The notes below the pieces were generated by a model. That model searched no databases, was not told the origin of the DNA, and saw nothing but the letters and a program-made list of their open reading frames with translations. Both the position numbers and the translations under genes were made by a program. From Obelidium mucronatum (taxonomy: Eukaryota > Chytridiomycota > Chytridiomycetes > Chytridiales > Chytriomycetaceae), in assembly GCA_025765595.1 (NCBI GenBank), contig JAIVFH010000022.1, positions 124,001 to 188,000 on the forward strand: a stretch of 64,000 nucleotides of DNA. Direction: 5' to 3'. This document shows positions 1 through 64,000 of this stretch, piece by piece (the stretch's first letter is position 1; each line of letters begins with the position of its first letter).

Positions 1-725
1 AAACGGCCGAAAGACTAACCGTCAACAGCACCCATATTTCTAGTAACAAGCAACGTATATTCATGCTCAAATGGCTTGTCCTCGTCGGTCATATCGTCGC
101 TGCCCACTTTTCTAACAATTCGGCGAGAAATGTGAACAGAGTTGAACATATCGTTTCGATTCGAAGCAGTCTCGTAGAGAATTAAATGAGGGCTAATATT
201 TAAGAAAAGAGATCAGTGTTGTGGTGCAACGTGAATTTCAACTCACAGCCCCTTTTCAACACAAAATGCCGCTAAAATGCCATCATCGAATCCAATCGCC
301 AAAAACCCAAACGCCATATCCATGCTGACGACTTCTGCTGGCAAAGACATGAGTCCTGAAAGTAATCATTAGAATCGATGTTTCTCTAAAAGGAATCACT
401 CTCAACTCTCGTCTTTGGGAGTGACCATATCATCATCTGGCCTCGACAGATATTTAGTGTAAGGAAACACATCCGGAGCGAATCCGATCCCCAGCTGACC
501 CCATTCCATTCTCTGAGCTGCACTTCTTCCGTCTGAAACCGCGTTGGCACCACACCGCATCAGATGGCGACTCATACAAGTCAATGGTCGTTGCAAATGA
601 ACTGTCCAGGGTTTAGAAAAGTTTGGCTCCTGAGCCATGGTGGCAAATAATCTTGAATCATCAGGGGGCGATTCTGTTTGACTTAAGTGGAAGAAGGTCA
701 CTGGTTCCTGTTCGCCAAGTACCAT
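1..725 (-). CDS. Unrecognised protein, possibly beta-propeller (3' end outside window)
   Basis: A spliced minus-strand gene enters the window from the left edge. Reading from the ATG at 725, exon 1 runs to about 405, exon 2 covers 355-247 and exon 3 covers 192-20. The exons join in frame across GT...AG introns of roughly 50 nt. Exon 2 contains the alternating hydrophobic/glycine stretch MAFGFLAIGFDDGILAAF, which resembles one blade of a WD40 or FG-GAP type propeller. I considered KICSTOR-type propeller proteins such as kaptin but cannot confirm this. The 3' half lies outside the window. The gene is well supported as coding by three consecutive in-frame splices; its function is unknown. Confidence 0.45.
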
Positions 726-895
726 ATATCGCGCACATTGATGATGATATGCATCACTGGCTGAATGTGCCCACTGATATGGGTGTCCGGGAGTCGTGAG
801 AAAAAAGTCCAGAGACGTGGAGTGTTGAAGAATGGCAATAACACTGATCGCTTATACGTAAGGATGAAACAGGGCAATGTCGCCAAAAATATCGC

Positions 896-2040
896 TCACG
901 GGTCATTTGGATCCAATTCGTCGAGGCCACTGCTTTCCGAAACAGATTTGGCTACCGCCAGTCTACTAGACGACGCCCAATCAGGCCACCAGTCAAGCGG
1001 AGCAATCGCTGCCATATTGCATTTTGCCATAATTTCGGAGAGAATTCCGATTCCGTCAGCTACTAATTTTGCCCGGACCTTGCAAATGTTAAAAAGAGCT
1101 TTGAGCTTCTTTCGCCAACCCTCATACAGGGTCTTAAACTGGTTATCGTTGTCAGAATTATCTTTGGGAGGGTAATTAATCCCACAAAGAACAGGCGTAT
1201 TCGTCCAATGAAGGTGTTTTTTGGTGAAGAGGAAAGGATTTCCTTTCCATCCTGAAAAGAACATCGGGTGCCGCGGCAGAACTCCACCGAACCAAGAAAG
1301 ATCGTCATCAGTCACTTCACAGAGACGTTGGATGATTTCAGGTGAATCGCAATCCTGGAACACGTCCAATAGCTCTGCGCCTGTAGACTTCGCAATTAAC
1401 CGAGCTTTATCACAATAAGCACCAACCTGCATGGCATTTACTGCGAATTGCTTTCCCTAAGGATTCATTTTCCGAAGTAGTTGTGGACGCGAATCGTTCT
1501 TCCAGAAAGCCATCTGGGGAATTGATCAATATCCCTAGGGTACCGCTTATAATTAAGAGAAATGCACGTGTGGTGTTCATTGCGCGACTCTGTTTGGATG
1601 TCGCTTCGTTTCGATGAATAGAAGCCCGAGGCTTTGAATCTGAATGGAAGACAGTTGAGTTCGCCAAACACCAAATACAAAGGGCGAACCTGTGGAATCC
1701 ATCGCTTCGTTTTCAGATTCGTTTTCATCATCAGACAGAAAGTGCATGTGTTGGTGTTCCGCATCGCCTTCATTCCACTCTTCATCGCCAGACTCATTGT
1801 CCAAATCCCAATCAATTTGCTCATCATCGTCCATTCCATCGTCATCGCCATCGGACTCGGATTCCCTGGTTCGGATCTGTTAGCCAACTTGCTTTAGGGT
1901 ACTGTAGTTTACCACTCCTCATTGCCATCATCTGTCTCGACATCGGAAGGAATTGCATCGCTTTCGCTTTCATCAGAAGATGGGTCACTGTGGATGCCAG
2001 AAGCACCAGTGATCTGCTTGTGAACGTCGAGCCAGTTCAT
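896..2040 (-). CDS. Hypothetical protein with acidic N-terminus, multi-exon
   Basis: Translation probably starts at the ATG ending at 2040 (MNWLDVHKQ). The first exon is rich in Asp/Glu/Ser and joins, through an intron of about 47 nt, to a second strongly acidic exon containing DWDLDNESGDEEW. Downstream, two further introns can be placed in frame; one of 46 nt falls between an exon ending KCHA and an exon beginning GAELLDVFQD. The C-terminal part, about 165 residues, has conserved-looking Trp-rich stretches (DLSWFGG, DWWPDWA) and ends at 896. I do not recognise the family. The stretch could instead be two genes, since a second plausible start (MNTTRAFLL) lies at 1580 before a hydrophobic segment. 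Confidence 0.4.
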
Positions 2041-2200
2041 ACTCAACAAAAAAAACAAAAAGCAATTACAGTAAAAGAATGCAATTATGGTGGAAGCAAA
2101 TAACATGCCGGAATATCTTCCTCTTTGACCCCCTTCCTTGTTTAAATAATAAATAGTCAGTCAGGCGGCCGTAGAGAAAATCTTGCCAATCCGAGTTCTC

Positions 2201-5200
2201 ATGACTTCTTCAGATTCTGGGGTCATCACGAAAGCAGAGGCTGCAGTGTTTATGGCCGAGGCCTTCGAGCTGCAATCAAGCCTCAATTGTCTCCAATCTC
2301 ATCTGACAGTTGGCTTAAATCGCGTAAATAGACTCGTTCAACTGGCCCTCACTTATGGGATCACACCAGACACCCGACGTAATGATTTGGCTCTTATTCC
2401 AGACAGATACAAATACCATGAGTCTTTATCGCGCCGTGTGTCAACTTTGGGTGCGGGAATTGATGTTGACGTGGTTGGGGGTACAGCATTGGATGAGAAA
2501 CCAACAAGGCCCAATCATCCTCTTCATCGAAGTAGCCTTAAAGCAAGTCAATCAACCGTTTCTAATTATCGGAATAAAAGTGCAACTACTGCCGACAATC
2601 ATTTGAGCCTCGGGCTGAAATGGGATTCTAATGACTACTTAGCGGCTAAGCCTGACACATCTATATCCATAGCTGAGGACGCTGAAAACAATACTGCTCA
2701 TACGCGTCGGAAAAGCAAAGCAGGTCGGGCGTTCTCTCTGCTCTCGGCAGATAATGGAGCGAAACCTGGGTCGGTTACGAAAGCCTCTCCACCGATTCAC
2801 GGGTGCTAATAAGCCTCCCTTAATGCTGAAAACGGTGGATATAATATCCGGCGATGCCTTGAATTCACGGCATGATGGAATCGATGACATGAATGAACTT
2901 CCAACCATCACTCAAAAAGATAAGGAACTGTCTCAAAGTAGCACTCTTGAAATCGAGACTTGCGAGAAGAGCCAACGATCTTTTCAATGCGAAATCCAAA
3001 GGCAAAATCGACTCGGCATTGTTTCTCCAGACTTTCAAAAAACGCCTAACTCACAAACGGATGAACAAAAGAGAGAACGCGCTCGAGAGCTTTGGAGTAA
3101 AGTCAGGCGTGAGGGTGTGAAAAGGGTGTCAACGCAGAGCAGTCGAAACGTAAAGTCACCGAAGAACACTGCTCATGCCGCCGCACAACAAGTGACCCCC
3201 TTCAATACCATGTCTGCAATTTTACATTGGTTTTTTTTATGCCCTACATTTGATGACAAGGGAAGGTTCATCAATATTCGGAATTACCACACTCTGGAGT
3301 ATCGTCGACACGTATTTACAATAGACGGCCTCCACCCGATGTCCAACTTTTCCGTATTCATTAATTTCCTTGTTTTGGGTAACTTTGAACTAAGTTGTTT
3401 TATTTTGCAATGTACTGACATGCCAATAAGCTGGTTATTTGGGTGCCCTTTTCTGGCTTCCATATCAAACTGCGTTTCTTGAAAGAGAAAACACGACTGC
3501 GATGATTTCATACTGGTATATACAATCTTTTTTTAATTAATTTCGAATGATCTTCTAATGATCATCCTATGATTTTAATGAAAAAAGGCTGTCTGGGTTT
3601 TATGCACTTGACACATTGGTAAACTTGATAACACCAAAGAAGCCACCAAAAACAGACATTCGTGTTCATGCAAAAAGGCCGCACTTGCAGGAATGGATGA
3701 TGTTTTACATCTGGAAGCATTGGCCTGTGGACGTCATAACAATAGTGAGGAGCCGCGCACTTTTTAACAAACATGCTAATCAAAAAGAACAGATACCTTG
3801 GCTGGTGCTGATACCAGAATGGCATTTGGGCCTGCCTTTGACTATTCTCTGTCTCCTCCGAACAAGTCGTATACCTCAAACTGGGGCCAGGTGTCCCTTT
3901 GTCTTGCAAACATATCATAAAATCGAAAATATAGTCGGCATTGGAAATATTCTGGTGCGAATTTTGCCGGTAGGATTAGCAGTAATCACTTTCATCCACT
4001 TGCAATCCTGTGTCATCTATTACGTTGGGAAATTGAGTGGTTTCCCAACTTGGAATACTCAGTTTGATCATTGGCGGCTCTATGTGGGTGGAATTGAAAG
4101 CGCATCGGAAGAGGAAAGATATGTATGGATGCTTTATCAAGCAGTGGGCAACACATTTCCGATGACTTTTAAGTTGAGTTTGACAGTCCCTTCCATGTTA
4201 TGCAATTTATCAATATTTTTCGCAGACCAGAGAGTATTGCAGAGCAAGTCGTCACACTTTTGTTTATAGTGCTTGGTGCAGTCTTGGTTTGTTAAGTTTT
4301 TTTGTCACAAAGGATTTTTCGAATAACCAAAAAAACAAAGTACGCCACGTTCGTTGGTCTCATATCATCTGCGGCTATTTCATATGATGCATCTGGACGA
4401 AATTATCGGCAGAAAATCGATGAATTGACCGAATATCTGACTTGGAAGAATATTGATCAAATCACACAAAGGAAGCTGCTCAGTTACTATGAGCTCAAAT
4501 ATCGTGGGAAATACTTCGAAGAAAAGAACCTGCTTGCTGATATGAACGATTCTCTTCGCATGGTAAACGTTTCAACTGATAAGCAATGGCAAAGTACTCA
4601 CTCCTCATTCAATAGGAGCTATCATCGATCAACTGCAAGCAGCTGATTGAAAAGGTGCCGTTTTTAAAGCGAGAAATGAATGATGGAAGGGACAATATTT
4701 ACTTGGGAAAGATTGCCACCGCCCTGAACCCGCTCTATTTTATCCCCGGAGATTGTATTGTCAACCAAGGGAGAGCAAGCGAAAGAAATGTTTTTTATAT
4801 TGAAAGGAAAGGTGAATTGACTTACGGCTTTGTTTTGCTGTCTTTTTCAGCCAATACAAACTGTCAACATTGAAATTCAGGTTAGCATTCTTGTGAATGG
4901 AAATATGGTGTCATCGATATCAGATGGATCCTTCTTTGGTGGTAATGTATAATTTTGGGATAAAAGAAAAGTTTTTGATTGGTCTTTTGAGTAGAGGTGG
5001 CGTTGATTGCAAATATTCCGCGAACAGCGTCAGTTATAGCAGAAACAGATTGTCACCTGTACAGTTTGTCGTCATTGGATTTCAATGCAATTATTCTCGA
5101 ATTTGATGACATGAAACAACGAATTGATCAAATATATGAGGAGCGTATGGCCAAAGTCCGAATGGAGCAAGGTTGGTTTTCAAATTTGAGTTGGCTCATT

Positions 5201-5267
5201 TAGCAAAAACTAATCCAAAAAATTGTCATTAGCTGCTCAGATTCTAATGCGTGCATTTGATCCTTAA
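2201..5267 (+). CDS. Cyclic-nucleotide-binding voltage-gated-type cation channel, copy A
   Basis: A plasma-membrane ion channel of the CNG/HCN superfamily, coded by many exons. A long cytosolic N-terminal region (exon 1 starts at the ATG at 2201) precedes a six-helix channel core that begins near LHWFFLCPTFDDKG. The S4 region is poorly charged (CLLRTSRIPQTGAR). The pore segment reads YQAVGNTFPMTFKP after splicing and has no GYG. A C-linker (QKIDELTEYL) follows, then a cyclic-nucleotide-binding domain with ISDGSFFG and IPRTAS, whose Arg is the usual phosphate-binding residue. The protein ends AQILMRAFDP. Copy B downstream is a tandem paralogue with the same domains and intron positions. Family assignment is secure; cation selectivity is unknown. 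Confidence 0.85.
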
Positions 5268-5374
5268 ATAAACTCGTTGAAATAATATCTTTTTCCCCCA
5301 GTTATTTTTTTCCGCGTCAATCCTTGCTTCGCCAATCTCACAGTCATAAAAAAAAAACTAGATATTCCAGTCAG

Positions 5375-8300
5375 ATGCCGTACAAGACAGCGCTGAAAGA
5401 AGCAAGAGCCCAGCTTGCTAGTATAGCACTTCTTCAAAACCAAATAACTGCTGAATTGGCGCGGGTGACTGCGATCGTTGACACTGTTCTCAGTGCTGAA
5501 GGAATCACAGTAGAGCTGCCAAAAACCGCAACCGAGCTTGTACTTGTTTTAGGAACAACTGATAGATATCATTATCATGATCCAATGAACAAGCAAACCT
5601 CCGTGCTGCCCCCCGAAAGCCTTTCAGGGGATACAATTGGTGATCACTTGAAGTTAGGTGTGAAATGGGACTCATCTGATTATATTGCGGAATCCAAAAA
5701 GGAAATTGCTGAGGCGCAGGATCAAGTCAGAGGAGTACATGCGGCACGATGTATTGTCATCCATCGCACACTCAACGCGTCGAAAGTCATGGTTAGAGAA
5801 GGCACTCTCTGATTCTGGCACGCACAATGCGGGAGATGCCAGCAACTGCAAATAATACCGTAACTTTTGGTCTGGCTTCCAGAAGAGCTTCTTTTCGCTT
5901 CGATGGTATCCAGGGGCGATCGTCTGGGACGTCTCGGCGTGTTTCAACTGTACTCAGTCATCAAGTTGAACCTGTCCCGGAGGCTCCAGCTGAAAACGAG
6001 TCCCCAGAATTGGTGAAAAATACCGAATTTACATCATTATCCGTTGCGCGAGAGATGCAATCAGCATCGGCCCTCGGAACTGCCTCAGAAAGCTCCCTCC
6101 CTGTTTTTAGCGAAGATGCCCCGTCACTACCCAAATCACCTGAAATCAATATAATCTCCCACAAAATACGTCAATAGTCATCCAAGATGAGTCTTCTAAC
6201 GCTCTGGAGGAGGAAAATGCAGATTCCGCTGGCTCTATAACCTCACCACCACCTAATCATCAAATGCTGGGCGCAAGGAGGCCCACAATCTCGCGAAGTT
6301 ATTTACGCGTGCGAAATGAGATGCTTGAAAAGTCTGCACGAGTGACGAACAAAATATCTCCTGCTATATCAGCGGCTTTTCCTGACTTGAATGTTCCACG
6401 GTCCTCAGTCACATCAGACCCAAACAACAACTCCAGAGGAAAAGAGTTGTGGAAGAAAGTTCCAGGAACAATTGTCAAAAAGTCGGATGTTATTTCCGGC
6501 CTGGCTGTCACGGCCTTGCCTGACATTAACACCCTCAAAAAGAGCCCACCTCCTGAACTGACACCAAAATTTAAAATTGTCCCATATAATACTTGGGAAG
6601 CGAGGTTGCACTGGTTTTTCCTATGTCCGGCGTTTGATGAAAAAGGCGGATACATATCTATTTCAAAATACCACACTATGGATTACAGGAAGCACACTTT
6701 TTGGGAAGATGGGTTGAATCCAATGGCCATACTCTCTGTTTTTTTTAACCTTGTGTTCATTGGTAAACTTTCTGCAACGCCGTAAAAAGTTGCTGATACA
6801 GTTCATCATAGGCACGTATTTTACTACACTCCTCCTTATTCCATACCAAGCTGCCTACTTTGAAACCATCGAGGATTGTAGCGCTCTCTCTTGGAGGTAA
6901 GGTCTCCATAGCGAGGTGACAGAGTGAATTTGCTTACCGAGAAAAAATAGCTTGATGGCAATATTTCTGTTAGACACTATTCTTGCGCTGTTCACACCAT
7001 TGAAACCGCCAAAACAAGATACAAAGTTTAGAGTAAAGAGACCCAGTCTTAAGAAATGGCAAGCATCTTATGCACGAAAGCACTTGCTTGTTGATGTTAT
7101 TACCATAGTGAGTTGCCTTTTCGTGAAAGAAAAAAAAAGATTTTGAAAGTCATCCACTATAGCTCCCGTGGGAAGATATGATTGGCATCCCATCTATCGC
7201 CCTCCCCTTTTCTCTTATTCGAATGCTTCGAACTATGCGTCTCCCGCGAATGATGGCCCACAATCCTGTTTTTATAACGCTCCATTTACGTATAGAGAGT
7301 ATTGTTGGAATCGGCAACATTCTTGTTCGTATTATACCTGTTGGAATGGTGGTCATTGTATTCCTGCATTTCCAGGCGTGTGCTGGATACTATGTTGCCA
7401 AGATAACACAGTTTTCAACATGGGATCTGCAATTTGATCATTGGAAATTGAATAGCGGAGGTGTGGAGAAGGCAACGACTCAGCAGCGATACGTGTGGAT
7501 GTTGTTTCAGTCTGTGGGAAAAACATTTCCAATGACATTTAAGTTGAGTGATTCCCTTCTTTAATTCATCATGTGGCTGAGAACATCACCTCCTTTTTAA
7601 GACCTCAAACTGACGCTGAGCAGATTGTTCAATTGATCTTTATTCTTTTAGGAGCTATTTTGGTAGACTTTGAACTTTCTCTTGACTGTTCTAATCAAGA
7701 AATACAATACAACAGTACGCCATTCTTGTCGGATTAATCTCATCCGCGGCTATTTCGTATGATGCGTCGGGTCGATTGTATCGCCAAAAGATTGATGAAC
7801 TGACTGAATATTTGAACTGGAAGAATATTGACCAACACACCAAAAAGAAGCTCCTCAATTACTACGAATTCAAATACCGAGGGCAAATATTTCGAAGAAA
7901 GGAGTCTTCTTGCAGACATGAATGCTTCACTGCGTTGCGAGCTGGCGTCAATCAATTGTCGACAACTAATTGAAAAGGTCCCCTTTTTAAAAAGAACAAT
8001 GGGCGACGGGCGAGACGATATCTATTTAGGAAAAATAGCCAATGTTTTGAATCCGATTTATTTTATACCTGGGGACTATATTGTCAATCAAGGAGAACAG
8101 GCAACGGAAATGTTTTTTATTTTGACGGGGAAAGTGAACATTGTCGTGAATGGAAATATCGTGAGCTCTATTTCTGATGGAAGTTTCTTTGGAGGTTTGT
8201 CGAGCTTGTAATTTATTTCAGTCCACAATATTCATGTTGGTGACAGAGGTCGCATTGATTGCAAATATCCCACGAACAGCATCGGTTCAAGCAGCTACTA

Positions 8301-8449
8301 CTTGCAACCTATACAGCTTAACGGCTAGAGACTTTAATGACATCATTCTAGAATTTGATGATATGAAACAGCGAATTGATAAAATCTATGAAGAACGCAT
8401 GGCGAAAGTAAGAATGGAACAAGCAGCTGGTTTACTGCTTCAGAAGTGA
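5375..8449 (+). CDS. Cyclic-nucleotide-binding voltage-gated-type cation channel, copy B
   Basis: Tandem paralogue of the gene ending 108 bp upstream. It starts at MPYKTALKEARAQLA. The disordered N-terminus shares the motif LKLGVKWDSSDYIAE with copy A. The core begins LHWFFLCPAFDEKGGY. S4 is better charged than in copy A, with Arg repeated through LIRMLRTMRLPRMM. The pore reads FQSVGKTFPMTFKP, again without a GYG or CNG-type filter. The C-linker and cyclic-nucleotide-binding domain follow (ISDGSFFGE and IPRTASVQA, the latter with the ligand-contacting Arg). The protein ends EQAAGLLLQK. A good C-terminal intron interrupts FFG/EVAL at about 8195-8249. The S4 difference suggests that the two copies sense voltage differently. 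Confidence 0.85.
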
Positions 8450-8589
8450 AGGAAGCTAAAAAAAACTGTACTCAAGATTACCCTCATTATCTTGTAATAA
8501 ACCTCCAACTGTGTATGATGACTGTTTATTGTATGCAACAATGGGAAATATCTTAAATCTAGGTGGCAAGAAATCTCAACTAATAACGA

Positions 8590-8801
8590 TCATATATGGT
8601 AAGAAATGCTGTGTAAAGTCGAGTCTGTCGGGATGCAAGCACGTTTCTCTTGACGAACGTAAACCAACTTCTCTCTTCTATTTTCGTGAGAGCCGGTACT
8701 GCGAAGGCAGCAGAGGCCAATACACTCGTAGCTAATATCCCGATCAACTTGTAGTCCTTGCGGAATGTTACTGTATGCAGGAGTTGGAGCAGTGACGTCA
8801 T
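8590..8801 (-). CDS. Small single-TM hypothetical protein
   Basis: A short minus-strand frame starting at MTSLLQLLHTVTFRKD carries one clear hydrophobic segment (LIGILATSVLASAAFAV). It can be joined through an intron of about 58 nt (donor after EERS, acceptor ACACAG) to a last exon ending ISYHI, giving about 51 residues. The amphipathic, basic N-terminus before the single helix would suit a mitochondrial inner-membrane or ATP-synthase-type accessory protein, but this is only a guess. Without the intron the frame runs on to 8580. Confidence 0.35.
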
Positions 8802-9026
8802 TGTGACACAGAAAAAACGAGAAAGCAAATATTGGATGGGCTGGCCCATATATCACACCAACTCGACTGTGATTAAATACAAGTCATCATTTGATCGAAA
8901 CAAAACACGTCTTTATTATTGAGTTATGCTGGAGTTTTCCAAGTCTTCCGGAAGGGGTTTCCGCTCGAACTCCAGAATCTCAGACAGCCCGTCAACAGCC
9001 CCAATGATTTCATGGAAGAAATAAAA

Positions 9027-9203
9027 TCATTCAGCCGACGGCGGCTTCTTAGTTTCCTTGGAAGCTGAAGTAAGGACTGGCACAAAGACCACGACACCCG
9101 CCACGACTCCTGTGATGGCAGCAAAGGCCTTTGCCTCGAACGACTGAAGCTTAGCGAGCAGCGGTCGGGACGAATACTGAGGCAGTTTGGTAACAGGTCG
9201 CAT
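9027..9203 (-). CDS. Small 58-residue single-TM protein
   Basis: A complete uninterrupted frame of 58 codons runs from MRPVTKLPQYSSRPL to KKPPSAE. It has a basic N-terminus, one hydrophobic segment (AAITGVVAGVVVFVPVL) and a Lys/Pro tail. Its start codon is 39 bp from the VPS29 start codon on the other strand, so the two probably share a promoter. The size and charge pattern resemble small mitochondrial membrane proteins; the family is not recognised. Confidence 0.5.
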   Translation of the reverse strand: MRPVTKLPQYSSRPLLAKLQSFEAKAFAAITGVVAGVVVFVPVLTSASKETKKPPSAE

Positions 9204-9242
9204 TTGAAGAAGTAAATATAGAATTAAGAAGAATTAAGAAAC

Positions 9243-10137
9243 ATGGTTTTGGTTTTGGCGATTGGCGATTTACACATTCCACAACGGGCAGTTGATCTTC
9301 CTGCGAAGTTCAAGAAGCTTCTTGTTCCTGGTGGGGTTTGTTGTTCAACCTGGTCTGAGGCTGACTAGAGGTCTTAGGGAAGATGCACAAAGTGTTGGCC
9401 ACGGGAAACCTCTGCTCCCAGGACACGCTTGACTACCTAAGGACAATTAGTGCGGATGTAACTGCTGTATCTGGCGACTTTGACGACGTGGGTTTGGTCA
9501 CTCAGCTCTCTGCGGTGGTTGAAGTGGGAAGCATCAGGATTGGTCTTGTCCACGGCCACTCAGTTCTGCCTGCAAGTGTATTTTTATCATTTATTATATA
9601 CTAGTATATCACTCTTCTTACTCTTTGGTTGACGGTAGTGGGCAGATCGTCTTGCTCTTTCAGCAGTTGCACGTGAACTGGATGTCGATGTTTTAATCAG
9701 TGGACACACGCATGCATTCGACGCGTTTGAAGCAGAAGGTCGTTTTTACCTCAATCCAGGCTCTGCCACTGGTGCATTTTCAGCCGTAAGGACCCCTGGT
9801 TCGTGTCCCCACTGAAGGACGTAAAGGAGAACACCGGCAGAACAGAGTGCCGAGGACAAGGATGGAGGCAAGGAGGAAGACCAAAATGGCAAATCTGTAC
9901 AAGAGGATCAAGAGGAGAAGGAGAAGGACAAGGAGCCTCCAAAACGAACGCACAAGCTCGTGTCAGATGTGATTCCCAGTTTTGCCTTGCTTGACGTTCA
10001 GGGCAACACGGTTGTAGTGGTATGTAAATTGTTTTATCTGAAGTAAAACTCTTATACGCCTCATTATTTAGTACGTTTACAAGCTTATCGATGGTGATGT
10101 GAAAGTTGAAAAGCTGGAATTTACAAAGAAAGTCTGA
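9243..10137 (+). CDS. VPS29: Retromer subunit VPS29
   Basis: VPS29 is the metallophosphoesterase-fold scaffold subunit of retromer, which retrieves cargo from endosomes. Five exons can be read: 9243-9330, 9378-9577, 9639-9785, 9846-10019 and 10072-10137, with all junctions in frame. Diagnostic motifs are [13 protein letters not shown] at the N-terminus, [29 protein letters not shown] and [10 protein letters not shown]. As in animal VPS29, several phosphoesterase metal ligands are altered from true enzymes. Between GSATGAFSA and [15 protein letters not shown] there is an insertion of about 45 Lys/Glu/Asp-rich residues not found in the animal protein. The protein ends EKLEFTKKV, matching the family's usual C-terminus. 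The gene converges on the first member of the two-TM array. Confidence 0.93.
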
Positions 10138-11060
10138 TGATCAAAACTCAAATGATATTCCAAATTTTGACTTTTTGTCGGATGATCTCTCAACATTCTC
10201 GAGATTTGTAACTTGGTAATTGACTCCCCCTCCTCCGCTCTTCTCCATGCCAATTCGTTGTGCTCATGCATGAAAGATCTATCTGTCCATGGCTGGTATT
10301 CGGGCAATAACTCAAGAAGCTGCCCTGTCTTACTTGAGTATTCGATATCGATCCTCCATGGGACCTGCATACGATTGGATTTGAATTGAAAATCAAGTAA
10401 TGGAACCCAATGAGGTAATCGTCGTGAAGTCCATGAGAGCGTGACATGTGTGTCCATGTGATTGAACTCTTCCATTCGGCATTCAACGAAAGCTTCATAC
10501 TAAAATGGTTATTTTCGGGTGAGAATGAATTCTGTGGGACCTATGAAGAACTCTGAACTCAACTGAATGTTTCCTGAAAGTAAGAGGTACGCCAATCATC
10601 GTTATCCCAAACCCTGAACAAACAAGCGCCCAGAACACATTTGTTGAAAGCTCTTGATACCAAATCAAAGGACAGATCAGTAGGATTGAAGTGATAAGGA
10701 GAATCCACAACCGAATATGTGCGGTAAAGTCTGAAATTGTATAGTATTTTGATAAATGCGCGTTGATGAGATGAATTCGTTGGGCGAATAACTGCTGGCT
10801 TAACTGGAAAAAAGGAATGGTTTTCTTTAAGTATGCAATACCCCTTCGCCTCCCCTGAATAAAGTACATACAAGGCCCTCTAACCCAATTGGCAAGTCTG
10901 GATCAAAGTAGTTTCTATGGAAATCGTTGTATCGTAATGGAAGCGATGCTACAACGTTGCTGGTGCAGGAATACACAGTTCCACTATTAAGGGAGTTGAG
11001 GCTGATGGAATCTTCTGACGAAAGCAATGAAGTTGAAGATGTGGGACGGTAAACATTCAA
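10077..11060 (-). CDS. Two-TM LPxY/PPxY family member 1 (C-terminus frame-disrupted)
   Basis: Exon 1 (MNVYRPTSSTSLLSSEDS at 11060) ends PIGLEGL. The frame is open further upstream without a Met, so an earlier exon is possible. Exon 2 starts LSQQLFAQRIHLINAHL and carries two TM segments, the first around LWILLITSILLICPLIW. Exon 3 starts YEAFVECRMEEFN and holds VPWRIDIEY and LLPEY. The reading frame then continues to 10077, but the family's terminal motif (LPSYKSREC) is present one frame over and ends at 10190. Member 2 ends with a similar PSYKSRE, so a one-base shift in the purine run near 10220 has probably replaced the tail. If the longer frame is used, the gene overlaps the convergent VPS29 3' end. 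Confidence 0.6.
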
Positions 11061-11462
11061 AGCAGCTTCAGGTATCTCAATTATAGATTGAACTAGTGTT
11101 CTTGTGGTACTTGATACTGGATCAGCGTCGGTGGGTGGCGTGAAATCCGATTCAAACGAAAAAGATGTGGATAATGCAGTATTAGTTGGCGTGAAGTAGG
11201 CACAGATGGATTTGGGTTCGTTTTGTCGAGATTCAAGAATTCATGCGTTTGGATTGATGTCATTTCTTCTGAGGGGTATCTGTGTAAGATGCTTGGGACT
11301 GGATTAAAATATGTCCAAGAGACTCTGGTATAGCTGATCAATGTTCGCGAAATAGGAACCAAAATGAAATTTCGCCAAATGTAAATACTATTGAGAAAAT
11401 TCCATTCGGATCATTGATTTTTTTCATTCATTTCCCAAAACTAACAGTGTAAGATTTTATTT

Positions 11463-12409
11463 TCACATTCTGTTCATCTCTCGTGATTTATAACTTGGTG
11501 CGGCAACCGATGCCGTATCAGCAACCAAAAAGGAATCACCACCACCCCTATCCTCAATCACATCGGTAGAATATCGCGGCAGAAATTCTGATTCTGGATT
11601 TGTACAACTGTTTCCTTCTAATCGGATTATTATAAACCAAGGTATCCTTAAGGCGCCAAAGGAATAATTGTCAGGAGAATCCCGCATCGATTCCCAAATA
11701 ACTCCAAGGGGCTGATCTGTTTTTGTAAACAGAAGCAATTCAGATTCTACAAACTTGACATACTGAAGAAGGATGATTAGAATTTACATAGCTGTAAAGT
11801 TGAGAATTGAACTCACCCCTTTCTTAAGATGTGTCAATGCCAAACCAACAACACCAGGAACAACGCCTCCAGCCAGAAGGGACCAAGATATCGTTCCATT
11901 TAAGTCAGTGAAAAGAAGCACAATTATGGCGTATACGCATATTCCCAAAACTCCAAACAATCGGACCACTGACGAGAAATCACGCAGCGTCGGGTACTTT
12001 CTTAGAGCTGTATTGATTTTTTGCATTCGGAGCTGAAATTCAGTCCGTGGAAACTAAAACATAATATAGTTAGTGAACATAATTTTTTTTTCTTGGTTTG
12101 CCGTTGGGAAATTTATGCCAAGGAGAAAGATAGAACTCAAATTACACAGAAACACACCACATGCGATAGGCCTTCTGGCATCAGCTCATCAAAGTATTTT
12201 CCATTTGTGCAAGAATAGTTGATGGCAATCAAGAAGCAGGGTGCAATCGTCACCTCAGCAGATGGACTCAAAGTATTGGTCACATTGCTGCTCTGGCGAA
12301 GCATAGGTGCAGCACTTCCACTGGATGAGGCTCTGGATTCCATTTCGGCACGGTGGAAGTTGTAGGACTGCGATAGGCCATACACACTGATGGTTGGAAA
12401 GAACTGCAT
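11463..12409 (-). CDS. Two-TM LPxY family member 2
   Basis: Three exons. Exon 1 begins MQFFPTISVYGLSQSYNF (an alternative Met lies at 12460) and ends with the family block around KYFDELMPEGLSH. Exon 2 includes MQKINTALRKY, a first TM segment (FGVLGICVYAIIVLLF) and a second rich in Gly/Val (LLAGGVVPGVVGLALTHL). Exon 3 contains ESMRDSP, IPWFIIIR, the LPxY motif EFLPRYS, an acidic spacer and the terminal APSYKSREMNRM. It retains an intact tail, which identifies the ancestral tail of member 1. Expected topology: both termini cytosolic, with the C-terminal domain and motifs in the cytosol. Function unknown; WW-domain binding is inferred from the motif only. Confidence 0.7.
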
Positions 12410-12709
12410 TCTCTGAACAATAACAAAAACGGAAGGGTAAAAAAAGAAGGCGTGAAGCATTTAGTATTAACTCAACTCACATGAAGATTGAAGGGTAAAT
12501 GAGTAGGATTCTTGTCTATATAAGGTCTTTTAGCGGGCTGGAACAAGCTTTGACAGTTGTTTTCTGCTCTTTTTTAATTGGAAAAACTTCAAACCTTGCG
12601 TCTTCAAAAATGGTCAATTATCTAAGATCTTGGCGCAATCGGAGCTTGGATTTCAGCGGCTTATTGTAAACGCCGACTATTATTATATATTTGTAAGAAA
12701 CGTTTAACT

Positions 12710-13616
12710 TTAAACTCTTGATTTGTAACTCGGCGCGCGTGTTGAATCATTTTCAACCGAGGCAACCAAGAATTCCAGCGTATCATCCCCGTCATGTACA
12801 TCCGCAGAGTAGCAGGGCAGAAACTCTGAATCTTCACAACCAGCACCATCCCGAGCGCGCACATACTCGTCACTTCGACGAGCTCTTCGAATGATTAAAT
12901 CCCATGGAGTTTTGGCAATCTCAAAATCAATGTGGTACATTGAGTTGGTCGCTTCTACATTACGAACAGATTCCCATTCCAGTCCAATCATTTTATCGAG
13001 CTCCGTGAATCTTTTCATTTCAGACTCAATAAAGTTACAGTACTGTAGCATAGAAATAATGTAGTAAGAGTTTTTAAGGACAGGCTGGAAGTTAAACTCT
13101 CAACTCTTTTCTTGCAATATGTGATCAATACGACTGCAACGCCAATAGCAGCACCACCAGCAATAAGACCCCATGCGTGCATTGCATTACCCCCAAAGAT
13201 AATAACAATGACGATACTGTAGAGGGTGAGCATGATAAAGATGAACAGCCGAATGATTGGGGAGTAGTCCCGTATCGATATATATTTCCGTAGAGCTTGG
13301 TTTATTCCTTGCATTCTGGCGTGGAATTCTGGGGCTGGGATCTGGTGACATCGTTAGGCCTTGACACTTCACTACAACAAAGAATTCGCTATACATAGTG
13401 AATGAGGTCTTCAGGAAGATCCTGGGTAAAGAATTTTCCATCCGGACAGTTATAGTCGATGGTAATAGAGACAGTCAAGTCTGGTGATGGAACTGTTGTC
13501 GGTTCAAGGCTGGCGGTTTCTTGCAGAATCGTTGTCGCAGTCGACGGCGTTCTGGCGTCCAGCGTACTTCGATAAGCGGTTTGGTATGTGTCTGATAGGA
13601 CATACAGTTCCATCAT
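12710..13616 (-). CDS. Two-TM LPxY family member 3
   Basis: Exon 1 runs from MMELYVLSDTYQTAYR to the family block KFFTQDLPEDLIHYV. Exon 2 (MQGINQALRKYISIRDYSP) has two TM segments, one around LFIFIMLTLYSIVIVIIF and one in GLIAGGAAIGVAVVLITY. Exon 3 carries MIGLEWESV, TPWDLIIRR, the LPxY motif EFLPCYS and the terminal APSYKSRV at 12710. It resembles member 2 more than the others, particularly in exon 2 (NQALRKYxSIRDYS versus NTALRKYPTLRDFS), indicating a local duplication. Confidence 0.7.
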
Positions 13617-13987
13617 TTTGGTTGAAGGACGACGGTTAAGCAGCGATTGTTTGGTCTACAGTTAAGGGGTCAACGCATTAGGCCGGCTCTCGGGCTCCAT
13701 GAAATATGATACATCCTCTTCGAGAGATGTCTCAGATCAAAGTAAACCGACCTTTTTTTCTTCTTAAACGAACGAGATTAAACTTGGATTAGATGGAGAT
13801 CTTGTGAATTTGCCAAGGTTCATCAACTGTACAAAACAGTAACAGACTCACAAAACCGTAACGTACACGTAGAGTGTAATTGCTCTCTTCATCCAGCGGA
13901 AATGGCTTTGAAACTATATAAGACTATATACCTTTGACAGTAATAACTCTATTGTTTCACATCTAATATTAATAAATACAGCCCATC

Positions 13988-14882
13988 TTAAACAGTCGAT
14001 TTGTAACTCGGCAAGCGGGGGCGAGTGGAGACGAAGTCAAACATATCTTCCTCTTGACTCTCTGCGACCAACACATATCTGTCCGAGTAAGCGGGAAGAA
14101 ATTCGAGCTCCAAGTTGGACCCATCTTTTGTAACATGGCGAATGGATATTCTCCGACAGAAGGGGAGCATTCGATAGTGGAAAAAGGGTTGGTGTCCTCC
14201 AGATAATCGCCACAAAAGTCTGATTGAATGATCTTCCTGATTATATGCTTTCAAGAGACGGATAATCGATCTTTCAGACTGTACAATGTATTTCAAATGT
14301 TAGTTTCACAATTTTAAAACGTGTGACTGAATAACAGGTGTCACCTTTCGTTTGACGGACGTTAACAGTGCGATACCCAACGCCAATGTCCAAATCGCAG
14401 ATAATCCAAGTGAAATGACCAGGGAGTCACAAGCGAAAGCAAACAGACAAAGGGAGAGACCCGCAGCAAATAGAGCACATAAAAGTCGAATTAAAGGACC
14501 GCATTCTGACTGGATTTGGCGTTCTTTTAAAACACTGTTCAAGTCATGAATTCTGTCTGCAAAGAGTTGGCTTGAGATCTAAAGAGGAAGTTTGAGAACA
14601 CCAACGCACACAACCTATCAAAACACCAACCAATCCTTCCATCGATGAAGGCAAAAGCTCATCGAATAAAAGAGTACCGACACTGTCTTGTGGCTTTAAC
14701 AGCAAGTCTGCAATAAGGCATGAGGAGTAACCCCTGCGGCTGGGCATGGTAGTTGCTGCGGCGGCAATATCCACTACACAAGCCTCTGTAGGAGCCTCGT
14801 TGGCCGTAAGAATATTGCCATCTTCAGCACTTTCTGCATGGCTTCCGGCAGCAGAATCAGCGACAAGGAAGTTGCTTGTCAT
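13988..14882 (-). CDS. Two-TM LPxY family member 4
   Basis: The start is taken as MTSNFLVADSAAGSHAES at 14882, just downstream of a poly-T/A tract; the longer frame through the Lys run to 14954 is less likely. Exon 1 ends LLFDELLPSSMEGLV. Exon 2 (ISSQLFADRIHDLNSVLKE) has TM segments around LLCALFAAGLSLCLFAFA and SAIWTLALGIALL. Exon 3 has NQEDHSIRLLWRL, RRISIRHV, EFLPAYSDRY and terminal RLPSYKSTV. The tail motif is LPSY rather than PPSY, so this member has two LPxY motifs. Confidence 0.7.
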
Positions 14883-15041
14883 ATTTCTTTTTTTTTTTTT
14901 TTCGCGCTTGTTTTCCACAAATTGACAAAAAAACGAGTGGTCACTTGCTGACAATTATTAAAAGATTGGGTGAATATTGGTTTTAACTATGTACTATTTA
15001 TTTACTTAATGCTGGGAAGGTATGTTGGGAAAAAAGAGACT

Positions 15042-15999
15042 CTACGCAAGGGTATCGTAACTGGGGAGTTCCGCAAGACCGCCCTCTAGACTGGCAGCCA
15101 AACGAGAATATGCAGGTAGATATTCTTCTTCCTCGTTAGCTCCTCCTTTCATCACATGTTGAATCTGAATCAGCCTTGCAAATGGAATGGGTCGCAATGA
15201 AATGAACACTAGATTTCCGTAAGGCACAAGCCGCCACACTAGCCGGATCGCTTCATCTTCTTGATTAAAGCCGATAAGCTGTGTGGTTATCTCTTTTTCA
15301 AACTGAACAGGTTCTAGTTAATTAACAGTACAGTCCGTCGACGAATCCCATACCTTGTGTCTAGCCATAGCAGCCTCTGAAACAATAACCATGAAAACCA
15401 ACGAGATACAAAACGTCACCAGAATACACATTAAACTGTCGGATAGAAGTTGAACAGCCAGGTTCACTGAAAAGACAAGAATCAAAGTAAGCAATCGCAT
15501 TAGAGGTCCGCGATCTTTGCAGTCTTTGAATTCTTTGAGAGAATCATTAAGCTGCTGTATTCTACTCGAAAAGACCTGACTTGCAATCTTTTGAAAAGTT
15601 GGGGCGCATATATATGGTAAGAAAGTGTAATTACAAATTTGTGAAGGGAACCTGTTTGACACCAACCAGCCCCTCGATATCCCGCGGCATTTCGGGAGAT
15701 AAGAAGCGCCCTTCTTGTTGCGATAGATTCAGTTTGACCAATCCAACTGTGGATACGATTGGCGCAATAGGTTCGTTTTCGGTAACGAGAGGCTCAGCAA
15801 TTAGTTGAACTTCGGTCGCATTAGTAACTGGTCCAGACTCAGAGACAGCTTGCAGCAAGGCATCGCTTTCGCTGCCATACTCCAGTTCTGTTTCTTCACT
15901 GGGAATTGTGATCGTTGCAGAGGAAAGAGCGGTTTCACTGTTCATTTCGAGTAAATGATTTTTGCTGAGTTGGTTTTTTTGTTTGGTGGCACTGGACAA
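15042..15999 (-). CDS. Two-TM LPxY family member 5
   Basis: Start candidates are 15999 (MSSATKQKNQ) and 15945 (MNSETALSSA). The N-terminal region is acidic/Ser-rich and ends in the family block RFLSPEMPRDIEGLV. Exon 2 begins FQKIASQVFSSRIQQLND and spans two TM segments (LTLILVFSVNLAVQLL and CILVTFCISLVFMVIV). Exon 3 contains NQEDEAIRLVWRL, FARLIQIQHV, EYLPAYSRL and the terminal ELPSYDTLA. The spacer between the two Tyr motifs is among the shortest in the family. Lys of the usual PSYKS tail is replaced by Asp. Confidence 0.7.
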
Positions 16000-16342
16000 T
16001 CAGATCATTAACAGTTTTCATTTCCGCATACGAGTTGTTACAAGTTTCAGCCAAGCAATGATATTTATAAGTGCATCTATTCGTCGGCGATATACCCTAC
16101 CAAGTAACCCGATGTTAAGGACAGAAGACACAGATTATCTGAGACTGATGATTCGATCATTTCGATCTTCTCAAGTCTTAATGATAATTGAATTGTGAAC
16201 AAATTAAACGGAAATTGGATTCGCGATTGAACAACTCAAGCTTGCCGCCATCAGTGAATTTTTAAAGCAAACAGTTCGGCGACAGTGAACCGAGTTTGTT
16301 ATCACAAATATACAAGGGACCTTTATTTTAATCTTCCACAGT

Positions 16343-17415
16343 TTATGCCATTGACCTATAGCTGGGTACCCGTGGAACAACTGCCGGAGAAGCAGCACCG
16401 CCTGTACCTTCAGCTGTGCTTCCAGCAGCAACAAACCAATTCATTAAATCGAACCGTTCAGTATACGCCGGCAGAAACTCTTCAACTCCGCCCTTATTCG
16501 TATGACGTACAAGCACGGACCGCGCATACGGAATCGGTTTGAAATAAAACACGTTACGCATTTCGTTTACAGTTGAGTTCAATTTCCAAATGAGCTTGAT
16601 TGTTTCATCTTCTTGGTTGAATACTTTGAGCTGATCGTTTATGAATACCTCAAACTGAAATAATATTCGTTTTTGTGAGTTGACTCAGTTTAATGTCGAT
16701 TGAAGTCAAACAAAAAAAGGGGTTATATTACCTTCTTGGGGCGGAATGTGAGAATGTTAACTGCAACTTGAAATGACAGTGCAGCAATGCATACAAATAC
16801 TTGTACGGTTATATCGTCTGCAATCGTCATGAGGCCGGCTGAAGCGCCCAACAAAACAATCAGCGACGCAAGGCGGATCATTGGCCCCAAGTCCATCGGA
16901 ACAGACAGCGTTTTGAAACCTTCATTAAGCTTTTGTAATCGGCTTGCGTACACTTGATTCGATATCTGTTTTATTGTGGGGTGGGGTGGTGGAGGGGGGG
17001 CGATGAAGGGAAAAGATGAGTAGTTCGCAGACACTCAATTGAATGTTTTAAATCTTACCAGACCCTCAAGCCCTACTGGCATAAGGTCGTCTGAGTCTGC
17101 GGCCTGATAGAGGCTGAGTTCAAGCTGGGCAACGATGGAGTTTATTGGCGCTGAAGTGGAAGAGTCATCATGAAGGGTTGCCTGGTCACTCAGTTGAGAC
17201 TGTTGTGATGGGCTTTGGACTTCAGGGATATTGAGGACATGAGAGCTGGGAATCGCAATGGTCAATCCATACGCATGCTTTTCAGAAGTGGTGGTGGCTG
17301 AAGGGGCACTGGAGGGCAACGGAGTCACTTGAGATGTTTCGGCATTGACTGCCAGTACTGGCTCAGGCTGAGGATCAGCTGAGTTAGAAGGGAGTCTAAG
17401 GCTGGGCAACTTCAT
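16343..17415 (-). CDS. Two-TM LPxY family member 6
   Basis: Exon 1 starts MKLPSLRLPSNSADPQPEP and is Pro/Ser/Thr-rich, ending LMPVGLEGLV. Exon 2 begins IKQISNQVYASRLQKLNEGF and has TM segments near LASLIVLLGASAGLM and VFVCIAALSFQVAVNIL. Exon 3 holds NQEDETIKLIWKL, ARSVLVRHTN, EFLPAYTERF, a Gly/Ala-rich spacer and the terminal VPSYRSMA at 16343. Members 4, 5 and 6 share the NQED(x)xI(R/K)L(x)W(R/K)L pattern and form one subgroup. The peroxidase gene follows on the opposite strand. Confidence 0.7.
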
Positions 17416-17776
17416 AGTTGGTAATGGTGCTTGATGGTGAGTCTTTTTTGGTCGGTTCTGTTATCAAAGTTGCAAGGGGGCACGATTTTTTCTTTGCTGC
17501 TTTATAACCAAACTGACTGAAAATTCTGTCGTTTGCATCATATCAGGGTGGCTTGTTTCAGGAGTCGAATCTTTCACGTGGAAACGAACATGGCCATATA
17601 AAAGTAAACAGCATGGGAAGGGTTGACACTGAAACTCTGACTGAACCTTTGTTGCAACAGTTGCCAACAGTTGAACTTTTTGCTTTACTATTGAGTTATC
17701 TCTTGAGAAGGGCGTATGTGAACATAAGTCATTGTAATCACAAAAACGAAAGGAAAAAAAACGCCAGAAAGTAATA

Positions 17777-18704
17777 ATGACCACTGTCAATCGTTCCAAA
17801 TCAGGCGCCAAAGTCGGAGAATACAAAAAACCAGGCGCGGACGATGTGCGTGGACCATGTCCGGCGGTCAATAGTTTAGCAAACCACGGATATCTGTAAG
17901 TGCAAGACTCCAAAGTCAGCGAAGCAATACAGTAATCAATCAACTCTTGAAAATTACAAAGTCCAAGAGATGGAAAGTACATCACCAAAGAACTCCTCAT
18001 GGACGCGTTGCAGAATCAGTATCACTTATCCCAAAGAATCGCGTTTGTGTATGGTCATTCCTTTGTTCTCCCCATGAACAACCATCCTGACAAAGCCAAC
18101 AAACAATTATCAGTCTCGCAACAACAGTTCTTGATCCCGAAAATCCTCTTGGTGTCCGTCCTTCTGGTCAAGAAAAGGAAGACGTTGCAACAGGGAAATC
18201 AGTCCCATACATCCACCTGAATCAACTCAACACACACAACAGAATGGAACATGATGTCTCCATGTTCCATCTCGATGCATATCAAGGCGATCATACGGTC
18301 CCACAAAAACAGATGGTTGAGAACTTTATTGCCGAATCTCAGGATGGAGTTTGGTTGACTTGGAAGGATATCGCGAGATACAAGGCAAAGAGATACCACG
18401 AAACGAAAAAGAAGAATCCAGATATGGTTTATACTGTTCGTCAGATGTTTACTTCATGGGCGGAGGCCGCGGTTATCATGCTGGTTTTGGGAGGAACTGG
18501 TAAGCATCAAACTTAAAAATCAGTATTATATACAACCAAGAATTTCAATCAGCCAAAAATCCTCGCGTTCCAATCTCGTATGTCCGCGACTTTGTCCTTG
18601 AGGAAAAGCTCCCAGAAGGCTGGAAAAAGCCTGAAGCCGAAGTTGACAGAAACGCAAACATTTGGCTCATGGCGAAGATGTTCTTTTATTCTTTGTGGTT
18701 CTAA
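17777..18704 (+). CDS. Heme-thiolate peroxidase (chloroperoxidase, peroxidase family 2)
   Basis: Fungal heme-thiolate peroxidases use a Cys-ligated heme to halogenate or oxygenate substrates. Exon 1 (ATG at 17777) ends 17895 and includes the signature DVRGPCPAVNSLANHGYL, whose PCP Cys is the proximal heme ligand. Exon 2 continues PRDGKYITKELLMDALQN. A later exon has NRMEHDVSMFHLDAYQGD, matching the distal EHD-(S) region with the acid-base Glu. The last exon ends MAKMFFYSLWF at 18704. Introns are about 45-55 nt. No signal peptide is visible at the N-terminus. It is the only plus-strand gene inside the minus-strand array, so it either predates the array's expansion or was inserted. Confidence 0.85.
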
Positions 18705-18794
18705 TTCTTCTCTTTGCTTATATGATTTCTCACATTGGAGGGTTCCCATATGCAAAACTATTTATTTAATTAGCCTTCATTTTTTTAAAACTGC

Positions 18795-19897
18795 TCATGA
18801 CATCAAAAACGACTTGTAACTTGGTGGTCGAGACACTTGGGTAATACTCCTGTTATTTCCATCTAGATTTAATGGGATCGTCACAGAGTGGGTAGCTGAA
18901 GGGTTGGGCGGCGCGTTCAACCAAATACTCTCGCGCGACGCCAACAGAAGCCCACTTTGACCGCCCATAGAAGGTGCATATGCTGGAAGAAATTGGGCTT
19001 CCGCTCCTTGCTTATTGATATACGTAACAATGATTCTCCACGGAACTTCTGATGCTTTCTTCGACCAATCGCAAGTGAACATTGGTTGCTCGTGGTTTCG
19101 CAAGGACGACCAAATCAGCTGAATAGAATCGTCTTGCAGTGTAAAAGATTCAAGCTCTGCTTCGATAAATCGCTCATACTACAATATTTAGTGATATTAG
19201 TAAACAGAAGGAGTAATTTGAAATCACAAAAGTGATTACCCCAGGCTTATAGTAGGTATACATCAAGGCGCCAAACATGATCCCTAAACCGGCAAACGAA
19301 ACACACCAAAGAAGAATAGCCGAAAACTGGCTGGCCAACAGGACAAAGAGAATGCTGAAAATAATGAAACAGATGAAAATGGTTGTACGTGCTGGAGACA
19401 TGAAGTCCTTTAGGGTACTGAATTGAGATAGCCGTTTGTTGATTGCTTTGATGCGCGAGGTGTAGACAAAGTTGGGTATCTGTTCAGTGTTGGGTTAAGC
19501 AAAACTGCGTCATCCTCATCCTAGGCAGCGACAAGCGACATACCAATCCTTCCATTTCCACTGGCATTTCTTCATCAAAGAACTCGTTGCTCTCGTGGTT
19601 GTATCTCAAGTGGAGGGAGGCCACTATTGACGGCGTGGTCACTTCGACGCTTGCAATCGAAGGCGCTTCATTGACAAACACTGGGCGGATCGTTCTAGTC
19701 TGGAAGTCTTCGTCCGGCAGGAAACTGAGGGGCGAGCCAGGCGGGTGTCCCAGCAGGGGTCTTGCTACGGGATCCTCCGCAATGCCAACAGTGTGCAGCT
19801 CCATTGCCTCGGCATGCGACCGCAGCAGATTTGCTCGGCTGCTGCTTTCGTGCAGCGATCGGTCCAGCGATGAATGCTCGCTGGTCGGTGAACTCAT
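18795..19897 (-). CDS. Two-TM LPxY/PPxY family member 7
   Basis: Exon 1 starts MSSPTSEHSSLDRSLHESS and ends with FFDEEMPVEMEGLV. Exon 2 begins IPNFVYTSRIKAINKRL and has TM segments around IFICFIIFSILFVLLA and LLWCVSFAGLGIMFGALM. Exon 3 begins YERFIEAELESFTLQDD and holds VPWRIIVTY, AQFLPAYAPS, a long Ser/Asn spacer and the terminal PPSYKSFLMS. This is a canonical PPxY tail, shared with members 8-10 and absent from members 1-6. Confidence 0.72.
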
Positions 19898-19950
19898 TTC
19901 TTTATTTTTTCGGTTTCAAATTTCCCCTTTGCCGCACAACAGTTCACGAA

Positions 19951-20912
19951 TCAACTCCGTAACACAAAAGAGCGGTAGCTCGGAGGTTTTCCTCCTGAAT
20001 GCGGAATAGTGATTGAATCCACATCAAGGTCGATAGCAACAGAGTGCTCCTGTGAATACGCTGGCAGAAATTCAACTTCCTCCTGTTCTTTGCGAATGTG
20101 CTGCACGACAATTATCCAATCAACTTGAATTCCGACATCTTTCCAATCATAGACAAATACAGGTAAATTAGTTGCGACAGGTAGAAGTTTCCAGTGAAGA
20201 TGGACGTTGGCGTCTACTTCATTGAAAGCCTGAACTTGTTTCAACAGGAACTTATTGACTGCCTGTGGAATAAATTGAGTCAATACTGCTGTATAAACTT
20301 AGGAGAATGGCAATGTACCCCGGTATGGAAGAAGTAGGTCGCGATGATAACCATGCAAATCAAGGCGATCCCAAAAGACCACCAGATGAGAGCTACAATT
20401 TTTGCTCCAAGGAAAACGGGTACGAGGCCGCCAAATACGTAGAAATGAAGAATAGCAGATCGAATCACTGGTGTGTAATCCTTTAATGTTTTGAATTGCG
20501 CTAACTCGTGGTTGATGTGCTGCATTCGAGTAAAGAATACGTGGGTGGGTATTGTTCCGTGAAGTGCCTCAGGCATTACTTCTTGGAAGAGTTTTCCCTG
20601 AAAGTTATCATATCGAATCTGGAACTGGCATGTTGTCCGTGAAATGGGATCTCTATTCGCTGAAGGTCTGTTATTCGGTGAAGATATGCTTGATTGATGA
20701 CGAGTTTCTGCGGTTTCGATGATGGTGACAGGTTCGGGATCCGGTTCAAAACGAAAAGCCTCGCGGAGAATCGTTAAGCGGACGCGGTCATTATTGCCAG
20801 TTGTTGGGTCATGTCCATCTCTATCAGATGGTTCTTGAGCTGGAGTAAGTAGTTCTGAAGGAGAAAGCACGGGAGCAATAACTTGATTGTAGCTTGGAGG
20901 AACCATCAACAA
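19951..20912 (-). CDS. Two-TM LPxY/PPxY family member 8 (first intron absent)
   Basis: A single uninterrupted frame from MLMVPPSYNQVIAPV covers what are exons 1 and 2 in the other members: the block FQEVMPEALHG reads straight into TIPTHVFFTRMQHINHEL, so the first intron has been lost. TM segments lie around FYVFGGLVPVFLGAK and SFGIALICMVIIATYF. The last exon starts near AVNKFLLKQVQAFNEVD and has VDWIIVVQH, EFLPAYSQEH and the terminal PPSYRSFVLRS. An additional PPSY motif is present at residues 5-8, so this member has PPxY at both ends plus LPxY. Confidence 0.72.
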
Positions 20913-21127
20913 AAACTGCTCAACTTTAATTGAATGCTGAGAAGAAAGTTTGGTGAATGTTTTTCCTTATGTAACAGGGCTGTTGGCTGCTGCAAGGTTT
21001 GTTTGTCAGAGTTCGAAATGTGTAAAAAGTGTTCAAACAACTTGCAGTTACAAAAGCTGCACGAGCCCAAAGATATCATTAAATTTCATAATGAGCATAC
21101 AAAATGGCAATGCAGTGTTATTCCTTC

Positions 21128-22045
21128 TCAGACAGCGGTAGACATATAGCTCGGCGGCCGTCCATCAACAACAATAAATTCTGAATCTTCCGCATGTATT
21201 GATGCCACATATTCCTCCTCGTTCACGGATATTCCAGTATACGCAGGCAAAAATTGCACATCGTCCTCTTCACCCTCCTTGACGGACTTTTGCACAATGA
21301 TTCGCCACGGAACTTCCAATCCAAGATCCTCCAGCCTCCACGCAAATCGGGGAAGCGTATACTGGCAGTATCTAGGCAAAAGAATCCACTTCAATTTCAG
21401 AAACTCGTCTTCGGACGAATATGTTGTGATTTCTGCTAAGAGCAGCTTTTCAAGTGACTTTGGATGGAATAACAAAGTTAGCTACAACACGCAACATGTG
21501 TCAAAAATAGAGAGAAAGAACTCACCCCTTGTATACAATATGTGGTCATGATTGCACCAAATAGGATTCCAACTCCGACAGTCCACCAAACGAGGGCATA
21601 TGCCTTTCCCACTGAGCCCGAAATAAAAACTGGGACAGCACCGCCAATGAGGTAAATAATTACGTAAAGAGATCGCAGAGCAGGGCCATAATCTTTTGTA
21701 GTTCGCAGCTTAGAAATGGAATTATTCAACCGTTGCATCCGTGTATGAAATAGTGCGTTTGGAATCTATCGAACGTAATGATTTCAAGAAGAAACTCCGT
21801 CAACTGACACACAAAGACAAGCCTGGTATTGCACCAGTGTTCTGACTTACAATTCCATCAAGAGTGCTGGGCATTACTTCTGAGAAGTACTCTTTTGACA
21901 TGTTGTGCCGCATAAGAAAATCACATAGCACTTTGGTTGAAGTACGAATTTGTCTATGTGGATTCTCGGATTCAGCTATTGTTATGGCAACTGAATCTCC
22001 ATTTTCTGACACTTGCGGCAATGGTTGTACTTCAGGGTGGGGCAT
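21128..22045 (-). CDS. Two-TM LPxY/PPxY family member 9
   Basis: The start is taken at MPHPEVQPLPQVSENGD; the frame is open upstream to 22171. Exon 1 ends YFSEVMPSTLDGI. Exon 2 begins IPNALFHTRMQRLNNSI and has TM segments near YVIIYLIGGAVPVFI and LVWWTVGVGILFGAIM. Exon 3 contains SSEDEFLKLKWILL, VPWRIIVQK, QFLPAYTGIS, an acidic spacer and the terminal PPSYMSTAV. Its exon 2 is most similar to member 8 (GGxVPVF, (I/V)WW(S/T)xGxx), which places 8 and 9 in one subgroup. Confidence 0.7.
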
Positions 22046-22299
22046 GAGATGGTAGATGAGATGGAATTGATTTTTTTTCGGAGCCTTGTTGCATTCAGAA
22101 ACAGCACATGACGCCGAAAAGCTTTCTGCGGCCGGTGGCACGTTGCGAACCCTGCCGTGACATTTGCACACGCAAAGGGTTCAAATTTGTAGTGAAGTTC
22201 AAGTGAAACACAAAAAGTGTACGATTGCTAACTAATATAATTTACATTAAAAAAAGACACTATAAAAAATGATGATGGTGAGAAAGGGAAAATGACATC

Positions 22300-23961
22300 C
22301 TAGACTGCGGAATGTGTTGTTTTGTAGCTTGGAGGTCGTGAAAGCCCACGCATTCGTCCAAACGATAAGAAATCGTTGTCTTCTTCGACATGAACATATT
22401 CCTCTTTATCTGCGTCGGTATGCATCAAAAAAGATCTCCCAACACTCCTTACACGATCTCCCAGAAGTGTGCTGAAGGCCGGGAGATAGGCCGGCAAAAA
22501 CTCCACATCTACATCACATTTGTCTGTGTGTTTGATAAGAATCCGGCGTGGAATTTCTGTGCTGCGTTTTGACGCATCGCAGGAAACAGTCTGTGCGTGG
22601 AAACCATCTGCCAATGCCACTTCCCATGTAATTTGAGCGGCTTCATCTTGTTTGTTAAAGGCAGAAAGTTCGGATTTGAGAAGACGGTTGTAGGACTAAT
22701 AAATAGAATTTTGATTGTTTTTTTTTTTTGAGTGGTTGGTTCAAGAAGTGTGAAAATTAGGGGAAAAAAGAACTCACGCCAAGGACATAGACAGCAGCTA
22801 GATAGCCAACTAGCGACAAACCGGCAGAGATGCACCACATGACAGTATGCATTGACTTTGTATGAACCATGAAAAAGGTTGAAGTATGGATCATAAACAG
22901 AACAAATGCAATGGTTCGGGCAATGGGCATATAGTCCCGCAAGACTGAGAGAGCAGCGATTTTCTCATTAAGCAGTTGCATGCGGCATTGATATTCGTAG
23001 TTTGAGATCTGTGGGGAATCAATGAATGGAATTTTTGATCAGTATTGTGATTTCTACGCAAAATCCAATTTTAGTGCAAATAATTTGCGCACCCGAAAAG
23101 CTCCGAAAAGCTCCGAAATCTGTTTGCGCTCTCCTTTATTTAATCAAGCTCTTCCCAACACATATAGATCAGCACCAAATTGTCCACAACCAGCATGCAT
23201 CTCCGAATATCCGTGCCTACATGCATTTTTATCAAGGCCCGAAGCGCCCTGTGTTGACAAGCTCTTCAACAAGCACCAACCCCTACGTTGTCAAGCTCTT
23301 CAACAAACACCACTGCGATTTCTGCCAAGATCAAGTAGTACCTCAATGGTGCTGGGTAGTTTGAAACAAGCTTGTTACACGTCTCATGGCTGAGAATAAG
23401 CTAATCAGTCAGAGTATCAGCATGACATTCATGTTCTTCATTTGTGAGTTTACTGTGATATGATTGATATTGCGGTCTGAAGACGTCTATTCTCGTCTGT
23501 AACTGGCTGCAGTTTCCTCTGCTAAAAATAGAGCAGCGTAAGTATGACAGATAACAAAGAAAGCTCCCTACCAATGTGTAGCCTGAATTTCGATCTATCT
23601 GCGGTACACGTCTGGTGACTGGGGGATGCTTGGTGCGGTGGTGGCAGCAGGAACGACATTTTGCATTGGCAAATACACAACGCACCAAACCCTCCAGCTC
23701 ATTCGGTCTTTGCTCTTCAAAGAAAGGGGCAGTGTATCTCAGTGACAGAGAGGCAACGACCACTGCCACTGGCACAAACACCGATCTTGCGTCTTCATGA
23801 ACTTCTGTTGATCCAGAAGTGCTGTCAACTGCAACGTCCAGCGTAGTCTCGGTTTCAGAGCGAAAGCTGATATCGTCAGTCGCTTCATCGGCAGCCTGAA
23901 GCAAATTTGTTCGACTCTCTGAATGCGGCAGGAAGTGCTTGGATTCAGTTGGTGTCCTCAT
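22300..23961 (-). CDS. Two-TM LPxY/PPxY family member 10 (very long first intron)
   Basis: Exon 1 starts MRTPTESKHFLPHSES at 23961 and ends EEQRPNELEGL near 23693. Exon 2 (ISNYEYQCRMQLLNEKI, ending about 23010) has TM segments around TIAFVLFMIHTSTFFM and CISAGLSLVGYLAAV. Exon 3 contains FNKQDEAAQITWEV, IPRRILIKHT, EFLPAYLPAF, the longest spacer of the family and the terminal RPPSYKTTHSAV. The intron between exons 1 and 2 would be about 680 nt against about 50-70 nt elsewhere, so something may have been inserted there or two gene fragments may be abutting. Confidence 0.6.
23010..23692. other. Enlarged intron or insertion of unknown origin
   Basis: About 680 bp separates exon 1 and exon 2 of family member 10, ten times the usual intron. 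It holds short direct repeats (two near-identical copies of caagctcttcaacaa at about 23259 and 23301; gaaaagctcc twice near 23100) and open frames on both strands that I cannot assign. No terminal inverted repeats or recognisable transposase are visible. Confidence 0.35.
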
Positions 23962-24116
23962 TTTCTTTTTTTTTCCTTCACTTTTTTTGAAGAACGGCCA
24001 AGCCCCAATAATTGGCTACACACGCCGAAGAAGTTTGATTAAAAATGTATTATTAATAAACACAAACAACACAGAACTAATTATTAGAATTGAATTAGAA
24101 TGCAGATTTCTATAAC

Positions 24117-25065
24117 CTATAACATGGTTTTGTATGTCGGACACCGCCTGTCCAATCCGTCTATCATAGTCAGCACACAGGACTCTGCTGAATACGCTGG
24201 TAGGAACTCAATGTCGCGTAGGCATTCAGGACGTGGAATGTATTCAATTTGGATTCTACGAGGCACTTCTGCAGCTTTCCTTGTCCACCGGACTGAAACC
24301 AAGGGTGGAGTATATGATTTCTGCGTCCGACTCCATTTTAACTGAATTGATTCATCTTGTTTGTTGAAATCGAGCAATATTGGCTCAATGAGGCGGTCGT
24401 AGGCCTGTTTTTTGATTGTAGATTTTAGACACCCGTCAAATAAGTCATCAGATAAGGGGAAAACAACTCACGAAGGATTTGTAATAAGTCCAAGCGACTA
24501 AACACAAAACCACCAAAGAGACGGTGAAGAAGGGACCTAACGGACCTCCTGAAATTGCCCCGCCCATTTGAAGCATCACGATGAAGAACAAGATCAAGAA
24601 CCCAAGCAGCCCAGTTCGAACAAGGGGCATGTAGTCTCGAACCACCCGGAGACGGGATAACGAGGCGTTAAGAGAATTGATTCGATTGACATAGATGTAG
24701 TTTGGAAGCTACGGATAAATCAAATGTTGAGGTTTGATAAGATGTGTGAAATTCGGCAAAATCAAAGGCTGAAAACGTACCAAACCCTCAAGAACATCGG
24801 GCGCTTCATTGTTGAAAAATGACCCGTCTTTATTATCGTAGTCGAGCTGAAGGGTGACAAGAAGAGTAGGAGCGACCCTGGTGACTGATGGCTGGGTTTC
24901 TGCAAGGGTATTCGTGTCTACGTCATCACTCCCAAGTTGAGATTCTATCGGGATGCGAGTTGCAAATGCTTCGTCTATTTCTTCAATTATCGGAGTATTG
25001 GTGCATCTTGTGGAAGGTGATGGTGAGATATCTTGGACAGGCTCAAATCTGACGGGCGAGGTCAT
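24117..25065 (-). CDS. Two-TM LPxY family member 11
   Basis: Exon 1 starts MTSPVRFEPVQDISPSPST and ends FFNNEAPDVLEGLV. Exon 2 begins LPNYIYVNRINSLNASL, with MPLVRTGLLGFLILFFIVML as TM1 and FFTVSLVVLCLVAWTYY as TM2. Exon 3 begins AYDRLIEPILLDFNKQD and has VPRRIQIEY, EFLPAYSAES and the terminal CPTYKTML, so the second motif has lost its leading Pro-Pro. Member 12 is a recent duplicate: the two share long identical stretches in all three exons. Confidence 0.72.
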
Positions 25066-25275
25066 TCAATTTTTGGATTAATTGCCACGCAAAAACAAAT
25101 AACACACTTTGTGGCTGATCTTGAACCATAGTTGTAGACGTTTTTCAACGTCTTCACACGTTTTCTTCAGCTGTTCAGAATTGTTTTGAAACTTCTACTT
25201 TACTAGTATCCAGGGCGCACTGAACGTAGTTGTGTCAAAAAGTTGAATATTAATTTTATCAATGCACATATGAGA

Positions 25276-26219
25276 TCAAATTGTTTTGTATGTCGGAGAG
25301 CGATCCAATCCGTCTTGTATAATCACACATGTCTCTGTCGAATACGCTGGCAGAAACTCCATTTGACGCAGGCTTTCAGGCTGTGGGGTGTATTCAATTT
25401 GTATTCTACGAGGCACTTCTGTAGCTTTCCTTGTCCATTGGAATGAAATCAAGGGCTGACTATATGAACTTTGAGTTTGGCTCCATTTTAACTGAATTGG
25501 ATCATCCTGTTGGTTGAAACCGAGCAATATTGGCTCAATGAGGCGATCGTATGCCTATTTTTTTGTTTGATGTTCAGACAATGTTCAGAAGCAATTAATT
25601 ATATAACTCACGAAGGATTGGTAATAAGACCAAACAATCAAGCCCAGAACTACTAATAAAACTGTGAAAAAGGGAGCTAATGCCCCGCCCGGAATGGTCC
25701 CGCCCATTTGTAGCATCATGATGAAAAACACAACCAAGAACCCAAGCAGCCCAGTTCGAACCAGGGGCATGTAGTCACGTATCAACCAAAGGCGGGAAAG
25801 TGATTCGTTCATAGAATTGATTCGATCGACATAGATGTAGTTTGGAAGCTGTGATGATTCAAAAATTAAATTGTGAAGATGTGGTGAAATTCGGCACAGA
25901 AAAAATCCAAGAGACCCACCAAGCCCTCAAGAACATCGGGAGTTTGATTGCTGAAAAATGAACCGTCAGTATTATCGTAGTTGAGCTCAAGCGTAACGAG
26001 AAGTGTCGGAGCGATTCTCGTGACTGATGGCGGGGTATCAGCAAGGGTATTCGTCTCTGCTTCATCACTGCCAAGTTGAGATTCTATCGGGATGCAACTT
26101 TCTATCGGGTTGCATCTTGAAGGCGGTTCTTCTATCGCTCCAATCACTGGAGTATCGGTACATCTTGTAGAGGGCGATGGCGAGATATCTTGGTCGGACT
26201 CAAGTGTGAAAGAAAGCAT
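25276..26219 (-). CDS. Two-TM LPxY family member 12
   Basis: Nearly the same as member 11. Start MLSFTLESDQDISPSPST (alternative Met at 26237). Exon 1 has a short internal duplication giving IESCIPIES and ends FFSNQTPDVLEGLV. Exon 2 is LPNYIYVDRINSMNESL followed by the TM pair (GLLGFLVVFFIMMLQM and FFTVLLVVLGLIVWSY). Exon 3 begins AYDRLIEPILLGFNQQDD and has VPRRIQIEY, EFLPAYSTET and terminal SPTYKTI. This is the 5'-most member of the array, and the duplication that produced 11 and 12 is the youngest visible. Confidence 0.72.
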
Positions 26220-26370
26220 GTCTGGTAAAAAAAACACTTCGACGTTTCTTCTATTTTTTAGAGTGGCGGGCCGAACACTCTTTTTTTCTTAAAATTCGGA
26301 GCTACACCAACCACGATTCTCCAGCTTTGACTAAATACTTAAGAAATCGCGACTCTTTGGTTTTATTGCT

Positions 26371-27350
26371 TCAAAACACAATTGAGGAAACCAGCAACCG
26401 TTGTGCCCGCCTCCTTCTTTCGAGATTTCTCTTGCGTACCAAAACAATTGAGATTCCTACAAAAATACAAATGCAAGCTAGTACAATCGCTGTAACAGCC
26501 CCGATACTAAGTCCGGCAGAAGTTTGAGTTGTGGCTGAGCCGCCATTTCCACTTGGCGTCAGTGGCAAGTTGTGGCTGTCACTTCCTCCACCAGAAGAAG
26601 TTGAAATTGGATTGTTCCCTGATGGACTTCCAACCACTTGTGAGCCACTCGGCGCTGAAGTGGATGCAGTAGATCTATTTGACACGAGTCCAAACACGTC
26701 AATCTGAATACAGCCAACCGATCAATATCACGGAAAAACAAGAGTTAAATTGTAATCTTAATTCCAAAGTTGTTAAGTTTCTGGAGGAACCTCACCTCAT
26801 TCACATTCATTTGACATACAGCATCTGGAAACTCTTTTGGAACACTCATACTCCATGTGAAAGTCACTCCCGTGATATTTCGCAATGCTTCAGTATCAGT
26901 GTTGGGGATCTTTGAGGTATCAAAAGTGCAGGTGTCCAATCGTCCTTCGCCAAACAGGGTCTTTGCGACAATACTGTCTGCTGAGCTTGAACAATTTGCA
27001 TATTCAAGAACAGAGTAGGAAATAGTGGTGTTGTTGGCCGAGGGCAAGACTCCGCGTGCTGATGTTTGCGACGTGAACTGCAGTCTCACCAGCGTTCCAC
27101 TAAAGGTGTGGCCAAGAGCTCCATAGTCAATGTTAAAACCTGAAATGTCAAAAGATCCAAAGTTTGACCAATCAGCCGTGAGCCACTGGTTCGCACAGCT
27201 GCGGTCAGCAACAGTCTGCCAATAGACAAGCGATCCATCGATGGCCAGTTTGTTGGGATCGCACTTATTATCAGAGCAAGGCCCTGTGCCGTCCGTGGAT
27301 GAAGCAGTGAGAGTTGAATGCGATATCAGGTTGACGGGAAGGGAGGCCAT
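26371..27350 (-). CDS. Single-pass membrane protein with discoidin-like ectodomain
   Basis: Two exons join in frame (NVNE|IDVFGL) across an intron of about 94 nt with a GTGAGG donor. The ectodomain, about 185 residues, has Cys pairs (CSDNKC) and the stretch LAIDGSLVYWQT...NQWLTADW...FDISGFNIDYG, which resembles an F5/8-type-C (discoidin) carbohydrate- or lipid-binding jelly roll. A Ser/Gly/Thr stalk follows, then one TM helix (LSIGAVTAIVLACICIFVGI) and a short basic tail (RKRNLERRRRAQRL). No signal peptide is evident after the ATG at 27350; an upstream exon may supply it. It probably acts at the cell surface; the ligand is unknown. Confidence 0.6.
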
Positions 27351-27512
27351 AAATCTTGCGGCTTTTTTGATGTTAAAGACGTGAAGTATTTACAGGATAA
27401 TGGATTATTATTCAAAAGCCCATTGCTTATTTCCTCGCAAAACCCCCCGAAGTATATAAATCACACGCAGAGGAGTATAAAATAAAATAGAACCTCAACC
27501 AACACAAGCCCT

Positions 27513-29464
27513 CTACTGACGGTTACGTTGTCTTGGAGCAGCACGAATAATATCATCCACTCTCAAAATCATTTCCGCGGCTTCACTGGCACTCAATAGA
27601 ACTTGTCTCTTCAATTTAAATGACTCGGTGATTCCCAAGGCCTTGACATCAGCAACTTGGCCGTTGTACATATCAAGTCCGGACGTGCTCTTGCCTTCGT
27701 TGTGACGCGCCCGCAGTTGTGTCACAAGGTCGGAGGAATCGTAACCAGCATTAGTCAGCAAGAATTGTAGGGAGCTAGGACGAAAGTTACAAAAAATAAA
27801 AAATATAAACCGAACAAGGGGCAACAAACCTGTCTCAATGCACGAGCAAATCCTTCGACTGCCATAGCCTTTTTGCCTTCGGTTGTTCGGGCAACATCAT
27901 CAACTGCCTTCGCCATCAAACACTCGCTACATCCTCCACCCAGAACGGTCCGTGGCTCGGCGACAGTTTGAGACAAGACACAAAGGGCATCATGCAAACT
28001 ACGCTCAGCCTCGTCAAGCAGCTGGTGAGTGGCTCCTCGCAGGACAACAGTGCAGGCCTCTCCCGCCGCAACTCCACTGAACTTAATGAGACGGTCTTCT
28101 CCAATAATCACCTCCTCAATCAACTTGCAGGATCCAAGTTTTACCAACTCTGGGTGGTCAAAGGTAGATGCAATCTCTCCTCCCAACACAAGTGCAAGAC
28201 GCTCAATACCAACAAAGTCCGCGTGTTCAATAGCAGTGATTCCAGAGTCGGCAAAGAGTTGTTCGGGCCAGTTGTAAATCAATTGACGGTTAATGAAACT
28301 AGAAAAGTAGTCGATTAGATTAAAGGACGTGAAGTAAAACTCTATATGTCGTACCAGTTGATTCCAGTGACCCTTAATCTTTTCAACCTTTTCCTTCATC
28401 TTGTCCTTTTCTGCACGCTCCAACTCAGCAAGCTTTCCAGTGGCGTCGACACGGACGCGGGCACCAAAGATCTTGATCTTGTCCGTGTCCATTGCTATAT
28501 TCAAGATAAGAAGTACGACACGACGACATCAAGTACACTACTTACGAGTATTGGCAATCAGGATCTTGGCGTTCTCGATTCTCTTTGGCTGGTTGACACC
28601 AATCTTCTTGTCAAGAATGAAACCTTCATCCAAGTAAGAATCCATCAACTTTCCACCAATCTTCTTAATGATTTGAATGTGCTCCAAAGAAGTTGATCCC
28701 TTCAAACGCAGCACGGCATCAACGGCCAAGTTTGCAAAGTATTCCTTGTCCTGAGAAAGAACCTTTGAAGATAGGGTAGTCTTGGCAATGTTGATAAGAT
28801 CCTTGCGGAAAAGAGCCTCGTTCTTTCCATTGTCAACTGCAGATGCTTCCAGTGCTTTGAGTGCGGCAGCAGAAGCAATACGGTATCCTTCCACGACGGT
28901 TTGCGGATGGATCTTCTGGTTAATCAGGCGTTCCGCTTCACGTAGCAATTCAGCAGCAAGAACACAGACTGAGGTTGTTCCATCGCCAACTTCATCGTCC
29001 TGCACTTTGGAGATATTAACTAGCACCTTTGCAGCAGCGTTGTCGAGAGCAATTGATTTAAGGATTGTGGCACCATCGTTAGTGACAGTGATGCTTCCAT
29101 CGGTCAAGGACTGAAGAACTTTATCCTGTGGATGGTTTTCTGTCAGGGGGTGGAAGCCAAAAAACACGCTCGTTCGAAGTAAACAACGTACCATTCCCTT
29201 TGGTCCGAGGGTACTCTTGACTAAATCACCAACGGCAATAGCTCCAACGAAGGATGCCTTTGGATTAACAGTGGTTGCTTTTAGGTGAGTTTGGGAACCA
29301 AGCAAAACCAAGACGCAAGAAAGCCTCACCAATCGGGCATGTTCTGCTCGCTCTTCGCTTCCTCCTTCCGAAAAGATGTTTACAGGTCCAAGTCCAGACT
29401 ATGAGTAGAAGTGTTTCAGTTGATTGCTGTGATGAACGCCTGAAAGCAATCACACACTCACCAT
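27513..29464 (-). CDS. CCT2: Chaperonin TCP-1 ring complex subunit beta (CCT2)
   Basis: CCT2 is one of eight subunits of the cytosolic CCT/TRiC chaperonin that folds actin, tubulin and WD40 proteins using ATP. The start is an exon coding only the initiator Met (29464-29462) followed by a GTGAGT intron; exon 2 (29398-29331) reads [23 protein letters not shown], matching the family N-terminus. Later exons give [40 protein letters not shown] (ATP/Mg loop), the CCT2-specific [60 protein letters not shown] and the C-terminus [14 protein letters not shown]. The length and order agree with CCT2. Confidence 0.95.
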
Positions 29465-29845
29465 TTATAACGTATATGCAAGTAGCTGATGCTGTATAGA
29501 TTATTGCAATTAATATTGGCTTGAAGACGCAAGTAGTGCGGATGAATTTGGCGACACGTACGAAAAGGAGTTTTCTTGGTGATTTTTGCTTTCCTTTTCC
29601 ACCCTTTTTGTCAAACTCAAGTGAATCCAAGCAGACAATGTCGACGTATTTTCTAGCTTTTCTAGCTCGTCTTCTCATGTTCAGCCTATTTTGGCCAAGT
29701 TGAATGGCTTAAATATCGGTTTTGTGGCATTTCAGTTTTGTATAATTATAGATAATTATGGTATAAAGGTACATCTTGAAGATTCGTGGTATATTCGCCG
29801 GATATGTTATAAAGTTGGAATACAGATATGCTACGCAATTGTGGA
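29465..29845. promoter_or_regulatory. Former divergent promoter between CCT2 and the CFEM gene
   Basis: This 5' region of CCT2 (minus) holds no convincing gene; a basic open frame on the minus strand (MRRRARKARKY at 29678) is probably chance. Before the transposon inserted, its right end lay directly before the CFEM-protein gene now at 34886, so it is likely to be an intergenic region that drove both genes. AT-rich stretches lie around 29730-29770. Confidence 0.5.
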
Positions 29846-29850
29846 GCGGG
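29846..29850. other. Left target-site duplication, GCGGG
   Basis: The five bases GCGGG directly before the left terminal inverted repeat also occur directly after the right repeat (34862-34866), as expected for a 5-bp staggered-cut duplication. Confidence 0.85.
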
Positions 29851-30254
29851 TCTAGGCTCAGTGTCAGCCTTGCTCTCGGAACTCTCAAAAAGAAAAAATA
29901 AAAAAAATTTCCATTTTCGAGCCCCAGCGAGAAGGCTGATCGACAATCTTCAAAACCCGCCAACTCCATTTTTTGTAGCGGAAGAACCAGCGGATGGATC
30001 TTCCTCAAATTCGGCACAGGTGTAGTTCAACTTATTTTATTAGTTTTGGCGGCCTTTTGGCCACGTGTTTCTGACAGTTTCCGTTTGAATAGTGGGGCCG
30101 CGTTTCAGACGTCTCCAGTGGACTCAAAACACGCTATATGCTCCTATGTCTTGTTTTTTTTTCAGTATATCCAATATATCAACATATTCTATTACCGTTC
30201 GACACGTTGATTTGACCTGGAAATCATTTTTTGTTCTGTCCGGAAACACATCAA
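29851..30254 (+). repeat. Left terminal inverted repeat, 404 bp
   Basis: Matches the reverse complement of 34458-34861 through to the shared inner sequence CGGAAACACATCAA, with the same length on both sides. Contains subterminal inverted segments TCAGCCTT (29864-29871) and AAGGCTGA (29932-29939), a GGCC-TTTT-GGCC motif near 30050, and a 54-codon open frame (ATG at 30092) that leads in frame into the DUF6589 gene. Confidence 0.92.
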
Positions 30255-30280
30255 CTCAACTGAAATCAACAGTTGCATTT

Positions 30281-32779
30281 ATGATACGCGACAGCCGCGG
30301 GATGTTTCGGGGCAAGGCCGACCCACTGACTCAAGATCCAAGCGACGTCGGTACTGAGTCCGAAACTTCACCTGAACGTAGCCACAGCCGCAAAAAGGCA
30401 TCAGTTGGACTGGAAACTCCTCTTTCCAATCAACGCCCAACAAGAAACACATCAAATCCATTTTCGACCCATCAAATGGGTTGCCCAATCCCGTCCATGA
30501 GTTTGGAAGAGAGATTGAACGATTCTCGGGATGCCAATTTAGGATCATCCTTCACAACTCATTTACGTGCAACTGGACAATCAGAGCATTCTGCAAAATT
30601 CCGTGCAGCAATGGCAGCGGTAAAATCGGCGGCTGCACAAAAAGCAAGCTTCAAATTTCCGGAAATTGAGGCTCGAGTGGCCATGTTGTCCATTGATGAC
30701 CAGCTGCAACTGTTGCAGAATCTCTTCAACGCTTTGCCTCTTCCAAAGCAACGCGATTTTCTTTTGAATAATGCATCTGCTCTCTCGAAAATCGAAATCA
30801 AAGAATGCCTGAAGGTTGATATTGCTGCTCCAACCGTTGTTAACCGCTTGAATGTCAGTGTGCTTCTCGAATCTTGGGAGGCCAGTGCGCCCTTTATCTC
30901 GTCTCTCATCGGAATGCTTGTTGGACATGAAAAACCAAAGCTTATTCTCATCCTTGGAATCATTCTTTTTTCTGCATCTCAGAAGTACAATCTTCTGCAG
31001 TCGGAGATTGGTTTGATCTTGTACTCTAATGGCGCTTCGCAGAATCTCGTAAAACTAATGAATAGTATGGGTGTATCAGTTGGAAATGATACAATTCTTG
31101 ACCGGCTTGTTGACATGAAACAGCAAGCTCTCGATCTGATTCCAAAAACATTCCGTTCAAATAGTATTCTCTTGATCCACGACAATGTGGAGCGATACAA
31201 CAAGACATACCAAAAGACTCAAGGAAACCAAAACCAGCTTGTGTCCCAAACGCTGCGTGGATTCATTCTTATCACACATGATCCAGCAATGCTACAACCC
31301 GCTGTGCCAATTAAGCCGCCATCACCATCCAATATTGTTGCCGACGCTTGCGAGTTGGCCTGGTATCATTCTCAGACTTTTAATGAATTGTACAATCTCA
31401 TCATCAAAGAATGCGCGGAGTTCAAAGACCTATCTTCAAGGCACAACCATCCTAACCGCCCCCATAGACCAACTGGTATCCTGCCTTTGCCCATTATGGA
31501 CGAACAAGAAATGACTACCAATGGATCCATTCGGATTGGGGAGCAATACACTAAAGACTTCAATATTCCGCACAACAAATGTATAAAAGTCCCTTTATTT
31601 GGAGATTTGGGGACAGTCACATCTGTTCGCTCTGCAATCAATGAGCGCAAACATGAGTGGGGTAGCTCTGATGTTGAGAAGCTGCAACACCTGATGCCCA
31701 TCTATGGAGATTTTCATCTTGGAATGGCCGTTGATAAAGCCCAAGTCTCCGCCATGGGCTGGGAGCCATCCTTTCCAGGAACTATTGCTTGGTTTGCTCG
31801 AATTCAAAACAAGAATATCAATGCCAAGAAAGCGACATTCTACGAGATGCAAGATGTGCTAAACGGCTCCCTTAGCGCCTATGTTGTTGCACTTGCGGAC
31901 TCTATTACAGTGGATTACGCCAATGACCTGTCGGAACTGCAGTCAGGTAGTCAAGAAAAGCTGGACTACATTGTGAATACTCTCCTGCTTCATGTTAACA
32001 GAGCAGTCTATCAATTGAAGCCGATTGTAAACAAAGGAAAGCGTGCTACGGAGTATTCTCCTTTGGAAACCCACCCTTTCCGCAACTACATGCTGCAATT
32101 TATACGCTTGCGACTTCAATCATTGGTCTTCTACGATTGCATTCGCTATGGTGACGGAGAAGGCGTGAATATTATGCATAAGCTGTTCTTGCCATTGCTC
32201 AAGAGACACTCCAAAAAATACGCACAGGGAACTGTGCGTCAGTTGTGGGATTTATCAATGATGACTCCTCGGGAACGAGGAATATGCGTACAAAACGCGT
32301 TTTTAAACTCAAAAGGACTTGTGAACTCCTTTTTTCCCAATGACTTGGGAATGGAGCATGAAGTCCTTGCCATGAAGTCAGTTCAATCCAAAGCAGGAAG
32401 TAACCGCAACTGGAATCATACCCAAACAATTTCTATGACTGCATCTCATGTCTGTAGCTTGACTAGCTCTCTTTTTGACCACTTGGACATTCCAAGAAGA
32501 CGAGCATATCATCACGACGTGGATACAAAAAAAGACAAGGAGACCATGATGTTTGATGTCAAATCTCAGATGAATCGAGTACAAGGCTACTTCAAAGTGG
32601 GTGAATATGCCTTTAAACCTGTGCTGGAAGTGGGTTACAAGGAGTTAGTCAAGGATGGATATATTGCTCGGCAACTGAAGAACTTTTTTTGTGGATCTGG
32701 GGATGAGGATGATATTGAGGAGTTAGATGAACGGGTGTTTGACGAGGATGGTGTTGAAATTTTTGATTTAACGAAATAA
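30281..32779 (+). CDS. DUF6589-domain protein of the transposon (candidate transposase)
   Basis: The frame is open from an ATG at 30092 inside the inverted repeat, but I prefer MIRDSRGMFRGK at 30281, just inside the repeat, giving about 832 residues. The C-terminal two thirds show DUF6589 features: an N-terminal helical part; KVPLFGDLGTVTSVRSA followed by MPIYGDFHLGMA, the usual D...D pair; and MLQFIRLRLQSLVFYDCI then YGDGEGVNIMHKLFLPLLK, in the place where the family has GD(A/G)xxxxxxxKxxxPLF. The protein ends with an acidic tail (GDEDDIEELDERVF). Several conserved Asp residues could form a nuclease-type metal site, but catalytic residues are not established from sequence alone. It pairs with the convergent helicase. 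Confidence 0.8.
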   Translation: MIRDSRGMFRGKADPLTQDPSDVGTESETSPERSHSRKKASVGLETPLSNQRPTRNTSNPFSTHQMGCPIPSMSLEERLNDSRDANLGSSFTTHLRATGQSEHSAKFRAAMAAVKSAAAQKASFKFPEIEARVAMLSIDDQLQLLQNLFNALPLPKQRDFLLNNASALSKIEIKECLKVDIAAPTVVNRLNVSVLLESWEASAPFISSLIGMLVGHEKPKLILILGIILFSASQKYNLLQSEIGLILYSNGASQNLVKLMNSMGVSVGNDTILDRLVDMKQQALDLIPKTFRSNSILLIHDNVERYNKTYQKTQGNQNQLVSQTLRGFILITHDPAMLQPAVPIKPPSPSNIVADACELAWYHSQTFNELYNLIIKECAEFKDLSSRHNHPNRPHRPTGILPLPIMDEQEMTTNGSIRIGEQYTKDFNIPHNKCIKVPLFGDLGTVTSVRSAINERKHEWGSSDVEKLQHLMPIYGDFHLGMAVDKAQVSAMGWEPSFPGTIAWFARIQNKNINAKKATFYEMQDVLNGSLSAYVVALADSITVDYANDLSELQSGSQEKLDYIVNTLLLHVNRAVYQLKPIVNKGKRATEYSPLETHPFRNYMLQFIRLRLQSLVFYDCIRYGDGEGVNIMHKLFLPLLKRHSKKYAQGTVRQLWDLSMMTPRERGICVQNAFLNSKGLVNSFFPNDLGMEHEVLAMKSVQSKAGSNRNWNHTQTISMTASHVCSLTSSLFDHLDIPRRRAYHHDVDTKKDKETMMFDVKSQMNRVQGYFKVGEYAFKPVLEVGYKELVKDGYIARQLKNFFCGSGDEDDIEELDERVFDEDGVEIFDLTK

Positions 32780-32802
32780 TAATTGCGTTACTTTTTATTT
32801 GG

Positions 32803-34458
32803 TCAATTCGGCATTTTCTTTAACTCCTTCAAATATGCAACAACAAGTGTTTTTGCTTCAATTTTCCATTTGTCTTCGAAACTATCAATCCAATCAACAA
32901 ATGAGTCGAGAACCACACCCTTCAGATCTCTGCAAATATCATCGATGACTTCCTGTGGGAATCTGCAAAGTCCCAACTCCCATGGTACTCCAATCAAACA
33001 GCTTTCCCGCCATTCTGACAGCTCCGAAAACAGTTTGATAGATTCTTCAACTGTCAATCCACATTGCGAGCGAATGTGCCTTTTTTGTTTGAGCAATGGA
33101 GTGTTGGAAACATATGGAATCAAGCCAGACTGTGCTATAGTTGGTTTACGAGACTCACAAGCATCACAGCACCGGTCATTTGGTACCGGATCAAGCCCCT
33201 TAAAGTACCCCAAAAGAACCTTCCTTCGGCAAACTGGATTTGAAGTTGAAGGTGTTGATGCAAAGAGAGAGTACACCTCTCTGTTGGTGGCCTTACTCTC
33301 CTTCAACGCCACAGAATCGCTTTTCTTGTCTGATAAATCCTGGAGGGAGTGGAAGAAGAGACAACGACTGGGCAATCCATCCCTTCCAGCCCTCCCAAAT
33401 TCCTGGGCAGCATTGCAAAATGATACTGGAGTCTTGTAATGAACAACAGTTCTAATTGAAGGATGGTCCAAGCCCTGGCCCAGCATTTGAGTGGTGCAAA
33501 TAACCTTCAATTGATTAGGGTTTTCTCGAATCAGGCCTAGTACTGCGTTTTTGTGGGATTCCGAAGACAAGGCAGTTAAGTGAGTGAGCACGGGGGGGTA
33601 ATTGGAGATGCCAGCTGAAAGGTACGTGTAAATCTTGTTCAGTGTGGTCTTTGAATCGCAGAAGAGGACCAGAACAAATACACTCGGATCAAAAGTTTTT
33701 GTTTCGAGAGCTATTTTGATGAATCCAAGATCCTTTTGCATCTCCTTCCGCTCCTGGACATCGTAAAACAAGTTTGGCCGATCCACACACCCAATAATTT
33801 CGACAAATCCTGGTCTCAATCTCAGTCGATTGCACATCTTGTTGTACATTGACTTTGGAACCGTTGCTGAAGCTGCAATGAAAGGAATATCCTTGAAATG
33901 AACACGAATGTTCTCCAGATTCAAATAGTCTTGTCTCCAAACATCTCCAGCGTTGGTCATTTCGTGCCATTCGTCTACTGCAATCGCGAACGCAAATTTT
34001 TGAATGACTTTGAGTATCTTCATGTCCTTTCCTCCAAGAATACTTGTTAAAAATTCCGGAGTCATCCACACAACATCAACATTTCCACTCTCAAGCAATT
34101 CCAGTGTTGAAGAATTCCCAATCTTGTTCATATCCAATGATCCAAAGGCTGCCGGTCGAAGGGGTATGTCTGATTTCTCCAAATTTGCCATTTGGTCAAT
34201 CATGATTGCCAAGAGTGGAGATATAATGAACAAAACCGATTTTCGATCACCAGAATCCACCATTCTTTGCATGTGAGCCAGCAGAGACAGGTAAAAAGTG
34301 TACGTCTTGCCTCCGCCGGTCCTTTGAATCAATACGCAGTCTTTCCCATTCAACACAGCCTTGACGCAAGCAATTTGATAGTCACGAGGAGCACTCTCGT
34401 AGTACTTGGCGGTTAGCAGGATGCAGACTTCCAAGATGGGATCATGTTCTAGTGACAT
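32803..34458 (-). CDS. RecQ-family DNA helicase of the transposon
   Basis: Superfamily 2, RecQ-type 3'-5' helicase. It starts at MSLEHDPILEV exactly at the inner edge of the right inverted repeat; the frame stays open into the repeat to 34620. Motifs in order: DYQIACVKAVLNG (motif 0), QRTGGGKT (Walker A), SPLLAIMIDQ (Ia), MTPEFL (Ib), VDEWHEM in place of DEVH/DEAH (motif II), ASATVP (III), CTTQMLGQGLDHPSIRTVVHY (V, split here only by reading) and QEFGRAGRDG (VI, arginine finger). A RecQ-type zinc region with CRRKVLLGYF and CCDAC follows. No HRDC domain is visible. About 550 residues. The helicase probably helps to unwind donor DNA during transposition. Confidence 0.88.
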   Translation of the reverse strand: MSLEHDPILEVCILLTAKYYESAPRDYQIACVKAVLNGKDCVLIQRTGGGKTYTFYLSLLAHMQRMVDSGDRKSVLFIISPLLAIMIDQMANLEKSDIPLRPAAFGSLDMNKIGNSSTLELLESGNVDVVWMTPEFLTSILGGKDMKILKVIQKFAFAIAVDEWHEMTNAGDVWRQDYLNLENIRVHFKDIPFIAASATVPKSMYNKMCNRLRLRPGFVEIIGCVDRPNLFYDVQERKEMQKDLGFIKIALETKTFDPSVFVLVLFCDSKTTLNKIYTYLSAGISNYPPVLTHLTALSSESHKNAVLGLIRENPNQLKVICTTQMLGQGLDHPSIRTVVHYKTPVSFCNAAQEFGRAGRDGLPSRCLFFHSLQDLSDKKSDSVALKESKATNREVYSLFASTPSTSNPVCRRKVLLGYFKGLDPVPNDRCCDACESRKPTIAQSGLIPYVSNTPLLKQKRHIRSQCGLTVEESIKLFSELSEWRESCLIGVPWELGLCRFPQEVIDDICRDLKGVVLDSFVDWIDSFEDKWKIEAKTLVVAYLKELKKMPN

Positions 34459-34861
34459 TGATGTGTTTCCGGACAGAACAAAAAATGATTTCCAGGTCAA
34501 ATCAACGTGTCGAACGGTAATAGAATATGTTGATATATTGGATATACTGAAAAAAAAACAAGACATAGGAGCATATAGCGTGTTTTGAGTCCACTGGAGA
34601 CGTCTGAAACGCGGCCCCACTATTCAAACGGAAACTGTCAGAAACACGTGGCCAAAAGGCCGCCAAAACTAATAAAATAAGTTGAACTACACCTGTGCCG
34701 AATTTGAGGAAGATCCATCCGCTGGTTCTTCCGCTACAAAAAATGGAGTTGGCGGGTTTTGAAGATTGTCGATCAGCCTTCTCGCTGGGGCTCGAAAATG
34801 GAAATTTTTTTTATTTTTTCTTTTTGAGAGTTCCGAGAGCAAGGCTGACACTGAGCCTAGA
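34458..34861 (-). repeat. Right terminal inverted repeat, 404 bp
   Basis: Reverse complement of the left repeat, ending CTGAGCCTAGA. It carries the mirror copy of the 54-codon frame (ATG at 34620) that runs in frame into the helicase start. Confidence 0.92.
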
Positions 34862-34866
34862 GCGGG
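34862..34866. other. Right target-site duplication, GCGGG
   Basis: Direct copy of 29846-29850. Joining the two flanks over one copy restores a continuous leader running into the ATG at 34886. Confidence 0.85.
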
Positions 34867-34885
34867 TCGTAAAAATCATTTCCAA

Positions 34886-35569
34886 ATGTCTCTGCCTCGA
34901 CTGATCTTGGTTCTTCTCACATTGCCAACGCTTATGCTGGCTTCATCTATTCGAAAGTCAGACAAGGCATTGTCATTCACTGCGCTGCTGACTGTTATGC
35001 CACAATGCGGGCAATCCTGCTTCACCAGAGTTCGTCATTAAGCCTTGAAGTTCAAATGCAAGCGCTAATAGTTCTTTCTGCCTTAGCTGCTTGGGCCATT
35101 TGCCGCCCTATTTGGCAGTTCTCTTTGCGATAGTCTCACTTCGGATTTGGTTCTCATCAATTCTTGTGTTGCTAAAACTTGTACTTCCGCCATTGATTAT
35201 GATCGAATGCAAGTTGCTGTATGTATCCATCGTATTCAAATCATTGTTTTTGCAAGTATGCTCATTCTGCGGCATATTCAGATTCAACTCATTCCTACGT
35301 TTTGTGATTCGTTGACTGGTGGTAATTCAGGAACTTCAAAGGAGGCCTCTCATGACGGAGAAACATTGGTAGAAAATGCAAATACAGTACCTTTTGTTCC
35401 TCCCGCAAAGAAAGATTACACGTATACGGAGGATATTGGGAAGCGAAGGGATGGAACAGCGATATCAACAAACACGAAATTGCTGCTGGCAAGTGGTTCC
35501 ATGGGATTGGCAGCTACTGGCGTCTTTGCACTGGCAACTCTTGTTTCTATTCTTGCTGGAACGCTCTGA
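34886..35569 (+). CDS. CFEM-type GPI-anchored surface protein
   Basis: The N-terminus MSLPRLILVLLTLPTLMLASS is a signal peptide. It is followed by LTVMPQCGQSCF, an intron (about 35025-35088), then ALFGSSLCDSL and LINSCVAKTC, which together give the Cys spacing of a fungal CFEM domain (cell-surface or heme/iron-linked). A Thr/Glu/Lys-rich stalk follows. The C-terminus LLLASGSMGLAATGVFALATL is a typical GPI-anchor signal ending at 35569. The middle part could contain another intron, since the region after YDRMQ is unusually hydrophobic. The transposon lies 20 bp upstream of the start codon, so its promoter has been replaced by the repeat end. Cys count was judged by eye. Confidence 0.6.
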
Positions 35570-35892
35570 ACCTCGAATTGCTTTTTTTTTTTTTTCTTCA
35601 TACGTTTTATGTTTTGCATATTTTTTTTTCTGTGTTCCACGCTATTCAAGTTTTATTTGTCGCATTGTATCGTTTGTAATAATAAATATATCATAATCCG
35701 CGTTGCGTGTGCATGAATGAAATGTCATTTAATTCCGTTACAACCTAGGCGTTGATTTTAACACATTGACTTTTATAAAACAGTTTTCGTATGACGCCGA
35801 ATGACTACACAGACAACTTTTGTTTTGATGCTTACGATTAAAATTTTTGTTCTTTCTAGTGAAACCGTCCGTTTAATTCTGTCATAAACCAA

Positions 35893-36026
35893 TCACCCAG
35901 CAAGAGCACCACAATTATCAACAAGTCGTCCTATCGCCACCAAAATTGATGCACGCGCCGCTGACATCCCTTTCGATTCCAGACAATTCGCAGCCAGCGT
36001 GGGTGCATCTGCACCATTCCGTGCTC
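35893..36026 (-). CDS. Orphan 3'-terminal exon of an unidentified gene
   Basis: A short minus-strand open stretch follows a good acceptor (AATAAGCAG) and reads through ADAPTLAANCLESKGMSA and ILVAIGRLVDNCGALAG to a stop at 35893. Composition looks coding, with two Cys. The sequence just upstream is a run of 25 C, so the 5' part of the gene is missing, collapsed in assembly or deleted. Confidence 0.3.
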
Positions 36027-36066
36027 CTGCTTATTTGCCGTGTTTAAAGTGCCACTTCGTCTGCAA

Positions 36067-36091
36067 CCCCCCCCCCCCCCCCCCCCCCCCC
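36067..36091. repeat. Homopolymer run of 25 C
   Basis: An uninterrupted poly-C tract in an otherwise gene-poor stretch (35570-36139). Such runs are unstable and a common site of assembly error. Confidence 0.9.
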
Positions 36092-36139
36092 ACATTTTAG
36101 ATGTCAATACTATTTTTTTTTATTGAAGCCTCAGAAACT

Positions 36140-37770
36140 TTAAAAAATGTGGAGAATTATACAAAATAGGATGCAAAACAATAAAAGTAAGAAACCCAGT
36201 AAAAGAAGCCAACCGGGTCTGAATCGTGGCTGAATTAAACCTCTTGAAGTATGATTTTCCTGGGAAATCAGGCCATGAAGGTATTTGCGAGGAATAATGC
36301 CTCTTCTATACAGTTTTTTAAGCCAAAAAAAAAAGGAGGATCTTGGGGATAGGCCTCTTACCAAAACTGAAAACAAGTTTCGAAAGTCAGTGTATCGTTT
36401 CTCTAAAGACAGGGAGACTGTTTCTTCGTTTCCAATGCTGGGTATATTGATTCGGAGAAGCTAATACCATGCCATGAAAAAAAAAACACCCAGTTGATTT
36501 TAAAACTGTGAACTGCTAATAATACCCACTAACAAAAAAAAATTTACTCACGGAAACACGAACAGTATAGAGAATACACCCAAACTCAACATGATACTTT
36601 GGATCCGAAATAGCCACGTATATCCCATTCCGATAAAATGCAGAGGGTATCGGAGGTGTCAACACGGAATTCAAAGGTGGAGATTGATGCTGATGTCCAA
36701 GAGCTAATACTTGCTGTTCTGGTAATGGGTGACCGTGTCCTGACACTGCCGCAGAAGACACCAGAATCCGAGGCGGCGGGTCTTGCGATGGAACAGGTAA
36801 AAAGAAACCTTCAATTGTTTCTAATACTTGGGAAATCCAGGTGGGGGATTTAGTCCTCACAAGAACTGCCCAAAAAAAACTAAGGTCAAACAAGTATTCA
36901 CGATAAACATAAACAATACACAATACCATCTTCAGTTTCCTCATCATCCATATCCAAATCACTCGCAGCACTACTATTATTACTCCCATTTTGACTCGGC
37001 CGACTACTTCCAGCCCTCGACGACAGTTCTGTAACATGATCCATAATTTCCCCATTGACATTCGAGACATGAAATAATTCCTGCCGAGACCACGATATCC
37101 TCCGATCAATTTTGTTGCTGTTATTATTGTTGCTGTTATTGTGGCCGTTGGATTCCTTGTACGGCAACAAGAACGGCTCAATCAGGATATCTTCATGTGG
37201 GGGAGCATGAAAGAAGGCTGGTTTATCCGAGAAACTCGTAGAACAGCATGAAGAGACACTGGAGACTGGACTTGCAGGTGGTGGAGTATTGTGCGTGCTG
37301 ATTGGCAGTAGTGGAGAGTCGGATGACGGATTCTCTGGTTCTTCGGATATAGAACGGATAGAGGAGGGGAAAGGGGTGGTCGTTGTAGGGCCAGATGCGT
37401 TTACTGAAGAGTGTAAAATCAAGTTTAGAATGGAGGAGGAAAGCGACCTTCGCTTTAGTGTTTTGGGCGGTGGCAGTAGTTCTTGGGTGGGTTTTGGTGA
37501 GTTCGTGCCTCTGGAAGAAGCAAGATGTGTGGAACTGTTGGTACTAGACGTTGAGGCAATTGTTTGGTGGCTTTGGCGCCGGGCCACTAGCGGCTGGGAT
37601 CTGAAAGTAGGCTGGGGAGCAAGGTATGACTCAAACTGCCTGATTGCCTCTGCCACTGGAGTAGTCCGGCCCCCTTCTTCAATGCTCCTTCGTGCGCTGT
37701 CTGTTAGCCACGATTCGATCTTGAAGCTGGAAGCCTCGCTGACGTCTGACGACGTATCGGGCCCAAGCAT
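36140..37770 (-). CDS. PX-domain protein with Ser-rich N-terminus and C-terminal membrane anchor
   Basis: Exon 1 (MLGPDTSSDVSEASSFKIES) is long, Ser/Thr/Pro/Asn-rich and disordered, with an acidic end (DLDMDDEETEDG). A second exon runs to YVAISDPKYHVEFGCILYTV, and a third, around 36375-36465, reads INIPSIGNEETVSLSLEKRYTD, continuing FRNLFSVL; together they form the start of a phox-homology fold with the RY(S/T)DF motif whose Arg binds PtdIns3P. The last exon has KKLYRRGIIPRKYL, then a strong TM helix (GWLLLLGFLLLLFCIL) at the very C-terminus. It is therefore probably a tail-anchored endosomal protein. Exon borders are approximate. A repeat copy of the neighbouring oxidase 3' end abuts its start. 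Confidence 0.55.
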
Positions 37771-37798
37771 GGAAAATTGTGAATAATCGGAGAATTTC

Positions 37799-38831
37799 AG
37801 GAGATTTCAAATGTTGAACACATGCTTTTTTTTTGAATAGTACCCCCCCTCCAACGTATGTACAAAAAAAGCTAAAAATAATACAACCAGATGAAAAAAA
37901 AAAAATCACGGCGCAGAACCATCACTATCCCCCTCCCAATTCTTGAAACTCTCACAAGTCTCATCCACACCATCCGGTTTCTCCATCTCTGTAATCCCAC
38001 CAATAGATTCAACAAGCGTAATACTCAATCCATTCGCCGTATGCCAGTTTATATGACAATGCATCAACCACAGCCCCCGGATTATCAGCCACAATTCTTA
38101 CAACCGCATACCCGAACCAACAATCACTTGGAAAACTCAGGAGAAATTGCAATTGTTGAACACTTTTTTTTTGAATAGTACCCCCCCTCCAACGTATGTA
38201 CAAAAAAATTAAAAATAATACAACCAGATGAAATAAAAAAAATCACGGCGCAGAACCATCGCTATCCCCCTCCCAATTCTTGAAACTCTCACAAGTCTCA
38301 TCCACACCATCCGGTTTCTCCAACTCTGTAATCCCACCAATAGATTCAACAAGCGTGATACTCAATCCATTCGCCGTATGCCAGTTTATATGACAATGCA
38401 TCAACCACAACCCCGGATTATCAGCCACGATTCTTACAACCGCGTACCCAAACCAACGATCACGTCCCGACGGAGACGGTGGAAGACTCAGGAGAAATTG
38501 CAATTGTTGAACACATGCTTTTTTTTTTGAATAATACCCCCCAACAACATATATACAAAAAGATTACAATCAGAATGAAGAAAATCACGGCGCAGAACCA
38601 TCGCTATCCCCCTCCCAATTCTTGAAACTCTCACAACTCTCATCCACACCATCCGGTTTCTCCAACTCTGTAATCCCACCAATAGATTCAACAAGCGTGA
38701 TACTCAATCCATTCGCCGTATGCCAGTTTATATGACAATGCATCAACCACAACCCCGGATTATCAGCCACGATTCTTACAACCGCGTACCCAAACCAACG
38801 ATCCCTTCCCGACGGAGACGGTGGAAGACTC
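37799..38831 (-). repeat. Tandem triplication of the multicopper oxidase 3' end
   Basis: Three head-to-tail units of about 340-350 bp (37799-38138, 38139-38489, 38490-38831). Each contains the last part of the oxidase coding sequence with its copper motif HCHINWH, the stop codon and the 3' untranslated region. Only the rightmost unit belongs to the intact gene. The middle unit is nearly identical; the leftmost has point changes and a small deletion near 38125. The two extra units are pseudogene fragments. Confidence 0.92.
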
Positions 38832-40706
38832 GCGTCACCCGCCGCCGCCGCCGCCGCCGCGGATCGCGACGCTTGGGAGTAACCAGGGAAATCCGTCATG
38901 GACGCTTCCAAGCATTCCGTGTCTTCACCATGCGGACACGCACTCACTGTTACAACATCTCTCCGCAGGGGATTCTTGATTTGATTGAGAGCTCGTCCTG
39001 ATGGGACATGCGCGATGGAGTTGGCGATTCCAGCTGCCATGACCCAAAAGAAATGGCCGTGGATATGAAACGGGTGCTCTCCAGGATCATCGTTGCGGAT
39101 GATAAAGTCCACAACCGCGCCTGGGTTCAGGAATACCGTGTTGGCTGAGGCAGGTGGAGACCATAGGAACCCGTTCGCGTGCGCTGATACAAGGAGTGGA
39201 GGGGGCGTTGCAGCTTGATAGAAGGATGAAGTAAAGAGGTGGGTCCATTGTGACTTGTTGTTGTGTGTATTCAACTGGTAGAGAGAGTTGTAGGCTTTTT
39301 GGTAGAGATCTCCTGGTTTTGTGTCAAAGTCAAATTCGTAGAGGATGACAGTGTCACTTGGGGGTGGCTTCTTTGAGATCAGGGGTACAAGCGCCATATC
39401 TCCCACATTATTCATGATCGTCAAGGGTTCTTGATGTTGGCTTGACTGTTGCCTCCGGAATTTCGGTTCCATCGCGACAGGTGGACTGGTGCGTGGAATA
39501 CCTTGGTAGTTTAAAATGGCGCGAACATCTGCGTCGAATCCTGGTGGCATATTCGATACAGACGTCCATGGGTCTCCATGATACATTGTGGCGCGGATCC
39601 AATAATTTGCAGGTTTCAGCGATGCAGTGACGAGGACACTAATTTTTTTAGGATTAGGTAGGAGAAATGTGTGATGATCGCACACTATTGTTATAGACTC
39701 ACGAATATCGCTGCCCCACGTTTATGGTAAGCATGTCTACAACATATGGGTTTACTCTTGTTCCATCCACTTCAATGACAGTCATGTCATGACCATCAAT
39801 TCCTACTAGGAAAGCTGCAAATGTTCCCATATTCACAAGTCGAAGACGAACCGTTGAGCCAGGTTCGATTTCTTGAATGTATGGAGTTTTTGTGGTACAG
39901 TCCAGTATTGAGGGAACATCCGAACAATTGAATTGGCCAATTCCATTAATCAGGCCGCTGTTCCACACAGGCTCGTTTCCATCAGGATTTGTTGTGCTGT
40001 TGAGAAACCACGCCAACAAGTCTTCTGACTGGTCGTGATACCAGTCTGCCAGCTGAAGAAAGTGATCCTTTGAATAAGGCTTTTCTTCGTTGGGATCGTG
40101 GATGACCATTGGACCTCTCAGACCATCGGCTTGGTGCAGGTGGTAGTGAGCATGCCACCAGTACGAGCCTATCTTTTATCAGAAAAACGGCATAGAACAA
40201 AAGAACAACAAAGAACAAAAAAGAAGAAAGAAGAAGAACGCACCCGACACTTCTTCGGTCGTAAAGTTGTAGACGTACGTCGCGCCCGGCGCAATCGGGC
40301 ACTGTGTGACAGCGCTCGGCCCGTCGGAGAAAGCCGAGCCGCGCTGCACCATGCCGTGGAAGTGCAGACTCGTCGGCACTCGCAGGCCGTTCGTCAGCCG
40401 CACGACGACGCGGTCGCCGCGCGCGGCGTCGATGCGCGCCTCGTGGCTCGGCCGTCCGTTGATTCCGAGTGCGAAGCGCGCGACGCCGTCGAGGTTCTGC
40501 GACGTGTTGGTGACGGTCCAGTGCAGCTCGACGGTTTTTGTCGGCGGGGGCGGCGTGGTGGTCCTGAAGAAAGCGAAGAACGTGAAGGCGAGGACAACGG
40601 CGGCGAGCACTCCCGCTGCTGCTGTTCTTCTAAGAGACGGCGTATCGATTCGGCGTTCGTCGCATTCGTCTGCGAGAAGCTGCTGGGTGTCCATTGCTTC
40701 GTGCAT
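38585..40706 (-). CDS. Membrane-anchored laccase/ferroxidase-type multicopper oxidase
   Basis: Three exons. It starts at MHEAMDTQQLLADECDE (an upstream Met at 40751 is possible). An N-terminal signal anchor (AAAGVLAAVVLAFTFFAFF) precedes three cupredoxin domains. All four copper motifs are present: HFHGMVQ, WWHAHYHLH, HPFHIHGHFFW and HCHINWHTANGL, supplying T1, T2 and T3 ligands, with Leu in the T1 axial position as in high-potential laccases. An Ala run (RSAAAAAAAGDAS) is inserted before the last motif. Exon 1 is markedly GC-richer than the rest. The type II topology places the oxidase outside the cell; phenols, Fe(II) or Mn(II) are possible substrates. The 3' end is triplicated downstream. 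Confidence 0.9.
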
Positions 40707-40827
40707 TGTGATTTGTAAGCGTGTTCTTTTTCTGGCTTTTAAATATGACACTGCGATCGATCACCAATAAATGCAAATCGCCGCAAAACACGTGTTGAAC
40801 ACACAACTCCGTTTATTCTATCGTCAG

Positions 40828-41672
40828 TCAGGCCCGTCGTAATGTGCAATGCAGGGCTTCATGCTTAAACCATCGGTAGTAGCCCGGAAGAAGAAAGTCA
40901 ACGGCAGTCTGAAACTGTGTCAGAACTGCAACAACATCTGGATTGGTCCCCAAGAATACGGCAATCGTCGCTTCTGCGTGATCCTCAGTGTAGTGTCTGA
41001 CAAGCAAACCGAATAAGGCACAAAACATCGTGAATTAAACAACACTCATTGCGCACCACTCACTTCTCTCGATGTCCTTCCTTTTGGATTTCCTTCAAAT
41101 ATGCTTCCTTTTCTTGTGATTCTTGCAATACAGCCTCCACAGCTTCCTTCTGCTCTTCAGAAACAGCATTCAATTCAATTTCTCGACTAGAATCTTCATG
41201 AGTCAACTCTACGTCGGCCTGCACCACTACTTTTTCCAAACTCCGACACCCAAAGACAACATAGGATATCTTTGACACTGCGAAATCATCCTCCAAAAGC
41301 GCCAAATTTGTATTCATTTGCTCACACAGTGCGTTTAGTTGATCCACTTGTTCTTGCGTTAATGGTTTAGCAGAGTCCCGAAGGCATCCAAGCGTCATCT
41401 TTTTGTTGGAAGTCTCTCGTAGTCAATATTTAAAATATAAAAAACCAAATTCAACCTCAACATACTTTCGGCCATTTGGATCCAGAGTTCTCGATTGGCA
41501 GACTTGACCCAAACTCGTTTTGAATCCTCTGTTTGAGGGCTACAAGCTCATTTGGAAACCCAGTAAACGCCAAGGTAAGAACCCCACGCCATGCCACAAA
41601 GAACTTGTGTGGTACGAGTTTGGTGGATTTGGTTTGTTGGATTGTGTCAATGAGTTCTCCTGTCACTTGCAT
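40828..41672 (-). CDS. Hypothetical protein, possibly 2H-phosphoesterase (LigT)-like
   Basis: Exons can be joined from MQVTGELIDTIQQTKSTKL (41672) through an exon containing LGCLRDSAKPLTQEQVDQL and a Glu/Lys-rich segment to HYTEDHAEATIAVFLG, ending HEALHCTLRRA. The C-terminal HCT fits the second HxT/S motif of 2H phosphoesterases and the SKWPK(T)TLG junction could stand for the first, but its His is missing. The family call is therefore weak. A basic Thr/Lys N-terminus is followed by a folded alpha/beta-looking part. Confidence 0.4.
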
Positions 41673-41745
41673 CTTTTTTTTTTTTTTATTTTTTTATTTT
41701 TTTTTTTTTCTATTTTATTTTATTTTATTTTTTTCGTATGGCTTG

Positions 41746-42039
41746 GACTTTATTGAAAACCCATCCATCTAGCTATGAGTGTGTCCCATAACCGTTTTTT
41801 CTATCAGATACAATAACAATCTCCTCCTCCTCCCAAATTTCTTCCTCCACAATTGTTGTCGCCTTTCCATACAAAGAATCCAACGGTTTTCTGACTTTAT
41901 TGAAACCCCCATCCATCTAGCTATGAGTGTGTCCCATAACCGTTTTTTCTATCAGATACAATAACAATCTCCTCCTCCTCCAAAACTTCTTCCTCCACAA
42001 TTGTTGTCGCCTTTCCATATGAAGAATCCAACGGTTTTC
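41746..42039 (-). repeat. Tandem duplication (2 x 147 bp) of the TMEM184 gene 3' end
   Basis: Unit 41746-41892 repeats unit 41893-42039. Each contains the final codons (acidic EEEEIVIVSDRKNGYGTHS), the stop codon, a short 3' UTR and an AATAAA poly(A) signal in mRNA sense. The right unit belongs to the gene; the left one is an extra copy with a few changes. Confidence 0.92.
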
Positions 42040-43389
42040 CCGAACCACCACCGCCTCGCCCCACATTAACTTCATGAGCAACATGCGTAACAGCACCCCC
42101 CAACTCCCTGAAAATATCAATCGGATTAAACGACCGCACAAGCGCCCGACTCCAACTCGTATGAACCCGTCCCGCCCCCGTTTCATACTCTTTAGAACTG
42201 AACGCAGACATGTGGAAAACTGCAGCAACCAACATTTCACAACAAACAAGAAACGACTGGATCCCATTCGCGATATTCGTTTCCGTCCAGTATTCCGTTT
42301 CAGGGAGTTTACCCATAGGCGCCAATGTTGAGAGGACCATGTTTTGAACCATTGTTAGAAAGATTACAATCTTGATACTCAGGAACTTTGGGTTTTCACA
42401 AAAAAAAAAAAAAAAAGGCGGATGGAGTTAAAACTACAAACGGACCTTTCCCCTTTTTTTCACACAGAATTACCTTTGGCAACGGCCTATACACCGCAAC
42501 ATCATCCTTGATTGTAAAATAAAGCACAACCAACCCATACATACACCCGGAAACACTCACAAAATTAACCACCGAATACCAAAAATGGCCATACATTGGA
42601 CTCATGCTTTCACTACAAAACCGACTCGTGACTTGCATCACCAAAGCAACCACCGTCATGACCGGCCGTACCACAACGTACTGCATCACCAGCAGTTTGT
42701 TCCGCTTCAAGAACGTGGGGCTCGCCGGGTTGTAGATTAGGTTCTTGAAGAGGGCGCCCCAGATTGGGTACGGCATGGGTTTCTTGGTTTGGAGGGCCAT
42801 GTTTTGGACGTGGACTGTGGGGCCGAGGAATTGAAGGATTAAAGCGTAGAAGGAGTAGATTACGAATGCTTCATAACAGTCACGGACAGTGAATATGTAC
42901 ACGGCACGCCAATAGTATCTGAAAAAAAAAGTGTATTGTGTTCAGTTTTTTGATTGATTCGACGAAGAGTCCGATCAATTTAAATAAAAAACCTGAAGGC
43001 CAGCCACGAAACAAGAGCATACACTGGCACAAAAAGAAGAATCCTGACAATGTGTACTTGTTCCAAAGGACGGTTGAAGTTACGTAAATGTTTGAAAATC
43101 AGAATCCCTGATAAAAGAGTGGCTAATAAGGCAATGACGGCTGTGACAATCCATGCCCATGAAGCTGCCTCTCGTTTGAACAAGGACTTTGGATGCGCAA
43201 AATCGAATCCAGATCCAGGGTCGATTGTGGATGGGTTGTCCTTTGGGGTTTTTGAGACGAACATGTCCCTTGAGTGCTAGACCGGCAAGATCAAGTAGTA
43301 AGCCTCTAGCATACCTCACAAGAGGCTGGCACAGAGCTTGCGAGAGATGTTGCGGCAGCAGCCAGCAACAGAAGCGTCTGTTGCAGCAT
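41921..43389 (-). CDS. TMEM184 / organic solute transporter alpha-like membrane protein, copy 1
   Basis: Multi-exon. A signal-peptide-like exon starts MLQQTLLLLAAAATSLASS at 43389 and joins (SCE|HSRDMF) to the next exon. Seven TM helices are expected: WIVTAVIALLATLLSGI, the HIVRILLFVPVYALVSWLAF block, then VRDCYEAFVIYSFYALILQF with the family's RD.YEA(F)VIY motif, and others around YVVVRPVMTVVALVMQ. The C-terminal cytosolic tail is acidic and ends GYGTHS. TMEM184/OSTalpha proteins sit in vacuolar or plasma membranes and may carry organic solutes. A paralogue lies at 55681-56852. Its last exon is tandemly duplicated. Confidence 0.82.
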
Positions 43390-43542
43390 CGAAATGAGTT
43401 CTGGATAAAATTTTGGGTAAATGACAATGGCAAGACATGGGTAACAAGTCAAATGTGGGGTGCTCAAAACTGATAGACTGGAAACCATAGTTGAAATATA
43501 TTAAATCATTTAAATAAAAAATAACACACCCCTTTCTTTCCA

Positions 43543-46500
43543 TCACTCATCGGAGTCGGGCAAAATGTCCATCAAATCATCCATTCGAATGTACACATTG
43601 CTCTCCGCCACACGATCTCGGATCCATTTCCTCACTTCTCTTATACCCCAAATTCCAAAAGCTCGACACAAGTCCAGCTCTTTGGCGAATTCCGTCATTG
43701 CTACCGTTAACCCCGAGTTTTGACTCATTTTCCTTCCAGTTACATCGGAAGTACTTGAAAATCGGCGGTCCGGGTTGATGGGTGGTGAGTTTGGGGTGGA
43801 CGAGGGATCAGATATTCCAAGCGCCTCATCGACTTTGGAAGCCAAATCAAGGGAACTGGATGATTCCACGAGCATTGCCGGAAACCTTGACTGCACAGTC
43901 CGCGTCCAACGATTCAAGAATCTGTCCACATCTGCGGCACAAGTGAGTTCGTTGTTGAACATAAAGTCACTCTCGTTTCCATTGACTTTGTTTCCAGCTT
44001 GATGGATACACAAAAGGATTGGAATTCGAGAAGACCATTCCTTGAAGATAAAAAAAACGCAGTCAGCATTCAAAAACAAAACCACGAAACTAAAAAAAAA
44101 AAAAACCAACTTTGATTTCTTCCAAGTTTCGCAACACCTCCCCCGAAGCATCCCCGTTAAAGTGGCAAAACAGTAAAGCCACACTCGCAACTCCACCGAA
44201 TCGTCTCATGGCCTGATCCAATCCCAAAGCCGTGCTATCACTTCCAGGAAAATCCGCAACAGCAATTTGCCCTTGTGGAAACACTCGAACTCCATTCGTG
44301 TGCTCATAGATACCCCGCCTAACCTCCCGCCCTCTCCATATGCGTGGGAACTCCTTATTCACATGTGCAAACAACTTTCTTGCGGCCGTGGTTTTCCCCG
44401 CATCTTGTGTCCCGACGAAAGCAACAACAGTTTCCTCGACAATGAGTTTTCGTATGCAATGAATCTGGCGAACCATTTCAACCCGCTTGGCAATCAAACC
44501 CATACAGCTTTTGGTTGCGCGATCAAACACTTTCCCCTGTCCAAAGAACTCTTGTGAAAATAATGCGCCAGTGACTCCAGGTACATCCTCAGGCCAATTA
44601 TTCCATCGGCTTGGCTCCGTACGAACATCCAGGGATGGTGGGAATCCAAGCCATTGGAGACGTTCTTCAATAGCTCTTTCATGGGTGTGGGCGTTAAGAA
44701 ACTCTAGTTTCTGTGAAGAAGCGACACCTATCCATTTCACAAGCTCCATTAGAAGGAAGCGATATTGGTTGTCTTGTTCCTTTTGGACGGCATGAATCAC
44801 TTTATCACCAAATCCAAGGGGTCCAACGGCAGTTGATGTCAGGAAGCCCATTCCAATTCCAGCGGCAATGACTATCCACATAATGTTAAAACCCTACCCT
44901 TTTTTTTACAAGTAAATAAATTTAAATGTACCTGGCGCCTCAGGAATTAAAAGCCCAATACTAAGAGCGGTGACAAGACCCGTCACAACACCCGTTCCAA
45001 CCACAAAGTACATACTCGGTTCAAGTGTAATGTCAATTTTGGAACACAGAACTTCAAGGAATCGTGAGCAGATCGAAGTTGCCTCTTCCATAGCCATCAT
45101 AACTTGATGCGCCTGAAGTTTTTCGCGGGCTTGGTCTTCTGATGATGGATCAACTGGAATAGGCGCATCTTCTACACCGTCTTGGAGTAGCGAGTCGACT
45201 TTTCCATTTGGAAACGCGTCGATTGACGCCAGGAACTCAATCAACTCCGCGAGCTTGCGGCGCGGTGGGGATGGAGCGTGTGATGACGTTGGGGTGCGTT
45301 GGGCAGTTGTCGCTGAAGCAGCGGAAGGCAGAGCATTACTGCCACTCCCTCCACGATTCAAAATCAAACTAGATTTCTTCTTTGGAGTTTGTGCCGGAGC
45401 TGCTTGCTGAGGGGTGGATTGTTGCGGGGGATTTGATTGTTGAGACAGTAAGGATTGCTGGTTCTGAGACGATAACTGTTGTCGTGTTGGCGAAGAACTG
45501 GTTCCTCGAGAGATTTTAGAAACCACTTTGGGTGGACAAAGTTCCTCCAGTTTTGCAAAGGCCTTCTTGACGGCGCATAACCTGCTTTGGACATCTGGCT
45601 GTGCAGGAAATCCCAGTGCTTCTGCGCGGAGCTCATGTGATCTGGCATTCTGTTTAGTTTCCAAAAAATGCAGCACCAATATGTGTGAGATACCTGTTAA
45701 TTACTGCACGCTTGAATGCATTGATGCATACTTCAAAAATAGTGCCGTCCGCTAATTGGTTTGGCTGGGATGTATGCATTGAGGAGCCATCAGGGCTTTG
45801 GCTGTTCGAGTCAATCGTGATCATGGACTGCGCAATCGTACTATTAGTAAGAATTTGAGGAATAATTAACCGTCATACTGTAATTCGTCTGGATATAGGC
45901 TTTGCTCCCTCAAAAACGGGCGTAATAACAATGCTCGCAGAGCCATTTCGGGATGGTAGCTTTTCAACGACATTTTCAACCAAAGCTTTTGTTTCAATTA
46001 GAATAATTACAAAGTATTATGCGTAATGATGGATGTACCTTCTACGACCATTTTTTGTTTTGTTGTTGCGACGACATTGTGGAATCTGACAGGATCCACA
46101 AAAAATCCAACCAACAAAATTCCTTCACTTGTCATATCAATGAAATCCAGATTGTGGCCCACAATATCTAACTTCACTCTCCTTGGAGCACCTGGAGTCG
46201 TACCGAGGACTTGTTGGGCACTCACATCTCTGATATCTGGACACAATGCAGAAAATACAAGTTCTGGATTCGTTTCATCGGACGAGGGGCTCGTGACAGG
46301 ACTTGCGGCGCTGATAAGGGATGGATAGTGAAATTGCGTTTGTACTGGGGTGTTGGGTTTCGAATTTTGTTTACTCGAAAAGGCGGAGTTTGAGTTTGAG
46401 TTCCTGGGTGATGATGTAGACGATTCTGAAGCCATATTGCCTGAGCTTGTTGTGTTTGTTGGGCTGACTTTTGTTGGACTTTGTAACGCATTTGACTTCC

Positions 46501-48229
46501 AAAAGGACGCATGCAATGGCCGCAAGGAGTATGTTGCCATTAGTCCGTTGAGATAGGCTGACGACGTGTGATCATGGTGCAGGTCTTTTAGAGTAAGAGA
46601 TGGTTTGGAAGCAAACTCTTTGGCAATAGTGTGGAAATGTTGTATGACGGCCTCAAGGGAAGACGTGGTATCCGGCGACTTCAGGTATTGCGCTTATTTA
46701 ATGGTTAGAAAAAATTAATCTAATTCTGAGATGTATACCTGTTTTCCCGCCTGATCCATATTTCTTTCGTAAGAATATGTAGCGACCTGAACCGATAAGT
46801 CAGAAAAGACGTAATTTATAAAAATCCATTACCGATTGGTTTGTAGGTTAAAATGGGCTTCTGAATCACGACGTTGAAAAACATGTTCCAAAGGTAGCCA
46901 CCAACGACAACCCCCAAAGCAGCAGAAGTTGGATACCCAATGGCTGCTCCAGCTGCGCCAATCAGAGGCCCAATTTGCCGCACAATAGCATCCAAATCGA
47001 TACCAGCAGCTTTCCCTGTGACCGATGTAATGGCTTGAGTGGAGAGTCCTCCGATACTCGACATAGCTCCAGGAATGACGTCTCCGTCATTAACGACATT
47101 TAAAAATCGATGATGAAGACCTCGATCGCTGAGAAAGAGAGAAACAGCTTCGTTCACAACAAAAGGTGAAGCAAAAGCAAAAGAGCGCACTTCCGGAACT
47201 TTCGCGTCCCAATTAATCGACGCATCCATTGACTGATTCACAGAAGCAGTTTCTTCAGCTTCGTCGGTTGTGCCGTTGCGATAAAGATACAGTAAAAGTA
47301 CCAAATGCGAAATAGCGCCGCCTCTTGAATGCCCGCAAAGAATAATGTCATGGTATCCCAAGCTCTGAAGGGACCCGATGATGTCTGGAATCTTTTCGGC
47401 AATTTCAAGATATCCTGAATGACAACCGAGAGAACTGAGGGTAGGAAGGCCGTTTATTGTGGCAGGCAAGAAAGAGAGAGCTTGGCGAATGTGATTCCAA
47501 TCCTTTGTGCCAGAGAAGGCGACAAATGCTTTCCCATCCGAAGAGCCGGGTGATGAAGGTGGCTTGAGGCCAATGATGTACCCCTCTTCGTCTTGTTTGG
47601 GAGACCTATGTTAAGCCAAATTAAGAACCTATTGCCAACACAGTGATATTCTTACCGTACAAGAACCTGGGCAAACTGATGCATATGCTTCCTTTCTCTG
47701 AGATAATTCATTGGACCCAGCGGGTCGTACATGCATGCTGAGAGAAGGAGGGCTTGTATCAGTTCGTCAGCCTGTTTTAATGAAGTGCGGTGGTCGTTGT
47801 CTTTTGCGACAGTCGTGAATTTGTAGCAGCCTCCGCGTTCTTCGGAATAAGATCTGTCTGGATGATTCCAGCTGGAAATACGCGACAGTATGGCTTTAAT
47901 TAGAGGGTATGATGGTGTGAAGGCTAAATACTCACGGATCAGTGAGAACCAGTCCAAAGAGAATACTCTGCACAAGCTCCAGTCCCACTCCATGCGGTAT
48001 TAGAGCTGCCTTTGGATGCAAGCGGCACTCATCGTCATTAAGCAGGCGGAAGGGGCGGTCTATCGAAGTCCAAAACTCTGACGGTTAGCAGATACACCCC
48101 CTTTATAAAATGCAGGACATCATCACCATCGAGAAACGAGTTGTGTAGAGTTGGCTGGGGCCTTTGCTGGTGGTGGAGAGAATCGGTGGAGGCTGTGGCC
48201 GCCCAAGCAGCAGTGACATAGTCATTCAT
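43543..48229 (-). CDS. Fusion of class 3 lipase, two TM segments and P-loop NTPase
   Basis: The frame can be followed through about ten exons with consistent phases from MNDYVTAAWAATASTDSLH (48229) to PDSDE (43543), about 1300 residues. The N-terminal part is an alpha/beta-hydrolase of the lipase_3/DAG-lipase type: AFVAFSGTKDW, the nucleophile elbow ILCGHSRGGAISHL and the acid region NDGDVIPG. Next come YKPIGRYIFLRKKYG, a Ser/Asn-rich region and a Gln/Pro-rich disordered region. Two hydrophobic segments follow (VVGTGVVTGLVTALSIGLL and VIAAGIGMGFLTSTAVG). The C-terminal domain has Walker A GTQDAGKTT and DFPGSD, a G1/G3-like pair, so it resembles a small GTPase-type P-loop domain. It may instead be two adjacent genes, but every junction joins in phase. 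Confidence 0.65.
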
Positions 48230-48474
48230 TGAAAATTATAAATAGCTACAAACAGGTACGCGTCTGACTCAGCCCGGAAGATTGCAGAATCGTCCTGGGT
48301 TATGTAGATTCATTCTCCGCCTTCAAGGAAAACAGAAAGCCTTTCGGACAGCTCCTCGAAAATATTGGCGAACCTCAGTGGCTCTTCATCTACGGCGGTA
48401 TGACCTTGAGGGGTATTCATTCATTTCGTTTACAATTGTTGCTGTCACCTGTGTTAGCAAAGCGTTTTGTTCAA

Positions 48475-50437
48475 ATGAGGAAAAGTTCAGAACAAATGGA
48501 AGCATCAAGCAGACCCCACACAGCATCAAAACAGACACCAGCATCAAGGCCATCTTCGGCTAAGGTTTCAAACGCGATCAAACAAGAGAATATCACTTCT
48601 CCCCGAGCTTCCACAACTCCAAAGCACCCTTCAACAGCAGATGTCAAAGTTCAGAAGAATAGCAGACCGACTTCAGCTACAAATGAGGAAAACTTGAGAA
48701 CTCTTTCACCTTCGAGACCAGCTTCTGCAAAATCAACTTTGCCTTCAGACTCTGTGAAAGTTTCATCAAAACCGACAACGCGTCCAGGAACTGCAAAAGC
48801 AAGCCCATCCCATGCTACATCACTCCAAGTTTCTCTTTCTCAACTGCCTCCTCTTCCACCCTCCGAAAGACCATCTATGGTGACACGGAGGCCCAATTCC
48901 GCAACAAGAAATGTCGAAGAGTTACCGCCACTACCCCCTTCAGAACGAGCATCAACTTGCACAAAGTCAAACGCTGACTCAAACTCAATACAGACACCTG
49001 CAATCCCGCGTGAGAATCCCCTTAATGGAAAGTGGGTAGGATTTTACGCGACAGGTGGAGCCAAATCGAAACTATCTGAACCCGCAACATGCTTTGCATA
49101 CAACATTCAATTGATTTGCAATGATGACGGAACCATTACCGGAAAAACTCTAACACGAGACGAAGATTTCCAATTTTCAGGTTATTATACTGTTATGAGA
49201 CGAATTAACCGCGGAAAATTCAGCCATTTTTTGTTTAGGATCGTTTGATGGTACAAAAGTAGTATTTGAAGAGACTTCAACGACTCGATTTCACTATCCC
49301 GTCCAATTTTCCGGCTCGCTGGACAAGCATAATGCAAACCAGCTCTCAGGAAAATGGAGCAAAATTGGAGGAGGTGGTGGTGATCCAGCTCTTTCTGGAA
49401 GCATGAGGCTCCAACGTATCTGCTCAAGTGATCCTCAACCGATTCGTGGGATCCAAAGCGGTGAATACTATGGATCCGTGTATGATGAAACCAAGAACTT
49501 GTGGTATTATTTGAGATTCCCATGGCTCGAAGTATTGGATGGTGTGTTGTATGGCATGGGCGTTGAGGGTATGGGTGGAATATACACAGTTCGAGGTGTT
49601 CATGGTAATGGACAAGTTTCAATATATGTCACACAATGGCGTGAGAAAGATAGTGTAATATCGGCTTATAAAGGAATGGTTAGTCGAGCGACAGGCTCCA
49701 TTTTTGGCGTCAAGGTGACAACGCTGGATTTTGGGTATGAGGACGAAATGATTGATCTGGAAGAAGCCTTCGCGAGCAAAAGCCGATTAGAGGAATCTAA
49801 CATCGGGTTTCGATTGTGGCGAGGGGTTGACGAAAATGGGACGAGAGAAACGGGCGATGTGGGCCAATTCAGGAAGCGGTTTCTGGAGACGCGCAACGAA
49901 GGTGAATTTGAATTAATTTGCCACCATCTTTCGGCTGCTATAACTGTAGTACGTTTTCAGCTTCGATATTATCCGTGGGAAAATGGGAAGGAACGTGGAC
50001 ATTTGGAACTGTCGAAGCCAGCGACTTATGCAAGTGGTACATATGCTTTTCCTCTGAGGAGTTTATTTCTGGCGATGGCTACTCAAATATTGATGGCATC
50101 GAAGAGCAATTTGTTTTTGACGGTGAGAAACCATTAAAAGCACACAAAACCTTAACCAATCCAACTCTCAGGGATCATTGACATCAAAAGAAAGAAAGTG
50201 CAAATCTATCAAACGTTCCTCTCTAGTCTTTCCTTGTACATTTACGACATGCAAATTGAGAACAATTCTAGAATAACTGGAAAAGGAGGACCAAACGACG
50301 ATGCATCAAAAAACCCATTTGTTTTATCCTGTGTGCGAGTATCGAAGTCAAACGCAAACTCAAATCCCAGTATTGAACCACTTGGAGAGAAGGAGAACAA
50401 TCCGAGTCGTGATAATGAGAAGACAGATACCGAATAG
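48475..50437 (+). CDS. Hypothetical protein with repeated W-G beta-rich modules
   Basis: The start is taken at MRKSSEQMEASSRPHTASK; the frame opens earlier. The N-terminal 180 residues are disordered (Ser/Pro/Lys) with two copies of LPPLPPSER. Downstream, beta-strand-like modules repeat the pattern G-x-W-x-G-x-(Y/W): NGKWVGFYATGG, SGKWSKIGGGGG, GKWEGTWTFGT. This suggests calycin- or lipocalin-like barrels. At least two introns are needed: one near 49183 (after DFQFSG) and others near 49900 and 50123. The protein ends EKENNPSRDNEKTDTE. No family recognised. It diverges from the lipase fusion gene with about 245 bp between starts. Confidence 0.5.
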
Positions 50438-50550
50438 AAATTCACCTTATCTTGAATTGCTCTGTAAGCTCTAGCTATAACGTCGCAAATAATAAATGGT
50501 TGGCTCTCTGTGTGTTTGTCAGATTCTTCAACTTTAGATTTTTTCTCCCA

Positions 50551-53386
50551 ATGCTCCGATCAGCACCATTTCGACGATCATGCCCCGAGCACATCAAAAA
50601 AAGGATCGATGAAGCGACGAAGCTTCAATTATTTGTCGTTCAAGAAATGGGTCCGCTAGGGTTTCTTGTTAAAGAAGGAGCCGCAAGTTCACAGATTTCA
50701 GATGACCAGCTTCCGCCACAAACAGAGCTGCAAACAACCGCCACAAAGAAGCCACACATCAGACCAAACAAATCTATACCAAAAAGTTATAAAGTGACAT
50801 TGGGATCATTTCAGTCTTGCAACTGTCACGCGTATCTGACTGAGAATGATATCTGCGTTCATATCGTAAAAAAACCACATAGATTCCTTATTGCTTACAA
50901 ATTAAAAAGCTCTAATTGCATGCTTACCTTCAATTTTTATAGCTCTGGGTGATGATCAAGGTATTCCGGCTTCCAATCGACAGTGAAATATTGTTTCAAA
51001 ACGCTCTTATCGAACGTGAGATATTGGAGCTGATGGAAGCCAGAAAAAAGAAAGTGAGTCAGATTGATTCCGTGAATAATGTCTGTGTGGCAGTAACGCA
51101 GGGTTACTCTGCTGATACAGACCCCGTACTGTCGTAGCGCTGGAAGATAAAGCAGCCGAGGAGACGTTGGAAAAAGGAACAGTGCGGCAGCGTGCTATTG
51201 AAGAGGGAGACATCTGGTGAGTGTCAAACCTTGAGTCCGTCGGCTACCTGTAACCACTTGTTGATAGCCCTATTTGCATGGAAGACCTGGACCCTCGGAC
51301 AGGAGCTATTACATATTGCAAACTTAGCTGTGGAAATAATTTGCATGTCAAATGCATGAAAGTCTTGATGGATCACCAAACAAAGAATATGGGTCTGGAA
51401 AACATCAAATGCCCAGTTGAGTAGCCTTTAGGGTTAGGGATTTATTCGATTTTGACTAAATATGGAATCAGCTTTGCAGGAAAGACTTTGGGAAATATGA
51501 AGACTTAAAGAAGGAGTTTACAGAAGGATTTCATCAGCATATAAAGCTCGAAAATCAGTCCAGGCATTATGGTAATAATACATAATATTTTTCGCGGCTC
51601 GCTTTATCGGGAATTTTTGACGTTCCAGGGACTGTCTGCAGTGAATGCAATGATGACGCCAATCTTTGGGAAATGCCACAGGTAAACTTACTAAAGAAAA
51701 AGAAAAAAGATAAGCAGCAGATTTATGTCAAGATTTCCCAAACCAGATGCTCCACTTGCAAAGATTTTGGAGTTACATCTTATTTATGTGACAAATGCTT
51801 TTGTGCCGGGTGTCATAGGTGAGAATCGAATTGAAATATGATCGCGAATTAAACAGAAATAAATTAGCCAGCATGACCAATTTCGACATCGTACCACTCG
51901 ATCTTCAAAATGGATACAATCTAAACGTGAGATTCGACCGCCACTTCCAGATAATCAAATCAATGACATACAAAGCCGTGAACTGACTTCGGATGACTAT
52001 GAAATATTACTATCACTCGGAGAAGACGCCGCTCCACCACCGGCAACATCTGGACCCGAAGGATACACACCTTTACACATCATAAGTGGATACCCAACAC
52101 GAACACTGAGCTATGGGGATCCGTTGCTGTCACAAATTTTATCTCCTAGTAATACAGGAGGCGGGAATGATTCCAGTTCCTCTTTAACGGGATTTCTTCG
52201 GGAACCAACCACGAAGCCAAAATGCGATGTCTGCCTATCATCGTTCTCAGTTGGCGAAATAGTTCGCCAGATTCCGTGTCGCCATACATTTCATCAGCAT
52301 TGCGTTGACCGCTGGCTTTTGATGCAAAAATCGACGTGCCCTTGTTGTTGCGTGTCTGTTTTTTGGGAGGCTGGCAAAGAAGGCTGCGAAATCGATATGA
52401 CTGGGAGGAACTTGGTAGAGGAAAAAAGGTTTATTGGCGCTAAATTTAAACCCACCAGTATCGGAGTTGGTGGGGGAGTGAACAAGCGGAAGGATAAAGC
52501 CAAACCTGGGTCGAAAGAGAAGGGCAAATGTTGTGAAGATGGCAGTGCAAAATTATCGCGAGAGAGTTCCATGATGGTAATTGTGGGAAGCAGTTCTAAT
52601 GGCCGAGTTCCAAGAGAGTCCCCAAGGAATAGCCCGTTACGATCAGCAGGAGGATTCACCTCCCGACGAAAAAAGACTGGAACTCCAAAGCCAAAGAAAT
52701 TACCTCCATTGTTCACCAATGAACGAAACAAATTTCAAGCGGGAGGGTCAATCTCTACACTCATTGTGGAATCAACAATTCAGTCCACTCACTTGACTCC
52801 GCGAGTTTCTACTTCAAAAGCGCAATTGGAAGCGGCTTCAAGTCGGCTTTCTTTGTTCTCCACGTCGGCAAACTCCATAGATACCATAATGACATGTGTA
52901 GAGCCGCCGCTGTTTGATGACTTGATTATTTCCCGACCATTAAATAAGTCTCGAAGTGCGTTAGCCACTGCTGCAGAGTCTGAAACCCTGTCATCCAAGT
53001 CAAATACTCAAAAATTATCGAAACCTCCAGCCAACATGAGTGCAGTAACGACAAGTGGTCCGTCTGGTTTCAAGACATCTCTTCAAAAGCGAAAGTTCCT
53101 GCCAAACACAAGTCTAGGAGCAATCGAAAAACCACCGATTAACCTGGACTCTCTTGTGGAATGCCACAAGTATAAGCTGCAACAAGTCAGACGCGATGTT
53201 AGTTCTTTACAGCTAAATGAAAGTGAGAGCTCCATTGAAACTGGGGAAGTCTCTCTGTTAGGTGGTGGAGGGGTTCCTGAAATTGGGGCTTCCATGACTT
53301 TGCATTCGCGAACAGGGATGGGGTCAAAGCGGATTATACTGCCACAAATATCATTTAATGGTAGCACAGGAACAGGCTTTGGTTGA
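50551..53386 (+). CDS. ZSWIM2: ZSWIM2-like E3 ubiquitin ligase (SWIM, RING, ZZ, RING)
   Basis: The start MLRSAPFRRSCPEHIKKR and the block QEMGPLGFLV match the N-terminus of animal ZSWIM2/MEX. The SWIM finger has CNCHAYLTENDICVH. After introns comes RING 1 (ICMEDLDPRTGAITYC, NLHVKCM, CPVC), then a ZZ zinc finger (TVCSECNDDA, RCSTCKDFG, YLCDKCFCAGCH), then RING 2 (KCDVCLSSFSVGEIVRQIPC, HTFHQHCVDRWL, STCPCC). A long Ser/Lys-rich disordered tail without recognisable domains follows to TGTGFG. ZSWIM2 in animals is a testis E3 that promotes Fas-induced apoptosis; here it may act in flagellate stages, which is inference. Several introns of about 40-60 nt lie between 50900 and 51870. Confidence 0.82.
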
Positions 53387-53499
53387 AATTGCTTGGGCTA
53401 AAGGCAATTACAAATTTCCGTGGCTTTCATTACAAATATCAAACCTTATAAAATCGAGCTTTCGCCAAAAACCAGATAAAAACTTAAAAAACAAAAGAC

Positions 53500-54051
53500 A
53501 TGTGTGCTGCCATTTCCCCACAAAAAGGATACGCTCTTCTGCTTATTGACTACCAAAAAGACCTTTTGGCTGAGGATGGAAAGTTACCTGTCCTCCAGTC
53601 TCAAGTTGACGCTGCCCTCGACGCTGTTGCGAAAACTCAAGCCAGCTTTCTTGAGAAGGGTTTGCCTGTGATCCGCATCGGAAACGAGTTTCCAAAGACC
53701 GATACGATTTTGAACTTTTTCAGAAATGGTGCCTGTGTTGAAGGAACTGCTGGGGTTGCTTGGGATGAGCGGTTAAGTGTGGATGGGACTGCATACTTTC
53801 CTAAAGCCGCTGGGGATGCTTTTCGCAATAAGGAGCTGGTCGAGTTTACGAAACAGAATGGAATTACGGATCTTGTGGTTGCTGGCTTGCAAGCAAAAGC
53901 TTGTGTGACAAACACAGTGAAGGGGGCACTAAGCCATGGACTTAAAGTACATTTGCTTGAAGAAGGAATGATGGATTCGTATGACTTTCTGACGGATTTT
54001 GCAATTCGTTCTCTGGCGAGCATGGAGGGTGTTGACCGATTTCGTGTTTGA
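53500..54051 (+). CDS. Isochorismatase-family cysteine hydrolase
   Basis: A single intronless frame of 183 residues. The fold is that of isochorismatase-like amidohydrolases: LLIDYQKDLL (catalytic Asp), then the YFPKAAGDAF region with the Lys, and VAGLQAKACVTNTVKGAL, which holds the Cys nucleophile in the ACVT motif. All three of the Asp-Lys-Cys triad appear to be present. No signal peptide. Substrate cannot be deduced; nicotinamidase-like, ureidoacrylate or isochorismate hydrolases are alternatives. It converges on the Derlin gene, with the two stop codons about 25 bp apart. Confidence 0.85.
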   Translation: MCAAISPQKGYALLLIDYQKDLLAEDGKLPVLQSQVDAALDAVAKTQASFLEKGLPVIRIGNEFPKTDTILNFFRNGACVEGTAGVAWDERLSVDGTAYFPKAAGDAFRNKELVEFTKQNGITDLVVAGLQAKACVTNTVKGALSHGLKVHLLEEGMMDSYDFLTDFAIRSLASMEGVDRFRV

Positions 54052-54075
54052 ATACAATCGAGTTCACATTACACT

Positions 54076-55068
54076 TTATTCCGCACCCAATCGCTGACCA
54101 GAAGCACCCCAGTTGTACCCTGTTCTCTGTCTGATACCTCCAGCCGCTGAGTCTTGTCCAGCAGGTGCCACCGCCAGCGGCGGCGGGTTGCCTTCCAAAC
54201 CAGCCGCCTCCGGCTGCCCCAGCTGCAGGCGCCCCTCCAAGACGTTGCCCTCTACCACCCCCACTAGTTGTTCCAGCCGCACCAGTTCCTCCGACACCGC
54301 CCATTCCCTGAACTGAAGGATCTTCTCCAACCAACGTATACAAGAAGGTAGGGGGTGTCAACAAACGGGCACCATTGTTGTTCTCTGGGTAAACAGTGTC
54401 CAAAAAGTAGTACAAGTGACCCGCAAAAATTCCAATCAGCTTAGGAATAGGTGGAAATGGTGCTCCTGTGAGGAAATCAAAGATGCAGTAAACCCAAGGC
54501 AGAAACATTGCTTTGAATCTGAGGCCGAAAAAGAAGGAAACTTCCTGCTCCTTGTTATTCATTGACCAAACATAGAGCATGGAGACGATAAGAGATTCCA
54601 GCAGAATCAGTTGCGACATGTACACTGAAAGAGGCAGAATCACGATCATGGAGAAAATGACAAAAAACAGGTAATCCGCCTTTCTGCCATGAAACTGAGA
54701 GGACGTTTCCAGTTGCCAAGAGTAGTTGTACAAGAAGTACAGTAGAGTGAGGTACGAATAGTTGAGTGGATACCTGTGTATAAATTTGCCACGTATGTCA
54801 GGAGCAATGTTGATCTTCACCATCTGCAAAACACGCACCATACAAACGCAGTCACAAGGCGCCACACTTCAAAGCTTTTAGTTACTTTGCTCCAATCGAG
54901 AAACAGCAGCACTGGGGACACTAAGCCAGCACCTGCCCCAATGGACAGACCAAAGGAGGCGGCAAAGAGACCCCTGGTTACAAGTGGAATCGAGACAAAC
55001 CATGCCTGGGCTTCGTCCAACGGACTCCGAGGGGCGAGGTTGTTGTGGTGTTGTGGTGCCGCGTTCAT
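54076..55068 (-). CDS. Derlin (ER-associated degradation rhomboid pseudoprotease)
   Basis: Derlins form the ERAD retrotranslocation channel with Hrd1. Exon 1 reads MNAAPQHHNNLAPRSPL, then AQAWFVSIPLVTRGLF and SPVLLFLDWSKVTKSFEVWRLVTAF (the family WR motif, split here by position only). Later exons give FIHRYPLNYSYLTLLYFLY, HGRKADYLFF, LYVWSMNNKEQEVSFFFGLRF and GHLYYFLDTVYPE, all standard Derlin blocks with the conserved GxxxG. The Gly/Ala-rich C-terminal tail ends in YNWGASGQRLGAE, in a different frame from the body, so an intron or frameshift lies in the low-complexity tail between about 54130 and 54250. Confidence 0.85.
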
Positions 55069-55616
55069 GACTTTATTCAGAGATTTGTTTCCAAATATTT
55101 CCATGCAGACCCCATCCAACAAAGTAACGGTCCAATCGCTGTTTGTTGGCTGGGAAAACATTCCTCGCATTTCCCTGAAAATCGGTGGTGTGCCAAGGGC
55201 GTTCGTGATTCCCCTCGCGACTCTGCGGAAAGAGGCATCAGTTTCTTCAAGTTCCCGTCAGATTCAGTCAGTGCTGTCAGCCATTCCTCAGCTGTCGGCC
55301 AACTTGTGCGCTGTGGATGACGCTTTCTCTATTCGGCGAGTGTCGTATCAGGTTGTCGATCATCACGGCCCTTCACCGAGATCCCTTGTGCGAATAGATT
55401 ATCCAGATCTTGGTTTATTGAAAATGGAAACTCTTCCTGTCGAGATGCATCCCAAATCCTCATGCAATAAAACACGAAGCCATTGCAGTTTTTACGTTGA
55501 AACCCGATGCGGTTGCCGTTTTAACAGAGCTACGCTATACGTTAGATTTTATCATACCAGGGCGGTTTGACTGGCTGTCAACTGATAATTTGTCTCTTAA
55601 CCTTTGCCTGTTATAA
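55067..55616 (+). CDS. Unrecognised protein of about 160 residues
   Basis: A plus-strand frame (ATG at 55067, or 55103 at MQTPSNKVTVQSLF) runs through FVGWENIPRISLKIGGVP and SYQVVDHHGPSPRSLV. A 66-nt intron (donor GTTTAT after PDL) joins it in phase to AIAVFTLKPDAVAVLTELR, then RFDWLSTDNLSLNLCLL and stop at 55616, directly before an AATAAA signal. The first ATG overlaps the Derlin start codon on the other strand. No domain recognised. Confidence 0.5.
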
Positions 55617-55680
55617 TAAATTGGGTTGAATAGAAACGACAGCCGAATCTAAAAATAGAAAAATTTAAAGTAATCGACAG

Positions 55681-56852
55681 ATGATGAACCCAGCCAAAGC
55701 TGTAAATGCTACGATCGACAAGATACAGGATATAGTTGGCCCAAAAAAATCATGCCAGGTGAGTTGTCAGATTCTTGTTACATTGCTTGATCATTGAATA
55801 ACTTGTTCCAAACTCTAGTCATTGGGTGAGGGAAGCGACCTACTTGACTATGGTATGACAACTTGAAACCCGGAATCGTTTACGGAAGCGAAAGATTTTT
55901 GCCAGTAGCTTAACTTTTAATTCTATGCACAGGATCATGGCCTTTCATCATCATTTCTGTCATTGCCGTTCTGGCAACAGCAATTTCTATCACGTCAATC
56001 GCACTACACTTGACTAGCTTCAACAAGCCAAGACAACAAGTATACATCATTGCGATTCTTTTGATTTGTCCAATCTACGCTCTCTTGTCGTGGTCAGCCT
56101 TCAGGTATCTAAAAATAGAAGACCGCTAACCCTGAAACACGTTAACACGTGCGATAGTATTGCAGAAGGAAGGAGAGCCGATAACATTATTATGGTCCGA
56201 GATTGCTATGATGCAGTCATTATCTTCGCCTTCTACCAGCTTCTTCTCCAATACATTGCTCCTACAACCGGATCCCAAAAGGAAGCACTTCAACGAAAGC
56301 CAGTTTCTTGGATTCCACTCTTTGGACCTTTCTGGAAAATTGGATACGACCCAGCGAGCCCCAACTTTTTAAGCACAAACACAATATTTGTAATCCAGTT
56401 CGTGGTTATTAAGTTCTTCATGACATGCGCGTCGTTGTTGTTTCAAATCCACTTGGATAACTGTGCCGACGCAACGAATTTAAAGTATGGAAACCCTTGG
56501 TATGTGTTGGCGCAGTTTGTTAGCCTGCCATTGGCCCTATACGGAATTGTGGCAATGTACCATCCGTTCCACGTTGAAGTTTCTCAATTTTATGCCGTTG
56601 AAAAGGTCATTTTGATTCTGTATCACTTTCTTTCGAGTTATTTACATTGTTTATACAACTATTTAGTTCTTGGCAGTTAAAGGAGTAATCTTATTTGGAT
56701 TCTTGCAAGATATGGTTCTTTTGTCACTGTACAAATCAGGGATAATTAATCTGACTGGAGACTGGACTTTGACGCGTATTGAAGCGTTTTTGATGGTTGT
56801 TGAGATGCTAGTTTTGAGTGTTCTGCTGTTGTTCTACTTTTCACATCGCTGA
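55681..56852 (+). CDS. TMEM184 / organic solute transporter alpha-like membrane protein, copy 2
   Basis: Starts MMNPAKAVNATIDKIQD. Exons join in phase (YG|SWPF; VEK|FLAV). Helices are visible around FIIISVIAVLATAISIT, VYIIAILLICPIYALLSW, the signature VRDCYDAVIIFAFYQLLLQY, FVIQFVVIKFFMTCASLLF, YVLAQFVSLPLALYGIVAM, GVILFGFLQDMVLLSLY and IEAFLMVVEMLVLSVLLLFY. It ends HFSHR-like (YFSHR) without the long acidic tail of copy 1. Order and spacing fit a seven-helix TMEM184 protein. It is the paralogue of the gene at 41921-43389, in the opposite orientation. Confidence 0.85.
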
Positions 56853-57079
56853 GTATTCCCTGGAGGGAAAGCAGGAGAGTGAGCAGCAACACCAGGAGCA
56901 AAAAACTGGCGAATATGCTGTTGATAAATTGGGTGACAGGGTTCAGAAAGTGAATCCATGAAATTTTTCTTCCTCTGATTTTGGTTTCTGCATGTGCCGG
57001 AAGATTCTAGCCTCTATTTAAGAAATAATATATTAAGTTGATATGTATAAATATTCGCAAGTATTTATTTTATAGAAAA

Positions 57080-57598
57080 ATGCTTCGCTTCATTGGAATA
57101 ATCACCTTCCTCACCCTGCTATCACGAGCGATTCGACCTTCAAATTCAGGAGGTCAAGCGTACAACCTTCAATATCAACTCGCAGGGGGGCGTAAATTCT
57201 ACTCGGGGTTTTATTCATCCAACAAATGCTTTGACCTGTCAAACTGCCATTCTTCCGCATTAGTCGCTCTCGAAAGCGGTTCAGCTCCACTACCAAATGG
57301 ATTTATTTACGCCGTGTTTGACGGTCCTGCTTGCACGGGTCGTTATTTTTTTCTCCCGGGAGAGACCACGGTGGCTGGGATGAATCAAATTGGGTACTTC
57401 GGGATGGCGAGTTTCGCACTCGTTTCCATCGGAAAAATAGACAGGCAAACTGTCGAATCAGATGGGAATCTCATAACGAGTTTAGTGTTTGATGGAGCCG
57501 AATGTGGGGGTTTTGGGATTGAAAGCTACAGAGATTTATGCAGAAAGAAAGATCTCAGGTGTTTGGGAGATTGTTGTGCGAAAAGAAGTAACAAATGA
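57080..57598 (+). CDS. Secreted Cys-containing protein of 172 residues
   Basis: A signal peptide (MLRFIGIITFLTLLSRA) is followed by a compact domain with Cys in KCFDLSNCHS, GPACTGRY, GAECGGFG and the C-terminal cluster CRKKDLRCLGDCC. Intronless; TATA-like AT-rich DNA lies directly upstream (57020-57060). Likely secreted and disulfide-bonded. The family is not recognised. Confidence 0.65.
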   Translation: MLRFIGIITFLTLLSRAIRPSNSGGQAYNLQYQLAGGRKFYSGFYSSNKCFDLSNCHSSALVALESGSAPLPNGFIYAVFDGPACTGRYFFLPGETTVAGMNQIGYFGMASFALVSIGKIDRQTVESDGNLITSLVFDGAECGGFGIESYRDLCRKKDLRCLGDCCAKRSNK

Positions 57599-57916
57599 CC
57601 TAATAAAAAATGATTATTGTTGAACTTTTTCAAAATCACTCGGATTTGGTTCCATCATCTGATGACCTTGAAAAAACTGCTGTAACTGTAGCCCTTTCTG
57701 ACAAATGTTGGCTGATAAGCCAATTGTCTGCATTTGCACATGTCGCCTGTTCTTTGTACAGTCAAGCGAGACGACTTCTGTGACTCACAAACCACTTCTA
57801 CAAAAAATTTTCATTGGTTTCCTCAAAATGACAATTCCAATGAGAACCAAGTTCATAATTAAAAAATAGCTGAGAAACCAAAAACGAAACCAGTCTACAC
57901 ACATCAACGCTGACGA
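57599..57916. other. Intergenic stretch without a gene
   Basis: Holds an AATAAA signal right after the secreted-protein gene and the promoter of the fasciclin gene. No coding or structural signal seen. Confidence 0.6.
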
Positions 57917-60035
57917 ATGCAATTCTGCTATTTGCTCTTGCTTGCTCACGCTGCCGCTGTAGTAACAGCCCAGTCCCTAAGCTCAGTTCTCACTGCCAAC
58001 GGAGCCACAACCCTTTTGAACTTGGTATCGCAGTCGCCCAATGTAGCCACTGCAATCGGAACTTTTCAGGGTACTCTATTTGCTCCAACAGATGCGGCGC
58101 TGGCGTCGTTGAACCCAAAAGACTACAACGCTAGACAACTGCAAAGCCTTCTGGCCTACCACGTTGTTCCAAACATGTTCTTGGGACGAACGGCTTTTTC
58201 TGGAAATACTTGGTTAATGACTTTGGAAGCTGCAGAAGTAAGCGTGGCTGGCTCAACGGGATCAGGCGTTTTTCAGCTTTCCAGTGGTCTTGGATCTGTT
58301 CCATCAAACGTCGTTTCTTCAGGTATACAATCAAATTACTAGTGACCAATTTTAGGCTCTTAAACTGTCATTCCTATTCAGCTCGTTTCGATGGTGGAAT
58401 CGTTCACTTCATCGATTCTCCTTTAACACCTCCCACCGACGTCATCAAAATAGCGTCTCAATCACGACAACTCTCTAATTTTGTTGAAGCCATAAAAGTC
58501 ACCGGTCTTGCCCTCACAGTTTCTGAGCTCCGTGGCTGCACAATCTTTGCCCCAACAAACCAAGCCTTCGCCGCCATCGAGGGAATCGCAAAATCCTTGT
58601 CCAAAGAACAGTTGAAACAAGTTTTGTTGATGCACGTGATTAAAGATCAGATTCTGCATTCTACGGATTTGTCGAACGCTGGGTTCTTTGGTGGGCTTGG
58701 TGGTGCGAATTCCGTGGCTGGGGGCCTGACGTTTCCATTCGATGGCAAGAAAGTAAGGGTGAGTGGACCGGGAAATACTGCGGCGACTGGTGGAGCGGCT
58801 ACAGTTATTGTTCCAGATGTGTTGGCTTTGAATGGAATCGTTTTGCATGTGATTGACAAAGTTTTGTTGCCTGGCGGAGGTGAAATGAGCAGGGCGTCCG
58901 AAGGCGGGAGCCGAGAAGGAAAATCCACAAATGAAGGAAAAGGTTCCGAAGGAAAGACTTCAGAAGGAAGAACGGGTACAAGTGGTGAAGGCAGAGCTGA
59001 AAAGTCCAGCTCCAGCAGTGGCAAGAGTGGCGAAGGGAGGGAATCGACAAGCTCTGGCAAAACCAAAGAAGGAACAACTCGAGTGGCCAAAAGCTGGAAA
59101 CAGCAAGAGCGAATCCAATCTCGTCGAGGTGCTAACGGCCAACAAAGCCAATACGCTTCTCTCCCTTGTCAAAGAGGACGCACCAATTCTCAAGGCGCTC
59201 TCAACTTTCCAAGGCACACTTTTTGCCCCAACGGACGCCGCTTTGGCAGCTACCAGTCTCTTCTGGATTCGACATCAAAAACCGGACCGCGCTATCGCAG
59301 GTTCTAAAATACCATGCGGTACCAGGGAACACATTTGCCGCCACACCGTTTTCAGGAACAGCGTTTTTGACAACCCTCACAGGCGACGAAATCCAGGCCT
59401 CTGGGTCCTCTGATACTTCAATCCAACTTACGACAGCATTCGGTTCAACACCGTCAAAAGTCATTAAGTCAGAACTCTTCAGTGGAGGAATCATACACTT
59501 CATTGATACGACTTTGATGCCACCTACTGGAATCGCAATGATCGCGAAGCAAGCAAATTTGAACGCGCTCTTGACAGCTCTTACGACTGCGGGGCTCGTG
59601 GACACCGTGATGGGTTTGGGCAAGGCGACAGTATTTGCCCCCAGCGACGCGGCTTTTGCGGCTGTTTCTGGTGCCACGAGCAAGTTATCGCCTGAACAAC
59701 TGAAGAAAGTCTTGTTGCTCCATGTCGTGCCAAACAATATGTTCCATTCGACAGAGTTTATGCAAGCAAAAACTATCCCGTCGATTCCTACTGCTGAAAA
59801 TGAGACTTTGAGTGCTATGTTTGATGGAATGAATGTGCTTGTGAGGGGACCTGGGAACTCGATGGGTGCCAAAGTGGTGACAGCGGATGTTCTGGCAATG
59901 AATGGTGTTATTGTACATGTCATTGATGCTGTTTTATTGCCTGGAGCTGGATCTGGTGTGATGTTGAGTAAATCTGGAAGGACATTTGGGACTCATGTTT
60001 CATTGGTTTTGGGTGTATTTCTCTTGTTCTGTTAA
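57917..60035 (+). CDS. Four-domain fasciclin (FAS1) GPI-anchored adhesion protein, frame-disrupted
   Basis: Signal peptide MQFCYLLLLAHAAAVVTAQ. FAS1 domain 1 has TFQGTLFAPTDAAL and AYHVVPNMFL; after a short intron (about 58322-58380) domain 2 follows (GCTIFAPTNQAFAAIEG, VLLMHVIKDQILH, NGIVLHVIDKVLLPG). A linker of repeated EGK/EGR and Ser units comes next. Domain 3 has TFQGTLFAPTDAALAA and VLKYHAVPGNTF; domain 4 has ATVFAPSDAAFAA, VLLLHVVPNNMFHS and VIVHVIDAVLLPG. The C-terminus (HVSLVLGVFLLFC) is a GPI signal. The frame shifts by +1 in the linker (about 59085) and again at about 59255 inside domain 3; the second has no intron that fits, so the gene may be broken or carry a sequence error. 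Confidence 0.75.
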
Positions 60036-60202
60036 TTTCTATTAGTCTTGTCTTTGCATTATGTGGTGTTATTTTTTATTTCGTGTTACTTTGTAACTTC
60101 AATAGCATATTTCGCATTCTTATCACTATTGTGTAAATATTTGTGCCATTGTCTGGGAATCCTGGTTGTGTAAAACAATCACCCACACGTCAACAAAGAA
60201 CA

Positions 60203-61198
60203 ATGTACGACACAGCCGGCTTCCTAGGATCAGCAGCGGTGCCCACAACTTGCTTTATACTAGGCCTTTGTTTCGATTCCAACTTGAAAGCCCTTCTATA
60301 CATGATTGGGAAATCCAAACTCGACTTCTCTTATCTATTCAAAATGGTCCTGCTCTTCAACATTATTTCCATAACGTATACAACGCTATTTATATATTGG
60401 TACTTTTTGCAAGAGGACTCATGTTTCAGGATGAGCTTGGTCACCAACTTGACATCGCATCTGTTTTTTATCGCGTTTGATAGTTTCTTGTTGTTTAAAA
60501 CCTTTGTTATATCGCGGAATCATAATACGACAATGTGGCTTGCGGTTCTGGCCTTGGCGCATCGCGTTGGATGGGGGTTTGCGGATTTGTTGAAATCCAA
60601 AGGTGTGTGGGATTATGAGGTGAGCCGTTGTGAATACATTGCGGATCCAGTGACTAGTTTGGGGTATACGATTGCGGATTTGGTTATTGATTGGATCTCG
60701 ACGATAACCGCTGTTGTCATGTTTTACTACTCGGAGGAAAGAGCCAAAGGACATCATGGTGTTTGGCATCATCTGGTGAAGGAGAATGGTTTGGATTTTC
60801 GAAGGGAATACCGTCAGCTAACAGATACATAAATAGTACTTCGATCACTCATCATTACACTGACGAATGCGATTCTTTTGTATATTTATCTTTATTGGTC
60901 AGACTCCACACTCCAACTATTTGCGCTATCTCTGCAAACTTGGATCTTCATCAACGCGTTAAATCTTGAAATGTATTGGAAACAGAGCCGGGACGATATC
61001 GCAACTAGTTTTGGCTCTTCAAAACGAACACAGCAAGGAAGTAACGGAAAGGGAAACCCTCCCCCCATTGTGACAGCAACGATCGAAGGTGGGAATGTGA
61101 TTCTGCATGTTGGAGTAGAACAGCAGTCGGATACAGCGCAAAGTATTTCAGGTGGAACTGGAGTGTTGGGTCGGACATTAAGTCGGTCCTTTATTTGA
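60203..61198 (+). CDS. Seven-helix-like integral membrane protein
   Basis: Starts at MYDTAGFLGSAAVPTTCF (the frame opens earlier at 60143). Hydrophobic segments: PTTCFILGLCF, MVLLFNIISITYTTLFIYWYF, HLFFIAFDSFLLFKTFVI, MWLAVLALAHRVGWGF, GYTIADLVIDWISTITAVVMFY, then after a 48-nt intron (GTTTGG...GCTAAC...TAG, which removes an in-frame TAA) SLIITLTNAILLYIYLYW and LFALSLQTWIFINAL. A cytosolic Ser/Gly-rich tail ends LGRTLSRSFI. Layout suggests a seven-TM receptor-like or transporter-like protein; family not recognised. Confidence 0.6.
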
Positions 61199-61250
61199 TA
61201 CACGCAAGGAGGTTCCCAACAAAGCGCATTTATAATAAAAACGATGTATT

Positions 61251-62918
61251 CTATTTTTTCAAACGACAGAACATATAGTGTTGCCATAACGCGCGTCTTT
61301 CAATAAACAGTTTATCTCCTTCTGAATGGTTTTCAGATTTTGGACATCTCATATCCAGTCCCACAATTGGTTTCAACGTCTCCAAATGGAGCGCCATTCC
61401 CCATGGACGACGCGCTACCGCTTGTGCACAGATTTCACAAGGGTAATAATCTGCATCGTCTGTTGGTTCGTCCGTTATGTTGAGGAATGGCTCAATTGAT
61501 GCAACTGCGGCCTCCGCTTGTCCTTCTTCAGTTTCCCCGTTTGTTTCCAGAGCTGATAGCTGAGCGGCGGTCTTGGGTTCAAATGAAGGGATGGATTCGC
61601 CTTCATTGAACTGTGAATGCTTGATGACTTCATGCTGCCAGCGGCCATCATCGCTACTAAATAATTTCGCACAGGGAGGGACGTTCGAATCGGGCCATCC
61701 ACGACATGGAAAGGTAAGAGAAGCGTTGGGGACCCAGTCATCACCGCGTTGTTTAAGTATATGGATTTGGAGTACATGTTGTTTGTATGCGCGTGTCTGC
61801 GGGAATGCTTTAAGGCAGTACGGGCATGCCAAAGGCGAGGGAAGAGGGAATTTGTTGAGCTCTTCTTTTGTAGTTGGGATTTGCTGTTGTGTGGTTGATG
61901 ACGGTGGTGAAATAGTTGCCGCAGGTTGAGGGTTCTTGTATTTCGGAACAAGAGTATCGGCAGGATCTATCACACCATCAGTAGACGGGGAGATGACCAA
62001 AGTAGTACCCAGTTTGGAAGCAAGTTGTTGCGTTGTTGTGACCTCGACTTCCCCTACTTCCAATTCACTCCCCCGAACAAAACGGAAACCAAAACTCTTC
62101 ATTTCATCGGCCATTCTCTTTTTCGTTGCCTCGTTTTTGAAGCTCTTGCCGTGCATGTTTCTTTTTACAACATATCCCGGCCAGTCTTGCTCAATGAAGG
62201 CAAACGGAGAGTCTGCAGGCGACAAAACCAAATTTGATCGGGAGGCTTGACCGACAAGATCCCAACGAATTTCTTGGCCTAAAACTAAGGATACAACAAC
62301 CGAGCTAGATGGGTTCTGGTTGTTGAGGACTGACGAGACTGAGTTGAAGAAATGTGCCATCAAGAAACGATGCAGCCGAAAGTCTTCCGTTCCAAGATGA
62401 GGATGATTCCATGCGACAGTATCAAATCCAACCGATCCATCTGGTCGCTGACCAAGAGTCCATAATGCTGTATTTTCAAAATCGACGTCAGACATAGTGA
62501 CATTACCGCGAGACACACCGCCCCACCATCATCCGCAGCAGTAGCAGGCGTAAAAGTCTTCGCCAGTTCCCATGCATTAATCTGGTGCATCAGCCTGACG
62601 TTTTCAGCGTACTTTTCCAGGTTCTTTTCGATGACAGGAAAATCAAAGTATTTCCTGCCGAGCTGCTCGCGCGAGTCGAACGACGTGGCCAGGATCCTCA
62701 CGTCTTTTGTCCTGACATTGCTAGGAATGTTGAGGTAGCGCCTAGCTTTCGCGTGGTTCGAATCGGCAAAGACCGCTGGACTGTCGAACAGCGCGCGCGC
62801 CAGCGCCAGCGAGAAGCTGAAGTTTCCTGTTTGTTTTGTTGCTTTGGTTCAGCGCGCATTACGTAAGCCAGGAGACTCAACCGTCGCCAAGAAGAAGCAC
62901 AAAGAATGGGTGACTCAT
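61251..62918 (-). CDS. BMT5-like rRNA uridine-N3 methyltransferase (DUF2431) with C2H2 zinc fingers
   Basis: Exon 1 (62918) reads MSHPFFVLLLGDG and joins GNFSFSLALARALFD, giving the LLLGxGNFSFS SAM-binding motif of DUF2431 Rossmann methyltransferases. Following blocks are ILATSFDSREQLGRKY, FDTVAWNHPHLG (in place of FNFPH), HRFLMAHFFNSV, VSLVLGQEIRWD and WPGYVVKRNMHGKSF, all in family order. In yeast BMT5 methylates U2634 of 25S rRNA. After a linker there are Cys/His fingers (CPYCLKAFPQTRAYKQHVLQIH; CRGWPDSNVPPCAKLF with H-x4-H; CEICAQAV) not present in yeast BMT5. A frame change near 62515 requires a further small intron. Probably nucleolar. Confidence 0.75.
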
Positions 62919-62949
62919 CTTCCAAAAAAAGAAAAAAAAGAAAGGAAAG
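62919..62949. promoter_or_regulatory. 31-bp bidirectional start region between two rRNA methyltransferase genes
   Basis: Only 31 bp, mostly A/G (plus strand), separate the two divergent start codons, so the 5' UTRs and core promoters of the two genes must overlap each other's transcription units. Confidence 0.6.
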
Positions 62950-64000
62950 ATGACTTCGACAACACGCAAGAGAGTGCTGTCGCCGCATTCGATCTTTGAC
63001 GAGCCGCGACTAAGGGAACTGTTTGCTGAACACTCGGTCAACACCCACCACATCAACTCCATCTACAGGTGAGTGCAGAAGTACAATGGTCCCTTACTAA
63101 TCCCGTATCCCGGCACACAGGCACATTATCCAGAACAATGCAGGAGTCTTTCGATGCCATCCCAGAGCTGCCTGTTCGAATTCTGCCGCTACTGAAAGCA
63201 AACTTTGTCTTTTCCACGTCAACCATTGCTTCCCGCAAAGACGCTTCAGATAACTCAACTACAAAACTGGTTATTGAATTGCAAGATGGGCAGCAGGTTG
63301 AAACAGTCATTATGCGTTACGGGGAAGTGGAAGCTCAACTCATTCCCAAAAGAAGAGCGAGAGAGACGTATTAAGGAGCTGGAGAAGGAAGGAAAGCAGT
63401 TCAAATCCAACAAACGTGCTACTGTGTGTATCAGTTCGCAAGTTGGATGCGCGATGGGCTGTACCTTCTGTGGTATGAACTGTTTACCTTTGGTTGTTTT
63501 CTCTGATGTAATACGACTGCACCACAGCGACTGGAACAATGGGTCTCTTGTCTAACCTTACGACCTGGTGAAATCATTGAGCAACTTGGTAAGGGCATTA
63601 GGATTTCATTATACGACCAATGGAGTCCTAAAACATTGTTTTCCTCAAAGTCCATGCCAATAAGATTGAAAAAATCAGGAACGTTGTGTTTATGGGAATG
63701 GGTGAACCTCTGGATAACTATGATGCTGTTCTCGGAGCTATCCAGGCCATGATCAACACTGGGCGTTTCTGCTTGAGTCCTTCTCGAATTACGGTTTCCA
63801 CTGTCGGTGTAGCCCCTCGAATTACCTCGTTGATGAAGGATGTTCCTCAAATTGGACTGGCATTAAGTTTGCATGCACCAACTCAGGTAGGTGCCTTGTA
63901 TTTAGAAAAGAGAAACCACAAACGAACACAGCCTAAGTGATTTTACATTTGGCAGGAACTCCGTCAGGAAATTGTACCCAGTTCCAAATCGTTTTCCTTG
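62950..64000 (+). CDS. RlmN-like radical SAM rRNA/tRNA adenine methyltransferase (3' end outside window)
   Basis: Exon 1 (62950-63068) starts [19 protein letters not shown]. The next exon begins [18 protein letters not shown] and has [16 protein letters not shown]; later exons read [20 protein letters not shown], the CxxxCxxC radical SAM cluster site, then [16 protein letters not shown] (SAM-binding GEP motif) and the [12 protein letters not shown] and [11 protein letters not shown] blocks. This is the RlmN order. Bacterial RlmN makes C2-methyladenosine in 23S rRNA and tRNA; a eukaryotic RlmN-like enzyme could act on organelle or cytosolic RNA. The gene is cut by the right edge after the next acceptor, so the second catalytic Cys is not visible. 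Confidence 0.88.

Follow-up and report, generated by a model that had tools for sequence, protein, structure and literature searches.

A tandem family of chytrid membrane proteins with paired Pro-x-Tyr motifs and a predicted fold resembling that of Erf4/GOLGA7

Introduction

Erf4/GOLGA7 proteins, which are small and encoded by few genes, act as partners of DHHC palmitoyltransferases. Their fold acts at the cytosolic face and their acylated cysteines sit in the membrane helices. WW domains, for their part, have only two classical ligands, LPxY and PPxY. GOLGA7 and one paralogue, GOLGA7B, are named in a study where Arg16 of the RDYS motif touches the zinc fingers of the DHHC enzymes, and where exchange of the whole motif, this residue included, abolishes binding (PMC12528901). 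PPXY and LPXY are recognised by the WW domains of Rsp5 and are used in this way by the membrane adaptors Bsd2, Ear1 and Ssh4 (PMC2810449). Here, we describe a gene array in Obelidium mucronatum whose products resemble the first system in the predicted fold of their membrane domain and the second in the Pro-x-Tyr motifs that follow it.

Results

Gene structure of the array

The window, i.e. the whole stretch of 64,000 nucleotides that was analysed, lies on a contig designated C22. Spliced models reveal twelve related genes between positions 10077 and 26219, all on the minus strand and forming one tandem array (Table 1), which bears out the twelve copies originally predicted there. These models were built by enumerating GT-AG introns, with stretches of two members read by eye as the reference. 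Three of the models were then corrected by eye, and the starts and splice sites are predictions from the genomic sequence alone. Each gene has three exons with phase-0 junctions at two shared places, except for member 8, in which the first intron is missing. The 11 intact members encode proteins of 239-325 residues. Member 1 is broken: no in-frame ATG was seen in the spliced model and its LPSY motif sits in another frame. Its second donor is unusual. Two members correspond to public Obelidium mucronatum records, P0001 (BDR26DRAFT_858296, partial) being member 7, and P0007 (BDR26DRAFT_858288) being identical to the last 172 residues of member 5. Pairwise identity between intact members is 19-41%, with the exception of members 11 and 12 (73%), a pair on which purifying selection acts since dN is 0.150 and dS 0.557.

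Table 1. Members of the array and an associated insert (positions in the window)
Feature	Position (strand)	Exons	Length (aa)	First motif	Second motif	Remark
Member 1	10077..11099 (-)	about 11099-10872, 10803-10552, 10499-10077		LPEY (in frame)		broken
Member 2	11463..12343 (-)	12343-12161, 12053-11817, 11762-11463	239	LPRY	APSY	start placed at an inner ATG
Member 3	12710..13616 (-)	13616-13395, 13341-13105, 13042-12710	263	LPCY	APSY	
Member 4	13988..14882 (-)	14882-14631, 14578-14345, 14278-13988	258	LPAY	LPSY	
Member 5	15042..15945 (-)	15945-15667, 15587-15354, 15302-15042	257	LPAY	LPSY	
Member 6	16343..17415 (-)	17415-17059, 16965-16732, 16654-16343	300	LPAY	VPSY	
Member 7	18795..19897 (-)	19897-19544, 19479-19240, 19178-18795	325	LPAY	PPSY	
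Member 8	19951..20906 (-)	20906-20319, 20262-19951	299	LPAY	PPSY (at end)	extra PPSY at residue 3
Member 9	21128..22045 (-)	22045-21851, 21765-21526, 21457-21128	254	LPAY	PPSY	
Member 10	22300..23961 (-)	23961-23686, 23008-22778, 22695-22300	300	LPAY	PPSY	long first intron
Repeated insert, 606 bases	23048..23653 (.)					within first intron of member 10; not in other haplotype (C391)
Member 11	24117..25065 (-)	25065-24781, 24708-24472, 24404-24117	269	LPAY	CPTY	
Member 12	25276..26219 (-)	26219-25920, 25848-25612, 25554-25276	271	LPAY	SPTY	

Two Pro-x-Tyr motifs

As had been proposed, LPxY follows the conserved domain in all twelve members and a second motif is found in frame in 11 of them (Table 1). 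In the latter, the residue before the proline makes the second motif a PPxY in four members and an LPxY in two, while it is another residue in five, and the protein ends 3-8 residues after P[ST]Y. Both motifs lie outside the membrane segments, after the hairpin, in 11/12 array members. Alignment of the intact members leaves 12 invariant columns (Met1, P112, R127, N132, R149, D214, W221, L262, P263, Y265, P317 and Y319, in member 7 numbering), five of which are motif residues (the L, P and Y of LPxY, the P and Y of the second motif), and no other invariant column is found in the tail after LPxY. When each tail was shuffled separately, P[ST]Y arose in only 0.7-2.7% of the shuffles, so that its presence in 11/11 tails is far more than chance would give, with the caveat that paralogues do not count as independent trials. 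An xPxY string is by itself not diagnostic, since further ones sit within some domains (LPNY in members 11 and 12, LPRY in member 9 and KPGY in member 7); its fixed position is.

These internal strings would also suit a reading without WW binding, in which the first motif closes the folded domain and the last serves as a tyrosine sorting signal or some other kind of tail motif. LPxY comes soon after the last predicted strand, and its Leu and Pro could therefore be structural. However, a YxxPhi signal at the last tyrosine fits only six of the 11 members (5, 6, 7, 8, 11 and 12), whereas Pro and Tyr are kept in all 11, and a group of loci described below (the C422/C49 type) carries the second motif at the opposite end of the protein. 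We thus view this reading as highly improbable.

Retention in other chytrids

A search with the array profile retrieved eight proteins, two from Obelidium and six from other chytrids. The possibility that the motifs would be lost in related species is countered by the finding that five of the six non-Obelidium orthologues of member 7 keep both. In P0002-P0006, from Chytriomyces, Rhizoclosmatium and Podochytrium, LPAY is invariably accompanied by a C-terminal PPSY (5/5) in the form (R/K)PPSY(R/K)S, the two being separated in the three Chytriomyces proteins by a spacer of 152-167 residues. The sixth, P0008 (Siphonaria, flagged UNVERIFIED), has LPAY only, without hairpin or second motif. A second subfamily, found by searching with a protein encoded on contig C15, comprises nine proteins from Obelidium, Chytriomyces, Rhizoclosmatium and Physocladia, all of which (9/9) have LPxY and then an APxY starting twelve residues later. 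Selection on both motifs, as originally suggested, is hence corroborated by the orthologues and the second subfamily. The description of the N-terminus as simply variable is overstated for member 7, whose FQTRTIRPxxVxE stretch recurs in P0002-P0005 and P0008. P0006 begins downstream of this stretch.

A tree built from 196 core columns, with its root placed on the second subfamily, joins member 7 to P0002, P0004, P0005 and P0006 on short branches (support 80). The other clades have longer branches and consist of members 2/3 with the C64 locus (94), 4/5/6 (100), 8/9 (100) and 10/11/12 with a second mini-array (84); the order of the longer-branched array clades is supported at 47-63 only.

A predicted fold shared with Erf4/GOLGA7

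The original prediction missed the nature of the conserved domain, which is predicted to fold like Erf4/GOLGA7, the partner of DHHC palmitoyltransferases. The conserved unit is predicted to consist of a strand, a helix, a long hydrophobic hairpin (two helices of 20-24 residues each in the models), a helix and two strands, after which comes LPxY. Foldseek searches with structure models of two subfamilies placed a GOLGA7-like fold at residues 87-253 of member 7 and 76-244 of P0013, with identical top two matches and alignments spanning nearly all of GOLGA7. No Foldseek match reached E 0.001 (best 0.021 and 0.035) and mean pLDDT of the first model is 57 (46-59 across residues 221-250). The two models are not fully separate tests of the fold because the alignments behind them partly overlap. 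At sequence level, PF10256 matches 5/11 array members (best E 0.0013) and 9/17 of set A3 (best E 4.7e-5), no member reaching the gathering cut-off of 29.3 bits (best score 23.6), while hhalign comparison with two conventional Erf4 proteins is weak (probability 1.8 and 8.6). The likeness might thus be due to convergence, the domain being a separate small membrane fold, which would agree with these low scores. Nevertheless, the models of both subfamilies share their best matches, even if from partly overlapping alignments, and the sequence signal with Erf4 falls on the stretch matching the conserved F...P..L...I...F....N, which makes convergence very unlikely in our opinion.

A conventional Erf4 gene is also present in the genome, at C14:408 kb. 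It passes the PF10256 cut-off (46.8 bits), keeps RDYS, is 33% identical to human GOLGA7 and has no PY motif at its end. By comparison, the equivalent of RDYS Arg16 (in the register placed by hhalign) is Leu, Ile or Met in 11/11 aligned array members, Tyr18 is kept in 7/11, no hairpin column has Cys in at least 6/11 members, and member 12 has no hairpin Cys at all. The array proteins are accordingly not filed as Erf4 proper, because the RDYS arginine is hydrophobic throughout and no hairpin Cys column is conserved. They are classed instead as divergent relatives with an Erf4/GOLGA7 fold, and the array appears to be a divergent branch of such proteins, so far found only in chytrids.

These departures bear on whether the array proteins might be working DHHC cofactors, whose PY tails would only target them, or the enzyme they accompany, for Rsp5-dependent turnover, making them substrates rather than adaptors. 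The fold match, which is to GOLGA7 within its DHHC complexes, would be in line with this scenario, as would the 20 DHHC matches found on 13 contigs of the genome and the report that Erf2 is protected from ERAD by Erf4, which is also required for the transfer of palmitate (Mitchell et al. 2012, cited in PMC10076531). However, the replaced arginine, the retention of Tyr18 in only 7/11, the lack of a conserved hairpin cysteine and the separate Erf4 gene all argue against it, and none of the 20 DHHC matches is on C22. On balance, we consider this scenario unlikely.

Provided that the hairpin truly is one, both protein ends are on one side of the membrane. The C-terminal domain is unlikely to be luminal, given that the strand ahead of the hairpin and those behind it fit one fold of the GOLGA7 type, which acts at the cytosolic face; it is this fold match that would place the ends on the cytosolic side.

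Erf4-like loci in the genome

Besides the conventional gene, the genome contains at least 30 Erf4-like loci, a lower bound because the search scores the best candidates only. They were counted from open frames rather than transcripts, and haplotype duplicates were excluded (parts of C391, C330, C198, C230, C422 and C619, 95-99% identical to other contigs). Two PxY motifs are found in 26 of the 30, distributed as follows: the array (11/12), C22:90.7-93.2 kb (3/3), C64 (1/1), the second subfamily on C15 (2/2), an array at C15:124-130 kb (5/5), the C422/C49:220k cluster (3/4), C49:199k (1/1) and C40 (0/2). At the two C40 loci, which have the domain, no PxY tail turned up; of their two tails, one was read. 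In the C422/C49 type, the motif pair persists in a different layout, since one motif precedes the domain (PPVY, PPEY or PPDY; LPNY at C49:199k) and LPxY is at the very end.

A candidate ligase

WW matches number 38 and are scattered over many contigs. In C1:841298-843207, three of them and two HECT pieces occur in order, on one strand and within 2 kb. This layout is that of Rsp5/NEDD4, and a WW-HECT ligase is present as judged from these matches; a C2-like stretch upstream was seen by eye only and has no Pfam hit. Since there are 38 WW matches on many contigs, the reader of the motifs need not be Rsp5. Indeed, only those at C1:842.6-843.2 kb are beside a HECT match, as might be expected if the PxY pair bound the WW domains of a non-ligase, such as a WW scaffold or transport factor, the array proteins being then membrane tethers. 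This seems distinctly unlikely to us, considering that Rsp5-type HECT ligases, with their three WW domains, are known to recognise LPxY/PPxY on membrane proteins (PMC2810449). Individual second motifs may differ in strength, and APSY, VPSY, CPTY and SPTY, which are without the first Pro/Leu, may bind weakly. Families of known Rsp5 adaptors are not among the Pfam hits of the proteins.

Discussion

We favour a scenario in which the hairpin would hold the conserved domain at the cytosolic face of a membrane, where LPxY and the C-terminal xP[ST]Y, with a variable spacer between them, would form a bipartite ligand for the WW domains of an Rsp5/NEDD4-like HECT ligase. The Erf4-like domain would select a membrane partner, either a DHHC acyltransferase or another protein that replaced it, and the partner complex would be brought to the ligase for ubiquitylation, followed by sorting or turnover, with the ligase modifying either this client or the Erf4-like protein itself. 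WW binding combined with client recruitment is preferred because Rsp5 WW domains read the same motifs in Bsd2, Ear1 and Ssh4. Taken as a whole, with an Erf4-like domain that picks the partner and two PxY motifs that recruit the ligase, this scenario is in our estimation evenly poised between right and wrong, being strongest for the fold and weakest for the adaptor role.

A more far-reaching proposal, which we put forward tentatively and with some doubt, is that, in this chytrid lineage, an Erf4/GOLGA7 fold freed from its DHHC partner has spread to some thirty loci of one genome and now provides membrane adaptors that bridge clients to a NEDD4-type ligase via two-site PY motifs. If so, a palmitoylation cofactor would have been rebuilt into a ubiquitin-ligase adaptor, or put under ligase control, in one early-diverging lineage of fungi, and S-acylation would be directly coupled to ubiquitylation were a DHHC enzyme still the client. 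The large and divergent expansion of this fold, mostly with two PY motifs, hints at an undescribed link between palmitoylation and ubiquitin ligases. In a search of freely accessible journal articles, no work joining Erf4/GOLGA7 with PPxY, NEDD4/WW or Rsp5 was found, nor, among the matches listed and judging by titles, any on Erf4 or a palmitoyltransferase in chytrids tied to these subjects.

Comparison with known systems

The array resembles Erf4/GOLGA7 (GCP16, PF10256) in its predicted fold and in the F...P..L...I...F....N stretch. It differs in scoring below the Pfam cut-off, in the loss of the RDYS arginine, in the modelled hairpin of two 20-24-residue helices, in its long N-terminus and PY-bearing tail, and in comprising many genes in a genome that also has a conventional Erf4 gene. 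The Rsp5 membrane adaptors Bsd2, Tre1/2, Ear1, Ssh4 and possibly Rcr1/2 are likewise membrane proteins with motifs of the PPxY/LPxY type, Rcr1/2 carrying PPSY and VPEY (PMC2810449, PMC5578492). Compared to these adaptors, the array has a membrane part with a GOLGA7-like predicted fold, and its ligase binding is putative. Finally, Commissureless and PRRG also have an LPxY and, after it, another PY motif, both within a cytoplasmic domain that shows low conservation outside the motifs (PMC5578492), but they are described as animal single-pass proteins, with a Gla domain in PRRG, which sets them apart from the array.

Erf4-like genes and their surroundings

The N-terminus of member 7 (public record P0001) and those of five relatives from other chytrid genera (P0002-P0005 and P0008, the last flagged UNVERIFIED) have the motif FQTRTIRPxxVxE in common and are otherwise poorly conserved. 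Elsewhere in the genome, a second array lies about 41 kb from the main one, on the same contig, and all three of its Erf4-like copies carry ERCPSYR near their end. On contig C15, a single open frame combines the beginning of an Erf4-like protein with a stretch that, by eye, resembles a retroelement integrase. The conventional Erf4/GOLGA7 gene on C14 retains RDYS and, as read by eye, has an apparent GC-AG intron and a CHCH-like frame upstream. A TCP-1/cpn60 frame, a DUF6589 frame and a DEAD-box helicase lie next to the main array (see table).

Positions of the features in the window and at other loci
Feature	Position	Strand
Insert, 606 bases, intron 1 of member 10	window 23048-23653	
TCP-1/cpn60 frame	window 28538-29332	minus
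DUF6589 frame, 895 aa	window 30092-32779	plus
DEAD-box helicase	window 32803-34620	minus
Mini-array, three Erf4-like copies	L047 = C22:88500-95500	plus
Open frame, 507 aa	L051 8475-9998 = C15 about 128.5-130 kb	
Conventional Erf4/GOLGA7 gene	L061 3137-3690 = C14:408 kb	

Haplotypes and a putative mobile insert

Both haplotypes are retained in parts of the assembly, so gene counts need correction; contigs C391, C330, C198, C230, C422 and C619 contain stretches with 95-99% identity to other contigs. Haplotype contig C391 lacks the insert of member 10. A near copy of this insert occurs on C329 (97%), and C1:602.7-605.1 kb holds two, oriented oppositely (89%). There is a partial copy on C205 (73%), and inverted pairs of ~50-base matches to the end of the insert are present on C8 and C259. 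Taken together, these matches suggest that the insert is a short transposable element bearing terminal inverted repeats.
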